Shown here: one piece after another, positions 1 through 64,000 of the stretch
Layout: each line of letters opens with the position of its first letter
Numbering within the stretch: the first letter of the stretch is position 1
DNA from: Fusicatenibacter saccharivorans
GTDB taxonomy: Bacteria; Bacillota; Clostridia; Lachnospirales; Lachnospiraceae
DNA: 64,000 bases
Direction: 5' to 3'
Assembly (NCBI RefSeq): GCF_015557635.1
Contig: NZ_JADNOP010000013.1
Location: forward strand, 1 to 64,000
Notes under the pieces: model-generated
Told to the model about the DNA's origin: nothing
Seen by the model: only the letters and a program-made list of their open reading frames with translations
Database searches by the model: none
Translations under genes and position numbers: made by a program

Positions 1-957
1 CCTGTTTTTTACCACGATGTCATGTACCGTGAAAACACAGAAGAGAAAGATGCGGCCTTTTTAAAACTGTACGATGGACACGACTGGAAATGGTTTGCTG
101 TGTGGCTGAAACATACGGATATGGAATACTTAAGAAAACACTGGTCGGGCAAAAAAGCTTCGGCTCCAACGTTGGAGAAGAAGCACCACAAATATTTTCT
201 GCGTTTTACATATGCGGAAGAGGTATCTTTAAACCGGACACCTGTCAAAGAACAAACGATCTGCAGTGTGGATCTCGGCATCAATACGGATGCAGTCTGT
301 ACCATCATGCGTCCAGACGGAACTATCCTGGGGAGAAAGTTTATTAACTTTTCCAGTGACAAAGACCGGATGTACCGTGTGCTGGGACGGATCCGAAGAT
401 TTCAGCGGGAACATGGATCGCGTCAGGTGCAGGGAAAATGGGCATATGCAAAACGTCTGAATACAGAGCTTGGCAGAAAAATTGCAAGGGAAATCGTTCT
501 GTATGCGTCAGGAAATAAGGCAGATGTGATTGTTTTCGAATATCTGGAAATGAAAGGAAAACTTTCCGGGAAGAAAAAGCAGAAACTGCAGATGTGGAGA
601 AAACGTGATATCCAGAAACGGTGCGGACAGCAGGCACACAGAAAGGGAATCCGAATTTCCCGGATTTGTGCCTGGAACACGAGCAGGCTTGCCTTTGATG
701 GATCAGGAGAGATTGCCCGTGATATACGGGATCATCGTCTGTGTACGTTTCAGACTGGAAAAAGATACAACTGTGATTTGTCGGCATCGTATAATATCGG
801 AGCAAGATATTTTATCCGTGAAAATTTAAAAACCTTACCGGAAACGGAAAGGTCTTTGCTGGAGGCAAAAGTTCCTGCAGTAAAGCGTAGAACCTCATGT
901 GTTTATGCAGATCTGAGAGAACTGATTTCAGAAATGGAACTGCGAAAAGCAGCATAA
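1..957 (+). CDS. tnpB: TnpB-like RNA-guided nuclease, IS200/IS605 group (5' truncated by window edge)
   Basis: The frame is open from base 1, so the first ATG visible (22) is probably internal and the N-terminus lies outside the window; 318 residues are seen against roughly 370-450 for the family. The RuvC-like triad is recognisable: Asp in VDLGIN (near 265), Glu in VFEYLEMKG (near 540) and Asp in NCDLSASYNIGARY (near 775). The zinc-finger region between the last two is atypical: a single Cys in RICAW, one in LCTF and one in YNCD instead of two CxxC pairs, which is common in TnpB-related proteins of Lachnospiraceae. Family members are guided by an RNA from the element's right end and cut target DNA. 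No TnpA transposase is visible here. The structured right end follows directly downstream, so the element may still make a guide. Confidence 0.85.
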   Translation, partial: PVFYHDVMYRENTEEKDAAFLKLYDGHDWKWFAVWLKHTDMEYLRKHWSGKKASAPTLEKKHHKYFLRFTYAEEVSLNRTPVKEQTICSVDLGINTDAVCTIMRPDGTILGRKFINFSSDKDRMYRVLGRIRRFQREHGSRQVQGKWAYAKRLNTELGRKIAREIVLYASGNKADVIVFEYLEMKGKLSGKKKQKLQMWRKRDIQKRCGQQAHRKGIRISRICAWNTSRLAFDGSGEIARDIRDHRLCTFQTGKRYNCDLSASYNIGARYFIRENLKTLPETERSLLEAKVPAVKRRTSCVYADLRELISEMELRKAA

Positions 958-1010
958 ACACAGGCAGATATACCGTGGACTACCTGTTATGTGGAGACCT
1001 GCCGTATCCG

Positions 1011-1122
1011 GCATGGAAGAAGCGCGTGTCCGCGCAAGATCTAAGAAACAGGCGTATCCGCCGATATTTTGTCTGCCGCCTAAAGCGGCCGGAAGCACGT
1101 GACTTTAGTCATGTGAGGTTCA
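1011..1122 (+). ncRNA. omegaRNA-like right end of the TnpB element
   Basis: A 112-bp block starts about 54 bp after the tnpB stop and has the layout of an IS200/IS605 right end. One hairpin has stem GCCGC/GCGGC with loop CTAAA (1075-1089). A terminal hairpin CACGTGAC-TTTA-GTCATGTG (1096-1115) is followed by AGGTTCA at 1116-1122. A second copy at 10720-10831 is the same length with four mismatches by hand count, and the two diverge exactly after AGGTTCA, which sets the element boundary at 1122/1123. By analogy with characterised TnpB systems, bases from 1123 would be the guide segment. The RNA probably begins further upstream, within the 3' end of tnpB. Confidence 0.75.
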
Positions 1123-1305
1123 CTAGCGGTAGAGAATTTCTATAAGGGATGTTGTTGCTTTTTCTTTGATTTAAATCGAATGCATAAGAAAAATGTAAGA
1201 AAATTTTCACCAAACGTCATAGATTTTCAGAAGAATATATGGTAGTATAGGGCTAACAAAAAAGTATGTGAAAAAAATAACAAAGCGGAAAGGAGATGCA
1301 GGTGT

Positions 1306-2016
1306 ATGAATAAAAAATTAGCAGGTATTTTTGCAATGTGTGCTCTGTTGCTGACTGGATGTCAGGGAGCGAAAGAGAGCAGCAAGGAAATTACGCCGCC
1401 GGATACCGGATGGGGGAAAACGGTGGATGAAGTGCTTGCCGACTGGAATCTGGATCGGGACCAGGTGGAAATTTTCTCCGAAACTAACAGTGCAGCCGCG
1501 ATCGCAGTAGATACAGAAGCCACTGTTTTCGGCGAGCAAACTTCCAGAGTCATGTTTCAGTTTATCAACCTCGATCAGACCGGAGCGACAGGAAAACCGG
1601 TATTGTGCGAAGTAGACATCACCTACCCGGATGATGCTGATATGGATACCGTGAAAAAAGAGATGGAAAAATCCTACGGAAGTTCCAAAGGCTCCATTAC
1701 CCGCTACGAGCTGTACCAGTCGCTGGGCGACGATCAGCTCCCGGAATACACTTACAAAAAAGCAGATCAGCTTGCCGTCTGGTCCGGCGAGAGCCTGAAA
1801 GATGCGATTCCTTCCGATAAGAGCACCGAATACGAAACCGCCTGGGAAGCATACCAGCCTGGCCTTACCGCCGACAACTGGGAGAGCTACACTGAACAGG
1901 CAAGCATGGCAACCGCCGTATGCGCATACGGCGCAGAAGCATTTCCAATGTTTGAAAAAAACGGTGTCAGCCTCGAAGCTTATCCGGGACTGGTATATGA
2001 GCAGGTGAAAAAGTAA
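1306..2016 (+). CDS. Predicted lipoprotein of unknown function
   Basis: A 236-residue exported protein. The N-terminus is a lipoprotein signal: MNKK, a hydrophobic stretch, then lipobox LLTGC with Cys19 as the predicted acylation site. The ATG at 1306 follows AAAGGAGA with normal spacing. The mature part is acidic and soluble, with many Asp, Glu, Thr and Tyr residues, and no recognisable catalytic motif; it ends KK. It is monocistronic in appearance: the TnpB right end lies upstream, and a palindromic repeat plus a strong terminator lie downstream. A solute-binding or surface role is possible, but nothing in the sequence decides it. Confidence 0.75.
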   Translation: MNKKLAGIFAMCALLLTGCQGAKESSKEITPPDTGWGKTVDEVLADWNLDRDQVEIFSETNSAAAIAVDTEATVFGEQTSRVMFQFINLDQTGATGKPVLCEVDITYPDDADMDTVKKEMEKSYGSSKGSITRYELYQSLGDDQLPEYTYKKADQLAVWSGESLKDAIPSDKSTEYETAWEAYQPGLTADNWESYTEQASMATAVCAYGAEAFPMFEKNGVSLEAYPGLVYEQVKK

Positions 2017-2024
2017 TATGAAAT

Positions 2025-2166
2025 GTAACTATTCAGAGCCATGCGAAATGGAAGAAAATCGTGAATCATGCTTGCATGAATGAACGGTTTTCTGGAATTT
2101 CATATGGCGAGAAGCAACATCGAGATGCAGCGCAAGCGGAATCGAGATGGGGTTCTGAATAGTTAC
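2025..2166. repeat. MITE-like palindromic intergenic element, 142 bp
   Basis: The ends form a 16-bp inverted repeat, GTAACTATTCAGAGCC (2025-2040) against GGTTCTGAATAGTTAC (2151-2166), with one mismatch. Inside, about 33 bases from GCCATGCGAAATGG onward pair imperfectly with the segment ending TTTCATATGGC (near 2107), around a CTTG loop at about 2071-2074. The nonamer ATCGAGATG occurs twice near 2129 and 2142. There is no coding potential. A degenerate partial copy lies at 41028-41073. The element sits between a lipoprotein gene and its terminator. Confidence 0.7.
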
Positions 2167-2185
2167 TATGAAATAAGAAAGTCAT

Positions 2186-2212
2186 AAACTCCCGGCACTG
2201 CCGGGAGTTTTT
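2186..2212 (+). terminator. Rho-independent terminator after the lipoprotein gene
   Basis: Stem CTCCCGGCA / TGCCGGGAG with a one-base loop, preceded by A residues and followed by TTTTT. It terminates the lipoprotein transcript from the left after it has read through the palindromic element. Confidence 0.9.
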
Positions 2213-2330
2213 CCGTGCATAGGGAGAAGGAAAAGAGTGTGTCCCGGAAAAATTTATGATATACTGAAAAGAGAAAATTCAACTTTTGGAAGGTTCCCGG
2301 AATGTCTGTTTTGGAAGAAAGGTGATTTCC

Positions 2331-2948
2331 TTGAAACGTATGAAAAAGAGAAAAATCACTGTGTTAGCTGGAGTGATCCTTTGCGTGATTGCAGGATGTC
2401 TGGTAAAAAGAATGACGGCGGTGTATACACAGAAAGAAAATCCCATTGGTCCTGAGCGGGGTACGACAGATGTTTTCCTGACGGCAGCAGATTTCATCTC
2501 AGAAAAATCGGATCAGGAACTGCTGCAGGAAATCGAAACCTTTGATACGGACAAAGCCGAGATGATTTATCTTTATATCCCGGAAGACACCGGAGCCGGA
2601 ATGTCCTTCGCGATCACGCGCGAGGATCATCCGGAGGAGATGGACGAAATTCTCTCGACCATTTACGGAGAAAAAATTTCCTGTCAGAAGCCAAAACGGG
2701 TATTCAACATGACAGAGAGGATTTTGTATGATTATAACTGGTATTTTCTGATCTACGATCATGAGATGAATCAGATGGCGCTTGTATTTCTGTATTCCGA
2801 TGATGTGATTGTATACAATGGGCATGTATTTCAGACAACAGAAACGTATGATGAAAGCATTCGCCCGTGTATTTTAAAACTGAAAGAGGAGAATCAGGAA
2901 AAACTGAAAAGCGGAGAGGCAACACAAAGAAGGGTTGCGATTCCATAG
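2331..2948 (+). CDS. Membrane-anchored exported protein of unknown function
   Basis: A 205-residue protein. I chose the TTG at 2331 because AAAGGTGA sits five bases upstream; the ATG at 2340 is the alternative, and in-frame ATGs further upstream lack a site. Basic residues (MKRMKKRK) precede a hydrophobic segment ending VIAGCLV, which is either an uncleaved anchor or a lipobox with Cys near residue 22. The rest is acidic and looks globular, with no motif I recognise. It stands alone between two terminators and converges on coaX. Confidence 0.65.
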   Translation: MKRMKKRKITVLAGVILCVIAGCLVKRMTAVYTQKENPIGPERGTTDVFLTAADFISEKSDQELLQEIETFDTDKAEMIYLYIPEDTGAGMSFAITREDHPEEMDEILSTIYGEKISCQKPKRVFNMTERILYDYNWYFLIYDHEMNQMALVFLYSDDVIVYNGHVFQTTETYDESIRPCILKLKEENQEKLKSGEATQRRVAIP

Positions 2949-2959
2949 AAAAATAGAGA

Positions 2960-2990
2960 AAAGCGTGCCTGGAGAACAGACACGCTTTTT
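2960..2990. terminator. Bidirectional terminator between the exported protein gene and coaX
   Basis: AAAAGCGTG pairs with CACGCTTTTT around a 13-base loop. The A-run on the left and the T-run on the right let it serve both converging genes. Confidence 0.8.
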
Positions 2991-3038
2991 AACGTCATGC
3001 AGAATGAAAGAGTCTGATGAATATTTGGAAGTACGATT

Positions 3039-3824
3039 TTAATTTGCACAATTCCGCTCACACAGGAACGCCAGCCCTTTCAGCAGAAGGTTCGGGTCAT
3101 AGATATGAGGATGTAAAACGAGCGGTTCGACGAAGCGTGCCGCGCCGCCGGTGAGGATGAGGGTGGCGGGGGAGCCGAGTTCGGCTTCGATGCGCTGGAC
3201 CATTCCGTCGAGCATCGCGGCCATGCCGACGATGGTGCCGGAGAGAATGCATTCTTCGGTGTTTCTGCCAATGATGCGTTTCGGGATCTGGAGGTCGAGC
3301 CGCGGGAGCTGGGCGGTCCGCTCGGAGAGGGCACCAAGTCCCATATCGAGTCCCGGTGCGATGGCGCCGCCGCAGAAGACGCTGTTTTCCCGGATGACAT
3401 TGAAGGTCGTCGCTGTTCCAAGATCCACGGTGATGACCGGCAGCGGATAATGTGCGGCGGCCCAGGCTGCATCAACGAGGCGGTCGCGGCCTACTTTTTC
3501 CGGTTCCGGGATGGAAAATGTCATGCCGAGATCACTTTCGGATGTGACGAGCAGCGGTTCTGTGCCGAACAGATTACGGACACATTCCTGCAGAAGCGTC
3601 AGAACCGACGGAACAACGCTGGAAATGATGACGCCCCGAAAGTCGGACGGGGAAAGATTCTTGTCTTCAAAAAGCTGCTCGATCGCAGATTCATACTGGC
3701 TGGCAGACCAGGTGTGGTTGATGTCAATCCGGGCTGTGAATTCGAGGGAATACGCTTGCTGCGGTGCGATCCGGACGCCGCCGAGCGTAACGGTTGTGTT
3801 CCCGATATCAATGGCTAAAATCAT
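3039..3824 (-). CDS. coaX: Type III pantothenate kinase
   Basis: Phosphorylates pantothenate, the first step of coenzyme A synthesis, in the cytoplasm. The 261-residue protein has the usual length and the ASKHA-fold signatures of CoaX: DIGNT at residues 6-10 (phosphate 1 loop), GRDR at 112-115 (pantothenate side), DLGTAT at 134-139 (phosphate 2 loop), GGAIAPG at 152-158 and a late TGGAA motif (adenosine side). Type III enzymes need a monovalent cation and resist feedback by CoA, as known for the family. The gene is divergent from coaBC across 166 bp, so two steps of the same pathway share one control region. Confidence 0.95.
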   Translation of the reverse strand: MILAIDIGNTTVTLGGVRIAPQQAYSLEFTARIDINHTWSASQYESAIEQLFEDKNLSPSDFRGVIISSVVPSVLTLLQECVRNLFGTEPLLVTSESDLGMTFSIPEPEKVGRDRLVDAAWAAAHYPLPVITVDLGTATTFNVIRENSVFCGGAIAPGLDMGLGALSERTAQLPRLDLQIPKRIIGRNTEECILSGTIVGMAAMLDGMVQRIEAELGSPATLILTGGAARFVEPLVLHPHIYDPNLLLKGLAFLCERNCAN

Positions 3825-3910
3825 AAAAATACCTCGCGATTATTTTAAAAGTAGAGCTCTTTTGTCCTTTTATTATAAAGCCTTTTTGCGTCAATGGCAA
3901 ACAGGATTGG

Positions 3911-3939
3911 TTGTAATCTGTTTTTCTGTCTGCTATACT
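3911..3939 (+). promoter_or_regulatory. Predicted sigma-A promoter of coaBC
   Basis: TTGTAA (3911-3916), a 17-bp spacer, then TATACT (3934-3939), about 50 bases before the coaBC start codon. Confidence 0.6.
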
Positions 3940-3990
3940 TAAAACTATCATAGGAAAAAAGTTGCTTCGAGGCAGCAGAACGGAGTTACA

Positions 3991-5187
3991 ATGGAAAATC
4001 TTGACGGAAAATGTGTTGTACTTGGTGTGACGGGCGGAATTGCCGCCTATAAAATGGCAAACGTGGCGAGCGCTCTTCGGAAAGCCGGAGCGGATGTGCA
4101 TGTCATCATGACCGAAAATGCGACGCAGTTCATCACCCCGCTGACGTTTGAAACGCTGACGAACAATCGCTGCGTGGTCGATACGTTTGCGCGTGATTTT
4201 AAATATGAGGTGGCGCATATTTCACTGGCAAAAGCAGCAGATCTGATTCTGATTGCTCCGGCTACCGCCAATGTGATTGCGAAAATGGCGCATGGTATTG
4301 CAGATGATATGCTGACAACGGTGGTGCTCGCAGCGAAGTGCAAAAAGCTGGTCTCTCCGGCGATGAATACGGCGATGCTGGAAAATCCGATTACGCAGGA
4401 TAATCTGGCGACGCTGAAAAAATACGGTTTCGGCATCATCGAGCCGACCGTGGGAATGCTGGCGTGCAAGGACGTCGGAAAAGGAAAACTGCCGGACCCG
4501 GAGGTGCTGCTCGATTATATCGCGATGGAGCTTGCCCGCGAAAAGACGCTCGCTGGTGTGCGTGTCACCGTGACTGCAGGCCCGACGCAGGAATCCCTCG
4601 ATCCGGTGCGGTATCTGACGAACCATAGCAGCGGCCGCATGGGATACGCGATTGCGCGGGAGGCGATGCTCCGCGGCGCGCAGGTGACGCTGATTTCCGG
4701 CCCGGTTTCATTAGCCCCGGTTCCGGGCGTTGCGATGCGACCGGTGACGACGGCGAAGGATATGCTGGAGGCGGTGCGGGAGACATTGCCGGAGACAGAC
4801 ATTCTGATCAAGGCGGCCGCAGTTGCCGATTACCGGCCTGCGACAGTGGCGGATCAGAAGATCAAAAAGCAAGACGGCGACATGAGTATTCCGCTGGAGC
4901 GCACCGATGATATTCTGGGATGGGTGGAAAAGAACCGTCATCCGGGTCTGTTTGTGTGCGGATTTTCGATGGAAACGGAGAATATGGTGGAAAACTCGCG
5001 CGCGAAGCTGGAGAAGAAGCATCTCGACATGATCGCGGCGAACAATCTGAAGACAGAGGGTGCCGGCTTCGGTGTGGCGACGAATGTGGTGACGCTGATC
5101 ACGAAGGACGGCATCAAGGAGCTTCCGCTCATGGGAAAAGACGAAGTGGCGGGCTGCCTGTTGGATGAGATTGCGGCGCGGCGGTGA
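3991..5187 (+). CDS. coaBC: Bifunctional phosphopantothenoylcysteine decarboxylase / phosphopantothenate-cysteine ligase
   Basis: Joins cysteine to 4'-phosphopantothenate using CTP (CoaB half) and decarboxylates the product with FMN (CoaC half). The 398-residue length is normal. CoaC domain, residues 1 to about 180: GVTGGIAAYK near 12-21, His76 in VAHIS as the likely active-site base, PAMN at 123-126, and Cys159 in GMLACKDVG on the substrate-recognition flap. CoaB domain, about 187 to the end: TAGPTQE, then NHSSGRMG. The start follows GGAG with good spacing. It works in the same pathway as the divergent coaX. Confidence 0.96.
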   Translation: MENLDGKCVVLGVTGGIAAYKMANVASALRKAGADVHVIMTENATQFITPLTFETLTNNRCVVDTFARDFKYEVAHISLAKAADLILIAPATANVIAKMAHGIADDMLTTVVLAAKCKKLVSPAMNTAMLENPITQDNLATLKKYGFGIIEPTVGMLACKDVGKGKLPDPEVLLDYIAMELAREKTLAGVRVTVTAGPTQESLDPVRYLTNHSSGRMGYAIAREAMLRGAQVTLISGPVSLAPVPGVAMRPVTTAKDMLEAVRETLPETDILIKAAAVADYRPATVADQKIKKQDGDMSIPLERTDDILGWVEKNRHPGLFVCGFSMETENMVENSRAKLEKKHLDMIAANNLKTEGAGFGVATNVVTLITKDGIKELPLMGKDEVAGCLLDEIAARR

Positions 5188-5221
5188 TCATGTTGAAGTG
5201 TGACTTTTTTTCGTTTCCTGG

Positions 5222-5251
5222 TTGACGCGGGAAAAATGAATGCGTTATAAT
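5222..5251 (+). promoter_or_regulatory. Strong sigma-A promoter of the tatD leader
   Basis: TTGACG (5222-5227), an 18-bp spacer and a perfect TATAAT (5246-5251). Transcription would start near 5258, giving an untranslated leader of about 130 bases before tatD. Confidence 0.75.
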
Positions 5252-5315
5252 AAGCACAGGCGCAGCGGCGCACTTTACTTTTACGAAAACAACGAACGAT
5301 AGGATGGATAAACGT

Positions 5316-5374
5316 GGAAACGGAAACAGGGGAAGGCTATGCAGAGCTTTCTTCCGTTTCTGTTTCGTTTTTTT
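5316..5374 (+). terminator. Leader terminator-like hairpin ahead of tatD
   Basis: GAAACGGAAACAGGGGAAG pairs with CTTCCGTTTCTGTTTCG (with bulges), followed at once by seven T residues (5368-5374). The SD of tatD (AAGGAG) starts right after the T-run. The form is that of an intrinsic terminator lying between a promoter and its gene, hence a possible attenuator. Confidence 0.6.
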
Positions 5375-5390
5375 AAGGAGAAATTCGGAT

Positions 5391-6161
5391 ATGATATTTG
5401 AAACACATGCACATTATGACGATGAGAAATTTGATGAAGACCGCGCAGAGCTGCTTTCCTCGATGCAGGAAAACGGGATCGGGCGTATCATCAATGTCTC
5501 GGCAAATCTGGAATCACTGGAAAATACAAGAAAACTGATGGAAGCGTATCCGTTCATCTACGGCGCGTTCGGCCTTCACCCGGATGAGGTGGGCGATCTG
5601 AACGAGGACGTGATGGCGCGGATGCGGGAACTCTGCCGCATGGAAAAGGCGGTCGCGGTCGGTGAGATTGGCCTTGACTATTACTGGGACAAGGAGAATC
5701 ATGAGAAGCAGGAATACTGGTTCCGCCGTCAGATTGCGCTTGCTCGGGAAGAAAAACTTCCGATGATTATTCACAGCAGGGAGGCGGCGGCCGATACGCT
5801 CCGCGTCATGAAAGAAGAAAAATCGGAGGAGATCGGCGGCGTCATTCATTGTTTTTCCTACTCTGTGGAAATGGCAGAGGAATACCTGAAAATGGGATTT
5901 TATCTTGGCATTGGCGGCGTGGTGACGTTCAAAAATGCAAAGAAGATCAAAGAAGTGGTTCAGATGGCTCCGATGGAGCGCATTCTGCTGGAAACAGACA
6001 GTCCGTATCTGGCACCGGTTCCGTACCGGGGAAAACGAAATTCATCTCTGTATCTGCCGTACGTTGTGCAGGAGATCGCAGAACTCAAGGGAATTTCGGA
6101 AGAAGAAGTCATTGAGACGACAGAAAAAAATGCGGTCAGACTGTTTCGAGCAGAGGAATAG
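5391..6161 (+). CDS. tatD: TatD-family metal-dependent hydrolase (3'-5' DNase type)
   Basis: 256 residues, a TIM-barrel amidohydrolase-like nuclease; family members act on DNA ends and D-aminoacyl-tRNA. The metal ligands are visible: THAHYDD at the N-terminus (HxH), Glu in GEIGLDYYW, His in IIHSRE, His in HCFS and Asp in LETDSPYLAP. The start at 5391 is set by AAGGAG eight bases upstream; the frame continues upstream to an ATG at 5304, but that part would translate the leader hairpin and has no good ribosome binding site. The gene is preceded by its own strong promoter and a terminator-like hairpin. Confidence 0.92.
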   Translation: MIFETHAHYDDEKFDEDRAELLSSMQENGIGRIINVSANLESLENTRKLMEAYPFIYGAFGLHPDEVGDLNEDVMARMRELCRMEKAVAVGEIGLDYYWDKENHEKQEYWFRRQIALAREEKLPMIIHSREAAADTLRVMKEEKSEEIGGVIHCFSYSVEMAEEYLKMGFYLGIGGVVTFKNAKKIKEVVQMAPMERILLETDSPYLAPVPYRGKRNSSLYLPYVVQEIAELKGISEEEVIETTEKNAVRLFRAEE

Positions 6162-6246
6162 GAAGCGATACCAGAGGTGCTTCTTCTGTTTTATTTGTTC
6201 GGATCAATTCCGTCTGGCCGGACAAATTGAATAGGAGAAAGCGAAA

Positions 6247-8250
6247 ATGGTTGATAAAACAATGATGGGCGACAAATGCGCCGAGCTGGTGCGCGCCGCG
6301 ATGATCGGTGCGCTCGCAGTGACACTGGGAAACCCGACAGCCGTTTATGCAGCAGAAGAGGAAACGGCCGATCCGGGACAGATTGGAATTGAGATTGCAG
6401 GGGAAGCAGCCGTTGGGGCTGCTTCTTTTTGCGTGGAGGAAGATGCGGCGGAGAAGGCACCTGCGGAAGCGGAAGAGGTGACAGAACCGGAAGGTACGCA
6501 GAATGATGAGATGGAAGAGGAAAGTGGATCCGAGGGAAAAGAAGATGAGACAGTCCCGGAGGAACCGGAACCGCAGGAGCCTGACGGCGGAGAGAATGCA
6601 GGAATGACGGAACCGGGAAAAACGGGCGAGACAGAACCAGAGGGGCCGGAAAATGCAGAACCGGGAGAGGCAGGCGAGACAGAGCCAGAGGAGCCGGAAA
6701 ATCCAGAACCGGGAGATCAGGGAGACATGCCGGAAACACCGGGAAACAGTGAAATGGATGGATCGTGGCCGGGCGAAGGGGAAGATATTTCCAACGATCC
6801 ATGGCCGGGGCAGGAAGAAATCGGCGGCGGAGATGGGGAGCAGATGGAACCGCCGGAGGAAGAAAACGGATCTGCAGGAAGTGATGATGCAACTGGTGGG
6901 GACAAGACGGCAGAAGTCTCTTCGGATTCTGATTTATCACAGTCTGCGGAACCGCCAGCCGCCGAGGCTGAACCCGTCTTTTCGGCAGAGCAGGAAGCTG
7001 AGCGCACGCGGGAAAGCTACAGTGAGTGGCAGGCGGCAGAAGCTGAAAAAGTCACGATTTCCCGTATGCCGTGGCTGTTTCATACGGTTGAAAAAACATA
7101 TGCTATCGCCGATGTGAATTCCTGGCTTCACGTCCGCGAAGGAAAAGACACAAATCAGAAAATCGTCGGAATCCTGCCGAAGGGAAGCCTCTGTTATATT
7201 TTAGCGGATGCGGATTCTGACTGGGTTTATGTGGAATCCGGCGATGTCCGTGGATTTGTCTGCGCGCGGTATCTCCTGCGCGGAGAAGAGGCTGAAAAAG
7301 AGGTAAACCGTTGGCAGGAGGAAAGTTTTCCCATGGCGGAAATGTGGGTGAAGCCATGGAATAATAAGGCGTACACCTATACATATGCAACGACGAGAAC
7401 ACTTCTTTCTTCTGACGAAGCGCGCGGCGAGGTCCTGCAGTACGCGAAAAAATTCCTGGGAAATCCGTACGTCTGGGGCGGGACGAGTCTTACAAACGGC
7501 TGCGACTGTTCCGGCTTTGCCCAGCAGATTTTTGCTAATTTCGGGTATACCCTTCCGAGAACCTCACGCCAGCAGGCGAAAGCTGGAACACGCATTCCGG
7601 TGCAGGAGGCAAAGCCTGGTGATCTGCTGTTTTACCAGCGGGAGAGCGGGTTTATTTACCATGTCATGATTTATCTCGGTGATGGAAAAGTAATCCACGC
7701 TGGAAGCGAGGCGACGGGGATTCTGATTTCAGATTTTAACTATGAGAAATCGACAGAATTTGCTGTGCGGGTGATTTCGGAGGAAATACGTGAGAGCAAA
7801 ATAGAAACGGGAGATGTGGATAATGGGAGAAAAGAAGGAAACTCTGTGGATAACCAGACAACAGAAAACGGGAATGGTGGAAAACAGAAGGCGGGAGCAG
7901 AAAATGTGCAGAATACAAGTGCAGAAAACAGTACCGCAGGTGATCGGTTGGAAAGCGCTTCGGGAAAATATCTCGGCAATTTTAAACTGACCGCTTACTG
8001 CAACTGCGCCGTCTGCTGTGGCCGCTGGGCGGGCGGCCCGACCGCATCCGGAAAAATGCCGGTGCAGGGCCGGACCATTGCAACCGGCGTTCTGCCGTTT
8101 GGAACGAAGCTGAATATCGGCGGAAAAATTTACACGGTCGAGGACCGTGGCACGCCGTACGGCCACATTGATATCTATATGGAACGCCATGCAGACGCAG
8201 AGGAGTTCGGCGTGCGCTACGCGGATGTATATCAGTCAGAAGAAATCTGA
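6247..8250 (+). CDS. Secreted cell-wall hydrolase: acidic Pro-rich region, SH3b, NlpC/P60, 3D domain
   Basis: 667 residues. A signal peptide ends near VYAA (about residue 36). Residues 40-255 form a low-complexity Glu/Pro/Gly-rich tract with repeated units such as GETEPE, a likely spacer through the wall. An SH3b domain spans about 284-345. The NlpC/P60 domain runs from about 397 to 505 with catalytic Cys421 in DCSG and His472 in YHVMIYLGDG. A 3D domain, named for three Asp residues, spans about 574-660 with ASGKMP, VEDRGTP and HIDIYM. NlpC/P60 cleaves gamma-D-Glu-diamino acid bonds in peptidoglycan stems, while 3D domains occur in lytic transglycosylase-like enzymes, so the protein may cut both peptide and glycan. 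Its 3' end overlaps the convergent LD-carboxypeptidase gene by 19 bp. Confidence 0.9.
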   Translation: MVDKTMMGDKCAELVRAAMIGALAVTLGNPTAVYAAEEETADPGQIGIEIAGEAAVGAASFCVEEDAAEKAPAEAEEVTEPEGTQNDEMEEESGSEGKEDETVPEEPEPQEPDGGENAGMTEPGKTGETEPEGPENAEPGEAGETEPEEPENPEPGDQGDMPETPGNSEMDGSWPGEGEDISNDPWPGQEEIGGGDGEQMEPPEEENGSAGSDDATGGDKTAEVSSDSDLSQSAEPPAAEAEPVFSAEQEAERTRESYSEWQAAEAEKVTISRMPWLFHTVEKTYAIADVNSWLHVREGKDTNQKIVGILPKGSLCYILADADSDWVYVESGDVRGFVCARYLLRGEEAEKEVNRWQEESFPMAEMWVKPWNNKAYTYTYATTRTLLSSDEARGEVLQYAKKFLGNPYVWGGTSLTNGCDCSGFAQQIFANFGYTLPRTSRQQAKAGTRIPVQEAKPGDLLFYQRESGFIYHVMIYLGDGKVIHAGSEATGILISDFNYEKSTEFAVRVISEEIRESKIETGDVDNGRKEGNSVDNQTTENGNGGKQKAGAENVQNTSAENSTAGDRLESASGKYLGNFKLTAYCNCAVCCGRWAGGPTASGKMPVQGRTIATGVLPFGTKLNIGGKIYTVEDRGTPYGHIDIYMERHADAEEFGVRYADVYQSEEI

Positions 8251-9080
8251 TAAAATTTGCCGATCACGGCGGCATGTGCATCCGTGCCGTGGCCGATATA
8301 CGGAGTCCTTGCAATCGGGAGATCCGGTCCGGCCGCCTGGCGGACAAGCTGCGGCATATCCGGCGTCAGCTGGTCGCGTTCCATCTGGGAAAATGTTCCG
8401 AGGAGAATACCATTGATCTGTTCAAAGGCATGCATCATTTTCAGCTGGGACAGAAACGTAACCATCTGCGGAACGCCGCCGCCCATGGCTTCGAGGAGCA
8501 GGATTTTTCCGCGGAAATCCGGCTGAAAATCCGTTCCGGCGAGCTTCAGAAAACAGCGGATATTTCCGCCGATCATCACACCTTCCATGTGATCGCCCTG
8601 CAGAAATGTGCAAGGGAGGTCGAAGAGGCTGGGAGACTGCCCGGAAAAAGCGTTTTGGAACAGAGTGATCTGTTCGGCGCTGTGGTCGTACAGCAGATTT
8701 CGAACCTGATACAGCATCGACTCATTTCCAGTCGCAGTCGTGACAGCATTGACAATCGTTGTGAGATCACTGTATCCCCAGAAGCGCTTGCTGGAGGCGG
8801 CGATGACAGAAAAATCCAGATACGGCAGAACTTCATTCGCCATATCGCCGCCGGAAACATCAAAAATATCCGTGATTTCTGGGTCACAGTAAAGGTTCAT
8901 AAACGCATCCGCCCGCTCCGCGCCCGTGCCGGAAAAGCCGGAACCGTTGTCGTAGAGGCAGGGGCTTAAAACAGGATCGAAGCCCAGCTCCCGCAGAATC
9001 TGACAGAGACGCGCCAGATCGGCGGAAAAGGAAGGATGCATGGGGTTGGAGCAGGCGGTAATACCAATTTTATGAGACAT
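8232..9080 (-). CDS. LD-carboxypeptidase, peptidase family S66 (LdcA/MccF-like)
   Basis: 282 residues. S66 enzymes remove the terminal D-Ala from murein tetrapeptides or cleave microcin-type peptide nucleotides. The expected triad is present: Ser104 in GYSD, Glu197 in LLLEAMG and His264 in GHGTDA. I use the ATG at 9080 because AAAGGA precedes it; an in-frame extension to 9209 has no site. The gene lies 132 bp downstream of the threonine aldolase gene on the same strand and may be cotranscribed. It converges on the NlpC/P60 hydrolase gene with a 19-bp overlap. The neighbourhood supports murein recycling, but MccF-type self-immunity cannot be excluded. Confidence 0.88.
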   Translation of the reverse strand: MSHKIGITACSNPMHPSFSADLARLCQILRELGFDPVLSPCLYDNGSGFSGTGAERADAFMNLYCDPEITDIFDVSGGDMANEVLPYLDFSVIAASSKRFWGYSDLTTIVNAVTTATGNESMLYQVRNLLYDHSAEQITLFQNAFSGQSPSLFDLPCTFLQGDHMEGVMIGGNIRCFLKLAGTDFQPDFRGKILLLEAMGGGVPQMVTFLSQLKMMHAFEQINGILLGTFSQMERDQLTPDMPQLVRQAAGPDLPIARTPYIGHGTDAHAAVIGKFYQISSD

Positions 9081-9212
9081 AAAGATTCCTTTCTCGGAGT
9101 AAAACAAGGCAAAATCTGCATTTTCGTGGCACACCGGTACAGCTTTTTCTTTGAATTTGCAAAGCAGATTTAGAGATCGCCGGTGTTTGCAGAATGCCGT
9201 TTTGGACAAAAA

Positions 9213-10247
9213 TTATAAAGCTTTGAGGTCATCAATCAGTGTCTGCACTTCCTCTTCCGTCGTTGCCCAGCTGGTGCAGAACCGCGCAATATTTCCGCCG
9301 TCCGCGGATTTCCCCATTGGCTCGAAAATATAGCGTTTTTCCAGAGTTTCCTTCTGCGCATCGGTGAGAATCACAAACTGCTGATTCGTAAAACTCTCCA
9401 CCCAGAATGGAATCCCCTGCGCCGCAAATGCTTTGCGGAGTTTCATGGCAAGTTCATCGGCGCGGCGTGTCGCCGTAAAATAAAGATCATGCCCCAGCAG
9501 GCAGTGGAACTGCAGTCCGAGCAGCCATCCCTTTGCGAGGACAGCGCCGTTCTGTTTCATGTAGGCTTTGAACCGCTTTTTCAGCGAGTCAGCTGTAAGC
9601 ACAACGGCCTCACCAAACAGCGCACCGCATTTCGTTCCGCCGAAATAGAAAACATCTGTGAGAGCAGCGAGATCCTCGAGAGAAACATCATTCTTCTCTG
9701 ATCCAAGCCCGTATCCAAGCCGTGCCCCGTCCACAAACAGATACATATCATACTTCCGGCAGACCTCGTGAATCTTCGTCAGCTCCTGCAGCGAATACAG
9801 CGTTCCCTGCTCAGTCGGAAATGAAAGATATACCATCTTCGGCTCCGTCAGATACTCCGGCTCACCGCCTTCATAATAAGCCGCCGCACACGCCGCAATC
9901 TGTTCCGCCGAAATTTTACCATCCGTATTCGGCAGCTCTAGAATCTTATGCCCGGTATTTTCAATCGAAGCCGCCTCATGGCAGTTAATATGTCCGGTAT
10001 CCGCCGCAATCACACTCTGCACCGGCGAAAGCGCTGCCGCCGTCACAATAAAATTCGCCTGCGTCGCCCCCGGAAAAAAATGAACCGCCGCATCCGCACA
10101 ATGAATCTTCTCCCGAATCAGCTCCGCAGCCTTCTCACACCATTCATCCTCCCCATATCCACCATAACTGTTCCCATTAATAGCCCCCAGCGCCTCCAGA
10201 ATCTCCGGGTGCGCACCGTGATTGTAGTCATTATTAAATCGTATCAT
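9213..10247 (-). CDS. ltaE: Low-specificity L-threonine aldolase-like PLP enzyme
   Basis: 344 residues, a fold-type I PLP enzyme of the beta-eliminating lyase/threonine aldolase family. It is predicted to split L-threonine into glycine and acetaldehyde. Key residues are His86 in DTGHINCHE (stacks on the cofactor), Asp173 in FVDGARLG (contacts the pyridine nitrogen) and Lys206 in YFGGTKCG (Schiff base). The opening NNDYNHGAHP and GGYGED are typical. AAGGAGA precedes the ATG, and a TTGCTG-17-TATAAT promoter lies 45-73 bases upstream. The related aromatic amino acid lyases cannot be wholly excluded by motif alone. Confidence 0.9.
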   Translation of the reverse strand: MIRFNNDYNHGAHPEILEALGAINGNSYGGYGEDEWCEKAAELIREKIHCADAAVHFFPGATQANFIVTAAALSPVQSVIAADTGHINCHEAASIENTGHKILELPNTDGKISAEQIAACAAAYYEGGEPEYLTEPKMVYLSFPTEQGTLYSLQELTKIHEVCRKYDMYLFVDGARLGYGLGSEKNDVSLEDLAALTDVFYFGGTKCGALFGEAVVLTADSLKKRFKAYMKQNGAVLAKGWLLGLQFHCLLGHDLYFTATRRADELAMKLRKAFAAQGIPFWVESFTNQQFVILTDAQKETLEKRYIFEPMGKSADGGNIARFCTSWATTEEEVQTLIDDLKAL

Positions 10248-10291
10248 CAGTTTATGTTCTCCTTAATTTGAATTTGAAAAATGCTGTTTCC

Positions 10292-10320
10292 ATTATACGG
10301 CATCTGAAGGAAAACAGCAA
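10292..10320 (-). promoter_or_regulatory. Predicted promoter of the threonine aldolase gene
   Basis: On the minus strand: TTGCTG (complement of 10315-10320), a 17-bp spacer, TATAAT (complement of 10292-10297). An imperfect inverted repeat, TGCTGTTT / AAAACAGCA, spans the promoter (10282-10319) and may be an operator. Confidence 0.6.
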
Positions 10321-10324
10321 TTGG

Positions 10325-10719
10325 AGAACAAAAAGAGAAAATGCAAAAAAATGCAGAAGGAGGATTATGTCCGATATGGCGAGGACATAACGGCGGCCCC
10401 CAGTCTGAGAACTTGGCGAGGTTGATGATAAGTATGTTATCGGAACAGCTGAGATCCTGTCATTTCCTGAAAAAAAGGTATGGAAACCAAAACAAAGAAA
10501 TGCGTCAGGAATCCAAATGAATGGCAGGAAGTCCGACACAGTCGTAGTATCTGAGAAGTCTGTGAAAGCAGATGGAGAAAAGGACTGTGCACTTTATAGC
10601 TTCAAGGACGAAAGAACTATGCAGACGAAAGAGAGCTGATGGACATGGTGAATGAGTTACTTGGAAAACAATATAATATCGCGAAAGCAAACAGAACTGA
10701 CAGAAAGGTTCAGAATCTT
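10325..10719 (+). other. Decayed mobile-element remnant, origin uncertain
   Basis: About 400 bp with no intact gene between the aldolase promoter and the orphan omegaRNA copy. A perfect 7-bp inverted repeat, TATGTCC / GGACATA, lies at 10367-10390. A frame from about 10409 to 10640 encodes a peptide including WKPKQRNASG and RKSDTVVVSEKS before a stop. This faintly recalls the N-terminal lead-in of group II intron maturases, but no reverse transcriptase motif follows. I call it only a remnant; a translated search would decide. Confidence 0.35.
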
Positions 10720-10831
10720 GCATGGAAGAAGCGCGTATCCGCGCAAGATCTAAGAAACAGGCGTATCCGCCGATATTTTGTCTGCCGCCTAAAGCGGTCT
10801 GAAGCACGTAACTTTAGTCATGTGAGGTTCA
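10720..10831 (+). ncRNA. Orphan omegaRNA-like right end without tnpB
   Basis: A 112-bp copy of 1011-1122 with four mismatches: one near the start, two just after the CTAAA-loop stem and one in the terminal hairpin. The CTAAA-loop stem keeps pairing through a G-U, while the terminal hairpin loses one pair. It ends AGGTTCA at 10825-10831 and then diverges from the first copy, so 10832 onward would be the guide position. There is no nuclease gene next to it. A short open frame that crosses it (10639-10860) is a by-product and is not annotated. Confidence 0.65.
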
Positions 10832-10860
10832 GTTCGTATAAAAACAGTATCGGAAAATAA

Positions 10861-10920
10861 GAAAAGAACCGACAGAGAAATCTGAGAACTAAACTAAAGA
10901 TTTCCCCGCCGGTTCTTTTT
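10861..10920. terminator. Long hairpin terminator
   Basis: AAAGAACCG pairs with CGGTTCTTT and, inside it, GAAATCT pairs with AGATTTC. A T-run follows on the plus strand and the matching A-run precedes it, so it could work in both directions. It separates the mobile-element debris from the TetR unit. Confidence 0.7.
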
Positions 10921-10955
10921 CTATGCATCTATTTTCATCCATTATATATTTCGCA

Positions 10956-10984
10956 TTGACTTTTTATATACCGATTGGTATAAT
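10956..10984 (+). promoter_or_regulatory. TetR-unit promoter with embedded palindromic operator
   Basis: TTGACT (10956-10961), a 17-bp spacer, TATAAT (10979-10984). The spacer and -10 contain a perfect palindrome, TATACC-GATT-GGTATA (10967-10982), of the size and look of TetR-family operators. Binding there would block RNA polymerase, so autorepression of the downstream TetR gene is the simple reading. The transcript then has an unusually G-poor, A/C-rich leader of about 220 bases (10990-11217) with no other feature that I see. Confidence 0.7.
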
Positions 10985-11217
10985 GATAACAGAAACACAC
11001 ATAAGAAACCTGCAAAATCCAACAAAATTCGTCAAAATTGCCAAAAACTCACGCAATTCGACCATCACACACAAAAGCAGACTTCTTAAATACAAAATCA
11101 ACAAAAGCATTTTAAACCAAAACAAATGCCAACTCACACGTAACAAACAACCACCCAAACACACCGCGGCCAGGCGAACTCCAGAGAGCGTCCCTTCCGC
11201 AACAAAGAGGATTCAAA

Positions 11218-11799
11218 ATGGACAATCGTCAGCTAATCATGAACTCAGCTCTGACCCTCTTCTACGAAAGCGGGTACGACGCCGTCGGTGTTCAGCAGAT
11301 CGTAGACTCCGCCGGAGTATCCAAACCAACCCTGTACTATTACTTCGGCAGCAAACAAGGCCTCCTCGAAGCCCTGCTAAACGAGCACTTTCAGCCCATG
11401 GAACAAAAACTCATCGAAGCCTCCGAAACCGGGAAAAACATCCCCGAAAAACTGTACCGCATCGCGCGTGCCTTCTTCAACGGAGCCTCCGAAGACCCGA
11501 AATTCCATATGCTGATGATGGCACTGTTCTATTCCGGAAGAAAAAGCGAAGGCTTCCGCACCGTATACCCAATGATTGACCGGTTCTATCACCTGTGCGT
11601 CGACGTCTTCGACAACGCCAGCGCCGAACTCGGCAACATGAACGGCCGTCAGGAACAATTCGCCGTAGGCTTCTCCGGAATCCTGATGCACTACCTGATG
11701 ATGACAGCAGGAGATCAATCCGATCTTTCCAACCTCGTCGTCCGGGACGAAGAAGTCTACCGTCTGGTACACCAGTTCATGTATGGAATTTACTCATAA
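11218..11799 (+). CDS. TetR/AcrR-family transcriptional regulator
   Basis: 193 residues. The N-terminal helix-turn-helix is typical: ALTLFYESGYDAVGVQQI, then AGVSKPTLYYYFGSK around residues 10-48. The C-terminal ligand-binding and dimer part (about 60-193) is not assignable to a ligand class. The start codon follows AAAGAGGA. It heads a unit with the GH13 amylase (25-bp gap) and glgB, so it probably controls alpha-glucan metabolism and itself through the palindrome in its promoter. Codon choice here is richer in C-ending codons than in many neighbours. Confidence 0.9.
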   Translation: MDNRQLIMNSALTLFYESGYDAVGVQQIVDSAGVSKPTLYYYFGSKQGLLEALLNEHFQPMEQKLIEASETGKNIPEKLYRIARAFFNGASEDPKFHMLMMALFYSGRKSEGFRTVYPMIDRFYHLCVDVFDNASAELGNMNGRQEQFAVGFSGILMHYLMMTAGDQSDLSNLVVRDEEVYRLVHQFMYGIYS

Positions 11800-11824
11800 C
11801 CCAAAAACAAGGAGGACAAACAAA

Positions 11825-13186
11825 ATGGCACCATGGTATGAAGAGGCAGAATTTTATCACATCTATCCGATCGGACTGACCGGCGCGCCGAGGAAAAATG
11901 AATCGGAAGAAACCGTACACCGCTTTTCCACACTGGAACAGTGGCTTCCGCACATCGCAGATCTCGGTTGTACCGCAATCTATATCGGCCCCTTGTTTGA
12001 ATCAACCACACATGGATACGACACAAAAGATTACAAACAGGTAGACCGCCGCTTAGGCGACAACGCGGACTTTGCCGCATACGTAAAAAAAGCCCACGAA
12101 CTCGGCATCAAAGTCGTCGTAGACGGTGTCTTCAACCACACCGGCCGCGAATTCTTTGCCTTCCGCGACATTCAGGAAAAAAGAGAACAGTCCCCGTACT
12201 GCGGATGGTACAAAGGAATCTGGTTCGGCGGAAACACCTGCTATAACGACGGATTCTCCTACGAAGCATGGAGAAACTGCTTCGAACTCGTCAACCTGAA
12301 TCTCCAGAACCAGCAGGTCCGTGACTATCTCCTTGATGTCATCGACTTCTGGATCGACGAATTCGACATCGACGGCATCCGTCTCGACTGCGCCGACTGC
12401 CTGGATTTCGGCTTCATGGAGCAGATGCGCGCACGCACATCCGCCAAAAAACAGGACTTCTGGCTGATGGGCGAAGTCATCCACGGCGACTATGCGCGCT
12501 ACATCGGAGACGGCCAGCATCTGCTGCACAGTGTCACAAATTACGAGCTTCACAAAGGACTTTATTCGGGACATAACGATCATAACTACTTCGAAATTGC
12601 ACATACGATCCGCCGCGAATTTGACGAAAACGGCGGCATTTACAAAGGAAAGAAACTGTACAGCTTCGTTGACAATCACGACGTAGACCGTCTGGCCAGC
12701 AAGCTGAACGTAAAAGAAAACATGATTCCAATTTATGCGCTGCTGTACTTCCTGCCGGGCATCCCGTCCATCTATTACGGATCGGAATTCGGCATCGAGG
12801 GAAGAAAAGAAGGCGGAAACGACGATCCGCTGCGTCCGGCGCTGAATCTGGAAGAACTGGAGAAAAATCCGCCGGCAGAAAAACTTCCGGCATGGATCAA
12901 AACATTATCAGACGTCAGAAAAAAACATCCTGCAGCACGAACGGGAAGATACCGCGAACTCATGCTGACCAACCGCCAGTATGCCTTTGCACGCCTGGAT
13001 GAGACAGACGCTCTGATCACAGCAGTAAATAATGATGAAAACCAGAGTGCGGGAGTCTGGATTCCTGCATCTTGCGACGGAACATGGAAAAACGCGGTAA
13101 CCGGAGAAGCCATTTCTCCGGAAAATGGAAAACTTTTTGTTGAAGTACCTCCGTGCGGCTGTGTTCTGATTGAAAAAGAAGCATAA
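11825..13186 (+). CDS. GH13 alpha-amylase-family glycosidase, cytoplasmic
   Basis: 453 residues without a signal peptide, so it should act on internal alpha-glucans such as glycogen or imported maltodextrin. The GH13 conserved regions are clear: region I DGVFNH at 100-105, region II GIRLDCAD with nucleophile Asp188, region III GEVIHGD with acid/base Glu217, region IV VDNHDVDR with Asp286. I take the ATG at 11825, which has AAGGAGG upstream; the frame is open back to 11783, but that start lies inside the TetR gene. A small C-terminal beta domain follows from about 370. glgB starts 14 bp later. The exact activity (amylase, oligo-glucosidase or transglucosylase) is not decided by motifs. Confidence 0.9.
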   Translation: MAPWYEEAEFYHIYPIGLTGAPRKNESEETVHRFSTLEQWLPHIADLGCTAIYIGPLFESTTHGYDTKDYKQVDRRLGDNADFAAYVKKAHELGIKVVVDGVFNHTGREFFAFRDIQEKREQSPYCGWYKGIWFGGNTCYNDGFSYEAWRNCFELVNLNLQNQQVRDYLLDVIDFWIDEFDIDGIRLDCADCLDFGFMEQMRARTSAKKQDFWLMGEVIHGDYARYIGDGQHLLHSVTNYELHKGLYSGHNDHNYFEIAHTIRREFDENGGIYKGKKLYSFVDNHDVDRLASKLNVKENMIPIYALLYFLPGIPSIYYGSEFGIEGRKEGGNDDPLRPALNLEELEKNPPAEKLPAWIKTLSDVRKKHPAARTGRYRELMLTNRQYAFARLDETDALITAVNNDENQSAGVWIPASCDGTWKNAVTGEAISPENGKLFVEVPPCGCVLIEKEA

Positions 13187-13200
13187 AGGGGATTTTTTCT

Positions 13201-15171
13201 ATGAAGGAAACTGCGAAAACAACGGCAAAAACAACAGCGAAAACCAGAAAAGCGCCAAAAAAACCGGCGGGCTATCAGCCAAGATTTTCTGAACTGGATC
13301 AGTATTTGTTTGGTCAGGCAACCCATTACGATATTTTCCGGAAAATGGGTGCGCACCTGGACAAAAAAGACGGCAAAGTAGGAGCCTGGTTCACCGTATG
13401 GGCTCCGCATGCGGCGGAAGTATCTGTCATCGGCGAATTCAACGGCTGGGATGCCCATGCCAATGTGATGCGGAAAGTCGGCGAGGACGGCGTTTATGAA
13501 GTGTTCATTCCGGGCGTGACCGAGGGAATGATGTATAAATATTACATCCGCACACCGGACGGAAGAGAACTGTACAAAGCAGATCCATACGCATTTGCAT
13601 CCGAAAAACGGCCGGGTACCGCGTCAAAAGTAGCGGAAATCGAAGGCTACCGCTGGGGTGACAGCGAATGGCTGACGAACCGCAAAAAATTTGACGTTCA
13701 GAAATCCGCGCTCTCCATCTACGAAGTGCACCCGGGCTCCTGGATGAAACATCCGTGGTCCGAATCCAACCCGGACGGATTTTACAATTACGTTCAGTTC
13801 GCACATTCGCTTGCCGATTACGTAAAAAAAATGGGCTATACCCACGTAGAGCTGATGGGAATTGCAGAGCATCCGTTTGACGGTTCCTGGGGCTATCAGG
13901 TAACGGGCTATTACGCACCGACCTCCCGCTACGGAACACCGAAAGAGTTTAAATATCTTGTTGATTATCTGCATAAAAATAAAATCGGTGTTATTCTGGA
14001 CTGGGTACCGGCACACTTCCCGAAAGATGCGCACGGCCTTGCTGATTTTGATGGCCAGCCGCTGTATGAGTACGCCGACCCGAGAAAGGGCGAGCACCCG
14101 GAGTGGGGAACGAAGATCTTTGATTACGGCAAAAATGAAGTGAAAAACTTTATGCTGGCAAATGCGCTTTACTGGGTAGAAGAGTACCACGTAGACGGTC
14201 TCCGTGTCGATGCTGTTGCTTCGATGCTGTATCTCGACTACGGAAAAGAGCCGGGCCAGTGGGTGCCGAACAAGAACGGCGGAAATGAAAATCTTGAAGC
14301 CGTCGAGTTCTTCAAACACCTGAATACCCTGGTGCGCGGACGAAACAAAGGTGTCATCATGATTGCCGAGGAGTCCACAACGTGGCCGAAGGTAACGGGA
14401 AGCGTAGAGGACGGCGGCCTGCATTTCTCCTACAAATGGAACATGGGATGGATGCATGACTTCCTCGATTACATGAAGCTCGATCCATACTTCCGCAAAT
14501 ACAACCATAACAAGATGACCTTCGGCATGACCTATGCATTTTCCGAGAACTACATTCTGGTGCTCTCGCACGATGAGGTTGTCCACTTGAAATGCTCGAT
14601 GATCAACAAAATGCCGGGCGATCTGGAGGAAAAATTCCAGAACCTGATGGTAGGCTATGCTTTCATGTTCGGGCACCCGGGCAAAAAACTTCTGTTCATG
14701 GGACAGGATTTCGGACAGCTCCGCGAGTGGAGCGAGGAACGCGAGATCGACTGGTTCCTGCTGGCAGATGAGGGGCATCAGCATCTGCAGACCTTCTTCA
14801 GTGACCTGCTGAAAATGTACCGCAAGTACCCGGCACTCTACGCGAACGACTGCGGCTACGAAGGCTTCCAGTGGATCAATGCCAACGACGGCGACCGCAG
14901 CATTTACAGCTTCGTCCGCTGGTCACCGACAGGAAAAAACAACCTGTTGTTCGTCTGCAATTTCACACCGGTCGAGCGTCCGGATTATATGTGTGGCGTA
15001 CCGCGCAAAAAACAGTACCGCCTGATACTCGACAGCTCCGATATGAAATACGGCGGCCCGACCGAAAAACGCCAGGTAGCCTACCGTGCCAAAGAGGGAG
15101 AATGCGATGGCCAGCCATATCGGATTGCATATGCACTTCCGGCGTATGGTGTGGCGGTGTTCAGCTTCTAA
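13201..15171 (+). CDS. glgB: 1,4-alpha-glucan branching enzyme
   Basis: 656 residues. It transfers alpha-1,4-glucan segments to form alpha-1,6 branches in glycogen. After a basic, low-complexity N-terminal tail rich in Lys, Thr and Ala (residues 1-25) come a CBM48-like domain (WFTVWAPHA, FNGWD; about 60-150) and the GH13 barrel with DGLRVDAV (nucleophile Asp337), IAEEST (Glu390) and LSHDEV (Asp458). The VASMLYLDY sequence after the nucleophile is characteristic of branching enzymes. It is cotranscribed with the amylase. No glgA, glgC or glgP is in view. Confidence 0.95.
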   Translation: MKETAKTTAKTTAKTRKAPKKPAGYQPRFSELDQYLFGQATHYDIFRKMGAHLDKKDGKVGAWFTVWAPHAAEVSVIGEFNGWDAHANVMRKVGEDGVYEVFIPGVTEGMMYKYYIRTPDGRELYKADPYAFASEKRPGTASKVAEIEGYRWGDSEWLTNRKKFDVQKSALSIYEVHPGSWMKHPWSESNPDGFYNYVQFAHSLADYVKKMGYTHVELMGIAEHPFDGSWGYQVTGYYAPTSRYGTPKEFKYLVDYLHKNKIGVILDWVPAHFPKDAHGLADFDGQPLYEYADPRKGEHPEWGTKIFDYGKNEVKNFMLANALYWVEEYHVDGLRVDAVASMLYLDYGKEPGQWVPNKNGGNENLEAVEFFKHLNTLVRGRNKGVIMIAEESTTWPKVTGSVEDGGLHFSYKWNMGWMHDFLDYMKLDPYFRKYNHNKMTFGMTYAFSENYILVLSHDEVVHLKCSMINKMPGDLEEKFQNLMVGYAFMFGHPGKKLLFMGQDFGQLREWSEEREIDWFLLADEGHQHLQTFFSDLLKMYRKYPALYANDCGYEGFQWINANDGDRSIYSFVRWSPTGKNNLLFVCNFTPVERPDYMCGVPRKKQYRLILDSSDMKYGGPTEKRQVAYRAKEGECDGQPYRIAYALPAYGVAVFSF

Positions 15172-15284
15172 AATAAGATAGCTACTAATTTTCATTAATA
15201 TCATGACCGGCAGAGAACGAAAGAGATTTCTTAAATCTGTCGGTCATTGTGTTTTGTGTTCGAAGGAAAAGAGGTGTTGATTTG

Positions 15285-15950
15285 ATGAAAGAAGAAAGAA
15301 AAGAGCCGATACAGATTCCGCACATCCAGACAATCAACGATCACATTTCCTATCTTACACCGACAGAACATCCACTTTCGGCAAATGTTGTGATCATCGA
15401 GGGTGATGCATTTTTCTGGGTATATGACGTGGGAAATCATCCTGCGGTTTCAGAAATTCTGCAGGAAAAGTCAGAACAGACAGGAAAAAAAATTCGGGTG
15501 ATTTTATCCCATTTTCATCCCGACCATATTGGGAATCTGTCGGAGATTTCGTGCGAAGCGGTTTACCAGGGGAAAAATACGTTTCGTTATACAAAAACAG
15601 GAACTGTGATAGAAGAAGATACGTGGTTTCAGGACGGTGACGTGTGGTTACATTTATTTCCGATTCCATCGAGTCATGCCAAAGGATCGCTTGCATTGGA
15701 AGTGGATGAGACGTGGTGCTTTCTCGGGGATGCGGCATATGCGACGCAGAAAAACGGACAGACCGTTTATAATGCCGAGCGCCTGCTGGCAGAAATCCGA
15801 GTTCTGAAAAACGTGCGTGCGCCGTATTTTCTCCTGAGCCACAGCGAACCGTTTCAGCAGAACAAAGAGGATGTGCTGGAATGGATGGAAGCGATTTATG
15901 AGAAACGGAAACGAGATGAATCATATATAAAAACACCCCAGCGCGTATGA
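15285..15950 (+). CDS. Metallo-beta-lactamase-fold hydrolase
   Basis: 221 residues with the zinc-binding signature SHFHPDH near the middle, an Asp in GDAAYA that bridges the metals, and a late SHSE motif. The family includes glyoxalase II-like hydrolases, lactonases and many enzymes of unknown substrate; the short length fits a single-domain hydrolase. GAGGTG lies 11 bases before the ATG at 15285. The gene follows glgB after about 110 bp and converges on a lipoprotein gene with a gap of only 22 bp. Substrate not inferable. Confidence 0.8.
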   Translation: MKEERKEPIQIPHIQTINDHISYLTPTEHPLSANVVIIEGDAFFWVYDVGNHPAVSEILQEKSEQTGKKIRVILSHFHPDHIGNLSEISCEAVYQGKNTFRYTKTGTVIEEDTWFQDGDVWLHLFPIPSSHAKGSLALEVDETWCFLGDAAYATQKNGQTVYNAERLLAEIRVLKNVRAPYFLLSHSEPFQQNKEDVLEWMEAIYEKRKRDESYIKTPQRV

Positions 15951-15972
15951 CAGGGAGTCCTTCGAGGCTGAA

Positions 15973-16434
15973 TCAGTTATGCCACTTCGGCAATTCACTT
16001 TCTTTCACTGGAACTGATTCAAGATCCATATTCGACCAATATGAGCCGATATCTGAACTTGTGAAGTATTCAAAATTGCCCGTGGAAGATTTCAGCTTTC
16101 CATTCTTGACTCCATTGCAGACATAAACCAGTTCGTAGTTTGTCCCATCCGAAAGGTTAAATCGAAAACTGGTCACATCTGCGCCTGTGATTTCCTCGAC
16201 TTGTTTGTCTGTCAATGATAAGTTTTCAAACATATGATACAAGTCTGTTATATCAGTTTTTGCAACGACTATTTTCTTTTCTGCTGATACCGGTGCTCCC
16301 GCATAGTGGTACATGTCGATATTTTCAACATCTCCAACTTCAAAAGGAAAGTCGATATGGACCGTTTCTTTGCTACAGCCGACCAGTACCATCATTAAAA
16401 TCAGAAAGGATATCAAATTTGTCGCTTTTTTCAT
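15973..16434 (-). CDS. Predicted lipoprotein of unknown function
   Basis: 153 residues starting MKKATN, with a hydrophobic stretch and lipobox VLVGC (Cys near residue 20). GAGGAG precedes the ATG at 16434; the in-frame extension to 16470 has no site and is not used. The mature part is polar, with several aromatic residues and no known motif. It lies on the opposite strand from the flanking genes, and its own upstream region carries palindromic hairpins (16473-16517 and 16548-16630). Confidence 0.75.
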   Translation of the reverse strand: MKKATNLISFLILMMVLVGCSKETVHIDFPFEVGDVENIDMYHYAGAPVSAEKKIVVAKTDITDLYHMFENLSLTDKQVEEITGADVTSFRFNLSDGTNYELVYVCNGVKNGKLKSSTGNFEYFTSSDIGSYWSNMDLESVPVKESELPKWHN

Positions 16435-16472
16435 ATCATTGCACTCCTCGTCATGTTTTTGACAGGTCAAGA

Positions 16473-16517
16473 GTTCAAAAATCCTCTTGCAAGCGAGCTT
16501 GCATTAGCTTTTTGAGC
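16473..16517. repeat. 45-bp imperfect palindrome
   Basis: GTTCAAAAA at the left faces TTTTTGAGC at the right, with an inner stem TGCAAGC / GCTTGCA around GA. It sits just upstream of the minus-strand lipoprotein start and would form a hairpin in that gene's leader. Confidence 0.55.
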
Positions 16518-16547
16518 CTGGTATCATGATGATTTGAGTATATCATA

Positions 16548-16630
16548 GTTTAACCGAATCAAGCAAGTCACCTGCTTCCATTGCGCGAAGCAATAAGCAG
16601 GGGGTTGGGACTTACTTGATTCGGTTAAAC
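16548..16630. repeat. 83-bp near-perfect palindromic element
   Basis: The 22-bp arms GTTTAACCGAATCAAGCAAG(TC) at 16548-16569 and their complement at 16609-16630 differ at one position. The interior adds stems CCTGCTT / AAGCAGG and TTGC / GCAA around GCGAA. No T-run follows, so it is not an ordinary terminator. It ends 19 bp before the acetyltransferase start codon, so the hairpin abuts that gene's ribosome binding site. Confidence 0.7.
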
Positions 16631-16649
16631 AAACAAGGGAGATGAAAAA

Positions 16650-17153
16650 ATGAATGAAATTATAGCTTTACAGAAATATGAAAACGAAGCACAACTTGCA
16701 AAAGAGCTGATTCGAGGCTTTTGGCTGGCTCATGGTGATTATGTTATAACCGACGAAGAGGCCGCGGAGAATCTTGCTGCCTGGACAGACAAAGGGCATG
16801 TGTTTTATTTTATCTTAAAAGAAGAGATCCCCATTGGATTTGTGCATCTCGGAAGCCGCGGGGCGGAAGTTGACTGGATCGAAGATCTTTTCGTACTTCC
16901 GGAATACCAGGGAAACGGATACGGAAGTCATGCGATTGCGCTGGTCGAAGTCGAGATAAAAAAGTATTCTGAATCTGTCTATCTTGAGGTAGCTGCGCGA
17001 AATTTTGGAGCGATGAAACTCTATCATAGATTGGGATATCATTGCCTGAACACTGTGACGTTACGCAAAGATTTTCAACCGGAGAATTTTGAAGTGATTC
17101 GCAGCGAAGAGTTTTTGGGGTATCCGTTGGAAGTTAAGAAGTATATTAAGTAG
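16650..17153 (+). CDS. GNAT-family N-acetyltransferase
   Basis: 167 residues. The acetyl-CoA-binding motif A is seen as DLFVLPEYQGNGYGSHAI (about 80-97, with the QGNGYG pyrophosphate loop), followed by the beta5/alpha4 region EVAARNFGAMKLYHRLGY. Substrate cannot be read from sequence; relatives acetylate small amines, antibiotics or protein N-termini. The start has GGGAG at normal spacing, immediately after the 83-bp palindrome. The gene ends a few bases before a copy of the covarying hairpin repeat. Confidence 0.88.
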   Translation: MNEIIALQKYENEAQLAKELIRGFWLAHGDYVITDEEAAENLAAWTDKGHVFYFILKEEIPIGFVHLGSRGAEVDWIEDLFVLPEYQGNGYGSHAIALVEVEIKKYSESVYLEVAARNFGAMKLYHRLGYHCLNTVTLRKDFQPENFEVIRSEEFLGYPLEVKKYIK

Positions 17154-17158
17154 AATCT

Positions 17159-17197
17159 CACGCCGATTTGCGCAGCAAATCCAGACCTCCCCACCGC
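17159..17197 (-). repeat. Covarying hairpin repeat, copy 1
   Basis: Read on the minus strand: a G-rich lead (GGCGGTGGGGAGG), then TCTG, a hairpin GATTTGC-TGC-GCAAATC, then CGGCGTGAGATT. The same flanks with different but fully paired stems occur at 36116-36285. It lies directly after the acetyltransferase stop codon. Confidence 0.65.
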
Positions 17198-17212
17198 CCG
17201 CCTCAATGTCAG

Positions 17213-17286
17213 CCCGGAAGTGCGTCTGTGTCGTCTGGGACTGTGCCCCAGGGCACAGTCCCAGGCGGCGCAGGTGCACTTCCGGG
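17213..17286. terminator. Very stable palindrome between convergent genes, probable bidirectional terminator
   Basis: Outer arms CCCGGAAGTGC / GCACTTCCGGG (11 bp, perfect) and an inner arm TGGGACTGTGCC / GGCACAGTCCCA (12 bp, perfect). TTTTTT follows at 17293-17298 on the plus strand. It adjoins repeat copy 1 and may belong to the same inserted element. Confidence 0.6.
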
Positions 17287-17296
17287 TGTCCGTTTT

Positions 17297-18136
17297 TTAA
17301 ACAACCGCAACCCCCGCCATCCCCAGTACCGCCGCAATCGCAAACAGCACCAGCAGATGCACCGGATAAAACGCATAAAACGGATACTTCAGATTCAATC
17401 CCCGTTTTCCGTTATAAAAATGCACCGGAATCATAGCCAGAAAACAGGTGATTTCATTCAGACTCAACAGCGTAAGCACCGCACACCCGATTCCGATACA
17501 GTACATTTTATTCTTTCTCATATTATACATCAGCACAATCGTCAGAATTCCCATTGCACTGTAATCTGTCTTCAACAGCGTGGCCACTGCACAGGCTGCC
17601 ACAATCACCAGCAGCTTGCCAACCGAAACCTTCCAGTTCGCCCTCTGCCATGCACCGGCATCTTTTTGCGCTTTTGAATCGATTTTCTGCAGAAAAATCA
17701 TCATCACAAGGCCGATAAATAAAGTGAAAAAGACATTCTGATAATCCAGATAAAACGGTTTTCCCGCAAATGCCAGATCGAACGGAATTTCCGAAACCAG
17801 TGCAAAAATCCCAAGATTCAGCGCATACTTTTTCACATCATGCGTATGCATGAACCCTTCAATCAACAGAAAACAGAAAATCGGAAAACTGATCCTTCCG
17901 ATTGCGCGCATAATCATATCCGCATAATAAATCACAGCTGTGTTTCCGGTAGAGAGAAATGATGCGCCTCCGTCCGAAGCGTTCACCGCATTCAGAAGAC
18001 CGCGGGAAATCAGGATTCGGTCGAAAAGTACAGCTGCAGTGTGGTCGATCAGCATACAGACCATCGCAATGATTTTCAAGGTACTGCCGGGAATTTTACC
18101 GGCGCTTTTTACGGGTTTCGCAGTAGTAGCTGCCAT
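17297..18136 (-). CDS. TraX-like polytopic membrane protein
   Basis: 279 residues with about eight hydrophobic helices. The signatures of the TraX family are present: LKIIAMVCMLIDHTAAV near the N-terminus, RISFPIFCFLLIEGF near residue 100, and YPFYAFYPVHLLVL at the C-terminus. TraX acetylates F-pilin in plasmids; chromosomal Firmicute members are of unknown function and are related to acyltransferase-like membrane proteins. The ATG at 18136 has AGAAAGGA upstream; a longer frame to 18181 lacks a site. A consensus promoter lies about 120-150 bp upstream. Confidence 0.85.
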   Translation of the reverse strand: MAATTAKPVKSAGKIPGSTLKIIAMVCMLIDHTAAVLFDRILISRGLLNAVNASDGGASFLSTGNTAVIYYADMIMRAIGRISFPIFCFLLIEGFMHTHDVKKYALNLGIFALVSEIPFDLAFAGKPFYLDYQNVFFTLFIGLVMMIFLQKIDSKAQKDAGAWQRANWKVSVGKLLVIVAACAVATLLKTDYSAMGILTIVLMYNMRKNKMYCIGIGCAVLTLLSLNEITCFLAMIPVHFYNGKRGLNLKYPFYAFYPVHLLVLFAIAAVLGMAGVAVV

Positions 18137-18257
18137 ATAAAACATCCTTTCTGGAACGCAAACGAAAGGCAGACTGTGCAAGCCGTCTGCGGATCAGGTT
18201 CCTGTAACGACAAACAGCAGAAAATCCTGCTGTTTTGCCAGAGTTGTAATACTATGA

Positions 18258-18286
18258 TTATACGTTCTGAGGAGGTTAATGTCAAA
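18258..18286 (-). promoter_or_regulatory. Perfect-consensus sigma-A promoter of the TraX-like gene
   Basis: On the minus strand TTGACA (complement of 18281-18286), a 17-bp spacer and TATAAT (complement of 18258-18263). Both hexamers match the consensus exactly. The rest of the 370-bp gap (18137-18506) holds a small hairpin CCTGTG / CACAGG at 18337-18354 and the terminator at 18459; I see no gene there. Confidence 0.8.
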
Positions 18287-18458
18287 GAAATAAATGGTTT
18301 TCATCACTGGCTGTTTTTGCGTATTTTCTTCTGCGTCCTGTGGTAAATCACAGGCAGAGACAGAAAAAACAGTTCTGAAATAACGCAGAGTATGGTAGAA
18401 TCTGCCAGTCGGGTAAATGAAAATAGAAAGCGTCTCCGGGCTCATCCCAAAACGAACG

Positions 18459-18501
18459 GGGCAGCGTACCAATTCGTAAACCAGAATTGGTACGCTGCCC
18501 C
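18459..18501. terminator. Terminator downstream of the RNase Z-like gene
   Basis: A perfect 17-bp stem, GGGGCAGCGTACCAATT / AATTGGTACGCTGCCCC, with a 9-base loop. It lies 6 bp after the stop of the minus-strand gene ending at 18507. Moderate T content follows on both sides. Confidence 0.75.
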
Positions 18502-18506
18502 GTATT

Positions 18507-19382
18507 TTAAAATACATCCAGGTCTTTTCCGTTCACGACATATCCGTCATACCCTGCATCCCGGATTTCATCCAGTATCGCAGTATCGCGCCATGCCATC
18601 TCGGCGGCAAGGTTTTTGTGGTTATCCTGTACATTCATATGGTAAATCCGGTGATACGTAACGAGCAGTTTCGGATTTGCTTTTTTTGCAACACCGGCAA
18701 GATCCGTGCTTAACGTATGCACTTCCCGGTGGTATTTCTGCCATTTGGGTTCGCGGCAGGAGATTCCGGCGGCGTATTCCACTTCGTGCAGCAGGATATC
18801 ACAGCCTTTCGATTTTTCTGCCACGAGATCCAGCGGAGCGGTATCGCCGGTGATGACGATTGTGCGGTCCGGTGTGGTGAATTTATAGCCGTAGCATTCC
18901 AGTGTTCCGTGGCTGACCGGAAAAGCCTCCACCGTAACCAGGTCATCCCGGTAGACAATGCCGGATTCAATTTCTGTTACCTCAACGCGGTAGCCGGATT
19001 CGTTTGCTTTTTCGAAACCGTGAATTCGGAAATCAATGTCGGTTTCATAGGCCTGTAAGATATGATCGGTCATGTGCTGTAAGCCCTTTGGCCCGAAAAC
19101 TTTCAATGGAACCGGGCGCTCCAGCACCCACGGAGTAAAAATCAGATCCGGGTATCCTGCGGTATGGTCTGTGTGAAGGTGCGTACAGAAGGCAACGGTC
19201 AGAAGATCCGGCCGCAGGGCATCCACGCCGTTAAAATAGGCGGCTGAGGCCTGGCGGACAACGCCAGGACCAAAATCTACCAGATAAGCACGGTCACCGA
19301 CCACGACAGCGGAGGAAGGTCCGTTGGCATTCGGACACGCATTTGGTGTGCCGGTTCCGAGAAGAACAAGTTTTGTCTGCAT
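18507..19382 (-). CDS. RNase Z / arylsulfatase-type metallo-beta-lactamase-fold hydrolase
   Basis: 291 residues. The N-terminal LGTGTPNACPNANGPSSA and the zinc motif THLHTDHTAG are typical of the RNase Z-like branch of the fold. Further ligands are His in VSHGT and Asp in ITGDTAP, and a late HRIYHMN may supply the last His. Most single-domain members outside true tRNase Z are of unknown substrate. I use the ATG at 19382; the frame continues upstream through an extremely Lys/Arg-rich stretch with no good start. The spacing to nhaC is about 67 bp, so the two may be cotranscribed. Confidence 0.82.
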   Translation of the reverse strand: MQTKLVLLGTGTPNACPNANGPSSAVVVGDRAYLVDFGPGVVRQASAAYFNGVDALRPDLLTVAFCTHLHTDHTAGYPDLIFTPWVLERPVPLKVFGPKGLQHMTDHILQAYETDIDFRIHGFEKANESGYRVEVTEIESGIVYRDDLVTVEAFPVSHGTLECYGYKFTTPDRTIVITGDTAPLDLVAEKSKGCDILLHEVEYAAGISCREPKWQKYHREVHTLSTDLAGVAKKANPKLLVTYHRIYHMNVQDNHKNLAAEMAWRDTAILDEIRDAGYDGYVVNGKDLDVF

Positions 19383-19449
19383 TCTTTCTCTTTTCCTTTT
19401 CTTTTTTTGTTTCTGTTTATGATTTCCTGTTACGATTTCTGCTTTTGCC

Positions 19450-20865
19450 TTATTTCTCTTCTTTTGATTCATTGTTTTTGGTTTCCGGAAGATGCTTAAT
19501 GGAAATTCCGGTAAATCCATAGAAAATACTGAAAACCGGGGTCAGGTAAAGCAGGAATAAGTACGGGAAAAATGCCGACCATGCAACACCAAGTGTGCCG
19601 GCCATGTATACGCCGTAGCCATGCCATGGAATCATAGGACCAGCCATAGTTCCAGAGTCTTCGAGGCAGCGGGAAAGAATTTCCGGTGCAACCTTGCGCT
19701 CTTGAAAGACAGGTGCCATCAGACGGCCGGTCAGAACGTGTGCCATCGGCTGGGAGCAGCTGATGAGGCTGGTCACGTAACCGACAATCATCGTTGCCAG
19801 GATCATACTTCCATCGCTGTTGATTCTCTTTACAATCGCCTGAAGAATGTGATCCAGTACACCGAGTTTTTCCAGCATGCCGCCCATGCCGACAGCAAAG
19901 CAGATAATGGCTACGTACTGGAGCATGCTTCCCATGCCGCCGCGGTTTAAGATGGATTGTAATACCGGTTCTTCGATTGCGGTTGTGTAACCGTTGTAAG
20001 CTGTGCGGATGATGCCCTGCAGAGTATCGTGCTGCACAAAATAGGAAACAAATCCGGCAGCGAAGCTGGAAAGACCAAGTGCAGAGATCGCATTTACTTT
20101 GCAGAGGAGCAATACAATAATCAGGATGGCAGGGATCATGGTAATCCATCCAAGCTGGAATTCACCGTTTAAAGCATCGATGTAAACGGTAATGCTTCCC
20201 TCGGTATAGCTTCCGCTGGTCTGCTGGAAACCGAGAATAGTAAAAAGAATTAAGGTTATCACATATGTTGGAAGGGTGGTCCAGAGCATCGAGCGGATAT
20301 GATCGCCAAGTTTGGCATCTGCAACGGCCGGAGCAAGGTTTGTGGTATCGGAAAGAGGACTTAATTTGTCACCGAACATGGCACCGCAGATGACAGCACC
20401 GGCTACCATGCCAGGATGGATACCCATGGCGTTTCCGATCGCCATCATGGCAACACCTGCGCTTCCGACGGAACCATAGGAAGTACCGGTTACAATACTC
20501 AAAATGGAGCAGAACAGCAGCGTCAGAGGCAGCAGCCAGGACGGGTTAATCATTTTTAAGCCCCAGGAAATGATGGTGGCAATGGTGCCACTCTGCAGCC
20601 AGGTGCCGATCATGACACCGATGGCCATCAGAAGGCAGAGCGTCGGGACGACCATACGGATGGCATCGTATGCGCCGGCAACAATGTTGGTGTAAGAAAT
20701 ACCGAAAATCTTACAAAACAGATAGATAAAAATCCAGCTTGCAAACAGGCCGATCATAGGACCGCCGGTTTTCAGGCGGATACAGACTGCGACGGATACG
20801 ATGATCAGCAGCAGCAAAAGCAGTGACTGTGGCAGATTGAGTTTTTTTTCTTTTGTTCCACTCAT
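19450..20865 (-). CDS. nhaC: NhaC-family Na+/H+ antiporter
   Basis: 471 residues, about 11-12 membrane helices. The family signature GDKLSPLSDTTNLAPA is intact in the middle, and the TGTSYGS stretch earlier is also typical. It is predicted to exchange external protons for internal sodium and so to support pH and salt balance. GGGGGA lies seven bases before the ATG at 20865; an ATG five codons upstream has no site. The promoter at 20938-20966 is back to back with that of the CobW gene. Confidence 0.92.
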   Translation of the reverse strand: MSGTKEKKLNLPQSLLLLLLIIVSVAVCIRLKTGGPMIGLFASWIFIYLFCKIFGISYTNIVAGAYDAIRMVVPTLCLLMAIGVMIGTWLQSGTIATIISWGLKMINPSWLLPLTLLFCSILSIVTGTSYGSVGSAGVAMMAIGNAMGIHPGMVAGAVICGAMFGDKLSPLSDTTNLAPAVADAKLGDHIRSMLWTTLPTYVITLILFTILGFQQTSGSYTEGSITVYIDALNGEFQLGWITMIPAILIIVLLLCKVNAISALGLSSFAAGFVSYFVQHDTLQGIIRTAYNGYTTAIEEPVLQSILNRGGMGSMLQYVAIICFAVGMGGMLEKLGVLDHILQAIVKRINSDGSMILATMIVGYVTSLISCSQPMAHVLTGRLMAPVFQERKVAPEILSRCLEDSGTMAGPMIPWHGYGVYMAGTLGVAWSAFFPYLFLLYLTPVFSIFYGFTGISIKHLPETKNNESKEEK

Positions 20866-20937
20866 AAAAAAATCCCCCATTCATAGGTAAAATGATTTGC
20901 CCATTCAACGCGTTAAAGTAGAAAAGACATGTAATAT

Positions 20938-20966
20938 ATTATAATGGTGAAATGCAGAAAAAGCAA
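20938..20966 (-). promoter_or_regulatory. Promoter of nhaC
   Basis: Minus strand: TTGCTT (complement of 20961-20966), a 17-bp spacer, TATAAT (complement of 20938-20943). Confidence 0.65.
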
Positions 20967-20977
20967 GGGAAATTCTC

Positions 20978-21006
20978 TTGATTTTTTGTTCTATGGTTGC
21001 TATAAT
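20978..21006 (+). promoter_or_regulatory. Promoter of the His-rich CobW GTPase gene
   Basis: TTGATT (20978-20983), a 17-bp spacer, TATAAT (21001-21006). The -35 box is 11 bp from the -35 box of the divergent nhaC promoter, so a single bound regulator could affect both. Confidence 0.7.
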
Positions 21007-21091
21007 AAGCGTGAGTGTGGGGCGGAGGATAAACTTCGGCCCTTTTGCAGCTAACTATAAACGGAATCAACAAGATAAAGAGGTTAAATCA

Positions 21092-22279
21092 ATGACAAGA
21101 ATAGACATTATTTCAGGTTTCCTGGGCGCAGGAAAAACAACCCTGATCAAAAAACTCCTCGGAGACGCACTGAAAGGCCAGCAGGTTGTTCTGATCGAGA
21201 ACGAATTCGGTGAAATCGGAATCGACGGAGGCTTCTTAAAAGATGCCGGTATCGAAATCCGTGAAATGAACTCCGGCTGCATCTGCTGCTCTCTTGTGGG
21301 AGACTTCGGCGCAGCATTAAAAGACGTTATCACCAAATATCACCCGGACCGCATCATCATCGAGCCGTCCGGCGTAGGTAAACTCTCCGACGTCATCAAG
21401 GCTGTAGACGGTGTAGAAAAAGAAGCAGGCGTAGCCCTGAATTCCGCAACAACCGTAGTCGACGTTATGAAATGCAAAATGTATCTCAGAAACTTCGGCG
21501 AATTCTTCGAGAATCAGGTAAAGAGCGCAGGAACCATCATCCTGAGCCGTACCGATAAAGCCGATACCGAAAAAGTAGAGGCAGCTGTAAAAATGCTCCG
21601 CGAGCTGAATCCGGAAGCACACATCATCACCACACCGGTTGAAGTTCTGGGCGGCAAGAAAGTACTCGATACGATGGAAGGTGCGATCATCAACCTTGCG
21701 CAGGTAGAAGAGGAAGAGCATCATCACCATCATCATGACCACGACGAGTGCTGCTGCGGCCATGACCACGATGAGGAGCATGAGCACCATCATCACGATC
21801 ATGATGAGGATGAACATGAACATCATCACCACGACCATGACGGCGAGTGCTGCTGCGGCCACGATCACGACGAGGAGCATGAGCATCATCACCACGACCA
21901 TGATGACGAGTGCTGCTGCGGCCATGATCATGACCATGAGCATCATCATCACCACGATGACGAGTGCGGCTGTGGTCATGAGCATCATCACCATCATCAC
22001 GCAGACGAAGTTTTCACAAGCTGGGGTCAGGAGACTGTGAAGACCTTCACCAAAGAGCAGATCGAAGGCATCTTAAAGAAACTTTCCGAGGATACCGCTT
22101 ATGGTATGGTTCTTCGTGCCAAAGGTATGGTAGCAGGCGCCGATGGACAGTGGATCTATTTCGATATGGTTCCGGAAGAGTACGAAGTACGTGACGGAGC
22201 ACCGGAATTCACCGGAAGAATCTGTGTCATCGGTTCCAAATTAGCAGAAGATAAGCTGGCAGAGCTGTTCGGACTGTAA
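21092..22279 (+). CDS. CobW/COG0523 GTPase with a long His/Cys-rich metal-binding tract
   Basis: 395 residues. G3E-family metallochaperone GTPase: Walker A GFLGAGKTT at 9-17, the metal motif CICC at 63-66, and a C-terminal CobW_C domain (about 305-395). Between the two lies a tract (residues 210-303) with 44 His and 11 Cys by my count, arranged as imperfect repeats of CCCGHDHDEEHEHHHHDHD. COG0523 proteins insert or deliver zinc, cobalt or nickel; the tract suggests metal storage or zinc delivery. Walker B and base-recognition elements (EPSG, SRTDKAD) are visible. The ATG at 21092 follows AGAGG. A terminator separates it from the second GTPase. Confidence 0.9.
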   Translation: MTRIDIISGFLGAGKTTLIKKLLGDALKGQQVVLIENEFGEIGIDGGFLKDAGIEIREMNSGCICCSLVGDFGAALKDVITKYHPDRIIIEPSGVGKLSDVIKAVDGVEKEAGVALNSATTVVDVMKCKMYLRNFGEFFENQVKSAGTIILSRTDKADTEKVEAAVKMLRELNPEAHIITTPVEVLGGKKVLDTMEGAIINLAQVEEEEHHHHHHDHDECCCGHDHDEEHEHHHHDHDEDEHEHHHHDHDGECCCGHDHDEEHEHHHHDHDDECCCGHDHDHEHHHHHDDECGCGHEHHHHHHADEVFTSWGQETVKTFTKEQIEGILKKLSEDTAYGMVLRAKGMVAGADGQWIYFDMVPEEYEVRDGAPEFTGRICVIGSKLAEDKLAELFGL

Positions 22280-22334
22280 AAATACAAAGTAGCTGCGAAA
22301 ATTACGGTCCGCAGGGTACCTGTGAATTGTAGTG

Positions 22335-22380
22335 AAGCTGCCGCATCAGAAACAAAATCCGATGTGGTAGCTTTTTTCTT
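22335..22380 (+). terminator. Terminator between the two CobW-type genes
   Basis: AAGCTGCCGCATC pairs with GATGTGGTAGCTT (two G-U pairs), followed by TTTTTTCTT. Partial read-through would still allow cotranscription. Confidence 0.8.
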
Positions 22381-22477
22381 GATTTAGAGACAAAGCAAAA
22401 GGTACGCCCGGAATCTCAGCCGCAAAAGCAAGTGCAGAAAGATTCCGGGAGTACGTCAAAGACAACGGAGGTACAAA

Positions 22478-23437
22478 ATGTACGAAGAAGACGAAGTAGA
22501 AATTCCGATTTATCTCATAACAGGATTTCTGGAGAGTGGAAAAACCTCTTTTATCAATTTTACCGTAGCACAGGAATATTTCCAGATTGACGGGCCGACC
22601 CTTCTGATCACAACCGAAGAGGGTGAGGTAGAGTATGACGAAAAAGAACTGCTCAAACACAATACAGTACTGGAAATCGTAGAAGGACCGGAGCAGTTTA
22701 CCTTAGATTACCTGAAAAAACTGAACCGTAAATATCGCCCGGAGCGTATTATTCTGGAATACAATCCGCTCTGGAGCGTAAAAAAACTCGAAGAAATGGA
22801 GCTGCCGCGCGGCTGGGGCATTGTACAGGAGATTGTGACGGTCGATGCAAGCTGCTTCCAGATTTATATGCAGAATATGAAATCTGTTTTCATGGAGATG
22901 GCAAAAAATGCGGATATGGTTATGTTCAACCGCTGTCGTCCGGAAGATCCGCTTCCGGCATTCCGCCGCAGCATCAAAGTAGTCAATCAGGCATGCGACG
23001 TTCTGTTTGAGAATGAAGAAGGCGAAATTGACAACATTTTTGAGGATCAGATGCCGTTCGATACCGATGCCGATGTGATCGAAATCGACGATGCCGATTA
23101 CGGAATCTGGTATGTCGACATGGGCGACAACCCGGAGCGCTACGAGGGCAAAACCGTTCATTTCCGAGGCATGGTATTAAAGAGCAAAGACGTCGGAGCT
23201 GATTTCTTTGTCCCGGGTCGTATGGCAATGACCTGCTGTGCAGATGATACTTCTTTTATCGGCTATGTCTGCAAATGCGCAAGCGCCAAATCTCTCGTAA
23301 TGGGTTCCTGGGTTGACGTGACTGCAACGGTAAAATGGGGCTATATGAAGGTTTACGATGGCGAAGGCCCGGTTCTGTATGCAAAAGAAATCAAACCGGC
23401 CAAGAAACCGGAGAGCGAACTGGTATATTTTAACTAA
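22478..23437 (+). CDS. CobW-like P-loop protein fused to a YcgQ/TIGR03943-like C-terminal domain
   Basis: 319 residues. The N-terminal domain has Walker A GFLESGKTS (residues 16-24) but lacks the CxCC metal motif of true CobW proteins and the CobW_C domain. The region from about 205 to 310 contains FRGMV, RMAMTCCADD and a C-terminal GSWVDVTATV. These resemble the soluble domain of the YcgQ subunit of putative two-part permeases (TIGR03943), where TCC and nearby acidic residues are conserved. I infer a metal-responsive GTPase-like partner for the preceding His-rich protein. No YcgR-type permease gene lies nearby. The start follows GGAGG at normal spacing. Confidence 0.7.
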   Translation: MYEEDEVEIPIYLITGFLESGKTSFINFTVAQEYFQIDGPTLLITTEEGEVEYDEKELLKHNTVLEIVEGPEQFTLDYLKKLNRKYRPERIILEYNPLWSVKKLEEMELPRGWGIVQEIVTVDASCFQIYMQNMKSVFMEMAKNADMVMFNRCRPEDPLPAFRRSIKVVNQACDVLFENEEGEIDNIFEDQMPFDTDADVIEIDDADYGIWYVDMGDNPERYEGKTVHFRGMVLKSKDVGADFFVPGRMAMTCCADDTSFIGYVCKCASAKSLVMGSWVDVTATVKWGYMKVYDGEGPVLYAKEIKPAKKPESELVYFN

Positions 23438-23458
23438 AGAAAAAGAACAATCATACAT

Positions 23459-23504
23459 CAGACAACAGAGGGCAGGGAAAGTTTTTTCTGCTCTCTGTTG
23501 TCTG
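23459..23504 (+). promoter_or_regulatory. Leader hairpin before pth
   Basis: CAGACAACAGAGGGCAG pairs with CTGCTCTCTGTTGTCTG over 17 positions with minor mismatch, and the loop holds TTTTTT. It ends 7 bp before the AGGAGG of pth. With no T-run after it, it is more likely an mRNA-stabilising or regulatory hairpin than a terminator. Confidence 0.5.
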
Positions 23505-23520
23505 CATTGCAGGAGGAAGT

Positions 23521-24105
23521 ATGTTTATTATAGTAGGTTTGGGAAATCCGACGCGCCAGTATGAGGGCACGAAGCACAACGTCGGATTCGACACCATCGA
23601 TTACCTGATCGACGAATATCAGATCCCGTCTTCCGGTGCAGGCCACAAGGCACTGTTCGGAAAGGGCATGATCGCAGGCCAGAAAGTCATTGTCGCAAAG
23701 CCGATGACATATATGAACCTGAGCGGCGAGTCCGTTCGGGAGCTGGTGAACTATTACAAAGTGGATCCGGAGAGCGAGCTGATCGTGGTTTACGATGATA
23801 TCAGCCTGGCGCCGGGACAGATCCGTATCCGCAAAAAAGGAAGCGCGGGCGGCCACAATGGCATCAAAAACATCATTGCCAATCTTGGCACCGACCGATT
23901 TATGCGTGTGAAGGTCGGCGTCGGTGAGAAACCGAAAAACTGGGATCTGGCGGACTACGTGTTAAGTCCGTTTACGAAAGACGAACGTCCCCTTGTAAAT
24001 CTGGCGATCGAGCATGCGGCAAAAGCAATCGAGCAGATGCTGAACGGGGATGTGGACGCAGCTATGAATGAGTATAACCGCAAATCTGCAAACCCGGCAG
24101 AGTAA
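23521..24105 (+). CDS. pth: Peptidyl-tRNA hydrolase
   Basis: 194 residues, normal length. Releases stalled peptides from peptidyl-tRNA. The signature motifs are complete: GLGNPTRQYEGTKHNVGF at the start (Asn10 and catalytic His near residue 20), KPMTYMNLSG, VYDDISL with the catalytic Asp, and GSAGGHNGIKNI. AGGAGG gives a clear start. The gene is five bases from mfd, the common Firmicute pth-mfd order. Confidence 0.97.
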   Translation: MFIIVGLGNPTRQYEGTKHNVGFDTIDYLIDEYQIPSSGAGHKALFGKGMIAGQKVIVAKPMTYMNLSGESVRELVNYYKVDPESELIVVYDDISLAPGQIRIRKKGSAGGHNGIKNIIANLGTDRFMRVKVGVGEKPKNWDLADYVLSPFTKDERPLVNLAIEHAAKAIEQMLNGDVDAAMNEYNRKSANPAE

Positions 24106-24110
24106 GGAAA

Positions 24111-27100
24111 ATGAAAGCGTTATTAGAACCGATCAAAGAAATTGCCCGTTTTGACGAGCTGTTCCGTGATCTGAAAAAAGGAACCGCAGGTGTGACGGTG
24201 ATCTCGGGCTGTTTGGAAAGCCAGAAAGCCCACATGATCGCAGGTCTCTCCGAGGATGCCCCGGTGCGGCTTCTGATCGCGGAAAATGAATTAAAAGCAA
24301 AAGAATTATATGAGGATTACCGGCTGTACGATGCGGAGACGCTGTATTATCCGGCGAAGGACCTGATTTTCTATCAGGCGGACATTCACGGAAATCTGCT
24401 GATCCGGCAGCGGCTTCAGGTCATCCAGGCACTTCTTGAGCGGAAGGAAGTTACCATCATCACCAGTGTGGGGGGATGTATGGACTTTCTTCTGCCTCTT
24501 GACGTGTTTGAAAAGCACTGTATCCATCTGCGTAATGACAGCGAACTCGATCTGGATAAAATAAGAAAAGAGCTGGTGCGGCTCGGCTATGAGAGTACCT
24601 TTCAGGTGGAGTCGACCGGCCAGTTTTCCGTGCGCGGCGGCATTCTCGATATTTATCCGCTGACGGAACAAAATCCGATCCGGATTGAGCTCTGGGGCGA
24701 TGAGATAGATTCCATCCGAAGCTTCGATGCGGAGAGCCAGCGGTCGATTGAAAACCTCGAGGAAATCACAATCTATCCGGCATCGGAGCTGATCTTAACT
24801 GAGGACACGATTGCGCGCGGTGTGAAAGCGATTAAAAAAGAGGCAAAAGCGCAGAGCACAAAGTTCCGCGACAAGATGATGACGGAGGAAGCGGCGCGTA
24901 TCCGCCATGCGGCAGAGGAAATCTGCGATCAGATCGGCGAGGGCGAAATTCTGCAGGGAGCGGAGCAGTATCTTCATTATTTTTATCCGGAGACCGTCTC
25001 GTTTCTTGAGTATCTGCCGGAGAACAGCCGCATTTTCCTCGATGAGCCGAACCGCATCATCGAGTGTGCCGATGCGTTGGAAGCAGAGTTTCAGGAGAGC
25101 GTGAGCCACCGTCTCGAAAAGGGATACCTCTTGCCGGGACAGGCGAAGCTGATGTGCAGTACGGCGGAGTTTGTGGCAAAACTGAACCGCCGCGGCTGTG
25201 TTGCCGTATCGCTGATGGAGCCGCAGAAGGGCGAGTGGAACATCCGCGATGAGTTCGGTGTGACGGTGAAATCGGTCAATTCGTATAACAATCAGTTCCC
25301 GCTTCTGGTAAAAGATCTGAAATCCTGGAAAAAAGCGGGTTACCGTATTGTACTGGCGAGTCCGTCGCGGACGAGGGCGCAGCATCTGGCGGAGGACCTG
25401 CAGAATGAGGAGATTCCGGCCTTCTACAGCGAGAATGAGGAGCGTGTTCTGAAACCGGGCGAGGTCATGCTGATCCACGGCGCGGCCCGCAGAGGCTTTG
25501 AATATCCGATGCAGAAATTTGTGCTGATCACAGAGACGGATATTTTTGGAAAAGAGAAGAAGAAAAACCGGAAGAAATCGGAGTATTCCGGTCAGAAAAT
25601 CCAGAATTTTGCGGATCTATCGATCGGTGACTATGTCGTGCATGAGAGCCACGGTCTTGGTATTTACCGCGGTATCGAAAAAATTGAGATGGACCGCGTA
25701 ACGCGTGATTACATGAAAATCGAGTATGCGGGCGGATCGAACCTCTATGTGCTGGCCACCCAGCTCGATACGCTGCAGAAGTATGCGTCCGGCGAAGCTG
25801 CAAAGGTGCCGAAGCTGAATAAAATCGGCGGTCAGGAATGGAATAAGACGAAAACACGGGTTCGCCATGCGGTAAAAAATATCGCACAGGATCTCGTGAA
25901 GCTGTATGCCGAGCGGCAGGCGTCATCCGGCTATCAGTTCGGAAAGGATACGATCTGGCAGAAAGAATTTGAGGAACTGTTTCCGTTTGAGGAGACGGAC
26001 GATCAGCTTGCGGCGATCGAGGCGACAAAGGCGGACATGGAGAGCAAAAAGATCATGGACCGCCTGATCTGCGGCGATGTCGGATACGGCAAAACCGAGG
26101 TTGCAATCCGTGCAGCGTTCAAGGCAGTACAGGAGAGCAAACAGGTCGTCTACCTCGTTCCGACCACCATTCTGGCACAGCAGCATTACAATACGTTCGT
26201 TGAGCGCATGAAGGACTTTCCGGTGCGCGTTGATCTTCTGTGCCGGTTCCGCACGCCGGCAGAGCAGAAAAAAACGCTGGAGGATCTGAAAAAAGGACTC
26301 GTGGATATTGTCATTGGAACACACCGCGTTCTTTCAAAGGATGTGAAGTTCAAAGATCTTGGCCTTCTGATTGTCGATGAGGAGCAGCGGTTCGGCGTGA
26401 CGCATAAAGAAAAAATCAAACAGCTGCAAAAAAATGTGGATGTTCTGACACTGACGGCGACACCGATTCCGCGTACCATGCATATGAGCCTGATTGGAAT
26501 CCGGGATATGAGTGTGCTCGAGGAAGCACCGCAGGATCGCCAGCCCATCCAGACCTTTGTCTGTGAATACAATGAAGAAATGGTTCGCGAGGCGATTAAC
26601 CGTGAACTGGCGCGGGGCGGGCAGGTTTACTATGTCTATAACCGTGTCCAGTCGATTGCGGATATGGCAAACACGATCCAGAAGCTCGTGCCGGATGCAA
26701 ATGTAGGCTTTGCGCACGGGCAGATGAAGGAGCGCGAGCTCGAGAAGATCATGTACGGATTTATCAACGGAGAGATCGATGTGCTGGTGTCAACAACGAT
26801 CATTGAGACAGGACTCGATATTTCGAATGTCAACACGATGATTATCCATGATTCCGACCAGATGGGACTGTCACAGCTCTATCAGCTCCGCGGCCGCGTC
26901 GGACGGTCGAACCGGACGTCGTATGCGTTTCTGATGTACCGCAGAAACAAGATGTTGAAGGAAGTGGCGGAGAAGCGTCTCCATGCGATTCGTGAATTTA
27001 CGGAGATGGGAAGTGGTTTTAAAATTGCAATGCGTGATCTTGAGATCCGAGGCGCCGGAAATCTGCTGGGCGCGGAGCAGTCTGGGCATATGGAATCGGT

Positions 27101-27635
27101 TGGATACGATCTCTATTGTAAAATGCTCGCAGAGGCTGTCCAGGAGGCGAAGGGCATCGCACCGGCAGAGGCGTTCGAGACAACGATCGATCTGAATGTC
27201 AGTGCCTATATTCCAGACAGCTACATCAGCAACGAGGCTCTGAAGCTTGACACCTATAAGCGAATTGCGGCGATTGAAAATAAGGAAGAGTATGAGGACA
27301 TGACGGAGGAGCTGACCGACCGCTTCGGGGAACCGCCGAAAAATGTACAGAATCTTCTGGCTGTCGCAGAACTGAAAGCGCTGGCGCACTGTGCGTATGT
27401 GACGGAGCTGAAACAGATGGGCGATTCGGTACGAGTCACCTTACAGCAGCATGCAAAAATCGATGTAGCGCGGATTCCGGAGCTGCTGCAGAAATACCGC
27501 GACGAACTGAAATTCCAGATGGAGTCGCTGGCGTTTGTCTACACGCCGCGGCGGAGAAATTCAAAGGAAAAGATCGATCTGCTGGAGAAGAGCCATGCAC
27601 TGGTGGAAGATCTGCTGCAGATCACGCAGGAGTGA
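24111..27635 (+). CDS. mfd: Transcription-repair coupling factor
   Basis: 1174 residues, the usual size. It displaces RNA polymerase stalled at DNA lesions and recruits UvrA. The N-terminal UvrB-like part includes [10 protein letters not shown]. The CarD-like RNA polymerase-interacting domain (around residues 500-570) includes [16 protein letters not shown]. The superfamily 2 helicase/translocase has Walker [10 protein letters not shown], the DEEQRFGV box, TATPIPRT and QLRGRVGRS. The C-terminal TRCF domain that binds UvrA follows. It is translationally close to pth and is followed by a foldase gene with its own promoter. Confidence 0.97.
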
Positions 27636-27691
27636 AACACTCGCATACCCACAAAATCGTGTGAAAAAGGCGTGAACAGGGAAGAAAAAAG

Positions 27692-27720
27692 TTGCCCTGT
27701 ATCAGCAAAAAGGGTATAAT
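27692..27720 (+). promoter_or_regulatory. Promoter of the foldase lipoprotein gene
   Basis: TTGCCC (27692-27697), a 17-bp spacer, TATAAT (27715-27720), giving a leader of about 130 bases. Confidence 0.6.
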
Positions 27721-27858
27721 AGAAAAAGCGTTTATAAAAATCGATGCAGGACCGGAAATTCGAATGTGTAAAAAAGTCGGGCATTTGAAAGGCCCGGACA
27801 GTTTTGAAAAGGTAAATTCTTTTTGAGCATACATTTCGCCCTGCATGAGGAGGAAGTA

Positions 27859-29253
27859 ATGAAAAATTTAAAAGCAAAAGCAGTCTGCGTTATGCTGAGT
27901 GCTTCGATGGCAGCGATGGGACTGACCGGCTGCGGTTCCGACAATGTGGACGGAACAAAAACGGCAATTACTGTAAATGACGAGTCGATTACACTCGGAC
28001 AGGCAAATTTCATGCTGAGATATCAGCAGGCAACCATGTACAATTATTATTCCAAGATGTACTCGATGTACGGAATGCAGATGCCGTCTGAGATGTACGA
28101 CAAGGAAGGCGACGATGGAAAGACTACCGGGGAAACGTTCAAGGAGCAGTCTCTTGATACGATCGAAAAAGAGCTTCTGATGCAGCAGCACGCAGAGGAA
28201 TACGGAATTTCCCTGACAGACGAGGAAAAACAGCAGGCGAAAGAGGCTGCACAGGCATTCGCAGATAAGAACGGTGACGATGTGATGAAAAAGCTGCACG
28301 CAACCGTTGAGGACATCCAGGATGCACTGGAGCTGTATGTTATTCAGACCAAAATTTATGATCCGATCATCGCAGATGTAGATACCGAGGTATCCGATGA
28401 AGAGGCAAAACAGACCTCCATCAGCTACATCACGGTATCCACAGCAGGAACCGAGAAGGATGACGATGGAAAAACGATTGATTTGACGGACGAGGAAAAA
28501 GCGGCAAAGAAAGAAATCGCACAGAGATTCCTGGATCTCTTAAAAGAGTCTGAGGATCCGGCAACCGCATCGTTTACTGATCTGCGCAAGGAGCTGAACG
28601 ATCAGTTAAATGCGGAGAATACCGCAGATTCCACCGATTCTGCAGATGGCTCCGATGAGAGCAGTTCTTCTTCCGATGCTTCCGACACAAGCGCATCCGA
28701 CGCTTCAAGCGCGAGCACATCGAGCAGTTCCGACAGCGATTCCTCCTCAGAAGTTTCATATCTGACCTCTTCCGAGACATCCTTTGGAACCGGATCGGAG
28801 AAAGACGATGACGATACCTGTTCTCTTGGAGATAAAGTAGCGGAAGAAGCAGCAAAGCTGAAGGATGGCGAGTATTATGACGGTGTCATCGAAGGCGATG
28901 ATGCATATTATGTGATCCGTGTAGATAAAGCATTCGACGAGGATAAAACCGAGTCCAGAAGACAGACTATCATTTCCAACCGCAAATCGGATAAGTACAA
29001 CGATACACTGGATGGATGGGTAAAGGAGAGCGATATCAAGGTCGCATCCAACTGGAAAAAACTTGAAGTAACGGACGCAGATCTGTATACGATGACAGTT
29101 GACAGCGCTTCTACAGATTCCACAGATGGAACCACAACCGACAGCACAACAACGGACAGTACAACGTCTGACAGCACGACATCAGGCAGTACCGAAACGA
29201 CATCGACAAGCAGCACAGGCACTGCTTCGACGTCTTCAAGCACTGCAGAATAA
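27859..29253 (+). CDS. SurA/PrsA-like peptidyl-prolyl isomerase lipoprotein with Ser-rich insertion
   Basis: 464 residues. Lipobox GLTGC (Cys about 22) makes it an extracytoplasmic lipoprotein. An N-terminal chaperone-like helical region (about 45-170) has the SurA_N pattern. A parvulin-like region starts with SISYITVS, and its closing strands include DGEYYDGVIEGDDAYYVIRV. Between them a Ser/Asp/Thr-rich insertion of about 70 residues (about 250-320) interrupts the domain, and a Ser/Thr-rich tail ends the protein. PrsA-type foldases help secreted proteins fold outside the membrane. GAGGAGG precedes the ATG at 27859. Isomerase activity is uncertain because of the insertion. Confidence 0.78.
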   Translation: MKNLKAKAVCVMLSASMAAMGLTGCGSDNVDGTKTAITVNDESITLGQANFMLRYQQATMYNYYSKMYSMYGMQMPSEMYDKEGDDGKTTGETFKEQSLDTIEKELLMQQHAEEYGISLTDEEKQQAKEAAQAFADKNGDDVMKKLHATVEDIQDALELYVIQTKIYDPIIADVDTEVSDEEAKQTSISYITVSTAGTEKDDDGKTIDLTDEEKAAKKEIAQRFLDLLKESEDPATASFTDLRKELNDQLNAENTADSTDSADGSDESSSSSDASDTSASDASSASTSSSSDSDSSSEVSYLTSSETSFGTGSEKDDDDTCSLGDKVAEEAAKLKDGEYYDGVIEGDDAYYVIRVDKAFDEDKTESRRQTIISNRKSDKYNDTLDGWVKESDIKVASNWKKLEVTDADLYTMTVDSASTDSTDGTTTDSTTTDSTTSDSTTSGSTETTSTSSTGTASTSSSTAE

Positions 29254-29270
29254 AAGCATACGATACAGGA

Positions 29271-29313
29271 CAAACGGCAGCCGGATCCGGGAGAGGGGTC
29301 CGGCTGCTGTTTG
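29271..29313 (+). terminator. Hairpin terminator after the foldase gene
   Basis: CAAACGGCAGCCGGATCC pairs with GGGTCCGGCTGCTGTTTG. The stem is strong but only a weak T-rich stretch follows. Confidence 0.6.
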
Positions 29314-29370
29314 TGTCTGAAAATATTTTGGAACAAAAAAAAGAAAATAATAGGGAATTTGTAGAGTAAA

Positions 29371-29399
29371 TTGACAATAGTAAGAAGTTTATTTAAAAT
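29371..29399 (+). promoter_or_regulatory. Promoter of the His-tailed lipoprotein gene
   Basis: TTGACA (29371-29376), a 17-bp spacer, TAAAAT (29394-29399). Confidence 0.65.
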
Positions 29400-29500
29400 G
29401 AAATTACAACCAGAGTGTGTTTCACAGATTGCGGAAATAATTTTTCAGACACGCTCTAATGTTCAGGCGAAAACGATGTACCAGGAAAGAAGGTGGAGAA

Positions 29501-29788
29501 ATGAAGAAGGCAGTAATTTCCGTACTTGTCGGTACAGCAGTATTGGCTTTCGTTGCGTGTGGAAAAAATGCTGCAACGGAAAACAGTTCCGATTCGGGTG
29601 TTTCAACGGTATCGGCATCCTCGCAGGTGGAAAATGGACAGAAAGCAACCCGTGTGAATCAGGGAACAAATTTGTCTCCGGGGTCACCGAAGAATATCCC
29701 GTCCGGTGGGGGGAACAGCTCGGGCAGGACACATCATTCGGAGACGCATCATTCGGAGACACATCATTCAGACGCGCATCATGATTAA
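29501..29788 (+). CDS. Small lipoprotein with a histidine-rich repeat tail
   Basis: 95 residues. MKKAVIS and a hydrophobic core end in lipobox AFVAC (Cys20). The middle is Ser/Asn-rich and looks disordered. The last 19 residues repeat THHSE twice and end HHSDAHHD, giving eight His in four pairs, a plausible surface metal-binding site for zinc or nickel. GGTGGAG precedes the ATG, and a good promoter lies about 100 bp upstream. An overlapping frame (29371-29784) has no signal and is rejected. No family recognised. Confidence 0.65.
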   Translation: MKKAVISVLVGTAVLAFVACGKNAATENSSDSGVSTVSASSQVENGQKATRVNQGTNLSPGSPKNIPSGGGNSSGRTHHSETHHSETHHSDAHHD

Positions 29789-29828
29789 GGATGTCAGGGT
29801 TTGCTGAACATCCGTGAACGGAAACAGG

Positions 29829-29860
29829 AGAAGGGGTATCCAAAACGGATACCTCTTTTC
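29829..29860 (+). terminator. Terminator after the His-tailed lipoprotein gene
   Basis: AGGGGTATCC-AAAAC-GGATACCTCTTTTCT: an 8-bp stem followed by a T-rich run. Confidence 0.75.
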
Positions 29861-30002
29861 TACTTGTCGGGAAAACAATACAATGCTATACTGAACATGA
29901 ATTTGACGCGAAAAGTGCGGCAGGTTCAGAAAAAACAGCCGGGATTTGTCAGTATACGCGGACATGTGCTGCAGGGAACTCGGGCAGAATGGAGAAAAGA
30001 AA

Positions 30003-30887
30003 ATGACAAGAGAAGAATTTGAACAGCTTGCCGGAGCAGGTGTCATTTTATTGGATGGCGCAACCGGATCAAATCTGACAAAAGCGGGAATGCCAAAAGG
30101 AGTCAGTACAGAGCTTTGGGTTCTGGAGCACCCTGATATTCTGGCAAATTTACAGAAGGCTTACGTGGAGGCGGGAAGCCAGATTGTCTATGCGCCGACC
30201 TTTGGTGCAAACAGACTGAAATTAGCGGATTATGGAAGAGAAAACGAGGTGGAGGAGCTGAATGCACGCCTGGTGGACATCTCGAAAAAAGCGCTTGCCG
30301 GAACAGGTGCGCTGATCGCGGGAGATTTTTCTACACCAGGAAAAATGCTGCAGCCAAAAGGCGATCTCTCTTATGAAGAGCTGCTGGAATCCTACACAGA
30401 GCAGGTAACAGCGGTAGCAAATGCAGGCGTTGATCTTCTGGTAGCGGAGACGATGCTGAGCGTAGACGAAACGTGTGTCTTTATGGATGCTGCACTTTCT
30501 GTCTGCGATCTGCCGATTATGTGTTCTCTGACGCTGGAAGCAGACGGTTCTGCCCTGTTCGGCGGAAACGCTGTGGAAGCAGTTGAGACACTGCAGGAAA
30601 TGGGAGCATCCGCCGTAGGACTGAACTGCTCGGTCGGACCGGATCAGCTTGAGGCAGTCGTAAATTCCATGAAAAAAGTGGCAAGAGTACCGGTTATCGT
30701 AAAACCGAATGCCGGCCTGCCGAAAATCACGCCGACCGGAGAGGCAATCTACAGCATGGATGCGCCGACGTTCGCAAAATATATGAACATTCTGGTAGAC
30801 GCAGGAGCAGGCATTGTCGGCGGCTGCTGCGGAACGACACCGGAGTATATTCGTCTGGTGAAAGAAATGCTGGATGCGAGAAAGTAA
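30003..30887 (+). CDS. Stand-alone homocysteine S-methyltransferase domain protein
   Basis: 294 residues, matching only the N-terminal homocysteine-binding barrel of MetH. The zinc thiolates are Cys209 in GLNCS and Cys275-Cys276 in GGCCGTTP. The opening LLDGATGSNL and the PTFGANR motif are typical. It would methylate homocysteine, with the methyl donor supplied by a separate corrinoid or folate protein, or by S-methylmethionine/betaine as in MmuM/BHMT relatives. No cobalamin-binding or pterin-binding gene is adjacent. The ATG at 30003 is chosen for the GGAG upstream; the frame extends to 29946. Confidence 0.88.
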   Translation: MTREEFEQLAGAGVILLDGATGSNLTKAGMPKGVSTELWVLEHPDILANLQKAYVEAGSQIVYAPTFGANRLKLADYGRENEVEELNARLVDISKKALAGTGALIAGDFSTPGKMLQPKGDLSYEELLESYTEQVTAVANAGVDLLVAETMLSVDETCVFMDAALSVCDLPIMCSLTLEADGSALFGGNAVEAVETLQEMGASAVGLNCSVGPDQLEAVVNSMKKVARVPVIVKPNAGLPKITPTGEAIYSMDAPTFAKYMNILVDAGAGIVGGCCGTTPEYIRLVKEMLDARK

Positions 30888-30927
30888 ATCAAAGATTACA
30901 ATTCGCAGGAAACTGTGAGATGTAATG

Positions 30928-30970
30928 AATTCCCCTGTTGCGGACAAAATCTGTACGGGGGAATTTTTTT
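30928..30970 (+). terminator. Terminator after the homocysteine methyltransferase gene
   Basis: AATTCCCC pairs with GGGGGAATT and TTTTTTT follows. Directly after it (30969-31009) is a second hairpin, TTACGTTACCGGAAA facing TTTCCGATAACGTAA with one mismatch. The 311-bp gap to the next gene holds nothing else I recognise. Confidence 0.8.
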
Positions 30971-31199
30971 ACGTTACCGGAAACTTTGTTGAATTTTCCG
31001 ATAACGTAAAAAGCCCTCCGGGCAGGATTCTTTCTTACAGAGAACAAGACAAAACAGGTTTCAACGATCTGGTTTGATAGACAATCTGGGTGGAGAAAAA
31101 AGGATAGGAAGTCTGGAAAAAAGACATGGAATTGTGGAGAAAAGTCTGGTAGAATACGTGTCGTGTGGAAAACCTTCCGTACAGAAAGGATGATAAAGG

Positions 31200-31910
31200 A
31201 TGTATCAGAATTATATTTTTGATTTATATGGAACTCTGGTAGATATACATACGAATGAAAAGAAAGCGTATCTCTGGAAAAAAATGAGCCTGTTCTTTGG
31301 GATGAAAGGGGCCGCCTATGAGCCGAAAGAACTCCGGATGGCGTATGAGACAAAAATCAAAGAGCAGGAAGCTGCGCTTAAAATGGAGTGCCGCGGCAGC
31401 CATGTACCGGAAATCGACATTGCGGATGTGTTCCGGCAGCTGTTTGAGGATCAGGCTGTTTCAGTAACGGAAGAAGAAATTGCAGATCTGGCGAAAATGT
31501 TCCGTGCGATTTCGATAGAAGAACTGAAATTGTTCCCCGGCGTGCCGGAAATGCTGCAGCGTTTAAAAGACGCAGGAAAGAAGGTTTTTCTGCTGTCCAA
31601 TGCACAGGCGCTTTTCACCGCGCCGGAAATTTCCCTGCTTGGCCTTACGAAATACTTTGATGGAATCCTGCTCTCATCGGATGCCGGTGTGAAAAAACCG
31701 GATCCGGCGTTTTATGAGATGCTGCTGAAGCAGTATCACCTCGATCCGGCAGAATGCCTGATGACAGGAAATGACGATATCGCTGACTGCCACGGTGCAG
31801 CCTCTGCCGGAATCGCAAGCCGTTACGTGGCAACGCGCCAGTCACCGAAAATCAATGGTCCGCTGCCGGAAAACTGTGAGAAGATCGCGGCGATTGCGGA
31901 GTTGTTCTGA
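31200..31910 (+). CDS. HAD-superfamily hydrolase
   Basis: 236 residues. Motif I is FDLYGTL with nucleophile Asp8, but the usual second Asp (+2) is Tyr10, as in the haloacid dehalogenase/epoxide hydrolase branch rather than classical phosphatases. Motif II is the Ser in LLSNAQ, motif III is Lys in VKKPDPAFY, and motif IV is MTGNDDIADCHGA. A helical cap is inserted after motif I. The substrate is not inferable. The gene is flanked by a terminator and converges on the MATE gene. Confidence 0.85.
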   Translation: MYQNYIFDLYGTLVDIHTNEKKAYLWKKMSLFFGMKGAAYEPKELRMAYETKIKEQEAALKMECRGSHVPEIDIADVFRQLFEDQAVSVTEEEIADLAKMFRAISIEELKLFPGVPEMLQRLKDAGKKVFLLSNAQALFTAPEISLLGLTKYFDGILLSSDAGVKKPDPAFYEMLLKQYHLDPAECLMTGNDDIADCHGAASAGIASRYVATRQSPKINGPLPENCEKIAAIAELF

Positions 31911-31950
31911 TTAAAGAGCATTCAGCAGCACTCCTGAAAAAATAATGCGA

Positions 31951-32002
31951 AAAAATGGGCTGTCGCACTACGTTCATTTTCTTAGTGCAACAGCCCATTT
32001 TG
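31951..32002. terminator. Bidirectional terminator between HAD and MATE genes
   Basis: AAAATGGGCTGTCGCACTA pairs with TAGTGCAACAGCCCATTTT with one mismatch around a 12-base loop. It has an A-run on one side and a T-run on the other. Confidence 0.85.
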
Positions 32003-32024
32003 CTTATGTCAGGAAAGGAATCCT

Positions 32025-33386
32025 TCAGTTTTTCCGCATTCCTTTATTCCATCGGAATTTCCGATAGCAGGCATAAATCAGAACACTGCATACCAGCCAT
32101 CCCGCCGGATAACCAAGTGCAATCGGAATGATGGAATCAAATATATGTGACATCACAAACAGGTAAATCTGGCGGAACACGACGAAGCTTCCGAGCATTA
32201 CGATCATTGGTGTTCTGGTGTCTCCTGCGCCACGCAGGACGTTGGAATAAACCTGGTTGACGCAGCAGAGAATGTAGAACGGGGATAGCAGATACAGAAA
32301 CAGGGTTCCGTAACGAATCACAGCTGCCTCCTGGTTAAACAGATAGACCATTTGCGGAGCGAAAATCAGCAGAGGAATCATCATCACAATGGTTACAAGC
32401 TCAGCAAGCAGGAATGCGGTTGTAGCACCCTTTTTTGCACGGTCAATGTAGCTGGCACCGACGTTCTGTCCGGTGAAGGTGGTCGAAGCAAGACCAACAC
32501 TCATCATCGGCAGCATCATAAACTGGTCGATTTTCATGTAGGCACTCCAGCCCGCCATAACATCCGAGCCGAATACATTGATATAGGACTGCACGAAAAC
32601 GTTGGAAACGGAAGTCACCATCTGCTGGATCGCTGCCGGCAGTCCGACGCAGACGATGCGGTACAGCAAAGACCAGTCCATGCAGAGCTTTTTCCAACAG
32701 ATGCGGTATGGGCCGTCTGTTGTGGTCAGCACATACAGCGTCAGAACCGCCGAAAGGTACTGTGCAATAACGGTTGCAAGCGCCACACCCTCGATTCCCA
32801 TGCCGAAGGAAACGACAAACAAAAGATCGAGCACGGTATTGACAACAGCGGAAAAAATCAGGAAATACAGCGGATGGCGGGAATCGCCGACAGCGCGGAG
32901 AACGCCGGAGCCCATGTTGTAGAACATCAGACCGGCAACACCGCCAAAGTAAATTTTAAGATACGTTGCCGACTCACGGATGACATCGTCCGGTGTGCTC
33001 ATCATGCGGAGCATGTACGGCGTGATGAGAATGCCGAGAATGGTAAAGACAATGGAGAGAATAAACGTCATCACCAGTGTCGTGCTGACGGTGCGGCTGA
33101 CCTTTTCATCCGCCTTTGCGCCATAATACTGAGAGATAATGACACCGGCACCGGTGGAAAGTCCCATGAAAAAGCCGATCAGAGAATTGATGATCGGACC
33201 GACGGAGCCGACGGCGGCGAGTGCTTCCTTGCCGACAAAGTTGCCGACAACGATGCTGTCAACGGTGTTGTAAAGCTGCTGGAAGAGATTTCCGGCCATC
33301 AGCGGAAGAGAGAAGAGAAGAAGCTGTTTCCAGATAGAGCCCTGGGTCATATCGCGGGCTTTGCTCTTTTGTACTGTTTTCGTCAT
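32025..33386 (-). CDS. MATE-family multidrug/metabolite efflux transporter
   Basis: 453 residues, 12 predicted membrane helices, usual length. The two pseudo-repeats each carry a family-like motif: PLMAGNLFQQLYNTVDSIVVG near the N-terminus, with GAGVIISQYYGA after it, and SNVLRGAGDTRTP in the second half. It is predicted to exchange Na+ or H+ for drugs or metabolites. I use the ATG at 33386, preceded by AAAGGGGA; a longer frame to 33839 overlaps the divergent esterase gene and encodes nothing membrane-like. Confidence 0.92.
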   Translation of the reverse strand: MTKTVQKSKARDMTQGSIWKQLLLFSLPLMAGNLFQQLYNTVDSIVVGNFVGKEALAAVGSVGPIINSLIGFFMGLSTGAGVIISQYYGAKADEKVSRTVSTTLVMTFILSIVFTILGILITPYMLRMMSTPDDVIRESATYLKIYFGGVAGLMFYNMGSGVLRAVGDSRHPLYFLIFSAVVNTVLDLLFVVSFGMGIEGVALATVIAQYLSAVLTLYVLTTTDGPYRICWKKLCMDWSLLYRIVCVGLPAAIQQMVTSVSNVFVQSYINVFGSDVMAGWSAYMKIDQFMMLPMMSVGLASTTFTGQNVGASYIDRAKKGATTAFLLAELVTIVMMIPLLIFAPQMVYLFNQEAAVIRYGTLFLYLLSPFYILCCVNQVYSNVLRGAGDTRTPMIVMLGSFVVFRQIYLFVMSHIFDSIIPIALGYPAGWLVCSVLIYACYRKFRWNKGMRKN

Positions 33387-33520
33387 AGTAGTCCCCTTTT
33401 TTACGTTGATTTTACCTTCTTTTTTATTGTAGCACTTTGAAGTTGTGATGGAAATATCCATTTTTGACGTGATTTTCGGACTTTGTTGATATAAACAGCC
33501 GAAAATAAAAGTAAAAAGAA

Positions 33521-33549
33521 TTGTTTCTGAAAAAATTGTCTGGTATAAT
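33521..33549 (+). promoter_or_regulatory. Promoter of the carboxylesterase gene
   Basis: TTGTTT (33521-33526), a 17-bp spacer, TATAAT (33544-33549), leaving a leader of about 130 bases. Confidence 0.6.
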
Positions 33550-33685
33550 AGGGAGCAGATGCGTAAATGCAAAAACAACAGATGCTTCAAAGACCGGTGC
33601 AAAAACGGAAAGATCAGGGGGATTTTGCGGTGGCTTTTTGGAAACTGCGCGTCACAGAACAGGATAGAAAGAAGGTAACCGAAAT

Positions 33686-35260
33686 ATGGGAGATTATTTT
33701 GTATGCAGTAAAACAGATCCGGTAGTAGAGACAAAGGCGGGAAAGGTACGCGGCTTCCGCCTGAATACGACATACGCGTTTCATGGAATCCATTACGCTG
33801 AGGCGGACCGTTTCCAGATGCCACAGCCGGTGAAACCATGGAAAGGAATCAAAAATGCGCTGGCATACGGCTATGTATGTCCGCTTTTAAAGCAGGATGA
33901 GCCGAACATGGAGGTGCTGGTACCGCATCGTTACTGGCCGCAGGACGAGCATTGCCAGAACCTGAATGTCTGGACACAGAGTCTTGATCCGGGTGCGAAA
34001 AAGCCGGTCATGGTATGGCTCCACGGCGGCGGCTTCAGCGCCGGCTCTGCGATTGAGCATGTGGCATATGAGGGGGATCACTTAAGCGAGTTCGGTGATG
34101 TCGTTGTTGTTTCCGTGAACCATCGGCTGAATATCCTCGGTTATCTCGATCTCTCGCCGTTTGGCGAAAAATACAAAAATTCTGCGAATGCAGGAAACGC
34201 AGATATGGTAGCTGCATTGCAGTGGGTACATGACAATATCGCGGCATTCGGCGGAGACCCGGAGAATGTTACGATTTTCGGTCAGTCCGGCGGCGGTATG
34301 AAGGTAGCAACGCTGATGAATACGCCGGCAGCAGACGGCCTGTTCCAGAAGGGTATCATCGAGAGCGGTGTTTATGAGGCAAAGGTTTATCAGAAAGAGG
34401 ACGGAGACGGCACCGCGATTGTGAAGGCTCTGTTAAAAGAACTGAATCTGGACGAGTCCGAGGTGGAGAAGCTTGAGACGATCCCGTATTATGAGCTGTC
34501 AAATGCGTACAATAAAGTTGAGGCAGAGGTTGCTGCGAAAGGCTGCTATATCGGACAGGGACCGATGGAGAATGGCTGGTTCCACGGAAATCCGATCAAG
34601 TGCGGATTTACGGATCACGCTAAAACGATTCCTGTGCTGGCAGGAACCAACATCGGTGAGTTTGATTTTGGACCGGTTGTGCCGGGAAAACATGAGATGA
34701 ACCGTGAGGAACAGATTGCGTTCCTGACGAGAAAATATGGCGATGCAACGCCGGAGCTGATTTCTCTTTTTGAAAAAGCATATCCGGACAAAACAATTGC
34801 CGACCTGTGGTCTGTGGATACGTTCTTCCGTCCGGCAACGATCGAATTCATTCGTCAGAAATCGGAGTTTACAGAAGCGCCGACTTATTCCTATCAGTTT
34901 ACCTATGAATTCCCGATCGATGGCGGAAAAGCCGCATGGCATTGTGCCGAGATTCCGTTCGTATTCCATAACATCGACCGCATCGCCGTATGCAATGTCC
35001 CGGGCGAAACAGACCGTCTGCAGGAGCGTATGGCCACCGCCTGGATCAACTTTGCCCGCTACGGAAGCCCGGAAACCCCATCCCTCCCGAACTGGCCGGC
35101 ATGCACCCCGGGGGATGAAGCAACCATGATTTTCGACAGAACCTGTGAAATCCGCCGCAACTTCGATCACGAGCTGGTGAAGAAGCTGGTAGAAACCGAG
35201 TATAATCCGATGACACCGGTTGTGGAAGACGAGGAAGAGGACGCGTTCTTTATTCATTGA
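33686..35260 (+). CDS. Type-B carboxylesterase/lipase-family hydrolase
   Basis: 524 residues, alpha/beta hydrolase of the carboxylesterase type, without a signal peptide. The oxyanion-hole motif HGGGF lies near 112-116, nucleophile Ser201 in GQSGGG, and catalytic His419 in WHCAEIPFVF. The start MGDYF has a GAAGG-type site upstream. Likely substrates are short acyl esters, possibly acetylated sugars or plant esters in a gut setting. The C-terminus is strongly acidic. A terminator follows at 35335. Confidence 0.9.
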   Translation: MGDYFVCSKTDPVVETKAGKVRGFRLNTTYAFHGIHYAEADRFQMPQPVKPWKGIKNALAYGYVCPLLKQDEPNMEVLVPHRYWPQDEHCQNLNVWTQSLDPGAKKPVMVWLHGGGFSAGSAIEHVAYEGDHLSEFGDVVVVSVNHRLNILGYLDLSPFGEKYKNSANAGNADMVAALQWVHDNIAAFGGDPENVTIFGQSGGGMKVATLMNTPAADGLFQKGIIESGVYEAKVYQKEDGDGTAIVKALLKELNLDESEVEKLETIPYYELSNAYNKVEAEVAAKGCYIGQGPMENGWFHGNPIKCGFTDHAKTIPVLAGTNIGEFDFGPVVPGKHEMNREEQIAFLTRKYGDATPELISLFEKAYPDKTIADLWSVDTFFRPATIEFIRQKSEFTEAPTYSYQFTYEFPIDGGKAAWHCAEIPFVFHNIDRIAVCNVPGETDRLQERMATAWINFARYGSPETPSLPNWPACTPGDEATMIFDRTCEIRRNFDHELVKKLVETEYNPMTPVVEDEEEDAFFIH

Positions 35261-35334
35261 GGAAAAGCAGGATTTCAGAACGGAAAGCAGAAGTGAAAAT
35301 CAAAAATAAAAAGCAAAAACAGAAGTGAAAAACA

Positions 35335-35388
35335 AAATCCGGAATGGATCGAAAAATCGGAGACCGTTCCGGATTTCATTTTTTTTGA
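35335..35388 (+). terminator. Terminator after the carboxylesterase gene
   Basis: AAATCCGGAATGG pairs with CCGTTCCGGATTT (one G-U), and eight T residues follow at 35379-35386. Confidence 0.85.
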
Positions 35389-35508
35389 AATGGTTACGGC
35401 TCCGGTGTTTCCGGGAACGGTTTTGAGCGGCAAAAGCTATACAATTTTAAACGAAAAATGGTATTATAGAAATAATATGTAATGCTGCTTAGAAAGAGGA
35501 ATAACTAC

Positions 35509-36339
35509 ATGTACACATATCTGATTGTAGATGACGAAATGATAGAGCGAAAGGGAATTCGGATGCTGCTTTCGTGGATGAATATCCGGGAGAATATTCT
35601 GGAGGCCTCCAATGGGGAGGAGGCACTGGAGGTGTTTGAAAAAGAGAAGATAGACGTACTGCTGACCGACATCAATATGCCGTTCATGGACGGAATTGAG
35701 CTTCTTTCCCGGATTCATGAGGAGTATCCGGGGACGGAAACCGTGATTTTCAGCGGGTACGACGAGTTTTCCTACGCGAAAAAGGCGATTTCTTACGGTG
35801 TTTCCGCCTATATTTTAAAACCGGTCAACCCGGAAGAATTTAAAAAGGTGGTTGGTGAAATCACCGAAAAGCTTGCAAAGAGTGAGCGCGAGGAAAAACG
35901 GAAGGACGAAAGCATGGAGTTTCTGCGGGAGCATTTGCTGTATCTGATGGTCAACGGGCAAAGCCGCAGCACAATGCAGGAGAAAACACAGATGCTTCTC
36001 GATATGAGCTTTGTCCGGGATTTCTGCCGTATGGTACTGCTGGAGTGTGCCAACAACTATTTTGAACAGGTAAACAGCGAACAGATTGAAAAGATGCAGA
36101 GCGATTTGCAGATGCCACGACGCCGGAGCCAGATCCTGGGGTTGGAGGACGGGAGGAGTGGTCTGGATCTGCCCGGAGGGCAGATCGGCGTGAGATTGTT
36201 GCGTGGAAGGGGAGAGTGTGTTGGAGGACGGGGAGAGGGGCTGGATTCGCCCGGAGGGCGAATCGGCGTGAGTTTGTTGACTGGTGCAACGTTTGGAGAT
36301 AGAATGAAAAAAAATATTTTCGGAGTTTTTTGTGCTTGA
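35509..36339 (+). pseudogene. YesN-type response regulator truncated after its receiver domain
   Basis: The receiver domain (residues 1-125) is complete: acidic pair Asp8-Asp9, phospho-acceptor Asp54 in LLTDINMP, and Lys104 in ILKPV. A linker follows to about residue 203 (…LQMP). In this AraC-type class the protein should continue for 200-350 residues to a two-helix-turn-helix output domain. Instead, from about 36118 the frame runs through two tandem hairpin repeats and gives an Arg/Gly-rich tail with no fold, ending at 36339. No histidine kinase gene is adjacent. I read it as a remnant with its 3' part deleted or replaced; a receiver-only protein could still be made. Start at 35509 from AGAGGA. 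Confidence 0.75.
36116..36285 (+). repeat. Covarying hairpin repeat, copies 2 and 3 in tandem
   Basis: Two units of about 80 bp, each TTGGAGGACGGG, a G-rich stretch, CTG, a hairpin, CGGCGTGAG, then a T/G-rich tail with TTGTTG. The first hairpin is GATCTGCCC-GGA-GGGCAGATC (36166-36186); the second is GATTCGCCC-GGA-GGGCGAATC (36243-36263). The stems differ from each other and from copy 1 but are fully paired in every case, while the flanks are conserved. Confidence 0.7.
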
Positions 36340-36398
36340 TTTTATGAGAACAGAAAAGTTTCGGGAAGATATTGTGTGAAATTTGGAGGTTTTGGGGT

Positions 36399-39300
36399 AT
36401 GGATAGGATTCGACTGAATGCTTCGGAGTGGATGGATTTTCGGAGTGGGGAAAAGAAGTGTTTTTTGCTGACGAACGGACTGGGAGGTTATTGTTCGCTG
36501 ACGGTGATGGGGAATGCGGCGAGGAATGATCAGGCGCTGTTGATGGGGGCGCTGAAGGCGCCTACGGTGCGGGAGCATCTGATTTCGAATGTCTGGGAGA
36601 CGTTGGAGGTGGATGGTGAGGAGACGGAGCTGTTTTCACAGGAGTTTGTGAATCGGACGCAGAATGTGGAGGGGTTTCGGTTTCTGGAAGGGTTTGAGAT
36701 GGGGAGTCTGCCGGTATGGTTTTACCGGGTGAAGGGGGTTGAGATTGAGAAGACGATTGGGATGGTTCAGGGGGAGAATACGGTTCTTGTCCGGTATCGG
36801 GTGAGAAGTGGGAAGAAGGGGAGTTTTTCGATTCGGCCGGTGATGCGGTTTGCTGCGAAGGGGGAGCAGCTGCAGGAGGGGCAGGATTTTGCGGTGGATC
36901 GGAAGTGCATTGCGAGCAATGGTGTGATTCTTTCTTATGGAACGAATGGAGAGCTTCAGATGGAGAAGGAGAGGATCTGGAGGGATTTGTTTTTTGAGCA
37001 GGATGCGCGGGATGGAAGAGATGGCATCGGAAGTGCTGTTGTGAATCATCGGATTTGGTTTGAGATGACGGGAGACGGCAGGGAGCAGGTCTTTTTTGTT
37101 GTGTATAGTCTCGCGGATGATGTGGATAAGTGGGATGAGGAAAGGATTGCGCTGTGGATAGAAGGGGAAGAGAAGCGGCAGGAGGCGATTGCGGAAAAGT
37201 CCGGGATTTCTGATCCGGTGGGAAAGCGGCTGGCGGTGAGTGCGAGTCAGTATATTACGGAACGGGCATCGACAGGCGGGAAGAGTATTATGGCTGGTTT
37301 TCCCTATTTTGCGGACTGGGGGCGGGATACGATGATTTCGCTCCCGGGATGCACGCTGGCACTTGGGGAGTATGAGGCGTGTAAGAGCATTCTTCGGACT
37401 TTTATGGCATATACAAAAGAAGGACTGATGCCGAATCTGTTTCCGGAGGGGGATGCGCTTCCGATGTATAATACGGTGGATGCGGCCCTTTTGTTTCTGG
37501 ATGTAGTGTATGAGTATTACCTTGAAACAGGAGATCTGGAGTTTGTGCGCGAGGCGTTTCCGGTGATGGAGGATATTGTGTTCTGGTATCAGAAGGGAAC
37601 GGATTTCCATATTAAAATGGACAGTGACGGGCTGATTATGGCCGGGGGCGGTCTGGAGCAGGTGACGTGGATGGATGTGCGGATTGACAAGGAGCTGCCG
37701 ACACCGCGTCACGGGAAGCCGGTGGAGATTAATGCGTACTGGTATAATGGTCTGAGGATTCTGGAAAAGCTGGCGCCGTTTGTCGGAAAGGATGGATCGG
37801 CGTATGGGAAGCTTGCGGAGCAGGTGAAGAAGAGTTTTCTCGAAAAGTTCTGGATGGAAGAGGAAGGATATCTGAAGGATGTGCTGAACGGCACGTATGA
37901 AGAAAAGCAGTTCCGATGCAATCAGGTCTTTGTGCTGGCACTTCCGTTTCAGATGGTGAGTCAGAAGCAGGGGCAGCGGATCTTACAGGAGGTCAAAGAA
38001 AAGCTGTATACGACAGCAGGACTGCGGTCATTGGAGATGGAGGATCCGGCGTTTCATCCATGGATCGGCGGAAGTCAGCCGGAGCGTGACAGGGCATATC
38101 ATCAGGGGACAGTCTGGGGATTTCCGCTTGGGGCGTATTTCCGTGCGGTGCTGAACTATTTCCCGAAGGAGGGAAAACAGGAAGTGCGCCGCGGACTGGA
38201 CCGTCTTGCGAGCTGGATGCAGGAAGGATGCCTGTTTCATCTGGCGGAGATTTATGATGGTGCGGCGCCGGTGATGTCGAAGGGCTGCTATGCGCAGGCG
38301 TGGAGTGTCGGAGAGATTCTGCGGGTTTACAAAGAAATGGAGGGAAAGAAGATGAATGCGGTGGTGAAAAGAACGCCGGCGGAGTGGAAAAGCTTTTTTG
38401 AATCGGAAGAATTTGTGGAAAACTTTACGTATGAAGGGGATGACCTCGGTGTCTCGGTGAAAAAGGATGAACAGCTTGTGACAGAATGGAAGCTTTGGGC
38501 GCCGACGGCGATGGAGGTTTCACTGGAGCTGTTTTCCCGCGGAAGCAGCCGGGAGCACGGGGACCGAAAAATAGCTTCGCTTGCGATGACGCGCGGCGAA
38601 AAGGGTGTCTGGAGTTGTGCATTGCAGGGAGCCTGGTATGGAACGTATTATACGTATCACATTCTGCACTCAGATGGCGTTTTTGATACGGTCGATCCGT
38701 ACGGCGTGGCTTCCGGTATTGATTCGGAGCGGAGTATGGTAGTAAATCTTGCAGAGACGGACCCGGTGGGCTGGGAGCAGGATAAAAGACCGGAAATCCG
38801 GCCGGAGGACCGCTGTGTGTATGAGCTTCATGTGAAGGATTTTTCAAGCGATCCGAATTCCGGTGTTTCGGATAAGCACCGTGGAAAGTTTCTGGCATTT
38901 ACGGAAGAAGGCACAACGCTGAATGGAGACGGAATTCATGCGACAGGGCTCGATTATCTGAAGTCGCTTGGCATTTCTCATGTGCATCTGCTTCCTGTTT
39001 TCGATTTCGGAAGTGTGCCGGAAGACGATGCGGAGGCGTTCAACTGGGGCTACGACCCGGTGCAGTACAATGTGCCGGAGGGATCCTATGCAACCGATCC
39101 TTTCCACGGAGAGGTACGTATCCGGGAAATGAAGGAAATGGTTCAGGCACTGCATAAAGCCGGCATCGGCGTGATTATGGATGTGGTATACAATCATACG
39201 TACAATCTCGATTCGCCGCTTCAGAAAACAGTTCCTTATTATTATTACCGTGAATGGGAGGATGGCACGATTTCCAATGGCTCCGACTGTGGAAACGAGA

Positions 39301-40325
39301 CGGCAAGTGAAAGGGAGATGTTCCGCCGCTTTATGGTTCACTCGGTTTGTTACTGGGCGAAGGAATATCATATCGACGGTTTCCGCTTCGACCTGATGGC
39401 GCTGCATGACACGGAGACCATGAATGCGATCCGCACAGCTCTGAACCAGATGCCGCGCGGTGAGGAGATTCTGGTTTACGGTGAACCGTGGAAAGCAGCG
39501 GCAAGCGCAATGCAGGAGGGATATTTCCCGTCGGATAAACAGAATATCGGAAGGCTGATGGATGGCATTTCCATGTTCTGCGACGATACGAGAGATTCGA
39601 TCAAGGGAAGCGTTTTTATTGCCGCAGAGGGAGGCTATGTCAATGGAAAAGAGCGTCTTTCAGCAGGAATACTTTCTGCGACAGATGGCTGGCTGGACGG
39701 AAAAGGAGCCTATGAGCCGCGCAATGCGAGCCAGCTGATTCCGTACGTGTCGGCACATGATAATTATACGCTGTGGGATAAATTAAAGCTGTCTGACCCG
39801 AAACGGAAGGAGAATGTAGAGTCGGATTTTGACAAGATGGATGAGCGGACGCTTTCAATGAACCGTCTGGCGGCGGGCATTGTGATGACCTGCAAGGGAA
39901 TGCCGTTTTTCCAGGCGGGTGAGGAATTTGCGCGCACGAAGCATGGCGAAGGAAACAGCTTCAAATCGTCGTGGCAGCTCAACAAAATTGACTGGACACG
40001 CGCCTTAGAGCAGGAAGAGCTGGTGGACTATTACCGTGGTCTTCTCGCTCTGCGCCGAAAATTTCAGGCATACGGAACGTGCGAGCCGGACTGTAAAAAG
40101 ACATTTTTCCGTGAAAACCAGATCGCAGGTTACGAATTGGAATACCCGGATGGCCGCGCAGTCTGCGTCTTCTACAATCCATGGGAAAAAGAAGCTTTGC
40201 AGAAACTTCCGGAAGGAAACTGGAAACTGCTCTGCGATGGAAAACGCTGTGCAGAGGATGGAGCAGAGATGAAAGAAAGCATGATGCTTCCGGCAAAATC
40301 GATGGTTCTGCTGGCGCGGGAGTAA
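36399..40325 (+). CDS. Fused glycogen debranching enzyme (GH133-like) and type I pullulanase (CBM48-GH13)
   Basis: 1308 residues without a signal peptide. Residues 1 to about 650 are a bacterial/archaeal glycogen-debranching amylo-1,6-glucosidase: LTNGLGGYCS at the N-terminus, WGRDTMISLPG near 307, WMDVRID and EINAYWYNGLR later. From Met652 comes a pullulanase of normal size: CBM48-like LWAPTA, FNWGYDP (the pullulanase box), FRFDLMALHD with nucleophile Asp998, YGEPW with Glu1029, and SAHDN with Asp1121. Both parts attack alpha-1,6 branches of glycogen or starch. GGAGG precedes the ATG. Met652 itself has GGAGGG eight bases upstream, so a separate pullulanase may also be made. The first third is markedly G-rich. 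It complements GlgB and the amylase at 11.8-15.2 kb. Confidence 0.92.
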   Translation: MDRIRLNASEWMDFRSGEKKCFLLTNGLGGYCSLTVMGNAARNDQALLMGALKAPTVREHLISNVWETLEVDGEETELFSQEFVNRTQNVEGFRFLEGFEMGSLPVWFYRVKGVEIEKTIGMVQGENTVLVRYRVRSGKKGSFSIRPVMRFAAKGEQLQEGQDFAVDRKCIASNGVILSYGTNGELQMEKERIWRDLFFEQDARDGRDGIGSAVVNHRIWFEMTGDGREQVFFVVYSLADDVDKWDEERIALWIEGEEKRQEAIAEKSGISDPVGKRLAVSASQYITERASTGGKSIMAGFPYFADWGRDTMISLPGCTLALGEYEACKSILRTFMAYTKEGLMPNLFPEGDALPMYNTVDAALLFLDVVYEYYLETGDLEFVREAFPVMEDIVFWYQKGTDFHIKMDSDGLIMAGGGLEQVTWMDVRIDKELPTPRHGKPVEINAYWYNGLRILEKLAPFVGKDGSAYGKLAEQVKKSFLEKFWMEEEGYLKDVLNGTYEEKQFRCNQVFVLALPFQMVSQKQGQRILQEVKEKLYTTAGLRSLEMEDPAFHPWIGGSQPERDRAYHQGTVWGFPLGAYFRAVLNYFPKEGKQEVRRGLDRLASWMQEGCLFHLAEIYDGAAPVMSKGCYAQAWSVGEILRVYKEMEGKKMNAVVKRTPAEWKSFFESEEFVENFTYEGDDLGVSVKKDEQLVTEWKLWAPTAMEVSLELFSRGSSREHGDRKIASLAMTRGEKGVWSCALQGAWYGTYYTYHILHSDGVFDTVDPYGVASGIDSERSMVVNLAETDPVGWEQDKRPEIRPEDRCVYELHVKDFSSDPNSGVSDKHRGKFLAFTEEGTTLNGDGIHATGLDYLKSLGISHVHLLPVFDFGSVPEDDAEAFNWGYDPVQYNVPEGSYATDPFHGEVRIREMKEMVQALHKAGIGVIMDVVYNHTYNLDSPLQKTVPYYYYREWEDGTISNGSDCGNETASEREMFRRFMVHSVCYWAKEYHIDGFRFDLMALHDTETMNAIRTALNQMPRGEEILVYGEPWKAAASAMQEGYFPSDKQNIGRLMDGISMFCDDTRDSIKGSVFIAAEGGYVNGKERLSAGILSATDGWLDGKGAYEPRNASQLIPYVSAHDNYTLWDKLKLSDPKRKENVESDFDKMDERTLSMNRLAAGIVMTCKGMPFFQAGEEFARTKHGEGNSFKSSWQLNKIDWTRALEQEELVDYYRGLLALRRKFQAYGTCEPDCKKTFFRENQIAGYELEYPDGRAVCVFYNPWEKEALQKLPEGNWKLLCDGKRCAEDGAEMKESMMLPAKSMVLLARE

Positions 40326-40429
40326 AATTGTAAATTTTGTCCCTTTTTGTCGGAATGCCGTCTGTGGAAACGGGCATCGATCATTCTGCCAGGCAGCGAG
40401 TGGGAATCAATTGTTTTTCGTTTAAGATA

Positions 40430-40475
40430 AAAATGCACTGTGAAATTGTCCGACGACGTTCCACAGTGCATTTTT
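40430..40475. terminator. Bidirectional terminator between the debranching fusion and the ferredoxin gene
   Basis: AAAATGCACTGTG pairs with CACAGTGCATTTTT around an 18-base loop; A-run left, T-run right. Confidence 0.85.
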
Positions 40476-40546
40476 ATGTTTATGTGAGCAATGAGTCAGG
40501 ATCTGTGCTTACACGAGATCCTGGCGGTATCTAAGAGTTCGGATCA

Positions 40547-40927
40547 TTATTCGTCCACAACTTCCAGTACATCCATCGGACAGGCTTTCGCGCAGATACC
40601 GCAGGCAATACATTTGGAAGCCGGATTGCCCTCGGTTTTTACGATCAGGCCAAATGGACAGGCCTTCGCACAGGCTCCGCATCCCGTACATTTTTTCTTG
40701 TTGATCATGTAAACGCCTTTCGGGTTCTGGGTAATGGCGCCTTCCGGACAGGCCTCGGCACATTTACCGCACTGCGGACAGGCGATCGGGCGGACAGCCT
40801 TTTTCTCTACGATCTGCAGACATGCCTTGTCCGGATCAAATACCTTATAAAATGCCTCAGAACATGCTCCCACACAGGCAAGACAAGCCATACAGGTACT
40901 GCCTTTTTTAACTTTCAGTTTTTTCAT
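40547..40927 (-). CDS. Polyferredoxin with four CxxCxxCxxxC motifs
   Basis: 126 residues, nearly all made of iron-sulfur motifs: Cys 12-15-18-22, 50-53-56-60, 80-83-86-90 and 106-109-112-116. This could ligate up to four [4Fe-4S] clusters and make a short electron wire. Such proteins act as electron-transfer subunits of hydrogenases, formate or aldehyde oxidoreductases in anaerobes, but no catalytic partner is adjacent. It is a single gene on the minus strand with GGAGGATAAAAC upstream of its ATG. Confidence 0.9.
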   Translation of the reverse strand: MKKLKVKKGSTCMACLACVGACSEAFYKVFDPDKACLQIVEKKAVRPIACPQCGKCAEACPEGAITQNPKGVYMINKKKCTGCGACAKACPFGLIVKTEGNPASKCIACGICAKACPMDVLEVVDE

Positions 40928-41027
40928 TTGTTTTATCCTCCGCTTAAAGTTTGTGTTTTCCTTATTCTACCATTTTTGATATTTTTTCTCAACGATATTT
41001 CCGGAATTTGCCATTATTTTCCTGCTT

Positions 41028-41073
41028 GCGATTTTTCTTCCATCTTCCATTTCGCATGGCTCTGCATAGCTAC
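41028..41073 (-). repeat. Degenerate partial copy of the 2025-2166 palindromic element
   Basis: The segment ATTTCGCATGGCTCTG, then CATAGCTAC, matches the reverse complement of 2025-2053 with two substitutions over about 26 bases; CTTCC and CGATTTT next to it also match. Only one arm is present. The rest of the gap 40928-41247 is AT-rich, with no gene that I can support. Confidence 0.5.
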
Positions 41074-41247
41074 AAAAAATCTTAAGGAAGCGGACAGAAA
41101 AATTGCAGTTTTTCTTCGGAAAATATACAAAAAGAAAAATCGGAAATTTGTTATGATGAAAGAGAAGAATGTACTCTCAAGCATCTCACAAAATCAGGAA
41201 TGGAAAGATTTTGGGAGTACACAATAAGATCGGGAGGGGGATTTTTC

Positions 41248-42072
41248 ATGATCCGTGAAAGCAATACACTGACATGGCAAGAGACGGCAGAACGAAAAAA
41301 GATGATGCGAAGAAGAGAAAGAGTGCGGAGACGAAAAAGAAAGGTGTGGCGAATCCGCGGGCTGCTGCTGTTACTTAGCTGTCTCCTGATTTTGGGCGGT
41401 GTGCGGCACTTCCGGCAGAATCCGATCCAGCGATATGCGAAAGCAAACAGCATTTCAATGGATCAGTACCCGGAGGAGCTGTTGTCGCTTTACGAGAGAA
41501 ACAATGAGACGGAGACGTTCGTCGAAGAATATCCGTTGAAAAAGGATGGGGAGCCGGAGATTGACTTGAGCGACCTGTCATCCGCATCGGAGGTTCCGCT
41601 TCTCTTGCAGTGGGATCAGAGATGGGGCTATCACCGATATGCCGGTGAAGTGATGGGATTAAGCGGCTGCGGACCGACAGCACTTTCCATGGTTGCCATT
41701 TTCATGACCGGCGATATCACAAAAAATCCGCGCTGGGTCGCCGATTTTGCCTCACAGAACGGCTATGCCGTAGACGGCAGCGGAACCGCCTGGTCTCTGA
41801 TGCTGGAAGGAGCCCGGCAGATCGGCCTTTCCAGCAAAGAAATTCCTGTGGAACGGGAACGGGTGGAAAACAACCTGCAGGCCGGAAACCCCATCATTGC
41901 CCTGATGGGACCCGGGGAGTTTACCAGCAACGGTCATTTTATCGTTCTTACCGGATTGCAGAATGGCAGACTGAAAATCAACGACCCAAACAGCAGAAAA
42001 AATTCCGAAAAAACCTGGGATATCGATCAGGTGCTGGAACAGACAAAAGCGGTATGGGTATATTACAAATAA
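41248..42072 (+). CDS. Membrane-anchored C39-like cysteine peptidase
   Basis: 274 residues. A highly basic cytoplasmic start (MRRRERVRRRKRK around 19-32) precedes one membrane helix (about 37-52), with the rest outside. The C-terminal domain is a C39-like papain fold: LLQWDQRWGY, SGCGPTALSM with the catalytic Cys, NGHFIVLTG with the catalytic His and an Asn/Asp in INDPN. C39 domains cut leader peptides at double-Gly sites, while this free-standing C39_2 type is often a surface peptidase of unknown target. GGGAGG lies before the ATG at 41248. It is followed by the spoIIID leader hairpin. Confidence 0.82.
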   Translation: MIRESNTLTWQETAERKKMMRRRERVRRRKRKVWRIRGLLLLLSCLLILGGVRHFRQNPIQRYAKANSISMDQYPEELLSLYERNNETETFVEEYPLKKDGEPEIDLSDLSSASEVPLLLQWDQRWGYHRYAGEVMGLSGCGPTALSMVAIFMTGDITKNPRWVADFASQNGYAVDGSGTAWSLMLEGARQIGLSSKEIPVERERVENNLQAGNPIIALMGPGEFTSNGHFIVLTGLQNGRLKINDPNSRKNSEKTWDIDQVLEQTKAVWVYYK

Positions 42073-42095
42073 TAAAATAGAAGACATACCCATCA

Positions 42096-42140
42096 TAGCC
42101 TCCGAATACACTGTAAAAACAGCGTCTTCGGAGGCTTTTT
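42096..42140 (+). terminator. Terminator hairpin that contains the spoIIID ribosome binding site
   Basis: AGCCTCCGAA (42097-42106) pairs perfectly with TTCGGAGGCT (42126-42135), followed by TTTTT. The right arm contains GGAGG, the only plausible SD for the GTG start of spoIIID at 42141. The hairpin thus looks like the terminator of the C39 gene and at the same time sequesters the spoIIID start region. Confidence 0.75.
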
Positions 42141-42398
42141 GTGAGGGACTATATCGAGGAGCGTGCTGTAGAAACAGCGATTTACATGATCGAGACGAAA
42201 GCGACAGTACGGCAGACGGCGAAAAAATTCGGGGTGAGCAAGAGCACTGTGCATAAGGATCTGACCTCGCGGCTGGTGCTGGTGAATCCGCAGCTGGCGG
42301 CGGAGGCGCGGAAGATTCTTGATGTAAACAAGTCCGAGCGCCACATCCGCGGCGGGATGGCGACGAGGGAGAAGTATCTGCATCAAAAGCAGAAGTGA
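42141..42398 (+). CDS. spoIIID: Sporulation transcription factor SpoIIID
   Basis: 85 residues, the standard length. Small helix-turn-helix regulator active in the mother cell, where it tunes sigma-E-dependent genes and helps switch on sigK. The sequence starts RDYIEERAVE, followed by IETKATVRQTAKKFGVSKST (the HTH) and LDVNKSERHIRGG, which are highly conserved in SpoIIID. The start is GTG at 42141, fitting the family N-terminus. Its ribosome binding site lies in the arm of a terminator-like hairpin. Its presence marks the organism as a spore former. Confidence 0.95.
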   Translation: MRDYIEERAVETAIYMIETKATVRQTAKKFGVSKSTVHKDLTSRLVLVNPQLAAEARKILDVNKSERHIRGGMATREKYLHQKQK

Positions 42399-42485
42399 AC
42401 GAAAGTGAACCAAAGAAGCTCTTTCCTAATCGCCCTAAATAGGGTATGATAGAGAAAGAAAACTTACGAAAACAGAGGGAATTTT

Positions 42486-43232
42486 ATGAACGATTATATC
42501 CTGGAAGTCTGCGTGGACTCGGCGGAGTCGGCGCTTGCGGCGGCAAAAGGCGGAGCGAGCCGGCTGGAGCTGTGTCAGAATCTGGTGATCGGCGGAACAA
42601 CGCCGAGTCCGAAGCTGTTTGAGGTGATCCGCAGACAGACAACCATTCCGATTCATGCATTGATCCGCCCGCGGTTCGGGGATTTCTGCTACACCCCATA
42701 TGAATTAGAAGAAATCCGCGAGGAAGTTGCGATGTACCGCGAACTTGGTGCAGAGGGCGTTGTGGTCGGTGTGCTGAAAGAGGATGGAACGATGAATATG
42801 GAGGCAATGGAACAGCTGATGGAGGCAGCCGACGGCATGTCCGTGACGCTGCACCGCGCGTTCGATGTCTGCCGCGATCCGAAAGAAGCGCTTGAGCAGG
42901 CGGTATCGCTCGGTATGAACACCATTCTCACCTCCGGTCAGCAGAACAGTGCGGTAAAAGGAGCAGAGCTTCTCGCCGAACTGCAGCGCCAGGCGGCGGG
43001 ACGCATCCGTATTCAGGCGGGCGGCGGTATCTGCGCGGATGCGATCCGCGAGCTGTATCCGAAAACCGGCGTGACCGCCTACCACATGTCCGGAAAAATC
43101 GAACTGGCGAGCCCGATGCAGTACCGGAAAGAAAATGTGAACATGGGACTTCCATCCTTAAGCGAATACACCCTCTACCGCACCGATGTCAAAGCCGTGC
43201 GCAGCGCGAGAGCGGTACTGGAAGAACTTTAA
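42486..43232 (+). CDS. cutC: CutC-family protein
   Basis: 248 residues, TIM barrel. The N-terminal LEVCVDSAESALAAAKGGA, RLELCQNL and GGTTPS are the family signature; HALIRPR and VTLHRAFD follow, and ILTSGQ is present. CutC was named for copper tolerance, but a metal-handling role in bacteria is not firmly established and the true reaction is unknown. It stands just downstream of spoIIID with its own ribosome binding site (AGAGGGA). Confidence 0.92.
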   Translation: MNDYILEVCVDSAESALAAAKGGASRLELCQNLVIGGTTPSPKLFEVIRRQTTIPIHALIRPRFGDFCYTPYELEEIREEVAMYRELGAEGVVVGVLKEDGTMNMEAMEQLMEAADGMSVTLHRAFDVCRDPKEALEQAVSLGMNTILTSGQQNSAVKGAELLAELQRQAAGRIRIQAGGGICADAIRELYPKTGVTAYHMSGKIELASPMQYRKENVNMGLPSLSEYTLYRTDVKAVRSARAVLEEL

Positions 43233-43441
43233 CATCATTAGACAAGAAGTCCCCCGTTTCTGAAGCAGTGGGATGAATTGCTAAAAGAAACATAACGGCA
43301 GTGGCGGGCGGAGAGAAATCGGTATCCTCCACTGACATGAGACAAGTCACAGTCGAACTATTTTCGACATGTCAGACTCCGTGAAATACCGACTGTGAGT
43401 TGAAACAAGAAAATAAAAAAAGAAAAGGACATAACATTATT
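43233..43441. other. Intergenic region with inverted repeats, no gene seen
   Basis: CACAGTCG (near 43347) and CGACTGTG (near 43389) are a perfect 8-bp inverted repeat enclosing ACATGTC-type sequence, and a short GTCGAA / TTCGAC stem lies inside. The left part, AGTCCCCCGTTTC…GTGGGA, is an imperfect hairpin. It might be mobile-element debris or a leader of the M28 peptidase gene. Confidence 0.35.
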
Positions 43442-44701
43442 ATGAAAGCAAATACCATCTGCGGCCAGCGGCAGTATGCGTTCGTCAGCCAGTTTAACTA
43501 CATCCGCGAAGCCGGAACGGAAGGCGAAGAAAAAGCAGCCTGCCGGATCGAAAAAGAACTTTCTGAAATCGCAGAAAAATGGGGGCGGGGCGAATTGCAG
43601 ATCCGCCGCGAGCCGTTCGAGATTGAGACATGGCAGGTTGACGAAGCTGTCTTTACGGTCACAGAGCCATATGAGAAAACATATACCGTCCGCGGCTGCT
43701 TCGCGGCAGCCAATACCGCTCCGGAAGGCGTGGAGGCACCATTCCTCTACGTAGAAAACGGCGACCCGGTCAGCCTTTCCCATGCAGAAGGGAAAATCGT
43801 CCTGATCAACGGCGGTGCCAATGCAGAAAACTATGAAAAACTGGAAAAAGCAGGAGCCGTCGGATTTCTGATTCTGACCGGAACGCCGCTGGACAAAGAC
43901 GAGGACCGTCTGCCGGACTACCGCACCCTGCGCGGCGTAAAAAATCCGAAACTGCCGTGCGCTGTCATTCATTATCTTGATGCGATGGAACTGGTAGAAC
44001 GGGGAGCGAGCCGTGCACGCCTCGTTTTACAGCAGAAAAAAATCAGGAGAACGTCGAAAAATATCATCCTGCGCATCCCGGGAACCGAGCAGCCAGAGGA
44101 AATCCTGACGCTGACGGCTCATTACGATTCCGTTCCGCAGGGACCTGGTGCATACGACAACATGGCGGGCGCAGCGATCATCATGGAGCTGGCACACTAC
44201 TTCGCCGAAAACCGCCCGAAACGGACACTGGAATGCATCTGGTTCGGCGCGGAGGAGCTGGGTCTCTGCGGAAGCCGGGCGTATGTGAAAGCGCATGAAG
44301 CCGAGCTGGCGCAGCACCGCTTCAACATGAACGTCGACCTCGCCGGACAGGCCATCGGCGGAACCGTGCTTGGCGTGGCAGCAACGAAAGAGGCATGCGA
44401 CGCGATCATGGAGCACTTAAAACAGGCGGACAAAGGCGTATCGCTCATCAACAACATCTGGAGCAGCGATTCCAACACCTTCGCATGGAAGGGCATCCCG
44501 GCGATGACGCTGAACCGCGATGGTTTCGGCATGCATACATGCCACGATACGATCGACTGGATCTCCGCCTGGTCACTGAACCGGAGCGCCGGTGTCCTGG
44601 GCGAAATCGCCGAGTATCTGGCGGATGCAGAACCATTTCCATTTGAAAGAGAAATCCCGGCAGACTTTGCGGAGAGATTAAAAGTTTATTTTGGAGAATA
44701 A
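43442..44701 (+). CDS. M28-family metallopeptidase
   Basis: 419 residues, no clear signal peptide. The two-zinc site of M28 aminopeptidases is visible: His in TAHYDS, Asp in AYDNMAG (bridging), Glu-Glu in FGAEELGL (catalytic plus ligand), Asp in NVDLAG and His in HTCHDTID. A PA-like insertion lies at about 100-190. Likely a cytoplasmic aminopeptidase or dipeptidase. AAAGGA is somewhat far from the ATG at 43442. The next gene follows after 15 bp, which suggests cotranscription. Confidence 0.88.
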   Translation: MKANTICGQRQYAFVSQFNYIREAGTEGEEKAACRIEKELSEIAEKWGRGELQIRREPFEIETWQVDEAVFTVTEPYEKTYTVRGCFAAANTAPEGVEAPFLYVENGDPVSLSHAEGKIVLINGGANAENYEKLEKAGAVGFLILTGTPLDKDEDRLPDYRTLRGVKNPKLPCAVIHYLDAMELVERGASRARLVLQQKKIRRTSKNIILRIPGTEQPEEILTLTAHYDSVPQGPGAYDNMAGAAIIMELAHYFAENRPKRTLECIWFGAEELGLCGSRAYVKAHEAELAQHRFNMNVDLAGQAIGGTVLGVAATKEACDAIMEHLKQADKGVSLINNIWSSDSNTFAWKGIPAMTLNRDGFGMHTCHDTIDWISAWSLNRSAGVLGEIAEYLADAEPFPFEREIPADFAERLKVYFGE

Positions 44702-44716
44702 AAAGGAGAGAACATC

Positions 44717-45646
44717 ATGAGCAAAAAACCAGTATTAGTCATCATGGCAGCAGGAATGGGAAGCCGTTACGGCGGATTAAAACAGATTGATCCGGTTGAC
44801 CCGTACGGAAATATGATTATCGACTTTTCCATTTATGATGCAAAACAGGCAGGCTTTGAGAAAGTCATCTTTATCATCAAAAAAGCCATCGACGAGGCAT
44901 TCCGCGAGGGCATCGGCAGGCGAATTGAGAAATACATGGATGTAGAGTATGTTTACCAGGAACTCGACGTTCTCCCGAAAGGCTACGAAGTGCCGGAAGG
45001 CCGCGTCAAACCGTGGGGAACCGGTCATGCGATTCTCTGTGCGGCAGAAGCCATCGACGGCGCACCGTTCGCAGTCATCAATTCCGATGATTATTATGGA
45101 AGAACGGCATTCGAGGAGATCTACCGTCAGCTGACAACCGAGCAGGACGGCGCGACCTATCAGTACGCGATGGTTGCCTACGACCTGTACAAAACCCTGA
45201 CCGACAATGGCCACGTAGCCCGCGGCATCTGCACCGCAGACGACCAGAACCACCTTGTCGGCATTCATGAGCGCACAAGAATCGAAAACCACGGCGGACA
45301 GGCCGAATACACCGAGGATGACGGCGCAACCTGGACCGGACTGCCGCAGGGAACCATCGTTTCCATGAACCTCTGGGGCTTCACACCGAGCATTCTGATC
45401 GAGCTGAAACGCCGCTTCCTGCCGTTCCTCGAGAATGTATACAAAACCAACCCGTTAAAAGGCGAATACTTCCTGCCGTTCGTTGTCGATGAACTGCTGC
45501 AGGAGAAAAAAGCGGAAGTCACCGTACTCCGCTCCTATGATAACTGGTACGGCGTAACGTACAAAGAAGACAAAGAAAATGTCATGGCAGCACTGCAGAA
45601 ATTAAAAGACGAGGGCCGTTATCCGCAGAAACTGTGGGAAGAATAA
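44717..45646 (+). CDS. Sugar-phosphate nucleotidyltransferase-like protein
   Basis: 309 residues. The N-terminal AAGMGSRYGGLKQ is the nucleotide-binding signature (GxGxR…K) of NTP transferases such as RmlA, GalU and GlmU; GTGHAILCA and NSDDYYG supply the base- and metal-binding parts. It would activate a sugar phosphate to an NDP-sugar, but the sugar is not evident. It is preceded by AGGAGAG, 15 bp after the peptidase gene and about 100 bp before a GT2 gene, which hints at glycan synthesis. Confidence 0.85.
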   Translation: MSKKPVLVIMAAGMGSRYGGLKQIDPVDPYGNMIIDFSIYDAKQAGFEKVIFIIKKAIDEAFREGIGRRIEKYMDVEYVYQELDVLPKGYEVPEGRVKPWGTGHAILCAAEAIDGAPFAVINSDDYYGRTAFEEIYRQLTTEQDGATYQYAMVAYDLYKTLTDNGHVARGICTADDQNHLVGIHERTRIENHGGQAEYTEDDGATWTGLPQGTIVSMNLWGFTPSILIELKRRFLPFLENVYKTNPLKGEYFLPFVVDELLQEKKAEVTVLRSYDNWYGVTYKEDKENVMAALQKLKDEGRYPQKLWEE

Positions 45647-45744
45647 CAAACGAACGGTACTGGGAAATTTTCTCCATGAGTGCATCTTTCGCAATGAAAA
45701 GAAATCCTGTATAATGGATGGAAGGAAATGCAAGGAGAATACCA

Positions 45745-46470
45745 ATGGATACCTTATATATTGTAATACCAGCCTATAATGAGTCGGAAAATATCAAAAG
45801 AACGATCGAGGAATGGTGTCCCGTCGTGGAGAAGCATAACGGCGGCGGTGCGTCCCGTCTTGTGATCATCAACGACGGAAGCCGCGACGATACGTATGAA
45901 ATTGCTTCAGCAGAGTGCGAAACCCACCCGTTGCTCACCGTGCTGACGAAGCCAAACGGCGGCCACGGTTCCACCGTTCTGTACGGCTACCGCTATGCAC
46001 TTGAAAACGGTGCGGACTATATCTTCCAGACCGATTCCGACGGTCAGACCGATCCGGAGGAGTTCGAAAAGTTCTGGCAGATCCGCGAGGGCTACGACGC
46101 CATTTTCGGAAACCGCACAAGCCGCGGCGACGGCTTTTCCCGCGCTGTCGTGGAAAAAGTGCTGTGCGCGGTGCTCTGGACCTATTTCCACGTATCCGTG
46201 CCGGATGCAAATGCCCCGTTCCGTCTGATGAAAACAGACTACGTGGCCGAGTATCTGCCGCTGATGCCGGAAAACTACAATCTGCCGAACGCACTGCTGA
46301 CTGCCTTCGGAGCGTATTTTCACCGGAAAATCCGTTTCATCCCGATCAGCTTCAAGCCGCGTCAGGGAGGAACAAATTCCATCAACATCCGTAAAATTGT
46401 AAAAATCGGCCGTCAGGCGCTGCACGATTTCTGTGAGATTCAGAAAGCGGCTGCGAAAAAAAGAGGATAA
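45745..46470 (+). CDS. GT2-family glycosyltransferase
   Basis: 241 residues, a GT-A fold of the polyprenyl-phosphate sugar transferase type: VIPAYNESENI at the N-terminus, INDGSRDDTY, the metal-binding QTDSDGQ and GNRTSRGDGFSR. There is no membrane anchor. AAGGAG fixes the ATG at 45745. It could use the NDP-sugar made by the preceding enzyme; the acceptor is unknown. Confidence 0.88.
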   Translation: MDTLYIVIPAYNESENIKRTIEEWCPVVEKHNGGGASRLVIINDGSRDDTYEIASAECETHPLLTVLTKPNGGHGSTVLYGYRYALENGADYIFQTDSDGQTDPEEFEKFWQIREGYDAIFGNRTSRGDGFSRAVVEKVLCAVLWTYFHVSVPDANAPFRLMKTDYVAEYLPLMPENYNLPNALLTAFGAYFHRKIRFIPISFKPRQGGTNSINIRKIVKIGRQALHDFCEIQKAAAKKRG

Positions 46471-46483
46471 AAAATAATATAAG

Positions 46484-46528
46484 AGAAGGAACGTATCCCA
46501 TGTTTCATGAGATACGTTCCTTCTTTTT
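46484..46528. terminator. Bidirectional terminator between GT2 and the Pro-rich surface protein gene
   Basis: AAGGAACGTATC pairs with GATACGTTCCTT around a 13-base loop, followed by TTTTT. Confidence 0.9.
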
Positions 46529-46559
46529 GTATGCTTATTTTTTATTATGGACCTTATTT

Positions 46560-47687
46560 TTAATAGAAGCGATGCGATCTTTTCTGATTCATGGAATCCT
46601 TTAGTGCCAGAAGTGATTCGATCAGGATCAGAAGCAGGATCACAGCGATCATGACTGCGAGGATCTGATTTGTTCGCTGATGGAACCAGGAGCCGATTCC
46701 TGTGTGTGCAGTCTGTGTATTCTCGGTCTGTGCGGCATTTTCAAGAGCTGCAGTTTCCGAAGTAATAATCTGTGCATCCGGGTCTGTTGTTCTGACAGAT
46801 GGTACAATCTGCGTTGCGGCTGGAAGCTGGCTGGAAGAAGTAACAGCGGATGCGGTAACTTCCGGGTGGATGGTGGAAAGATCAACTTCTTCGTCTTCTG
46901 TAACAACTGCGCTGGCAATCGGTTCTGCTGCGATCGGTTCGGATGCAGGAACCTGTTCCGGTGCGGTTTTGGATGCAGGAGCTGCGGTTTCCGGAAGAAT
47001 ATTTTCCTGTGCCGGCTGTTCCGAAGCAGATGGCTGTACCACGGTTGGGGTTTCTGCCGGTGCGGATGGCTGTTCCGGAACGGATGGTTCTGGAGCGGCC
47101 GGTTCTTCCGGAACTTCCGGTGCAGATGGCTCTTCTGGAAGAGATGGCTCCGGGTCAGTTGCCGGTGTTTCCGGGATTGCGGTACAGTAAACAAGAGAAG
47201 TCATCGCCGCCGAAGAATCCGTAATCACAACGGAACCGCCATTGGAAACGGCCTGTCCATTAACATAGAAGGAAATCTGATCCATATCCAGTGTGTAGCC
47301 AGGTTCCGTAACCATCGATACGGAGAACGTTCCGTTTACTTCCTCGACCGGTTCGCTGTTCTGATACAGGACATAGGAACCATCATCGGAAAGATATGAC
47401 ATGGTGACCGGCGCATCCATTGTGGAATCCTGAAATGTCAGGGCAGCATCGGTAAAAGCAAGGGCCGCCTGATCGGTGTTCAGATAGAATTCCAGGTCCT
47501 GTGCATCGTAATGGGTGAAGTGAATGGTAATTTCACCGGCGTCTGTATTTTCTGCACTTGGAACTGTCTCGGCTGCTGCCGAATACGGAGCGGAAAAAAA
47601 TAATCCGGCCGCCAGGAGGCCTGCCATTCCGAATCTCAGAATCAAATTTCCTGTGTGTTTTTTCGTTGTCTGTGTGCTGTGTAACAT
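46560..47687 (-). CDS. Secreted, C-terminally membrane-anchored protein with Pro/Glu/Ala-rich stalk
   Basis: 375 residues. A signal peptide ends near SAAAE (about 39). A small folded region (40-165) is followed by a Pro-rich stalk (about 170-265) with repeats such as PEEPSAPEVPEEP, then a Ser/Thr-rich linker and one membrane helix near the C-terminus (about 342-362) with a short basic tail. The N-terminal domain is not one I recognise. It looks like a surface display protein held by its C-terminal helix. AGGAGG precedes the ATG at 47687. The proline repeats produce open shadow frames on the other strand that are not genes. Confidence 0.75.
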   Translation of the reverse strand: MLHSTQTTKKHTGNLILRFGMAGLLAAGLFFSAPYSAAAETVPSAENTDAGEITIHFTHYDAQDLEFYLNTDQAALAFTDAALTFQDSTMDAPVTMSYLSDDGSYVLYQNSEPVEEVNGTFSVSMVTEPGYTLDMDQISFYVNGQAVSNGGSVVITDSSAAMTSLVYCTAIPETPATDPEPSLPEEPSAPEVPEEPAAPEPSVPEQPSAPAETPTVVQPSASEQPAQENILPETAAPASKTAPEQVPASEPIAAEPIASAVVTEDEEVDLSTIHPEVTASAVTSSSQLPAATQIVPSVRTTDPDAQIITSETAALENAAQTENTQTAHTGIGSWFHQRTNQILAVMIAVILLLILIESLLALKDSMNQKRSHRFY

Positions 47688-48169
47688 ATGACATCCTCCT
47701 TTCACCTGATCGGTTTCTAATGTCGGTCTGTTTTATTTTCCTGCGGTAAGTTTCACGTATAAATTGAAAGAAAAATAATTGATAAAATATAAATTTTCTT
47801 TCTTTTTAAAGATTATACCATATGTAGAAAGAAATATCATGTAAAAATAAAAAGTTAAAAGAAAATTTGAAAATGCGTCAAAAGTGGAAAAGGTTTGTAA
47901 TGCATGTCGAAAAATAGAAAAAGAACTGTCACAATTTCTTAAAAAATATTTGCGGAAAAAGAGGGCAGAAAGGGCAGAATGTGAAACAAAAGCAAAATAA
48001 AAAGAAGGAAACAAGACACGGAAAAGTATTCCAGGCAGGCCGCATGCAGAAGAAAAAGTGGGAATAAAAACCGATCCAATTCGTCAAAAAAGCGGAAAAG
48101 TGGTGAAAAATTGTGGGTTCTATGAAAAAAACGATGGGAAAAGACAGGAATGTTGTCGAAATATTCTAG
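47688..48169. other. AT-rich intergenic region, nothing coding seen
   Basis: About 480 bp, A-rich on the plus strand, with poly-A stretches and no ribosome binding site followed by an open frame of credible content. It probably holds the promoters of the divergent surface-protein and wall-hydrolase genes. Confidence 0.5.
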
Positions 48170-48220
48170 TTGACAAAAAGATGTAACACTGGTAGAATCG
48201 GTTTGTAACAAGATGTAACA
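48170..48220 (+). promoter_or_regulatory. Promoter with three TGTAACA direct repeats before the SH3 wall-hydrolase gene
   Basis: TTGACA (48170-48175), a 17-bp spacer, TAGAAT (48193-48198). TGTAACA occurs at 48182-48188 (in the spacer), 48204-48210 and 48214-48220, start-to-start spacing 22 and 10 bp. The repeats resemble half-sites of the WalR (YycF) box, TGTWAH-N5-TGTWAH, a regulator of wall hydrolases in Firmicutes, though the last pair is one base too close. Confidence 0.6.
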
Positions 48221-48249
48221 AAAACGTAATAATTATTCAGGAGGTAAGT

Positions 48250-49224
48250 ATGACATTCAAAAAAAGTTATGTGCCGGGCATCCTGGGGAGCGTGCTCACA
48301 CTGACTGTCATCATGGCTGCACCCGTAAAAGCAGAGACAAAGGAAGAAACCATTTTAAATAAAACAGACTGGAGCACAATGGCTGCAGCAAACGTAGAAG
48401 GATATGTCAACATCCGCAGCGAGGCAAACGCAGATTCCGAGATCGTCGGAGTTCTGATGCCGGGCTATGCGGTTACTGTAACAGAAAAAGGAGACGAGTG
48501 GAGCAAGATCTCTTCCAATGGTGTAGAAGGCTACATAAAGAATGAATATCTGGTATTTGGGGAAGAGGCAAAAGCACATTACCGCAATATGTGCGGTATC
48601 ACCGGAGTTGTTCAGGCGGACAGCCTTCGTGTCCGTGAGGCAGCATCCACAGATTCCGCGCAGGTTGGAACACTGACACAGAATGGTGAAGTCAGCATAT
48701 TCGGCGAAGAGGCTGACTGGTATCAGATCCAGTACAGCGGAAGCAGCGCATACGTTCATGGAGACTATGTGACACTTTCAGAGGAGTTAAAAGGTGCTGT
48801 TTCCATGGAGGAATACCAGGCATCACAGGCCTGTGCGGCAAGCAGCGCAGCAGCAGCCTCCACAGCAGGCAGTGCATCGGTAATTTCCGCAGACAGCAAT
48901 GATGTGGCAATGCTTGCAGCACTGATCGAGTGCGAGGCAGGCGGCGAGAGCTACACAGGAATGGTGGCAGTCGGAGCGGTTGTAGTAAACCGTGTCAACA
49001 GCGGTTCCTTCCCGAACAGCATTTCCGGCGTTATTTATCAGAGTGGACAGTTTACACCGGTTGCGACCGGAACTTTCCAGAGTGTGCTCGCACGCGGAGC
49101 GAGAAGTGACTGTTACGCAGCTGCACAGGCTGCACTTGCAGGTGAGAGCCCGGTTGGCGGATGCCTGTATTTCAACAGCGGCTACGGCAGCGGAATTCAG
49201 ATCGGATATCAGCATTTTTATTAA
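48250..49224 (+). CDS. Secreted cell-wall hydrolase: two SH3b domains and a SleB-like hydrolase domain
   Basis: 324 residues. A signal peptide ends near VKAE (about 29). SH3b domain one spans about 48-100 (GYVNIRSEANADS), domain two about 118-175 (DSLRVREAASTDS). An Ala/Ser-rich linker (190-215) leads to a Hydrolase_2 domain (about 217-324) with LIECEAGGESYTGMVAVGAVVVNRV and a C-terminal CLYFNSG. This domain is that of the spore cortex lytic enzyme SleB and related wall hydrolases; the Glu in ECEAGGE is the likely catalytic acid. AGGAGG precedes the ATG. Expression may respond to WalR through the upstream repeats. Confidence 0.9.
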   Translation: MTFKKSYVPGILGSVLTLTVIMAAPVKAETKEETILNKTDWSTMAAANVEGYVNIRSEANADSEIVGVLMPGYAVTVTEKGDEWSKISSNGVEGYIKNEYLVFGEEAKAHYRNMCGITGVVQADSLRVREAASTDSAQVGTLTQNGEVSIFGEEADWYQIQYSGSSAYVHGDYVTLSEELKGAVSMEEYQASQACAASSAAAASTAGSASVISADSNDVAMLAALIECEAGGESYTGMVAVGAVVVNRVNSGSFPNSISGVIYQSGQFTPVATGTFQSVLARGARSDCYAAAQAALAGESPVGGCLYFNSGYGSGIQIGYQHFY

Positions 49225-49292
49225 AAACAGGCGTGGAACCTTTGCAAGGGGATAGGCAGAGGGAAGACGCATTCCCATAGATTGACAGAACA

Positions 49293-49338
49293 GAAAAACG
49301 AGTAAGTGAACAGGGGAGACGTTCGCTTACTCGTTTTT
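49293..49338. terminator. Bidirectional terminator
   Basis: AAAAACGAGTAAG and GAAC pair with GTTC and CTTACTCGTTTTT around a short loop. It serves the wall hydrolase and the convergent nucleotidyltransferase gene, which ends at 49343. Confidence 0.9.
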
Positions 49339-49342
49339 CGTT

Positions 49343-50539
49343 TTATTGCAAATCGTTGTTGTCGAAGATTTTTAACAGCTTGGTCTTCCGGTTATCGGCC
49401 CGGAAGTCTGCCAGCGTCTGCCGCAGTGTCGTGTGGCGGATACGGTAGGTGTTGGACAGGAAACAGAAAAATGTGATGACCCAGAGAACCGGCCAGAGAA
49501 GTACGCATTTATGAAGCTTTGGGAACCGCAGCTTCATCTGAATATGGCCTTCGTGGAACCAGGCATGGATACCGGTGTGCTGGTAGGAACCGCTGCTGAC
49601 AATTTTTCTCTGTGTATCACTGCCGAAATCGCCGTCTGCGAGAATTTTTTCCAGAAAAATGGCACAGTCAGAGGCAGAGCAGTGAACCTGCGGATCAATG
49701 GAGGCAGAAAGACCGAAATAAATACGGCAGGATTCCAGAATCAGCTCATACAGATGAAAAATTTTCGATTCCCGGCACCAGAAGTGGATTTTTTCAAAAT
49801 TAACCTCGGAGGCATAACGTTCCAGATACAGAGTGAAATCGCAGAGCAGACGGCTGCCAAAACCGCTGTAGAGGTAATGCTTGAGCATGTGATGCAGCAT
49901 GTAAAACACATTTTCCGTTGGCGGCAGTACCGGATAGGTCTGACCGTAGAGTTCCACGAAAGATGGTTTCAGATGACTGGCGGAAAAAATTTCGTCCACC
50001 AGTTCATTGGCCCGGGAAAACTGATAAATACCGACGATGCGGTAATGGAGTTCCAGCGTAAAGGAGCGGCCAGTCTCGGGAAAAGTGAAGCGGTAGGTGA
50101 CATGGTGATCGCTCTCCTCCGGCTCCTCCGTGTAGCCATGAGCGTTAAGAATCCGGCAGGCACGGGAAAAAGCATCTTTTTCGGGAATATAAAGATCCAG
50201 ATCTCCCAGCTTCCGATATTCGGGAATGGGATAATTGGCGGCGAGACTGATGCCCTTTAAGAGAAAGCAGGGAATCTTCTCCGCAAGGAGGAGCGAAAAA
50301 GTAAGGCGTGTAAAATGTTCCAGCTGATAATAGGAGAGCAGCATCTGCTTCGTCTGCTGTTTGAGAGCAGAAAACTGCGGCTGCTGTTCAAAATATGGCA
50401 GAAGAAACGGAAGCGAACAGTGTTTTTCGGCCAGACGGTATAAGGCGGACGGATCCACACCATCAAGCGGGACCGGTTCGGACAAATCCGTGCATAAATT
50501 TTTTAAAATCTGTAAATAAACGGCATCAAGCGGCTGCAT
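49343..50539 (-). CDS. Nucleotidyltransferase-fold protein (NTP_transf_5 type)
   Basis: 398 residues. The core LLKGISLAANYPIPEYRKLGDLDLYI (split here over residues 93-118) matches the minimal nucleotidyltransferase signature with metal-binding Asp pair GDLDLYI. Conserved His-rich helices follow (VFYMLHHMLKHYLYSGF). Such proteins are often found beside PqqD-like genes in polysaccharide and peptide-modification loci; the nucleotide acceptor is unknown. It is divergent from the PqqD gene that heads the Pel operon, across about 215 bp. The C-terminal region has a hydrophobic stretch around 350-365. Confidence 0.78.
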   Translation of the reverse strand: MQPLDAVYLQILKNLCTDLSEPVPLDGVDPSALYRLAEKHCSLPFLLPYFEQQPQFSALKQQTKQMLLSYYQLEHFTRLTFSLLLAEKIPCFLLKGISLAANYPIPEYRKLGDLDLYIPEKDAFSRACRILNAHGYTEEPEESDHHVTYRFTFPETGRSFTLELHYRIVGIYQFSRANELVDEIFSASHLKPSFVELYGQTYPVLPPTENVFYMLHHMLKHYLYSGFGSRLLCDFTLYLERYASEVNFEKIHFWCRESKIFHLYELILESCRIYFGLSASIDPQVHCSASDCAIFLEKILADGDFGSDTQRKIVSSGSYQHTGIHAWFHEGHIQMKLRFPKLHKCVLLWPVLWVITFFCFLSNTYRIRHTTLRQTLADFRADNRKTKLLKIFDNNDLQ

Positions 50540-50656
50540 AAGATACTCCTTTGGGGAAAAGATTTTTCAAATATGTTTTAGTATATCACAAAATGGAAAA
50601 AGAAAGTGCAGAGAAATAAAACTTTATTACAGATATCAATAAAAAGCAAAATAAAG

Positions 50657-50685
50657 TTTACAATGCAATTGGGTAGGGCTATAAT
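50657..50685 (+). promoter_or_regulatory. Promoter of the Pel-type operon
   Basis: TTTACA (50657-50662), a 17-bp spacer, TATAAT (50680-50685). The leader to the PqqD start is about 65 bases. I looked for, and did not see, a c-di-GMP riboswitch in it. Confidence 0.7.
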
Positions 50686-50756
50686 AGAACTATTAGTATC
50701 CTTGTTTTTCTCTGAGGTAAGAAAGAAAAGCAAGACGCAGAAGAATGGAGATAAAA

Positions 50757-51026
50757 ATGACCAGAAAAGGTGATTTTGTACTCAGACAGATTGCAGACGA
50801 ATATGTTCTGATTCCATATGGGGCGACGGCGGAAAAGATGAATCAGGTACTCACACTGAGTGAAACAGCAGCTTTTATTTACGAGCAGACCGGCGATGCC
50901 GTATCTGCAAAAGAGATTGCAAAACGGCTCGGAAAAGCTTACGATATGCCGGCGGAGGAAGTGCAGGAGGACGTAAACGCAGTGCTGGAAACATTCCGAA
51001 ACTATGGTATCCTGGAGCGTGTTTGA
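50757..51026 (+). CDS. PqqD-like peptide-binding protein
   Basis: 89 residues, the size of PqqD/RRE (RiPP recognition element) proteins: VLRQIADEYVLIPYG at the N-terminus and a C-terminal winged-helix part with LSETAAFIYEQ. PqqD-like proteins present peptides to modifying enzymes. Here there is no radical SAM enzyme and no evident precursor peptide, so the role is open. I chose the ATG at 50757, preceded by GGAG, over that at 50745. It is the first gene of the Pel-type operon, 28 bp before pelD. Confidence 0.8.
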   Translation: MTRKGDFVLRQIADEYVLIPYGATAEKMNQVLTLSETAAFIYEQTGDAVSAKEIAKRLGKAYDMPAEEVQEDVNAVLETFRNYGILERV

Positions 51027-51054
51027 AAAATCTACGAAAACGGCGAGGTAGCGT

Positions 51055-53235
51055 ATGATAGTATTTTTAGTCGGCGGCGAGAGCAGACTGATGGATGCTC
51101 TGATCACCAAAATGGAAAAAGACGGACATAAGACATATCTGCTGACCGGAAAGCGGGATGGAAGAGGAAAGTACCGCCGCGTCTTCGAACGGTATAATTT
51201 CCCCTACGACAGCGAGAGCGTGCGGGAAATTTTTACCAATGTAAACCCGGATCTTGTTATTTTTCTCGGAGCTTACGATACCAACTATGACTGGAGTGAT
51301 GCCAGAAGAGAGTCGGTCCGTTACACCGCAGATCTGACGAACCTTCTTTCGGCGTATGCATTTAAACAAAATGGTCGTTTTGTGTACCTGTCTTCCGAAG
51401 TTGTTTATGGCCGGTCTTACAGCAGCGATATCCACGAAACGGAACCGGCATCGTCCAAAAGCTTTCAGGCAATGGCGATTTTGCAGGGAGAAAATATCTG
51501 CAAAAGCTATCGTGACACCAGAGAGATGGACACGCGGGTTCTGCGCTTCGATCATATGTATGATATTCCACGGAAAGGAAAGGCCGACAATAACCCATGT
51601 TTCCAGATGATGCTGGAAATGCTGAAAACCAATCAGATTGCAGCAAACAGCCGAAATGTTTTTTCCATGATTTATCAGAGCGATGCGGTGGAGTTTGCGT
51701 ACCGCGTGATGATGGCAGAGCATCCGAAATATCCGCTGTATCACATTTCTTCCGGCGAGGTCATCAGTCAGATGAAACTGGCAGAGCTGATTCAGCAGAA
51801 TGCGGGAGACGGAACGACGATTCGGGATGATACCGTCGGAGAGGGCTATCGCCTGGTGCTGGATGGCAGACGGTACAGGAAAGAATTTGACGGAAAAATT
51901 TTTGTCCCATACGAAGAAGGCGTAAAAGCTGTTGTAGAGTATATGAAGAAATACAGCAGTTCCTTTTTACAGAGAGAAGATACGGGCGCCGGATGGGGCA
52001 ACCGGGTCTGGAGACTGCTGGTGCGGATTTTCCGCATGCTGGCTCCGTATCTGGAAAACCTGATCTGTTTTATCCCGTTCTTTATGATTCATAACCGTGC
52101 GGTCGGCAGCCAGTATTTTGCAAAGCTGGATGCGTATCTTTTGTATGTGCTTTTGTTTGCGATTGTGTATGGACAGCAGCAGGCGATCTTCTCAGCGCTT
52201 CTGGCGACGGCTGGCTACTGTTTCCGCCAGATGTATAACCAGAGCGGTCTGGAAGTGCTGATGGATTACAGTACGTATATCTGGATGGCGCAGCTTTTTA
52301 TCCTGGGCATGGTAGTCGGTTACATGCGTGACCAGATTCATCATATCAAAAAGGACGATCAGGAGGAGATCAGCTATCTGCACGGACAGCTTGGCGATAT
52401 GACTGAGATCAACGACAGCAATGTGCGGATGAAACAGATTTTTGAACTGCAGCTTGTCAACCAGAAGGACAGTCTTGGAAAAATTTATGAAATTACATCG
52501 TCACTGGATCAATACGGTGCCTATGAGGTGCTTTTCTATGCAGCACAGACGATTTCCAAGCTGATGAATACGGAGGATGTGGCGGTTTACACCGTTGCCA
52601 ACCAGTCGTATGCGCGTCTCTTTTCCTTTACTTCGCCGACGGCCAGAAAGCTGGGAAATTCCATCCGCTACCCGGAGATGGAAGCGATGTATACGGATCT
52701 GAAAGAACGCCGCGTATTCATCAACAAGACGATGGATGAGCGCTATCCGCTGATGGCGCAGGCCATTTATGCGGAGGATGAAATGCAGATCATTCTGATG
52801 CTGTGGGGACTTCCGTGGGACCGCATGAACCTGGCCGAGTCCAATCGTCTGACGGTCATCAGCTATCTGATTCAGAATGCGGTTGTCCGTGCAAACCGTT
52901 ATCTGGAAGCACTCCGGGAGCACCGTTATCTGGGCAACAGCAGCATTTTGGAAAAAGAGGCATTTACACAGCTGGTAAGTGCGTTTTTTGAGGCAAAGCG
53001 GAATGGACTGACAGAATGTTCCCTGGTAAAGATTACCTGCGGAGAAGAAAAATATCTGGAAGCAGCAGAGGTGCTCGGAAAGAAACTGCGACAGACCGAT
53101 TACGTCGGAATGCTGGATGGCGGCCTGTATGTATTGCTTTCGGATACAGAGGAAAAGAATGCGCTGGGTGTTATTACTCGTTTTGCAGAAGCTGGATATG
53201 AGAGTACAATTGCAAATGGGGAGGTGGCCGCATGA
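51055..53235 (+). CDS. pelD: PelD-like c-di-GMP receptor with N-terminal SDR domain
   Basis: 726 residues. Residues 1-305 form an extended-SDR/epimerase-like domain (VYLSSEVVYG), but the catalytic YxxxK appears as FQAMA, so it is probably inactive. About 325-425 holds four membrane helices, then a short coiled coil. A GAF-like domain spans about 460-600, and a degenerate GGDEF domain ends the protein. In the latter, GGDEF is replaced by DGGLY (688-692), while the inhibitory-site motif RxxD is intact (Arg679, Asp682), as in PelD receptors that bind c-di-GMP without making it. It should gate polymer synthesis at the membrane. pelE overlaps by ATGA, a sign of coupling. Confidence 0.85.
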   Translation: MIVFLVGGESRLMDALITKMEKDGHKTYLLTGKRDGRGKYRRVFERYNFPYDSESVREIFTNVNPDLVIFLGAYDTNYDWSDARRESVRYTADLTNLLSAYAFKQNGRFVYLSSEVVYGRSYSSDIHETEPASSKSFQAMAILQGENICKSYRDTREMDTRVLRFDHMYDIPRKGKADNNPCFQMMLEMLKTNQIAANSRNVFSMIYQSDAVEFAYRVMMAEHPKYPLYHISSGEVISQMKLAELIQQNAGDGTTIRDDTVGEGYRLVLDGRRYRKEFDGKIFVPYEEGVKAVVEYMKKYSSSFLQREDTGAGWGNRVWRLLVRIFRMLAPYLENLICFIPFFMIHNRAVGSQYFAKLDAYLLYVLLFAIVYGQQQAIFSALLATAGYCFRQMYNQSGLEVLMDYSTYIWMAQLFILGMVVGYMRDQIHHIKKDDQEEISYLHGQLGDMTEINDSNVRMKQIFELQLVNQKDSLGKIYEITSSLDQYGAYEVLFYAAQTISKLMNTEDVAVYTVANQSYARLFSFTSPTARKLGNSIRYPEMEAMYTDLKERRVFINKTMDERYPLMAQAIYAEDEMQIILMLWGLPWDRMNLAESNRLTVISYLIQNAVVRANRYLEALREHRYLGNSSILEKEAFTQLVSAFFEAKRNGLTECSLVKITCGEEKYLEAAEVLGKKLRQTDYVGMLDGGLYVLLSDTEEKNALGVITRFAEAGYESTIANGEVAA

Positions 53236-54188
53236 GCATAAACGGAACACTGGCGTTTGTGATCCTGTGGATCGTGAATGCTCTGATTGCGCTTGTGTAT
53301 CTGCTGGTTGGAATTTTCCTTTATGTTCCGGCGTGTGATCTGAAAAGAGAGCAGGGGGAGGAGATTCAGTACGACAATCGGAGAGCATTTTTTATTCGTT
53401 TTATCGTCATGGTTCTCTGCCCGGTCGTCGGTCCGGCATTTTTTCTGTGCAGTTATCTGATTTACAAGACGGTATTCCGCCAGGCGGTCGATCTGGAAGA
53501 TGTTATTTTCAGCAAGGAACGTGTGCAGACACATCTGAAAGCGGACGAGGAGCGGGAGCGCAACATGGCGCCGCTGGAAGAATCGCTTGCCGTCAGTGAC
53601 AAGCGGAATATGCGTATGCTGATGCTGAATGTGATCCGCGGAGATATGCAAAAATCCCTGGAATCCATTACCATGGCACTGAACAGCGAAGATTCTGAGA
53701 CATCCCATTATGCGGCCTCGGTATTGCGGGATGAGCTGAACGATTTCCGGTCCAATGTGCAGAAAATGTACACGCAGATGCAGCAGGAAACAGAGACGGA
53801 AACAGAATGTGAAGAAATGCTGATCGATTATATGAATCGAATTTTAAGTCAGAAAATTTTTACAACAATGGAGCAGACCAAGTATGTCAATATGCTGGAA
53901 GAAGCGGCCGAATCGCTGTACCAGAAAAACGGTGCACGAATTACGGCAGACCGGTACGAGGGACTGTGCCTGAAACTTCTGGATTTAAAAAAAATTCCGG
54001 AAACCGAAAAGTGGTGTATGCGTCTGGCACGGCAGCACGGAAATGCGCTGGCAGCGTATACCTGCCGGTTAAAACTGTATTTCACAATGGGGGAAAAAGA
54101 GAAATTCTTCGAAGTTTTGCAGGAACTGAAAGAGTCTGATATTATTATTGATAATGAGACGCTGGAGCTGATCCGGATTTTCAGTTAA
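53232..54188 (+). CDS. pelE: PelE-like membrane/helical-repeat protein
   Basis: 318 residues. Two membrane helices near the N-terminus (about 7-30 and 55-77) precede an all-helical region of TPR character, with KWCMRLARQHGNALAAYTCRL at its end as a typical repeat. PelE works with PelD, PelG and PelF in the inner-membrane complex of Pel systems. Sequence conservation in this family is low, so the call rests on size, topology and position right after pelD, with which it overlaps by four bases. Confidence 0.72.
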   Translation: MSINGTLAFVILWIVNALIALVYLLVGIFLYVPACDLKREQGEEIQYDNRRAFFIRFIVMVLCPVVGPAFFLCSYLIYKTVFRQAVDLEDVIFSKERVQTHLKADEERERNMAPLEESLAVSDKRNMRMLMLNVIRGDMQKSLESITMALNSEDSETSHYAASVLRDELNDFRSNVQKMYTQMQQETETETECEEMLIDYMNRILSQKIFTTMEQTKYVNMLEEAAESLYQKNGARITADRYEGLCLKLLDLKKIPETEKWCMRLARQHGNALAAYTCRLKLYFTMGEKEKFFEVLQELKESDIIIDNETLELIRIFS

Positions 54189-54228
54189 GCAGGAAGAAAA
54201 AGAAAAGCAGAAAGGAGGAACAGAGATT

Positions 54229-56574
54229 ATGACAATGAAATGGCTTACAATTTTACAGTTTCTGGAAATTGTCGCGGCATATGGCATTGTAACTTTGTTC
54301 CTCCCATGGCTGGTACTCCGGAAGCGGTTCCGCCGTTTTTCTGCTGCGGAACAGCTGACCGGATATTTTTTTGCGGGAAATTTTTATATCATCTATCTGG
54401 TATATCTGCTGCAGTTTCTTCATATCAGCAATCGTGTGACACTGACGGCAGGCACCGTGGGGCCGTTTCTTCTGGTGTGGATCTGGAAAAGAAGAAGTAA
54501 GATTCCAGGTGTGATCGAGTGGGTTCTGGAGAATGTAGAGCGTCTGCTGAGTGGAGAACGTGGAAAGAAAACTTCGCTTGTGCAGCTGCGAGGGACCATT
54601 TACAGGCGGTTTTTCCGTGGAAAAAGAAAGCAATGGCTGAATGTGCTGCTGGAGCTTGCTGTGATGGGGGCCGCGATTGCGGCAATTACGTATGTCTATG
54701 GGCCGAATATGATCGAAGCTTACGGTTATAAAGCCAGTGATATCCCGGTACACAACTACTGGATCAATGAGCTGGATCGGAACAACATCTGGGTTGCAGG
54801 TGTGTACCCGTATGGATTTCACATCGTGATTTATTATCTGCATATGGTGTTTGGGATCAAAACGTATGTCTTGCTGCGGATCTTTGGCGTAGTGCAGACA
54901 TATTTTGTATATCTGGCAATGGTTGTGGCGCTGAAAATGGTGTGCAAGGGAAGATTTACTCCATATCTTGGCGTGCTGTTCTATGTGATGGATATTTTTA
55001 ACCGGAATACGTATGCAAGATTTGAAGGTGCGCTGCCGCAGGAATTCAGTATGATCTTTATTCTGACGTCTGTCTGCATGGCGATCCGTTTTTTTCAGGA
55101 ATTTGCAAAAGAGCAGAAGGCAGAAGAGAATGAAAAAAAAGAACTGGATCAAAACTGCCGTTGGTATCTGATCCAGTTTGCCATTGGATTTTCGCTTACG
55201 CTGACGATCCACTTTTACAGCACGATGATCGCCGGGCTGTTTTGCATTGGCGTTGCAGTCGGCTTTTGTTTCCGGTTTGCCCGGTGGAAGTATTTCCGCA
55301 GAATTATGGCAACGGGAATCCTGAGTGTGCTGCTTTCTGTACTGCCCATGGCGGCGGGTGTTGCGATGGGAAAAGGACTGCAGGGATCCCTGTACTGGGG
55401 ATTAAGTGTTATCAATGGAGGAAAGGATGATGAAACGGAAGCGACAGATTCTCTGGTGGAAAATACAGAGCTGAGCACCATTTCGGAAAGTGAGGGGACA
55501 GAAAACAGGGATGGCGGCTCAACAGTCAGTGCATCACAGGTCGAGGCGCTGAAAAAAGCGGCTGAAGAGAAACTGGCAGAACAAGCGAAGGAGCAGCAGA
55601 AGCCATTAAAGGAACGTTTAAAAGAAAAATTTGCAGCAGTTCGAAGCAGCATTCGCGTAAATGTGATGAATGTAAAACCATATATTGTGGAAATTACCCT
55701 GGGAAGTATTGTGCTTTTGGCTGCGCTTGGAAGTTTGATGGTGCTTTTACGGGAGATTGATTTTGCGGGAGTGATTTTTTCCACTGCCTTTTATCTGCTC
55801 TGTATGTGCTGTCTGCAATGTGCATCCCTGCTGCATTTGCCGGCATTGATGGATCCAAACCGCTGCAGCATTTTCCTTTGCTATTCGGTTTGTTTTTCAT
55901 GGACGCTGGGAGCAGATGCCATCGTACATCTCCTGATACGATGGTGGAAGAAAAGATGGGTCAGCAATGTTGCATCTATCCTTACTTTAGTCATAGCGGT
56001 TTCTGCTGTGATATCAAATGGTCTTCTGAGAAAGCCGATTGTTGTAGACGCTCTGGAAGATAATGGAGCGATTGCCTGCGTTACCAATATTTTAAAAGAA
56101 AACAGGAATTTCACCTGGACCATCTGCTCTGCCGATGATGAACTTCGAATGACGGAGTTTTACGGCTACCATTATGAGACCATTACTTTTCTGCGTGAAC
56201 TGCAGGATCTGGAAAAAAATCCGGAGATCATTATGCCGACACAGAATGTATATTTTTTTGTGGAAAAAATTCCAATTGATTATGCGGGAAGTACCAACCA
56301 CAAAGAAGTAACCGTGGAGGGAGCAGAAGCACCCCTTCCGTCAGCAGGCGGAATTGAACCGTATTTTGCAGAAAACCGGTGGTATACGATGTGCCATATT
56401 TATTACTGGACACAGAAATTTAAAGAACTTTATCCAGACGAGATGGAAGTCTATTATGAAACAGACAGTTTTATTTGTTATCGTGTACAGCAGAACGTAA
56501 ACAGTCCGTACAATTTTGCAATTGATTACGGATATAACAATCCAACGCCAAAGGCAGGAAGCGAGGAAGAATAG
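54229..56574 (+). CDS. Polytopic membrane protein of unknown function in the Pel-type operon
   Basis: 781 residues with about 11-12 membrane helices. After helix four an extracytoplasmic loop contains DIPVHNYWINELDRN and GVYPYGFHI, which recalls the acidic first loop of GT-C glycosyltransferases. A charged coiled-coil-like insertion (about 430-475, rich in Lys/Glu/Ala) divides the membrane part. About 170 residues at the C-terminus appear to lie outside the cell. It is not part of the minimal Pel set known to me. By topology it may be a lipid-linked sugar transferase or a polymer-modifying enzyme. AAAGGAGG precedes the ATG. Confidence 0.6.
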   Translation: MTMKWLTILQFLEIVAAYGIVTLFLPWLVLRKRFRRFSAAEQLTGYFFAGNFYIIYLVYLLQFLHISNRVTLTAGTVGPFLLVWIWKRRSKIPGVIEWVLENVERLLSGERGKKTSLVQLRGTIYRRFFRGKRKQWLNVLLELAVMGAAIAAITYVYGPNMIEAYGYKASDIPVHNYWINELDRNNIWVAGVYPYGFHIVIYYLHMVFGIKTYVLLRIFGVVQTYFVYLAMVVALKMVCKGRFTPYLGVLFYVMDIFNRNTYARFEGALPQEFSMIFILTSVCMAIRFFQEFAKEQKAEENEKKELDQNCRWYLIQFAIGFSLTLTIHFYSTMIAGLFCIGVAVGFCFRFARWKYFRRIMATGILSVLLSVLPMAAGVAMGKGLQGSLYWGLSVINGGKDDETEATDSLVENTELSTISESEGTENRDGGSTVSASQVEALKKAAEEKLAEQAKEQQKPLKERLKEKFAAVRSSIRVNVMNVKPYIVEITLGSIVLLAALGSLMVLLREIDFAGVIFSTAFYLLCMCCLQCASLLHLPALMDPNRCSIFLCYSVCFSWTLGADAIVHLLIRWWKKRWVSNVASILTLVIAVSAVISNGLLRKPIVVDALEDNGAIACVTNILKENRNFTWTICSADDELRMTEFYGYHYETITFLRELQDLEKNPEIIMPTQNVYFFVEKIPIDYAGSTNHKEVTVEGAEAPLPSAGGIEPYFAENRWYTMCHIYYWTQKFKELYPDEMEVYYETDSFICYRVQQNVNSPYNFAIDYGYNNPTPKAGSEEE

Positions 56575-56576
56575 AG

Positions 56577-58445
56577 ATGGTTTCGCGTAGAAATTTTGTA
56601 GCAATTACAATCATTATGGCGATCGTTCTTTTCTTATTCCAGGGATTGAATGTGGCAAGAGAAAAGCTGAACTATTACGATACAAATGCATATGCGAAGG
56701 ATAAAGAAACGTTAGCGGATGGAAGCGGAGCATTTGGAGCAGTGGATGCTTCCGATCAGATTAACATAGAGGGCAGCAGGGGAACCATTGTTTATATCGG
56801 AGCAGAAAAGAGCGACTCTATCGGTACCGTTGTTCAGGAATGGTGCCGGTATATGAAATATGAGTCAGCAGTCTATTCATCGATAACAAAATATGAGAAA
56901 GCAATGGAGAAAAAAGATACCAGGCTGCCGGAAATGGTGATTGTGAATTCGGAAAATATAGACTGGACAACCGTAAAGGATACCGTGGAACTGCAAAAAT
57001 GTACAGAACAGGGGATTCATCTTGTATTTGCAAATCTGCCTGATGTTTCTGTGATAAAAAAGAATCAGAAATTCATGGAATTGCTTGGCATCAAAAAAAT
57101 TACAGCAGATCAGGTAACGGTGAAGGGAATGGATTTGTATGCGAATCTGATGCTTGGCGGAGAAAACATTTATGAGGCGAAGAAACAGGAAGAGAAAAAG
57201 ATGCAGGATCTTGAACTGACTTTTCCGTGGTTTAAACTGGCAGGTGGTACGAAAGCTTATATGAAAGGTATTCCGGAAGACAGTACCTTAAAAGTGCAGG
57301 AACATCCCGTTGCAATCTGGCGAAAAAGTACGGGAAATGCCTATGTTTTTGCAGTAAACGGAGATTATATGGAGGATGAAACGGGACTTGGAATCCTGAC
57401 CGGAATGCTTTACGAGACAAGAGATTATCTGATTTACCCGGTCGTAAATGCACAGAATCTGATTGCTGCTAATTTTCCGGTTCTGACAGAGGAAAATACA
57501 GCACAGATGCAGGAGATTTACGGCAACACAGCAACAGCTGTTAACCGTGATATCATCTGGCCCTCTTTTGCTTCTGTTTATGAAAAGAATCATCTCGGAC
57601 TGACCTGTATGCTGGCGCCGAAGCTTGATTACAGCAGTACAACAAAACCAGATGGCAGTATGCTGAACTATTATGTGAAACTGATTAATGAGCAAAAAGG
57701 GGAAACAGGGCTTTCCGGTACTTGTGAGTCAGAAACGGATGTGATACAGAAACTGCAGGAAGATCAGGAGTTCATGCAAAAAAAATTGAATACGTTTGCT
57801 TTTTCTTCTTTTTACGCTGGAGAACAGACGGATGAAGAAATGGAAAAAGCATTGCAGCAGCCTGTTCTTGAACAGATTCGTACGGTTGTAAAAGCCAAGG
57901 ATACCGAGGGGGATATTGTAAGATATCAGAACGATCAGGTTACAAGCCAGAAAGTGATATCGGAAGAAGAGGAGCAATTTACATACCGTTCCTGGATGAA
58001 AGTAAAGAGTGTGGAATCTGCACTTGGATATACCAGTGTTCTGCTGGATTTGGATGCTATTCTTTATCCGAAAACAGAAGAGGATCGCTGGGAAAATATC
58101 GGCAAGGAATTTGCGGCGAATCTTTCTACGTACTGGAAGCTATTCTCCGGTTTTGACGGCACGACCGTATCGGAATGTGACACCAGAATCCGGACATTTC
58201 TGAATTCCCGTTATGAAGATGACAGAGAAGACAATGCCATCACATTAAGGACAACAGGAACCGATGAAACAGCGTATTATGTTCTTCGCACGCACAATGA
58301 AGATGTCAGAAAAGTTACAGGCGGAACAGCAGAAAAACTTGAAGATTCCGCGTGGCTGATTCGCGCAGAGCAAAGTGAGGTAAGGATTACGCTTGGAGCA
58401 TCGGATCAACGGTATTACTATGAGAAAGGGGCGAAAAACGAATGA
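56577..58445 (+). CDS. DUF2194-like extracytoplasmic protein, candidate PelA-deacetylase analogue
   Basis: 622 residues. One N-terminal membrane helix (about 8-25) anchors a large external part. The region around 335-355 (HLGLTCMLAPKLDYSS) and its position just before pelF fit the deacetylase-type PelA component of Gram-positive Pel loci, which is reported to be distinct from Pseudomonas PelA. I do not see the canonical deacetylase HxxxH/Asp motif clearly, so activity is uncertain. It starts two bases after the preceding stop and overlaps pelF by ATGA. Confidence 0.55.
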   Translation: MVSRRNFVAITIIMAIVLFLFQGLNVAREKLNYYDTNAYAKDKETLADGSGAFGAVDASDQINIEGSRGTIVYIGAEKSDSIGTVVQEWCRYMKYESAVYSSITKYEKAMEKKDTRLPEMVIVNSENIDWTTVKDTVELQKCTEQGIHLVFANLPDVSVIKKNQKFMELLGIKKITADQVTVKGMDLYANLMLGGENIYEAKKQEEKKMQDLELTFPWFKLAGGTKAYMKGIPEDSTLKVQEHPVAIWRKSTGNAYVFAVNGDYMEDETGLGILTGMLYETRDYLIYPVVNAQNLIAANFPVLTEENTAQMQEIYGNTATAVNRDIIWPSFASVYEKNHLGLTCMLAPKLDYSSTTKPDGSMLNYYVKLINEQKGETGLSGTCESETDVIQKLQEDQEFMQKKLNTFAFSSFYAGEQTDEEMEKALQQPVLEQIRTVVKAKDTEGDIVRYQNDQVTSQKVISEEEEQFTYRSWMKVKSVESALGYTSVLLDLDAILYPKTEEDRWENIGKEFAANLSTYWKLFSGFDGTTVSECDTRIRTFLNSRYEDDREDNAITLRTTGTDETAYYVLRTHNEDVRKVTGGTAEKLEDSAWLIRAEQSEVRITLGASDQRYYYEKGAKNE

Positions 58446-59905
58446 GAGTCTGCATTGTTGCGGAAGGATGCTACCCTTTCGTCGTAGGAGGTGTTTCAAG
58501 CTGGGTACACAGCCTGATCCAGCTGTTTCCGGAAACGGAATTTGTGATTCTTGCAATTGCGGCAAATCGTTCCCAGCGGGGAAAATATGCCTATGAATTG
58601 CCGAAAAATGTGTCTGCGGTCTATGAACTTTATCTTGACGATGTGGACTGGAGCGGCAGCAAGAAACTGCACAGAAAACGGCTGAAAAAAGAACAGTATC
58701 AGGCACTGCGCAGTCTGATTCTGGATCAGGACATCGAGTGGGATGTTTTGTTTGACCTTTTCCAGAAAGAAAATGTTTCCCTGAATGCGCTGCTGATGGG
58801 GGAGGATTTTCTGAATGCGGTCAGAGACTGCTATAATCTGAAATACAGTCAGATTGTCTTTTCTGATTTCCTGTGGACGATGCGTTCGATTTATCTGCCG
58901 CTGTTTCTCACCATGCAGACGGAAATACCGCGTGCCGATTTGTACCACTGTGTTGCAACCGGTTATGCGGGGGTTCTTGGTGCCATGGCAAAACACTTCT
59001 ACGGCAGCCGTCTCCTGATTTCTGAGCACGGAATTTACACCAGAGAGCGGGAAGAAGAACTGATCAAAGCCAAATGGGTAGAAGGAATCTATAAAAATAT
59101 CTGGATCGATCAGTTTCGAAAAATGTCAAAGCTGGCGTACAACGAAGGGACGCTCATTACATCACTGTTTGAACATGCACGGGAACTGCAGATCGAACTT
59201 GGCTGCCCGATCGAAAAAACCATGGTCACGCCAAACGGAATCCGTGTGGAAAATCTGCAGAATATTCCGGGGAAAACGGAAGAAGATGAAGGAAAAATCA
59301 ACATCGGTGCGGTACTGCGTGTGACCCCGATTAAAGATGTCAAAACGATGATTCAGGCATTTGGTTTTGCGAAAGAAAAAGATGACCGTCTGAAACTCTG
59401 GATTATGGGACCATGGGAAGAAGACCGGGAATATGCCGAGGAGTGTTTCCAGCTTGTCTCGGATATGGAAATCCCGGATGTTGTTTTTACCGGAAGAATC
59501 AATATCCGCGATTATCTTGGAAGAATGGATGTGACCATTCTGACCAGCATAAGTGAGGGACAGCCGCTGACCATTCTGGAAAGCTATGCGGCGCATAAGC
59601 CGGTGATTGCAACGGATGTCGGAAACTGCTATGGACTGATTTACGGGGAAAGTGATGATTTCGGTGCGGCCGGAATTGTCACGCATATCATGAATATTGA
59701 AGAAATCGCGCAGGCGATGCTGGATATGGCGGCAAATGAAAAAATGCGCCTGGAAATGGGAGAGACCGGCTATCGCCGTGTGATGGAGAAATATAGAGTA
59801 GAATATATGCAGAAAACATACTGGGAGATTTACCGGGATTTCGCAGAACAGATGGGGCTGGAGTGGAAGGAAGAATCGGTAAAACTGCCGGATAAGGAAA
59901 AGTAA
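58442..59905 (+). CDS. pelF: PelF-like GT4 glycosyltransferase
   Basis: 487 residues, cytoplasmic GT-B enzyme that polymerises the Pel chain in characterised systems. The N-terminus EGCYPFVVGGVSSWVHSL is a PelF hallmark, and SEHGIYTRER near residue 200 is another. The C-terminal donor domain has VTPNGI, GAVLRVTPIKDVKT and the GT4 motif SEGQPLTILESYA with the conserved Glu pair region. UDP-GlcNAc or UDP-GalNAc would be the donor by analogy. Overlaps the DUF2194-like gene by four bases and is followed by pelG after 34 bp. Confidence 0.92.
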   Translation: MRVCIVAEGCYPFVVGGVSSWVHSLIQLFPETEFVILAIAANRSQRGKYAYELPKNVSAVYELYLDDVDWSGSKKLHRKRLKKEQYQALRSLILDQDIEWDVLFDLFQKENVSLNALLMGEDFLNAVRDCYNLKYSQIVFSDFLWTMRSIYLPLFLTMQTEIPRADLYHCVATGYAGVLGAMAKHFYGSRLLISEHGIYTREREEELIKAKWVEGIYKNIWIDQFRKMSKLAYNEGTLITSLFEHARELQIELGCPIEKTMVTPNGIRVENLQNIPGKTEEDEGKINIGAVLRVTPIKDVKTMIQAFGFAKEKDDRLKLWIMGPWEEDREYAEECFQLVSDMEIPDVVFTGRINIRDYLGRMDVTILTSISEGQPLTILESYAAHKPVIATDVGNCYGLIYGESDDFGAAGIVTHIMNIEEIAQAMLDMAANEKMRLEMGETGYRRVMEKYRVEYMQKTYWEIYRDFAEQMGLEWKEESVKLPDKEK

Positions 59906-59939
59906 AACCGGAGCAGGCACAAAAAAGGAGGAAGAGGAT

Positions 59940-61406
59940 ATGGCAGGAATCGGAGTTCGGCTGAATCGGATTTTTGAAAAAAATACACTTACGACAAATC
60001 TGGTTGGATTTTTCTACAGCACCGTAGTGACGGTTGCGCCCATGTTTGTCATCATTATCAATCTGATTTTAATGGAATATCTGCTGGATTTTGCCAGTGT
60101 GGGATATGTGACAAGAGAGCTGTTTTCCTGCACGATTCTTTATACCTTTATCTTTTCTCTTCTGACGGCGTCCCCGTTTAATGCGGTGCTGTCCTGCTAT
60201 ATGTCTGATGTGATCTACGAAGAGCGGTATCAGGATATTTTACCCTGCTATCATATTGGTATGCTTCTGAACATTGGTCTCAGCTGTCTGTTGGGGATTC
60301 CGTTCTGTCTCTGGGAACATTTTGTGGGAAAGGTACCAACCGCATATGTATTCTGTGGCTTTTGCGGTTATATCAGTCTGGTGCTTGTTTTTTACTCGAT
60401 GATTTATCTTTCTATTTGCAAAGATTATCAACGGATTTCACAGTATTTTTTCTTCGGCATGCTGGTGGCATTTGTCCTTGCCCTGATTTTACACTTTATT
60501 CTGAAGTGGGAGACAACATGGAGTATGCTGTTTTCTCTGACGATCGGATTTTTTGTGACGGCAACGCTGGAAAATGCGCTGATCCGCCGGTATTTTGTGC
60601 GAAATAGCAATCATTACCGGCCGGTACTGCAGTATTTTAGGAAATATTGGAAATTGATTTTTACAAACTTTTTGTATATCCTTGGGTTATACATTCACAA
60701 TTTTGTGTTCTGGACAACGGATATGCGGATGGAGATTGCAAAAAGTTTCGTATGTAACCAGCCATACGATATGGCATCCTGTCTCGCCATGTTTACCAAC
60801 ATTTCCGCAACGATCATCTTTATTGCGCGTGTGGAGATGAACTTTCACGAAAAATATAAACTGTACTCGGAGGCAGTCATCGGCGGAAAAGGCGCCGATA
60901 TTGACAATGCGAAGAAACGGATGTTCCGTCAGCTTTCCAGTGAACTGATGACACTGGCGCGGTTACAGTTTATCATTTCTGTTGTGGTTTATCTGATCTG
61001 TGTTATTCTGCTACCAGGGGAGGGATTTTCCGGTATGACACTGAAAATTTATCCGTCACTTGCGGTTGGATATTTTATTCTGTTTCTGATGTATGCGGAA
61101 ATTATCTTCCTGTATTATTTTGACGATCTGACAGGGGCAATCTGGACAGCGATCGTGTTTTGCCTGGTGACATGGATTGGCAGTCTGATTGCAACACATT
61201 TACCGGTGATCTGGTATGGCGCCGGGGTCATAGCAGGAGCATTTGCAGGATGGAGTGTGGCATATGCGAGACTGCGATGGGTAGAAAAAAACATGGACAG
61301 ACATGTCTTTTGCCGTGGAAATCTGATTCCTCAGGGAAAGGGGAAACGGCCATCCGGTATGGTTTATGAAAGAAAAGCAGAGCAAGAGCAGAAGGAGGAA
61401 GCGTAA
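59940..61406 (+). CDS. pelG: PelG-like polysaccharide export membrane protein
   Basis: 488 residues, about 12 membrane helices, related to the MOP/Wzx flippase superfamily. The start MAGIGVRLNRIFEKNT matches PelG proteins, as do LLTASPFNAVLSCYMSDVIYEE and FARVEMNFHEKY-like IIFIARVEMNFHEKY in the middle. PelG is thought to move the polymer made by PelF across the membrane. AAAGGAGGAAG precedes the ATG. The DUF2304 gene begins immediately after the stop (TAAATG). Confidence 0.9.
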   Translation: MAGIGVRLNRIFEKNTLTTNLVGFFYSTVVTVAPMFVIIINLILMEYLLDFASVGYVTRELFSCTILYTFIFSLLTASPFNAVLSCYMSDVIYEERYQDILPCYHIGMLLNIGLSCLLGIPFCLWEHFVGKVPTAYVFCGFCGYISLVLVFYSMIYLSICKDYQRISQYFFFGMLVAFVLALILHFILKWETTWSMLFSLTIGFFVTATLENALIRRYFVRNSNHYRPVLQYFRKYWKLIFTNFLYILGLYIHNFVFWTTDMRMEIAKSFVCNQPYDMASCLAMFTNISATIIFIARVEMNFHEKYKLYSEAVIGGKGADIDNAKKRMFRQLSSELMTLARLQFIISVVVYLICVILLPGEGFSGMTLKIYPSLAVGYFILFLMYAEIIFLYYFDDLTGAIWTAIVFCLVTWIGSLIATHLPVIWYGAGVIAGAFAGWSVAYARLRWVEKNMDRHVFCRGNLIPQGKGKRPSGMVYERKAEQEQKEEA

Positions 61407-61790
61407 ATGAGCACAGCAGCAATTGTAAAAGCTTGCGTTATTTTGATGGGAATTGGAATTATGATCGTTACCTTCGTGCTTCATGCGAAAAAGAAGCTGA
61501 CCGTAAACCTGGCAGTTACCTGGGAACTGCTTGGAATTGCAGCAATCTTAAGCGGAGCGGTTCCGAGATTTTCCGGATGGAGCAGCCGGATCGGGCTTGG
61601 GAGCCTCGTTGTTCTTCTGATCACAGCGCTTCTGGTTCTGTGGGGCGTTTACCAGATGACAATTCAGATCTCTTCCCTGTTAATGAAAAACCAGGAACTG
61701 GCGATTCTGGTTTCTCTTTTGAACCAGGAGAATGAAAGAATTCTGAGAGAACTGGAAAAACTGACGGGCAAAAATGCAAGAGAGTTATAA
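61407..61790 (+). CDS. DUF2304-family small membrane protein
   Basis: 127 residues with three hydrophobic helices and a C-terminal coiled-coil-like tail (ELAILVSLLNQENERILREL). DUF2304 proteins typically sit beside polyprenyl-phosphate (dolichol-phosphate mannosyltransferase-like) GT2 enzymes, as here with the GT2 two genes on, and are thought to help them at the membrane. Abuts pelG with no gap. Confidence 0.8.
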   Translation: MSTAAIVKACVILMGIGIMIVTFVLHAKKKLTVNLAVTWELLGIAAILSGAVPRFSGWSSRIGLGSLVVLLITALLVLWGVYQMTIQISSLLMKNQELAILVSLLNQENERILRELEKLTGKNAREL

Positions 61791-61813
61791 GGGAATAGAA
61801 GAAGGAAGAACGA

Positions 61814-63016
61814 ATGAAGAAAATTTTGTTTGTGATCAACACCCTTGGCCGGGCGGGAGCGGAAACAGCGCTGCTGGAACTTTTGCGCCGCCTGGATGCG
61901 GAGGAATATGAAATTTCACTTTACGTACTTTTGGGGCAGGGTGAAATGATTTCCCAGGTACCGCAGAGGGTACATGTGAAAAATAAGAAAATCTGTACCG
62001 CTTCTGTGCTGTCCGGTGCGGGGCGGAGAAAACTGATACAGACATCTTTTCTGGCGTTTTTCCGCCATGGTCGCACCATAAAGAAAATGCAATATGTGAT
62101 ACAAAATTTTTTCCGAATGAAAAAAACTGGAAACATTCAGCCGGACAAGCTGCTCTGGCGTGTAATTTCGGATGGAGCAGACCGATTTTCGGAAACCTTC
62201 GATCTGGCGGTTGCTTACCTGGAAGGCGGTTCTGCTTATTACGTTGCCGATCATGTGAATGCTAAGAAAAAAGCTGCCTTTGTCCATATTGCATACGGCA
62301 ATTCCGGTTATACAAGGGAAATGGATCGGGACTGCTACGAAAAGATGGATCAGATCTTTACCGTTTCGCAGGAGACGCGCCGTCATTTTCTGGAATTTTA
62401 TCCGGAATATGAGAAGAAAGTGCAGGTTTTTCACAATATTCTCGATACAGACCGGATTGCGCGTGAGGCGCAGCTGCCGGGCGGTTTTTCAGATTCCTAT
62501 ACAGGAATTCGAATCTTAACTGTCGGAAGACTGGCCTATCAGAAAGCATATGACATCGCAATTCCGGCCATGAAAAAGATCCGCGAAGATGGCTATGAGG
62601 CGCGATGGTATGTACTGGGAGAGGGATCCGAGAGAAATGCGCTCGAAAAGCAGATTGCAGAGCTTGGCCTGCAGGAAGATTTCCAGCTGCCGGGTGCAAA
62701 AGAGAATCTGTTTCCTTATTATGCACAGTGTGATCTCTACGTTCATGCAACACGGTTTGAAGGAAAAAGCATCGCCATCCAGGAAGCGCAGACACTTGGC
62801 TGTGCTGTGATTGCATCGGACTGTGCGGGAAACAGAGAGCAGATTGTGGACGGGGAAGATGGTCTTCTCTGTACGCTGACACCGGAAGGCATTGCCGAAA
62901 AAGTAGAAGAACTGCTGGATGATCCGAAGAAACGGGAACGGCTTGCAGCAGCGGCAAAACAGAAAATGAACGGTCAGACAGAGGAAATCTGGAAACTGCT
63001 GAATCTAATGAAATGA
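61814..63016 (+). CDS. GT4-family glycosyltransferase
   Basis: 400 residues, GT-B fold. N-terminal NTLGRAGAETALLELLRRL is the acceptor-side glycine loop typical of GT4; the C-terminal half has ILTVGRLAYQKAYD, VLGEGSERNALE, and the donor motif FEGKSIAIQEAQTLGCAVIASD. It could extend or decorate a lipid-linked glycan. AGAAGGA precedes the ATG. It is 13 bp from the GT2 gene. Confidence 0.9.
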   Translation: MKKILFVINTLGRAGAETALLELLRRLDAEEYEISLYVLLGQGEMISQVPQRVHVKNKKICTASVLSGAGRRKLIQTSFLAFFRHGRTIKKMQYVIQNFFRMKKTGNIQPDKLLWRVISDGADRFSETFDLAVAYLEGGSAYYVADHVNAKKKAAFVHIAYGNSGYTREMDRDCYEKMDQIFTVSQETRRHFLEFYPEYEKKVQVFHNILDTDRIAREAQLPGGFSDSYTGIRILTVGRLAYQKAYDIAIPAMKKIREDGYEARWYVLGEGSERNALEKQIAELGLQEDFQLPGAKENLFPYYAQCDLYVHATRFEGKSIAIQEAQTLGCAVIASDCAGNREQIVDGEDGLLCTLTPEGIAEKVEELLDDPKKRERLAAAAKQKMNGQTEEIWKLLNLMK

Positions 63017-63029
63017 GGCGGACATACAT

Positions 63030-63848
63030 ATGAGACAAAAAGAGGTACTGCTGATTATTCCGGCATACAACGAGGAAAAAAATATAGAAAAGGTCATGAA
63101 ACAGCTGGCGCAGCCGGAGATAGCAGATATTGTTGATGTGCTGGTCATGAACGATGCTTCTTCTGACAATACCAACTGGCTGGCGAAGGAATATGGCTGT
63201 GCGGTGGTTACTCATGTTTTTAATCTGGGATATGGCAGTGGGCTGCAGCTTGGATATAAATATGCAATCCGAAGGGGCTATTCTTATGTTATTCAGATGG
63301 ATGCGGATGGGCAGCACGATGTGTGCAATATCCCGAAAATTTACCAGAGATTAAAGGAAAAAGATGATGATGGAAGAACGCCGGACATTGTGCTTGGATC
63401 CCGTTTCATGAAGGGGAGTACAGAGTTTGAAGTTTCCTTTGCAAAAAAAATGGCATTTGTCCTGTTTCGAAAAATGCTGTATTTGGCAACTGGACGGAAA
63501 ATTGCGGATCCGACAACCGGACTGCAGGGTTTAAGCCGGAAAGCTGTTTTATACTATTCCAAATATAATCATTTCGATGATAAATATCCGGATACTAATA
63601 TGATTACTCAGATGCTGCTTCTTGATTTTAAAGTTGTGGAGATTCCAGCTGTTATGCATGCTCGGACTTCGGGGAAAAGCATGCATTCTGGTTTGAAGCC
63701 AATCTGGTATATGATGCGGATGTTTTACAGTGTCCTGGCTGTGATTTTCCGGTGTAAGGTATTGAAAATGGATGCAGGAGCAGGACGGATTGATGTGGAG
63801 AGAGAAGATAAAAAGTATCCTGAGCTGGCAGAAGGGAAGAGAAGCTAA
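63030..63848 (+). CDS. GT2-family glycosyltransferase (polyprenyl-phosphate sugar transferase type)
   Basis: 272 residues. GT-A fold: LIIPAYNEEKNIEKVM, VMNDASSDNT, GLQLGYKYAIRRGYSYVIQMDADGQHD with the metal-binding DAD, then GSRFMKGS and DPTTGLQGLSRKA. This resembles DPM1-like enzymes that load a sugar onto a polyprenyl phosphate, which fits the DUF2304 partner. An extended C-terminal helix region may touch the membrane. GAGGCGG lies before the ATG. The next gene starts inside its last codons. Confidence 0.9.
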   Translation: MRQKEVLLIIPAYNEEKNIEKVMKQLAQPEIADIVDVLVMNDASSDNTNWLAKEYGCAVVTHVFNLGYGSGLQLGYKYAIRRGYSYVIQMDADGQHDVCNIPKIYQRLKEKDDDGRTPDIVLGSRFMKGSTEFEVSFAKKMAFVLFRKMLYLATGRKIADPTTGLQGLSRKAVLYYSKYNHFDDKYPDTNMITQMLLLDFKVVEIPAVMHARTSGKSMHSGLKPIWYMMRMFYSVLAVIFRCKVLKMDAGAGRIDVEREDKKYPELAEGKRS

Positions 63849-64000
63849 AGGCAGGGCAGAAAAGAAAGAATTTCCAGAACTGCGGGGAAAACAGGATAAA
63901 AAAGAGCTTTTCCAGAAAGCGATACTTCAGGAAAGCAGGAAAGCGATACAGAATCCCGGGTGTGGCTGGTATCATTTATATACTTTCAACGCGGCGCAAA
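63793..64000 (+). CDS. Start of a further operon gene, cut by the window edge
   Basis: An ATG at 63793, after AGGA at usable spacing, opens a frame of at least 69 codons that runs to the end of the window. It overlaps the last 56 bases of the GT2 gene. The visible part is basic and charged, without a signal peptide, and then reads NPGCGWYHLYTFNAAQ. This vaguely resembles the opening of TIM-barrel glycan-active proteins that begin with an NPxRGWY-type motif. Too little is present to name it. If real, it would be the eleventh gene of the operon. Confidence 0.5.
   Translation, partial: MWREKIKSILSWQKGREAKGRAEKKEFPELRGKQDKKELFQKAILQESRKAIQNPGCGWYHLYTFNAAQ

Follow-up and report, generated by a model that had tools for sequence, protein, structure and literature searches.

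Pel is usually regarded as a deacetylated, charged biofilm glue. In Gram-positive bacteria, it is described as the product of pelDEA(DA)FG loci such as that of Bacillus cereus (PMC7112168, PMC13254593), where the activity of the deacetylase PelADA is required for Pel (PMC13254593). What polymer, then, is made by a pel-type operon that keeps the deacetylase gene without its active site and adds several glycosyltransferases? The question arises from a 64,000-nucleotide stretch of Fusicatenibacter saccharivorans (hereafter the window), whose 3' part had been predicted from sequence to hold a Gram-positive Pel-type operon with extra genes. Profile searches and the open reading frames of the window show that this operon of about 13 kb is genuine. 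All of the named genes are present and open and occur in the predicted order, and the operon ends near position 65175, 3' of the window edge at 64000 (Table 1). Both predicted ATGA overlaps are present, one at the PelD/PelE joint (53232-53235) and one at the DUF2194/PelF joint (58442-58445). The candidate site for the single promoter proposed for the operon is the best of 13 promoter-like sites between 50400 and 64000, and its score was reached by 5 of 1,000 shuffles of the 204-bp intergenic region alone. The number of such sites is unremarkable, as shuffles of 50400-64000 averaged 21.8. A riboswitch 5' of the operon was dropped as a candidate because Rfam gave no match at gathering score in 48000-64000.

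Table 1. Features of the pel-type operon, in window coordinates.
Feature	Position	Strand	Evidence
Promoter-like site, TTTACA-17-TATAAT	50657..50685	+	11/12 consensus positions
PqqD-like protein, 93 aa	50745..51026	+	PF05402, E = 1.2e-12
PelD, 726 aa, with a degenerate SDR domain, a membrane part, and a GAF/GGDEF-like part that carries RxxD	51055..53235	+	SDR Pfam matches
PelE, 318 aa	53232..54188	+	Position and home-made profile
Predicted GT-C glycosyltransferase, 781 aa, unannotated family	54229..56574	+	AF2 model, Foldseek
PelA(DA) homologue of 622 aa (DUF2194) that has lost its active site	56577..58445	+	PF09960, 75.9 bits (cut-off 30.4); profile match to 9ZAU
PelF polymerase, GT4	58442..59905	+	NF038011, 361.5 bits (cut-off 100)
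PelG exporter	59940..61406	+	PF16933, 523 bits (cut-off 29)
DUF2304 small membrane protein	61407..61790	+	PF10066, 28 bits (cut-off 25.5)
GT4 glycosyltransferase	61814..63016	+	PF00534
GT2, polyprenyl-phosphate-sugar synthase type	63030..63848	+	NCBIfam PpgS best; solved relatives DPMS, ArnC
DUF4874+DUF4832 protein, first part	63772..64000 (end 65175)	+	PF16116, PF16173

Judged by profile scores, the identities of PelF and PelG are unambiguous, and the assignment to a Gram-positive Pel-type locus is supported. Both models exceeded their cut-offs and outscored the general families, and the PelG match is the only one over cut-off in the genome. In PelF, E372 and E380 are invariant across 17 aligned sequences; for the PelF piece of one related locus (L167), PHROGs gave no match. 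The locus showed no synteny with another named polysaccharide system, with the caveat raised by Whitfield (2020) about a Roseburia cluster (PMC7112168), to which we return below.

PelD begins with a degenerate SDR (epimerase) domain in which the SDR motifs are not kept. Its RxxD motif is intact, as predicted, and reads RQTD. A profile of the C-terminal part of PelD placed this motif on the I-site of a solved GGDEF domain (E = 0.0017), and the Arg and Asp of the motif, together with a later Arg, are invariant in all 31 aligned PelD proteins of class B, our term for loci of the window's type (class A being the comparison set). Nine GGDEF matches over cut-off occur in the genome, and we regard the motif as a likely c-di-GMP site. 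Of the HMM searches suggested earlier, those for PelF, PelG, and DUF2194 gave matches, while the Pfam PelD_GGDEF model matched nothing in the whole genome and was equally silent in 14 of 14 controls, which makes it uninformative. PelE had no Pfam or NCBIfam match; the home-made profile behind its name also picks up PelE-like open reading frames of other classes (74 to 232 bits).

The DUF2194 protein had been counted among the extra genes, a view that we reject. By profile, its sole solved relative is 9ZAU, the B. cereus PelADA (E = 5.5e-5, mainly over the C-terminal part), which makes it the PelA(DA) deacetylase homologue and no addition. A Foldseek search with its model returned NDST1 as the best hit, and the 50 matches listed did not include 9ZAU. 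In the residue alignment, the zinc-binding and acid/base residues of PelADA, a CE26 deacetylase with CBM114, are missing from the window protein, whose catalytic columns hold A298, N299, S380, and a gap, with no His at MT5. Lacking the catalytic residues known from B. cereus, the enzyme looks dead. Neither His of the HxxxH motif is kept in any of 90 dead copies. Such genes are full length and under purifying selection, with dN/dS of 0.115 to 0.18 in seven close pairs, three of which share members. The original prediction had suggested a cationic or acetylated polymer gated by c-di-GMP. Because the PelA(DA) homologue is without catalytic residues, the cationic version is unsupported, and an acetylated polymer is likelier.

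Between pelE and this gene lies the 781-aa protein, for which we predict a GT-C glycosyltransferase of an unannotated family. With its AF2 model (pLDDT 90.2), the first 18 Foldseek matches were all GT-C enzymes (E = 5e-6 to 5e-3), at TM scores of only 0.32 to 0.44; the nearest solved structures were the protein glycosyltransferases OST and DPY19. A sequence profile of the family gave no convincing match to solved structures (best E = 0.081). Residues D171, H175, R264, E272, and H328 are kept in 98 to 100% of 85 sequences. Transfer from a polyprenyl-phosphate sugar is suggested by the neighboring GT2 and DUF2304 genes. For the GT2, PpgS (polyprenyl-phospho-GalNAc synthase) is the best NCBIfam family, at 79.3 bits and far under the cut-off of 370; all 29 GT2 members scanned matched it. 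Profile comparison found DPMS (E = 3e-12) and ArnC as solved relatives, and the DxD motif is kept in 71 of 71 sequences. The DUF2304 match is the only one in the genome, and Rv3632, discussed below, is presumably a DUF2304 protein as well. The nearby GT4 scored best against PglJ (95 bits, under the cut-off of 500). The prediction of added lipid-linked sugar steps is supported, the genes added being those for GT-C, DUF2304, GT4, and GT2. The further open frame at the 3' end, left unnamed before, is a 467-aa DUF4874+DUF4832 protein whose uncertain start overlaps the GT2 and whose end lies beyond the window. A protein of the DUF4832 type is described as a Pel-disrupting hydrolase in Streptococcus intermedius (PMC12345266).

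Loss of the deacetylase site and presence of GT-C coincided in related loci. Among 117 distinct PelA(DA) copies (open reading frames under 500 aa and exact duplicates left out), 89 were dead and accompanied by GT-C, whereas none was intact with GT-C; 25 were intact without GT-C, 17 of them beside CotH, and 3 were dead without it. The dead copies with no GT-C in view included that of a CotH-type locus (L148) and one member of the tandem pair in L169. Of the 69 class B loci, 42 had GT-C directly after pelE, 24 had it after pelG, and 2 had it before pelD. GT2 was found in 61 of them, a same-strand DUF4832 protein in 63, and DUF2304 in 53, small-gene counts being lower bounds because some small genes, including the PqqD gene of the window, escaped the simple ORF caller. 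CotH, VTC, and DUF4956 were found in 1 of 69 class B versus 16 of 23 class A loci, both totals being restricted to loci that have PelD and PelG and extend 5 kb or more past PelG. Many class B loci have Wzx-like and nucleotidyltransferase genes nearby, and the class includes metagenome-assembled genomes titled Roseburia (L083, L086, and L092 among others). A query with a class B PelF gave 550 loci, of which the best 80 were named; these are uninformative on class B frequency. Alignments A2, A4, and A5 comprise the window and, respectively, 51 of 66, 30 of 62, and 28 of 55 of the rows listed.

In a separate, less biased survey of 200 genomes of the family, 22 had GT-C and 20 of these had PelG, the other two carrying PelD-PelE-GTC-A(DA) on truncated or broken loci. 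All GT-C loci fell into one PelG clade, mainly Lachnospiraceae (tree of 72 of 116 PelG rows, quick method, no bootstrap, midpoint root), in line with the suggestion of a variant system in gut Clostridia. GT-C and the dead site may therefore stem from a single acquisition, so that their association counts as about one event. The evidence for a swap at the gene level, with the deacetylase site lost and GT-C present, is strong and rests on this one clade. Strict confinement of the GT-C family to pel was rejected, since in G019 a second copy lies away from pel and the sole copy of G025 is unlinked, as was strict mutual exclusion with CotH, since L041/L105 has both.

We favor, with a probability of roughly 0.55, a synthase-dependent exopolysaccharide system of the Pel type, where lipid-linked glycosylation has taken the place of extracytoplasmic deacetylation. 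PelF would polymerize a GalNAc-type chain for export by PelG, both gated by PelD and PelE through c-di-GMP presumably bound at the RxxD site. Retaining its membrane anchor and presumably its fold without an active site, the PelA(DA) homologue would probably just hold the emerging chain. Inside the cell, the GT2 with DUF2304 would load a presumptive donor sugar onto polyprenyl phosphate; the sugar-lipid would be flipped across the membrane, and GT-C would move the sugar to the Pel-like chain outside, its supposed acceptor. The product is likelier to be acetylated, and probably glycosylated, than cationic. We give about even odds to a broader reading, in which a whole clade in gut Lachnospiraceae and some Oscillospiraceae traded deacetylation for lipid-linked side chains. 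Its polymer, once cationic and adhesive, would have become neutral and branched, and the dead deacetylase would serve as a scaffold, offering the chain to a GT-C family that is new. With pelADA retained but its active site gone, homology-based pelADA surveys would mispredict the polymer of this clade. The clade also provides an unannotated GT-C family and, in gut commensals, a natural test case for a noncatalytic role of PelA.

It is possible, although unlikely, that the GT2, DUF2304, and GT-C proteins glycosylate another target, such as a surface protein, a lipid, or a wall glycan, and merely share an operon with a Pel-like polymer that is acetylated and undecorated. The resemblance of GT-C to OST and DPY19 would fit, as would the copies away from pel in G019 and G025. 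However, GT-C sits between pelE and pelA(DA) in 42 of 69 class B loci, all 22 GT-C genomes of the family survey carry pel core genes, and the GTC-pelA(DA) pair is tandemly repeated in L040. Slightly less probable is a change in PelF specificity that would make the polymer a capsule or teichoic-acid-like product instead of Pel. Whitfield (2020) doubted whether the larger Roseburia pel cluster makes Pel (PMC7112168), and the Roseburia-titled members of class B, with the Wzx-like and nucleotidyltransferase genes, lend the idea some weight; against it stand the PelF score with its two invariant glutamates, the retention of PelD, PelE, and PelG, and the frequent DUF4832 protein, of the type that disrupts Pel in S. 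intermedius (PMC12345266). We think it very improbable that a deacetylase encoded elsewhere stands in for the dead PelA(DA) and yields ordinary cationic Pel. The need of B. cereus Pel for PelA(DA) activity (PMC13254593) speaks for a stand-in, but a stand-in alone is insufficient where 89 copies share the loss in loci that each have GT-C, and no deacetylase recurs among the nameable class B neighbors, many others being unnamed.

Already known are Gram-positive pel, SDR-PelD, DUF4832, and the larger Roseburia cluster (2020). With the described B. cereus locus, the window shares PelD and its RxxD, PelA(DA), PelF, PelG, and probably PelE; it differs in the lost deacetylase site, the N-terminal SDR domain of PelD, and the added GT-C, DUF2304, GT4, and GT2. 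SDR-PelD has been reported for clostridia, streptococci, and Brevibacillus (PMC7112168). Streptococcal and clostridial CotH-type pel loci (PMC7112168; S. intermedius, PMC12345266) have SDR-PelD and a DUF4832 protein in common with the window, where CotH, VTC (polyphosphate polymerase), and DUF4956 were not found; the S. intermedius PelD is described as lacking GGDEF, unlike that of the window (PMC12345266). The Roseburia cluster, given in the S7 Fig legend of PMC7112168 as pel genes with glycosyltransferases and a nucleotidyltransferase, is possibly of the same type. The text on that cluster mentions neither a lost active site nor GT-C, and we found no account of a dead PelA(DA) with GT-C in the literature searched, although S7 Fig itself may draw these genes. 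A three-component logic like that proposed here has been described for arabinogalactan (PMC9671496) and for the wall polysaccharide of Streptococcus mutans (PMC11754754). PpgS/Rv3632/Rv3779, which add galactosamine to arabinogalactan (PMC9671496, PMC3485146), share with the window a PpgS-type GT2, a small membrane partner, and an outside-acting membrane glycosyltransferase; the acceptor differs, and the window GT2 scores under the PpgS cut-off. In S. mutans, SccN/SccM and SccP/SccQ each pair an Und-P-sugar synthase with a GT-C enzyme that adds side chains outside, onto a polyrhamnose that, unlike the chain of the window system, is exported by an ABC transporter (PMC11754754).

In the family survey, PelG scored above the cut-off in 34 of 200 genomes, and the surrounding loci fell into two classes. 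We took 34 stretches from 32 of these 34 genomes and called their genes; the remaining two genomes were added later. Class A has the order DE-A(DA)-FG, then usually CotH, VTC, and DUF4956, and in many cases DUF4832 (assigned by Pfam in example loci), and its PelG proteins share 25 to 29% identity with that of the window. Class B, the type found in the window, follows the order PelD-PelE-GTC-A(DA)-PelF-PelG-DUF2304-GT4-GT2-DUF4832, with variations, where GTC is a predicted membrane glycosyltransferase (GT-C; 781 aa in the window) and A(DA) is the deacetylase homologue PelA(DA); here PelG identity is 38 to 71%. The split persisted across 80 named loci, for whose selection a class B PelF served as the query, and across 20 further loci from class, phylum, and genus searches. 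Gene content was counted in distinct loci that included PelD, PelG, and 5 kb past PelG. Class B loci (n = 69) carried GT4 in 62 cases, GT2 in 61, DUF2304 in 53, same-strand DUF4832 in 63, and CotH in 1. Among class A loci (n = 23), 16 carried CotH and none had GT2, GT4, or DUF2304.

A PelG tree placed all 39 GT-C rows within a single 43-row branch (SH-aLRT 99). The other four rows of that branch (L036, L043, L059, and L073) come from loci that are fragmentary or whose contig or stretch ends early. Five class B outliers of the tree (L057, L061, L063, L065, and L154) have both GT-C and GT2 between pelE and pelA(DA), with a DUF2304 gene upstream of pelD in four of the five. Within the window's genus (seven genomes), PelG was above the cut-off only in the window's own genome and in G968. 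The latter is class A and the former class B, so locus type switches across short distances.

The GT-C profile was positive in 22 of the 200 family genomes, 20 of them with PelG above the cut-off; the remaining two (G001 and G027) carry PelD-PelE-GTC-A(DA) on loci that are contig-cut or broken in pelF. The PelG genomes without GT-C (n = 14) comprise 12 of class A, one of the CotH type (G092), and one with tandem PelA(DA) copies (G090). There were two exceptions: the sole GT-C of G025 sits on a separate contig, adjoining a DUF4832 gene, and in G019 a further GT-C copy lies away from pel.

Presence of GT-C coincides with loss of the PelA(DA) active site. According to PMC13254593, Pel in Bacillus cereus requires the activity of PelADA, in which D262 is the base, D263 and HxxxH bind zinc, and H488 is the acid. 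In the initial set, the 12 class A proteins carry (L/I)DDFP, HGYNH, and HPDD, and the numbering (D490, D491) would place H488 within HPDD. The window protein reads AANFP, has a gap of ~21 residues across the HxxxH loop, and lacks the third-motif His. We called a copy dead when its four MT1/MT2 columns were not all DDHH. Among 117 distinct proteins, 89 were dead with GT-C, 25 were intact without it (17 with CotH), 3 were dead without it, and none was intact with it. Of the three, one has its GT-C just past the fetched stretch (L059), one lies on a contig that stops inside the GT4 gene (L089), and one is a CotH-type copy that lost D263 and one His and retained other residues (L148). Outside this count, two copies lie in tandem in L169: one looks intact and has HxxxH, and the other is degraded. 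L148 and L169 thus hold degraded copies with no GT-C in view, and PelA(DA) may have lost its active site on more than one occasion. Across 90 dead copies, neither His of HxxxH was ever retained, Asp at the second MT1 column remained in 14, and His at the third-motif column remained in 2. The gene is not decaying: dN/dS was 0.115 to 0.18 in seven close pairs, and the model of the window protein, which shows an N-terminal helix, reached pLDDT 90.4. The solved fold nearest to this model (Foldseek) was the heparan N-deacetylase NDST1 (E = 7e-9, TM 0.40).

The window's 781-aa GT-C protein was modeled at pLDDT 90.2 and pTM 0.89. Its first 18 Foldseek matches were OST/STT3, DPY19, AglB, and PglB (the 19th had E = 0.098), with TM-scores of 0.32 to 0.44. 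The window protein had no family match in Pfam or NCBIfam, and DUF6541 matched 3 of 52 relatives. On the predicted structure, the fold class is clear and the subfamily is absent from the libraries used. D171, H175, R264, E272, and H328 are retained in 98 to 100% of 85 GT-C proteins. The GT2 protein, a polyprenyl-phosphate-sugar synthase type, has dolichol-phosphate mannose synthase and ArnC as solved relatives; DxD was retained in 71 of 71, and PpgS matched all 29 proteins scanned, far under the model cut-off. Rv3632 is presumably a DUF2304 protein, and a match to this family occurs in C. glutamicum. PpgS with Rv3632 loads GalNAc onto polyprenyl phosphate and Rv3779 passes the sugar to arabinogalactan (PMC9671496), and an equivalent lipid-linked logic is described for S. 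mutans (PMC11754754).

That a lipid-linked glycosylation set took over from deacetylation is well supported at the gene level, within the one clade on which it rests. Given the operon position and these two analogues, the acceptor would be the Pel-like chain. Our literature search returned no account of a glycosylation set replacing Pel deacetylation. Whitfield et al. describe a Roseburia pel cluster that may belong to class B.

The identities of PelF and PelG in the original prediction held, both scoring far above model cut-offs. PelD has an SDR-like N-terminus that has lost the cofactor and YxxxK motifs; clostridial PelD has such an N-terminus too (Whitfield et al., PMC7112168). RQTD occupies the I-site position in its C-terminal part. 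Across all 31 aligned class B proteins, the Arg and Asp of this motif and a later Arg never vary. Binding by Pseudomonas PelD requires R367, D370, and R402 (PMC8461298), and the later Arg is probably the counterpart of R402. The window's genome has nine GGDEF matches above the cut-off.

The operon also extends as originally described, from a promoter-like site to the window's end, and its final frame continues beyond, on a 130-kb contig of which the window covers bases 1 to 64000. A DUF4832 paralogue lies convergent to it. The operon copy has no N-terminal membrane segment and the convergent one does, as do 29 of 30 convergent copies in class B loci, so one paralogue may be cytosolic. The 421-aa or NTP_transf_5 type of flanking protein was matched by profile in 24 of 69 class B versus 0 of 23 class A loci.

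Features of the window's locus (L001 is its continuation) and of other fetched pel loci
Feature	Position	Strand
Secreted cell wall hydrolase with an SH3 domain (PF08239, PF07486), upstream of operon	48250-49224	
Flanking NTP_transf_5 protein, PqqD, 421-aa PqqD-containing protein, ABC transporter	49343-50539 (-), 50745-51026; L001 8997-12028	
Promoter-like site	50657-50685	
DUF4874+DUF4832 protein, final operon frame	63772-65175	+
Convergent DUF4832 paralogue	65167-66615 (L001 5167-6615)	-
GTC-pelA(DA) pair repeated in tandem	L040 538-9885	
Class B locus broken in pelF	L167 6722-14558	
872-aa fusion of GT2 domain and SpaA prealbumin-like repeats, adjoining class B locus	L047 15650-18268	
Class A locus with pelD in two frames	L060 12653-15267	

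The broken class B locus retains 144 aa of PelF, beyond which come long, unrelated open reading frames and no PelG. A hybrid locus (L041/L105/L146) combines CotH, VTC, and DUF4956 with GT4 and GT-C, and its PelA(DA) is dead.
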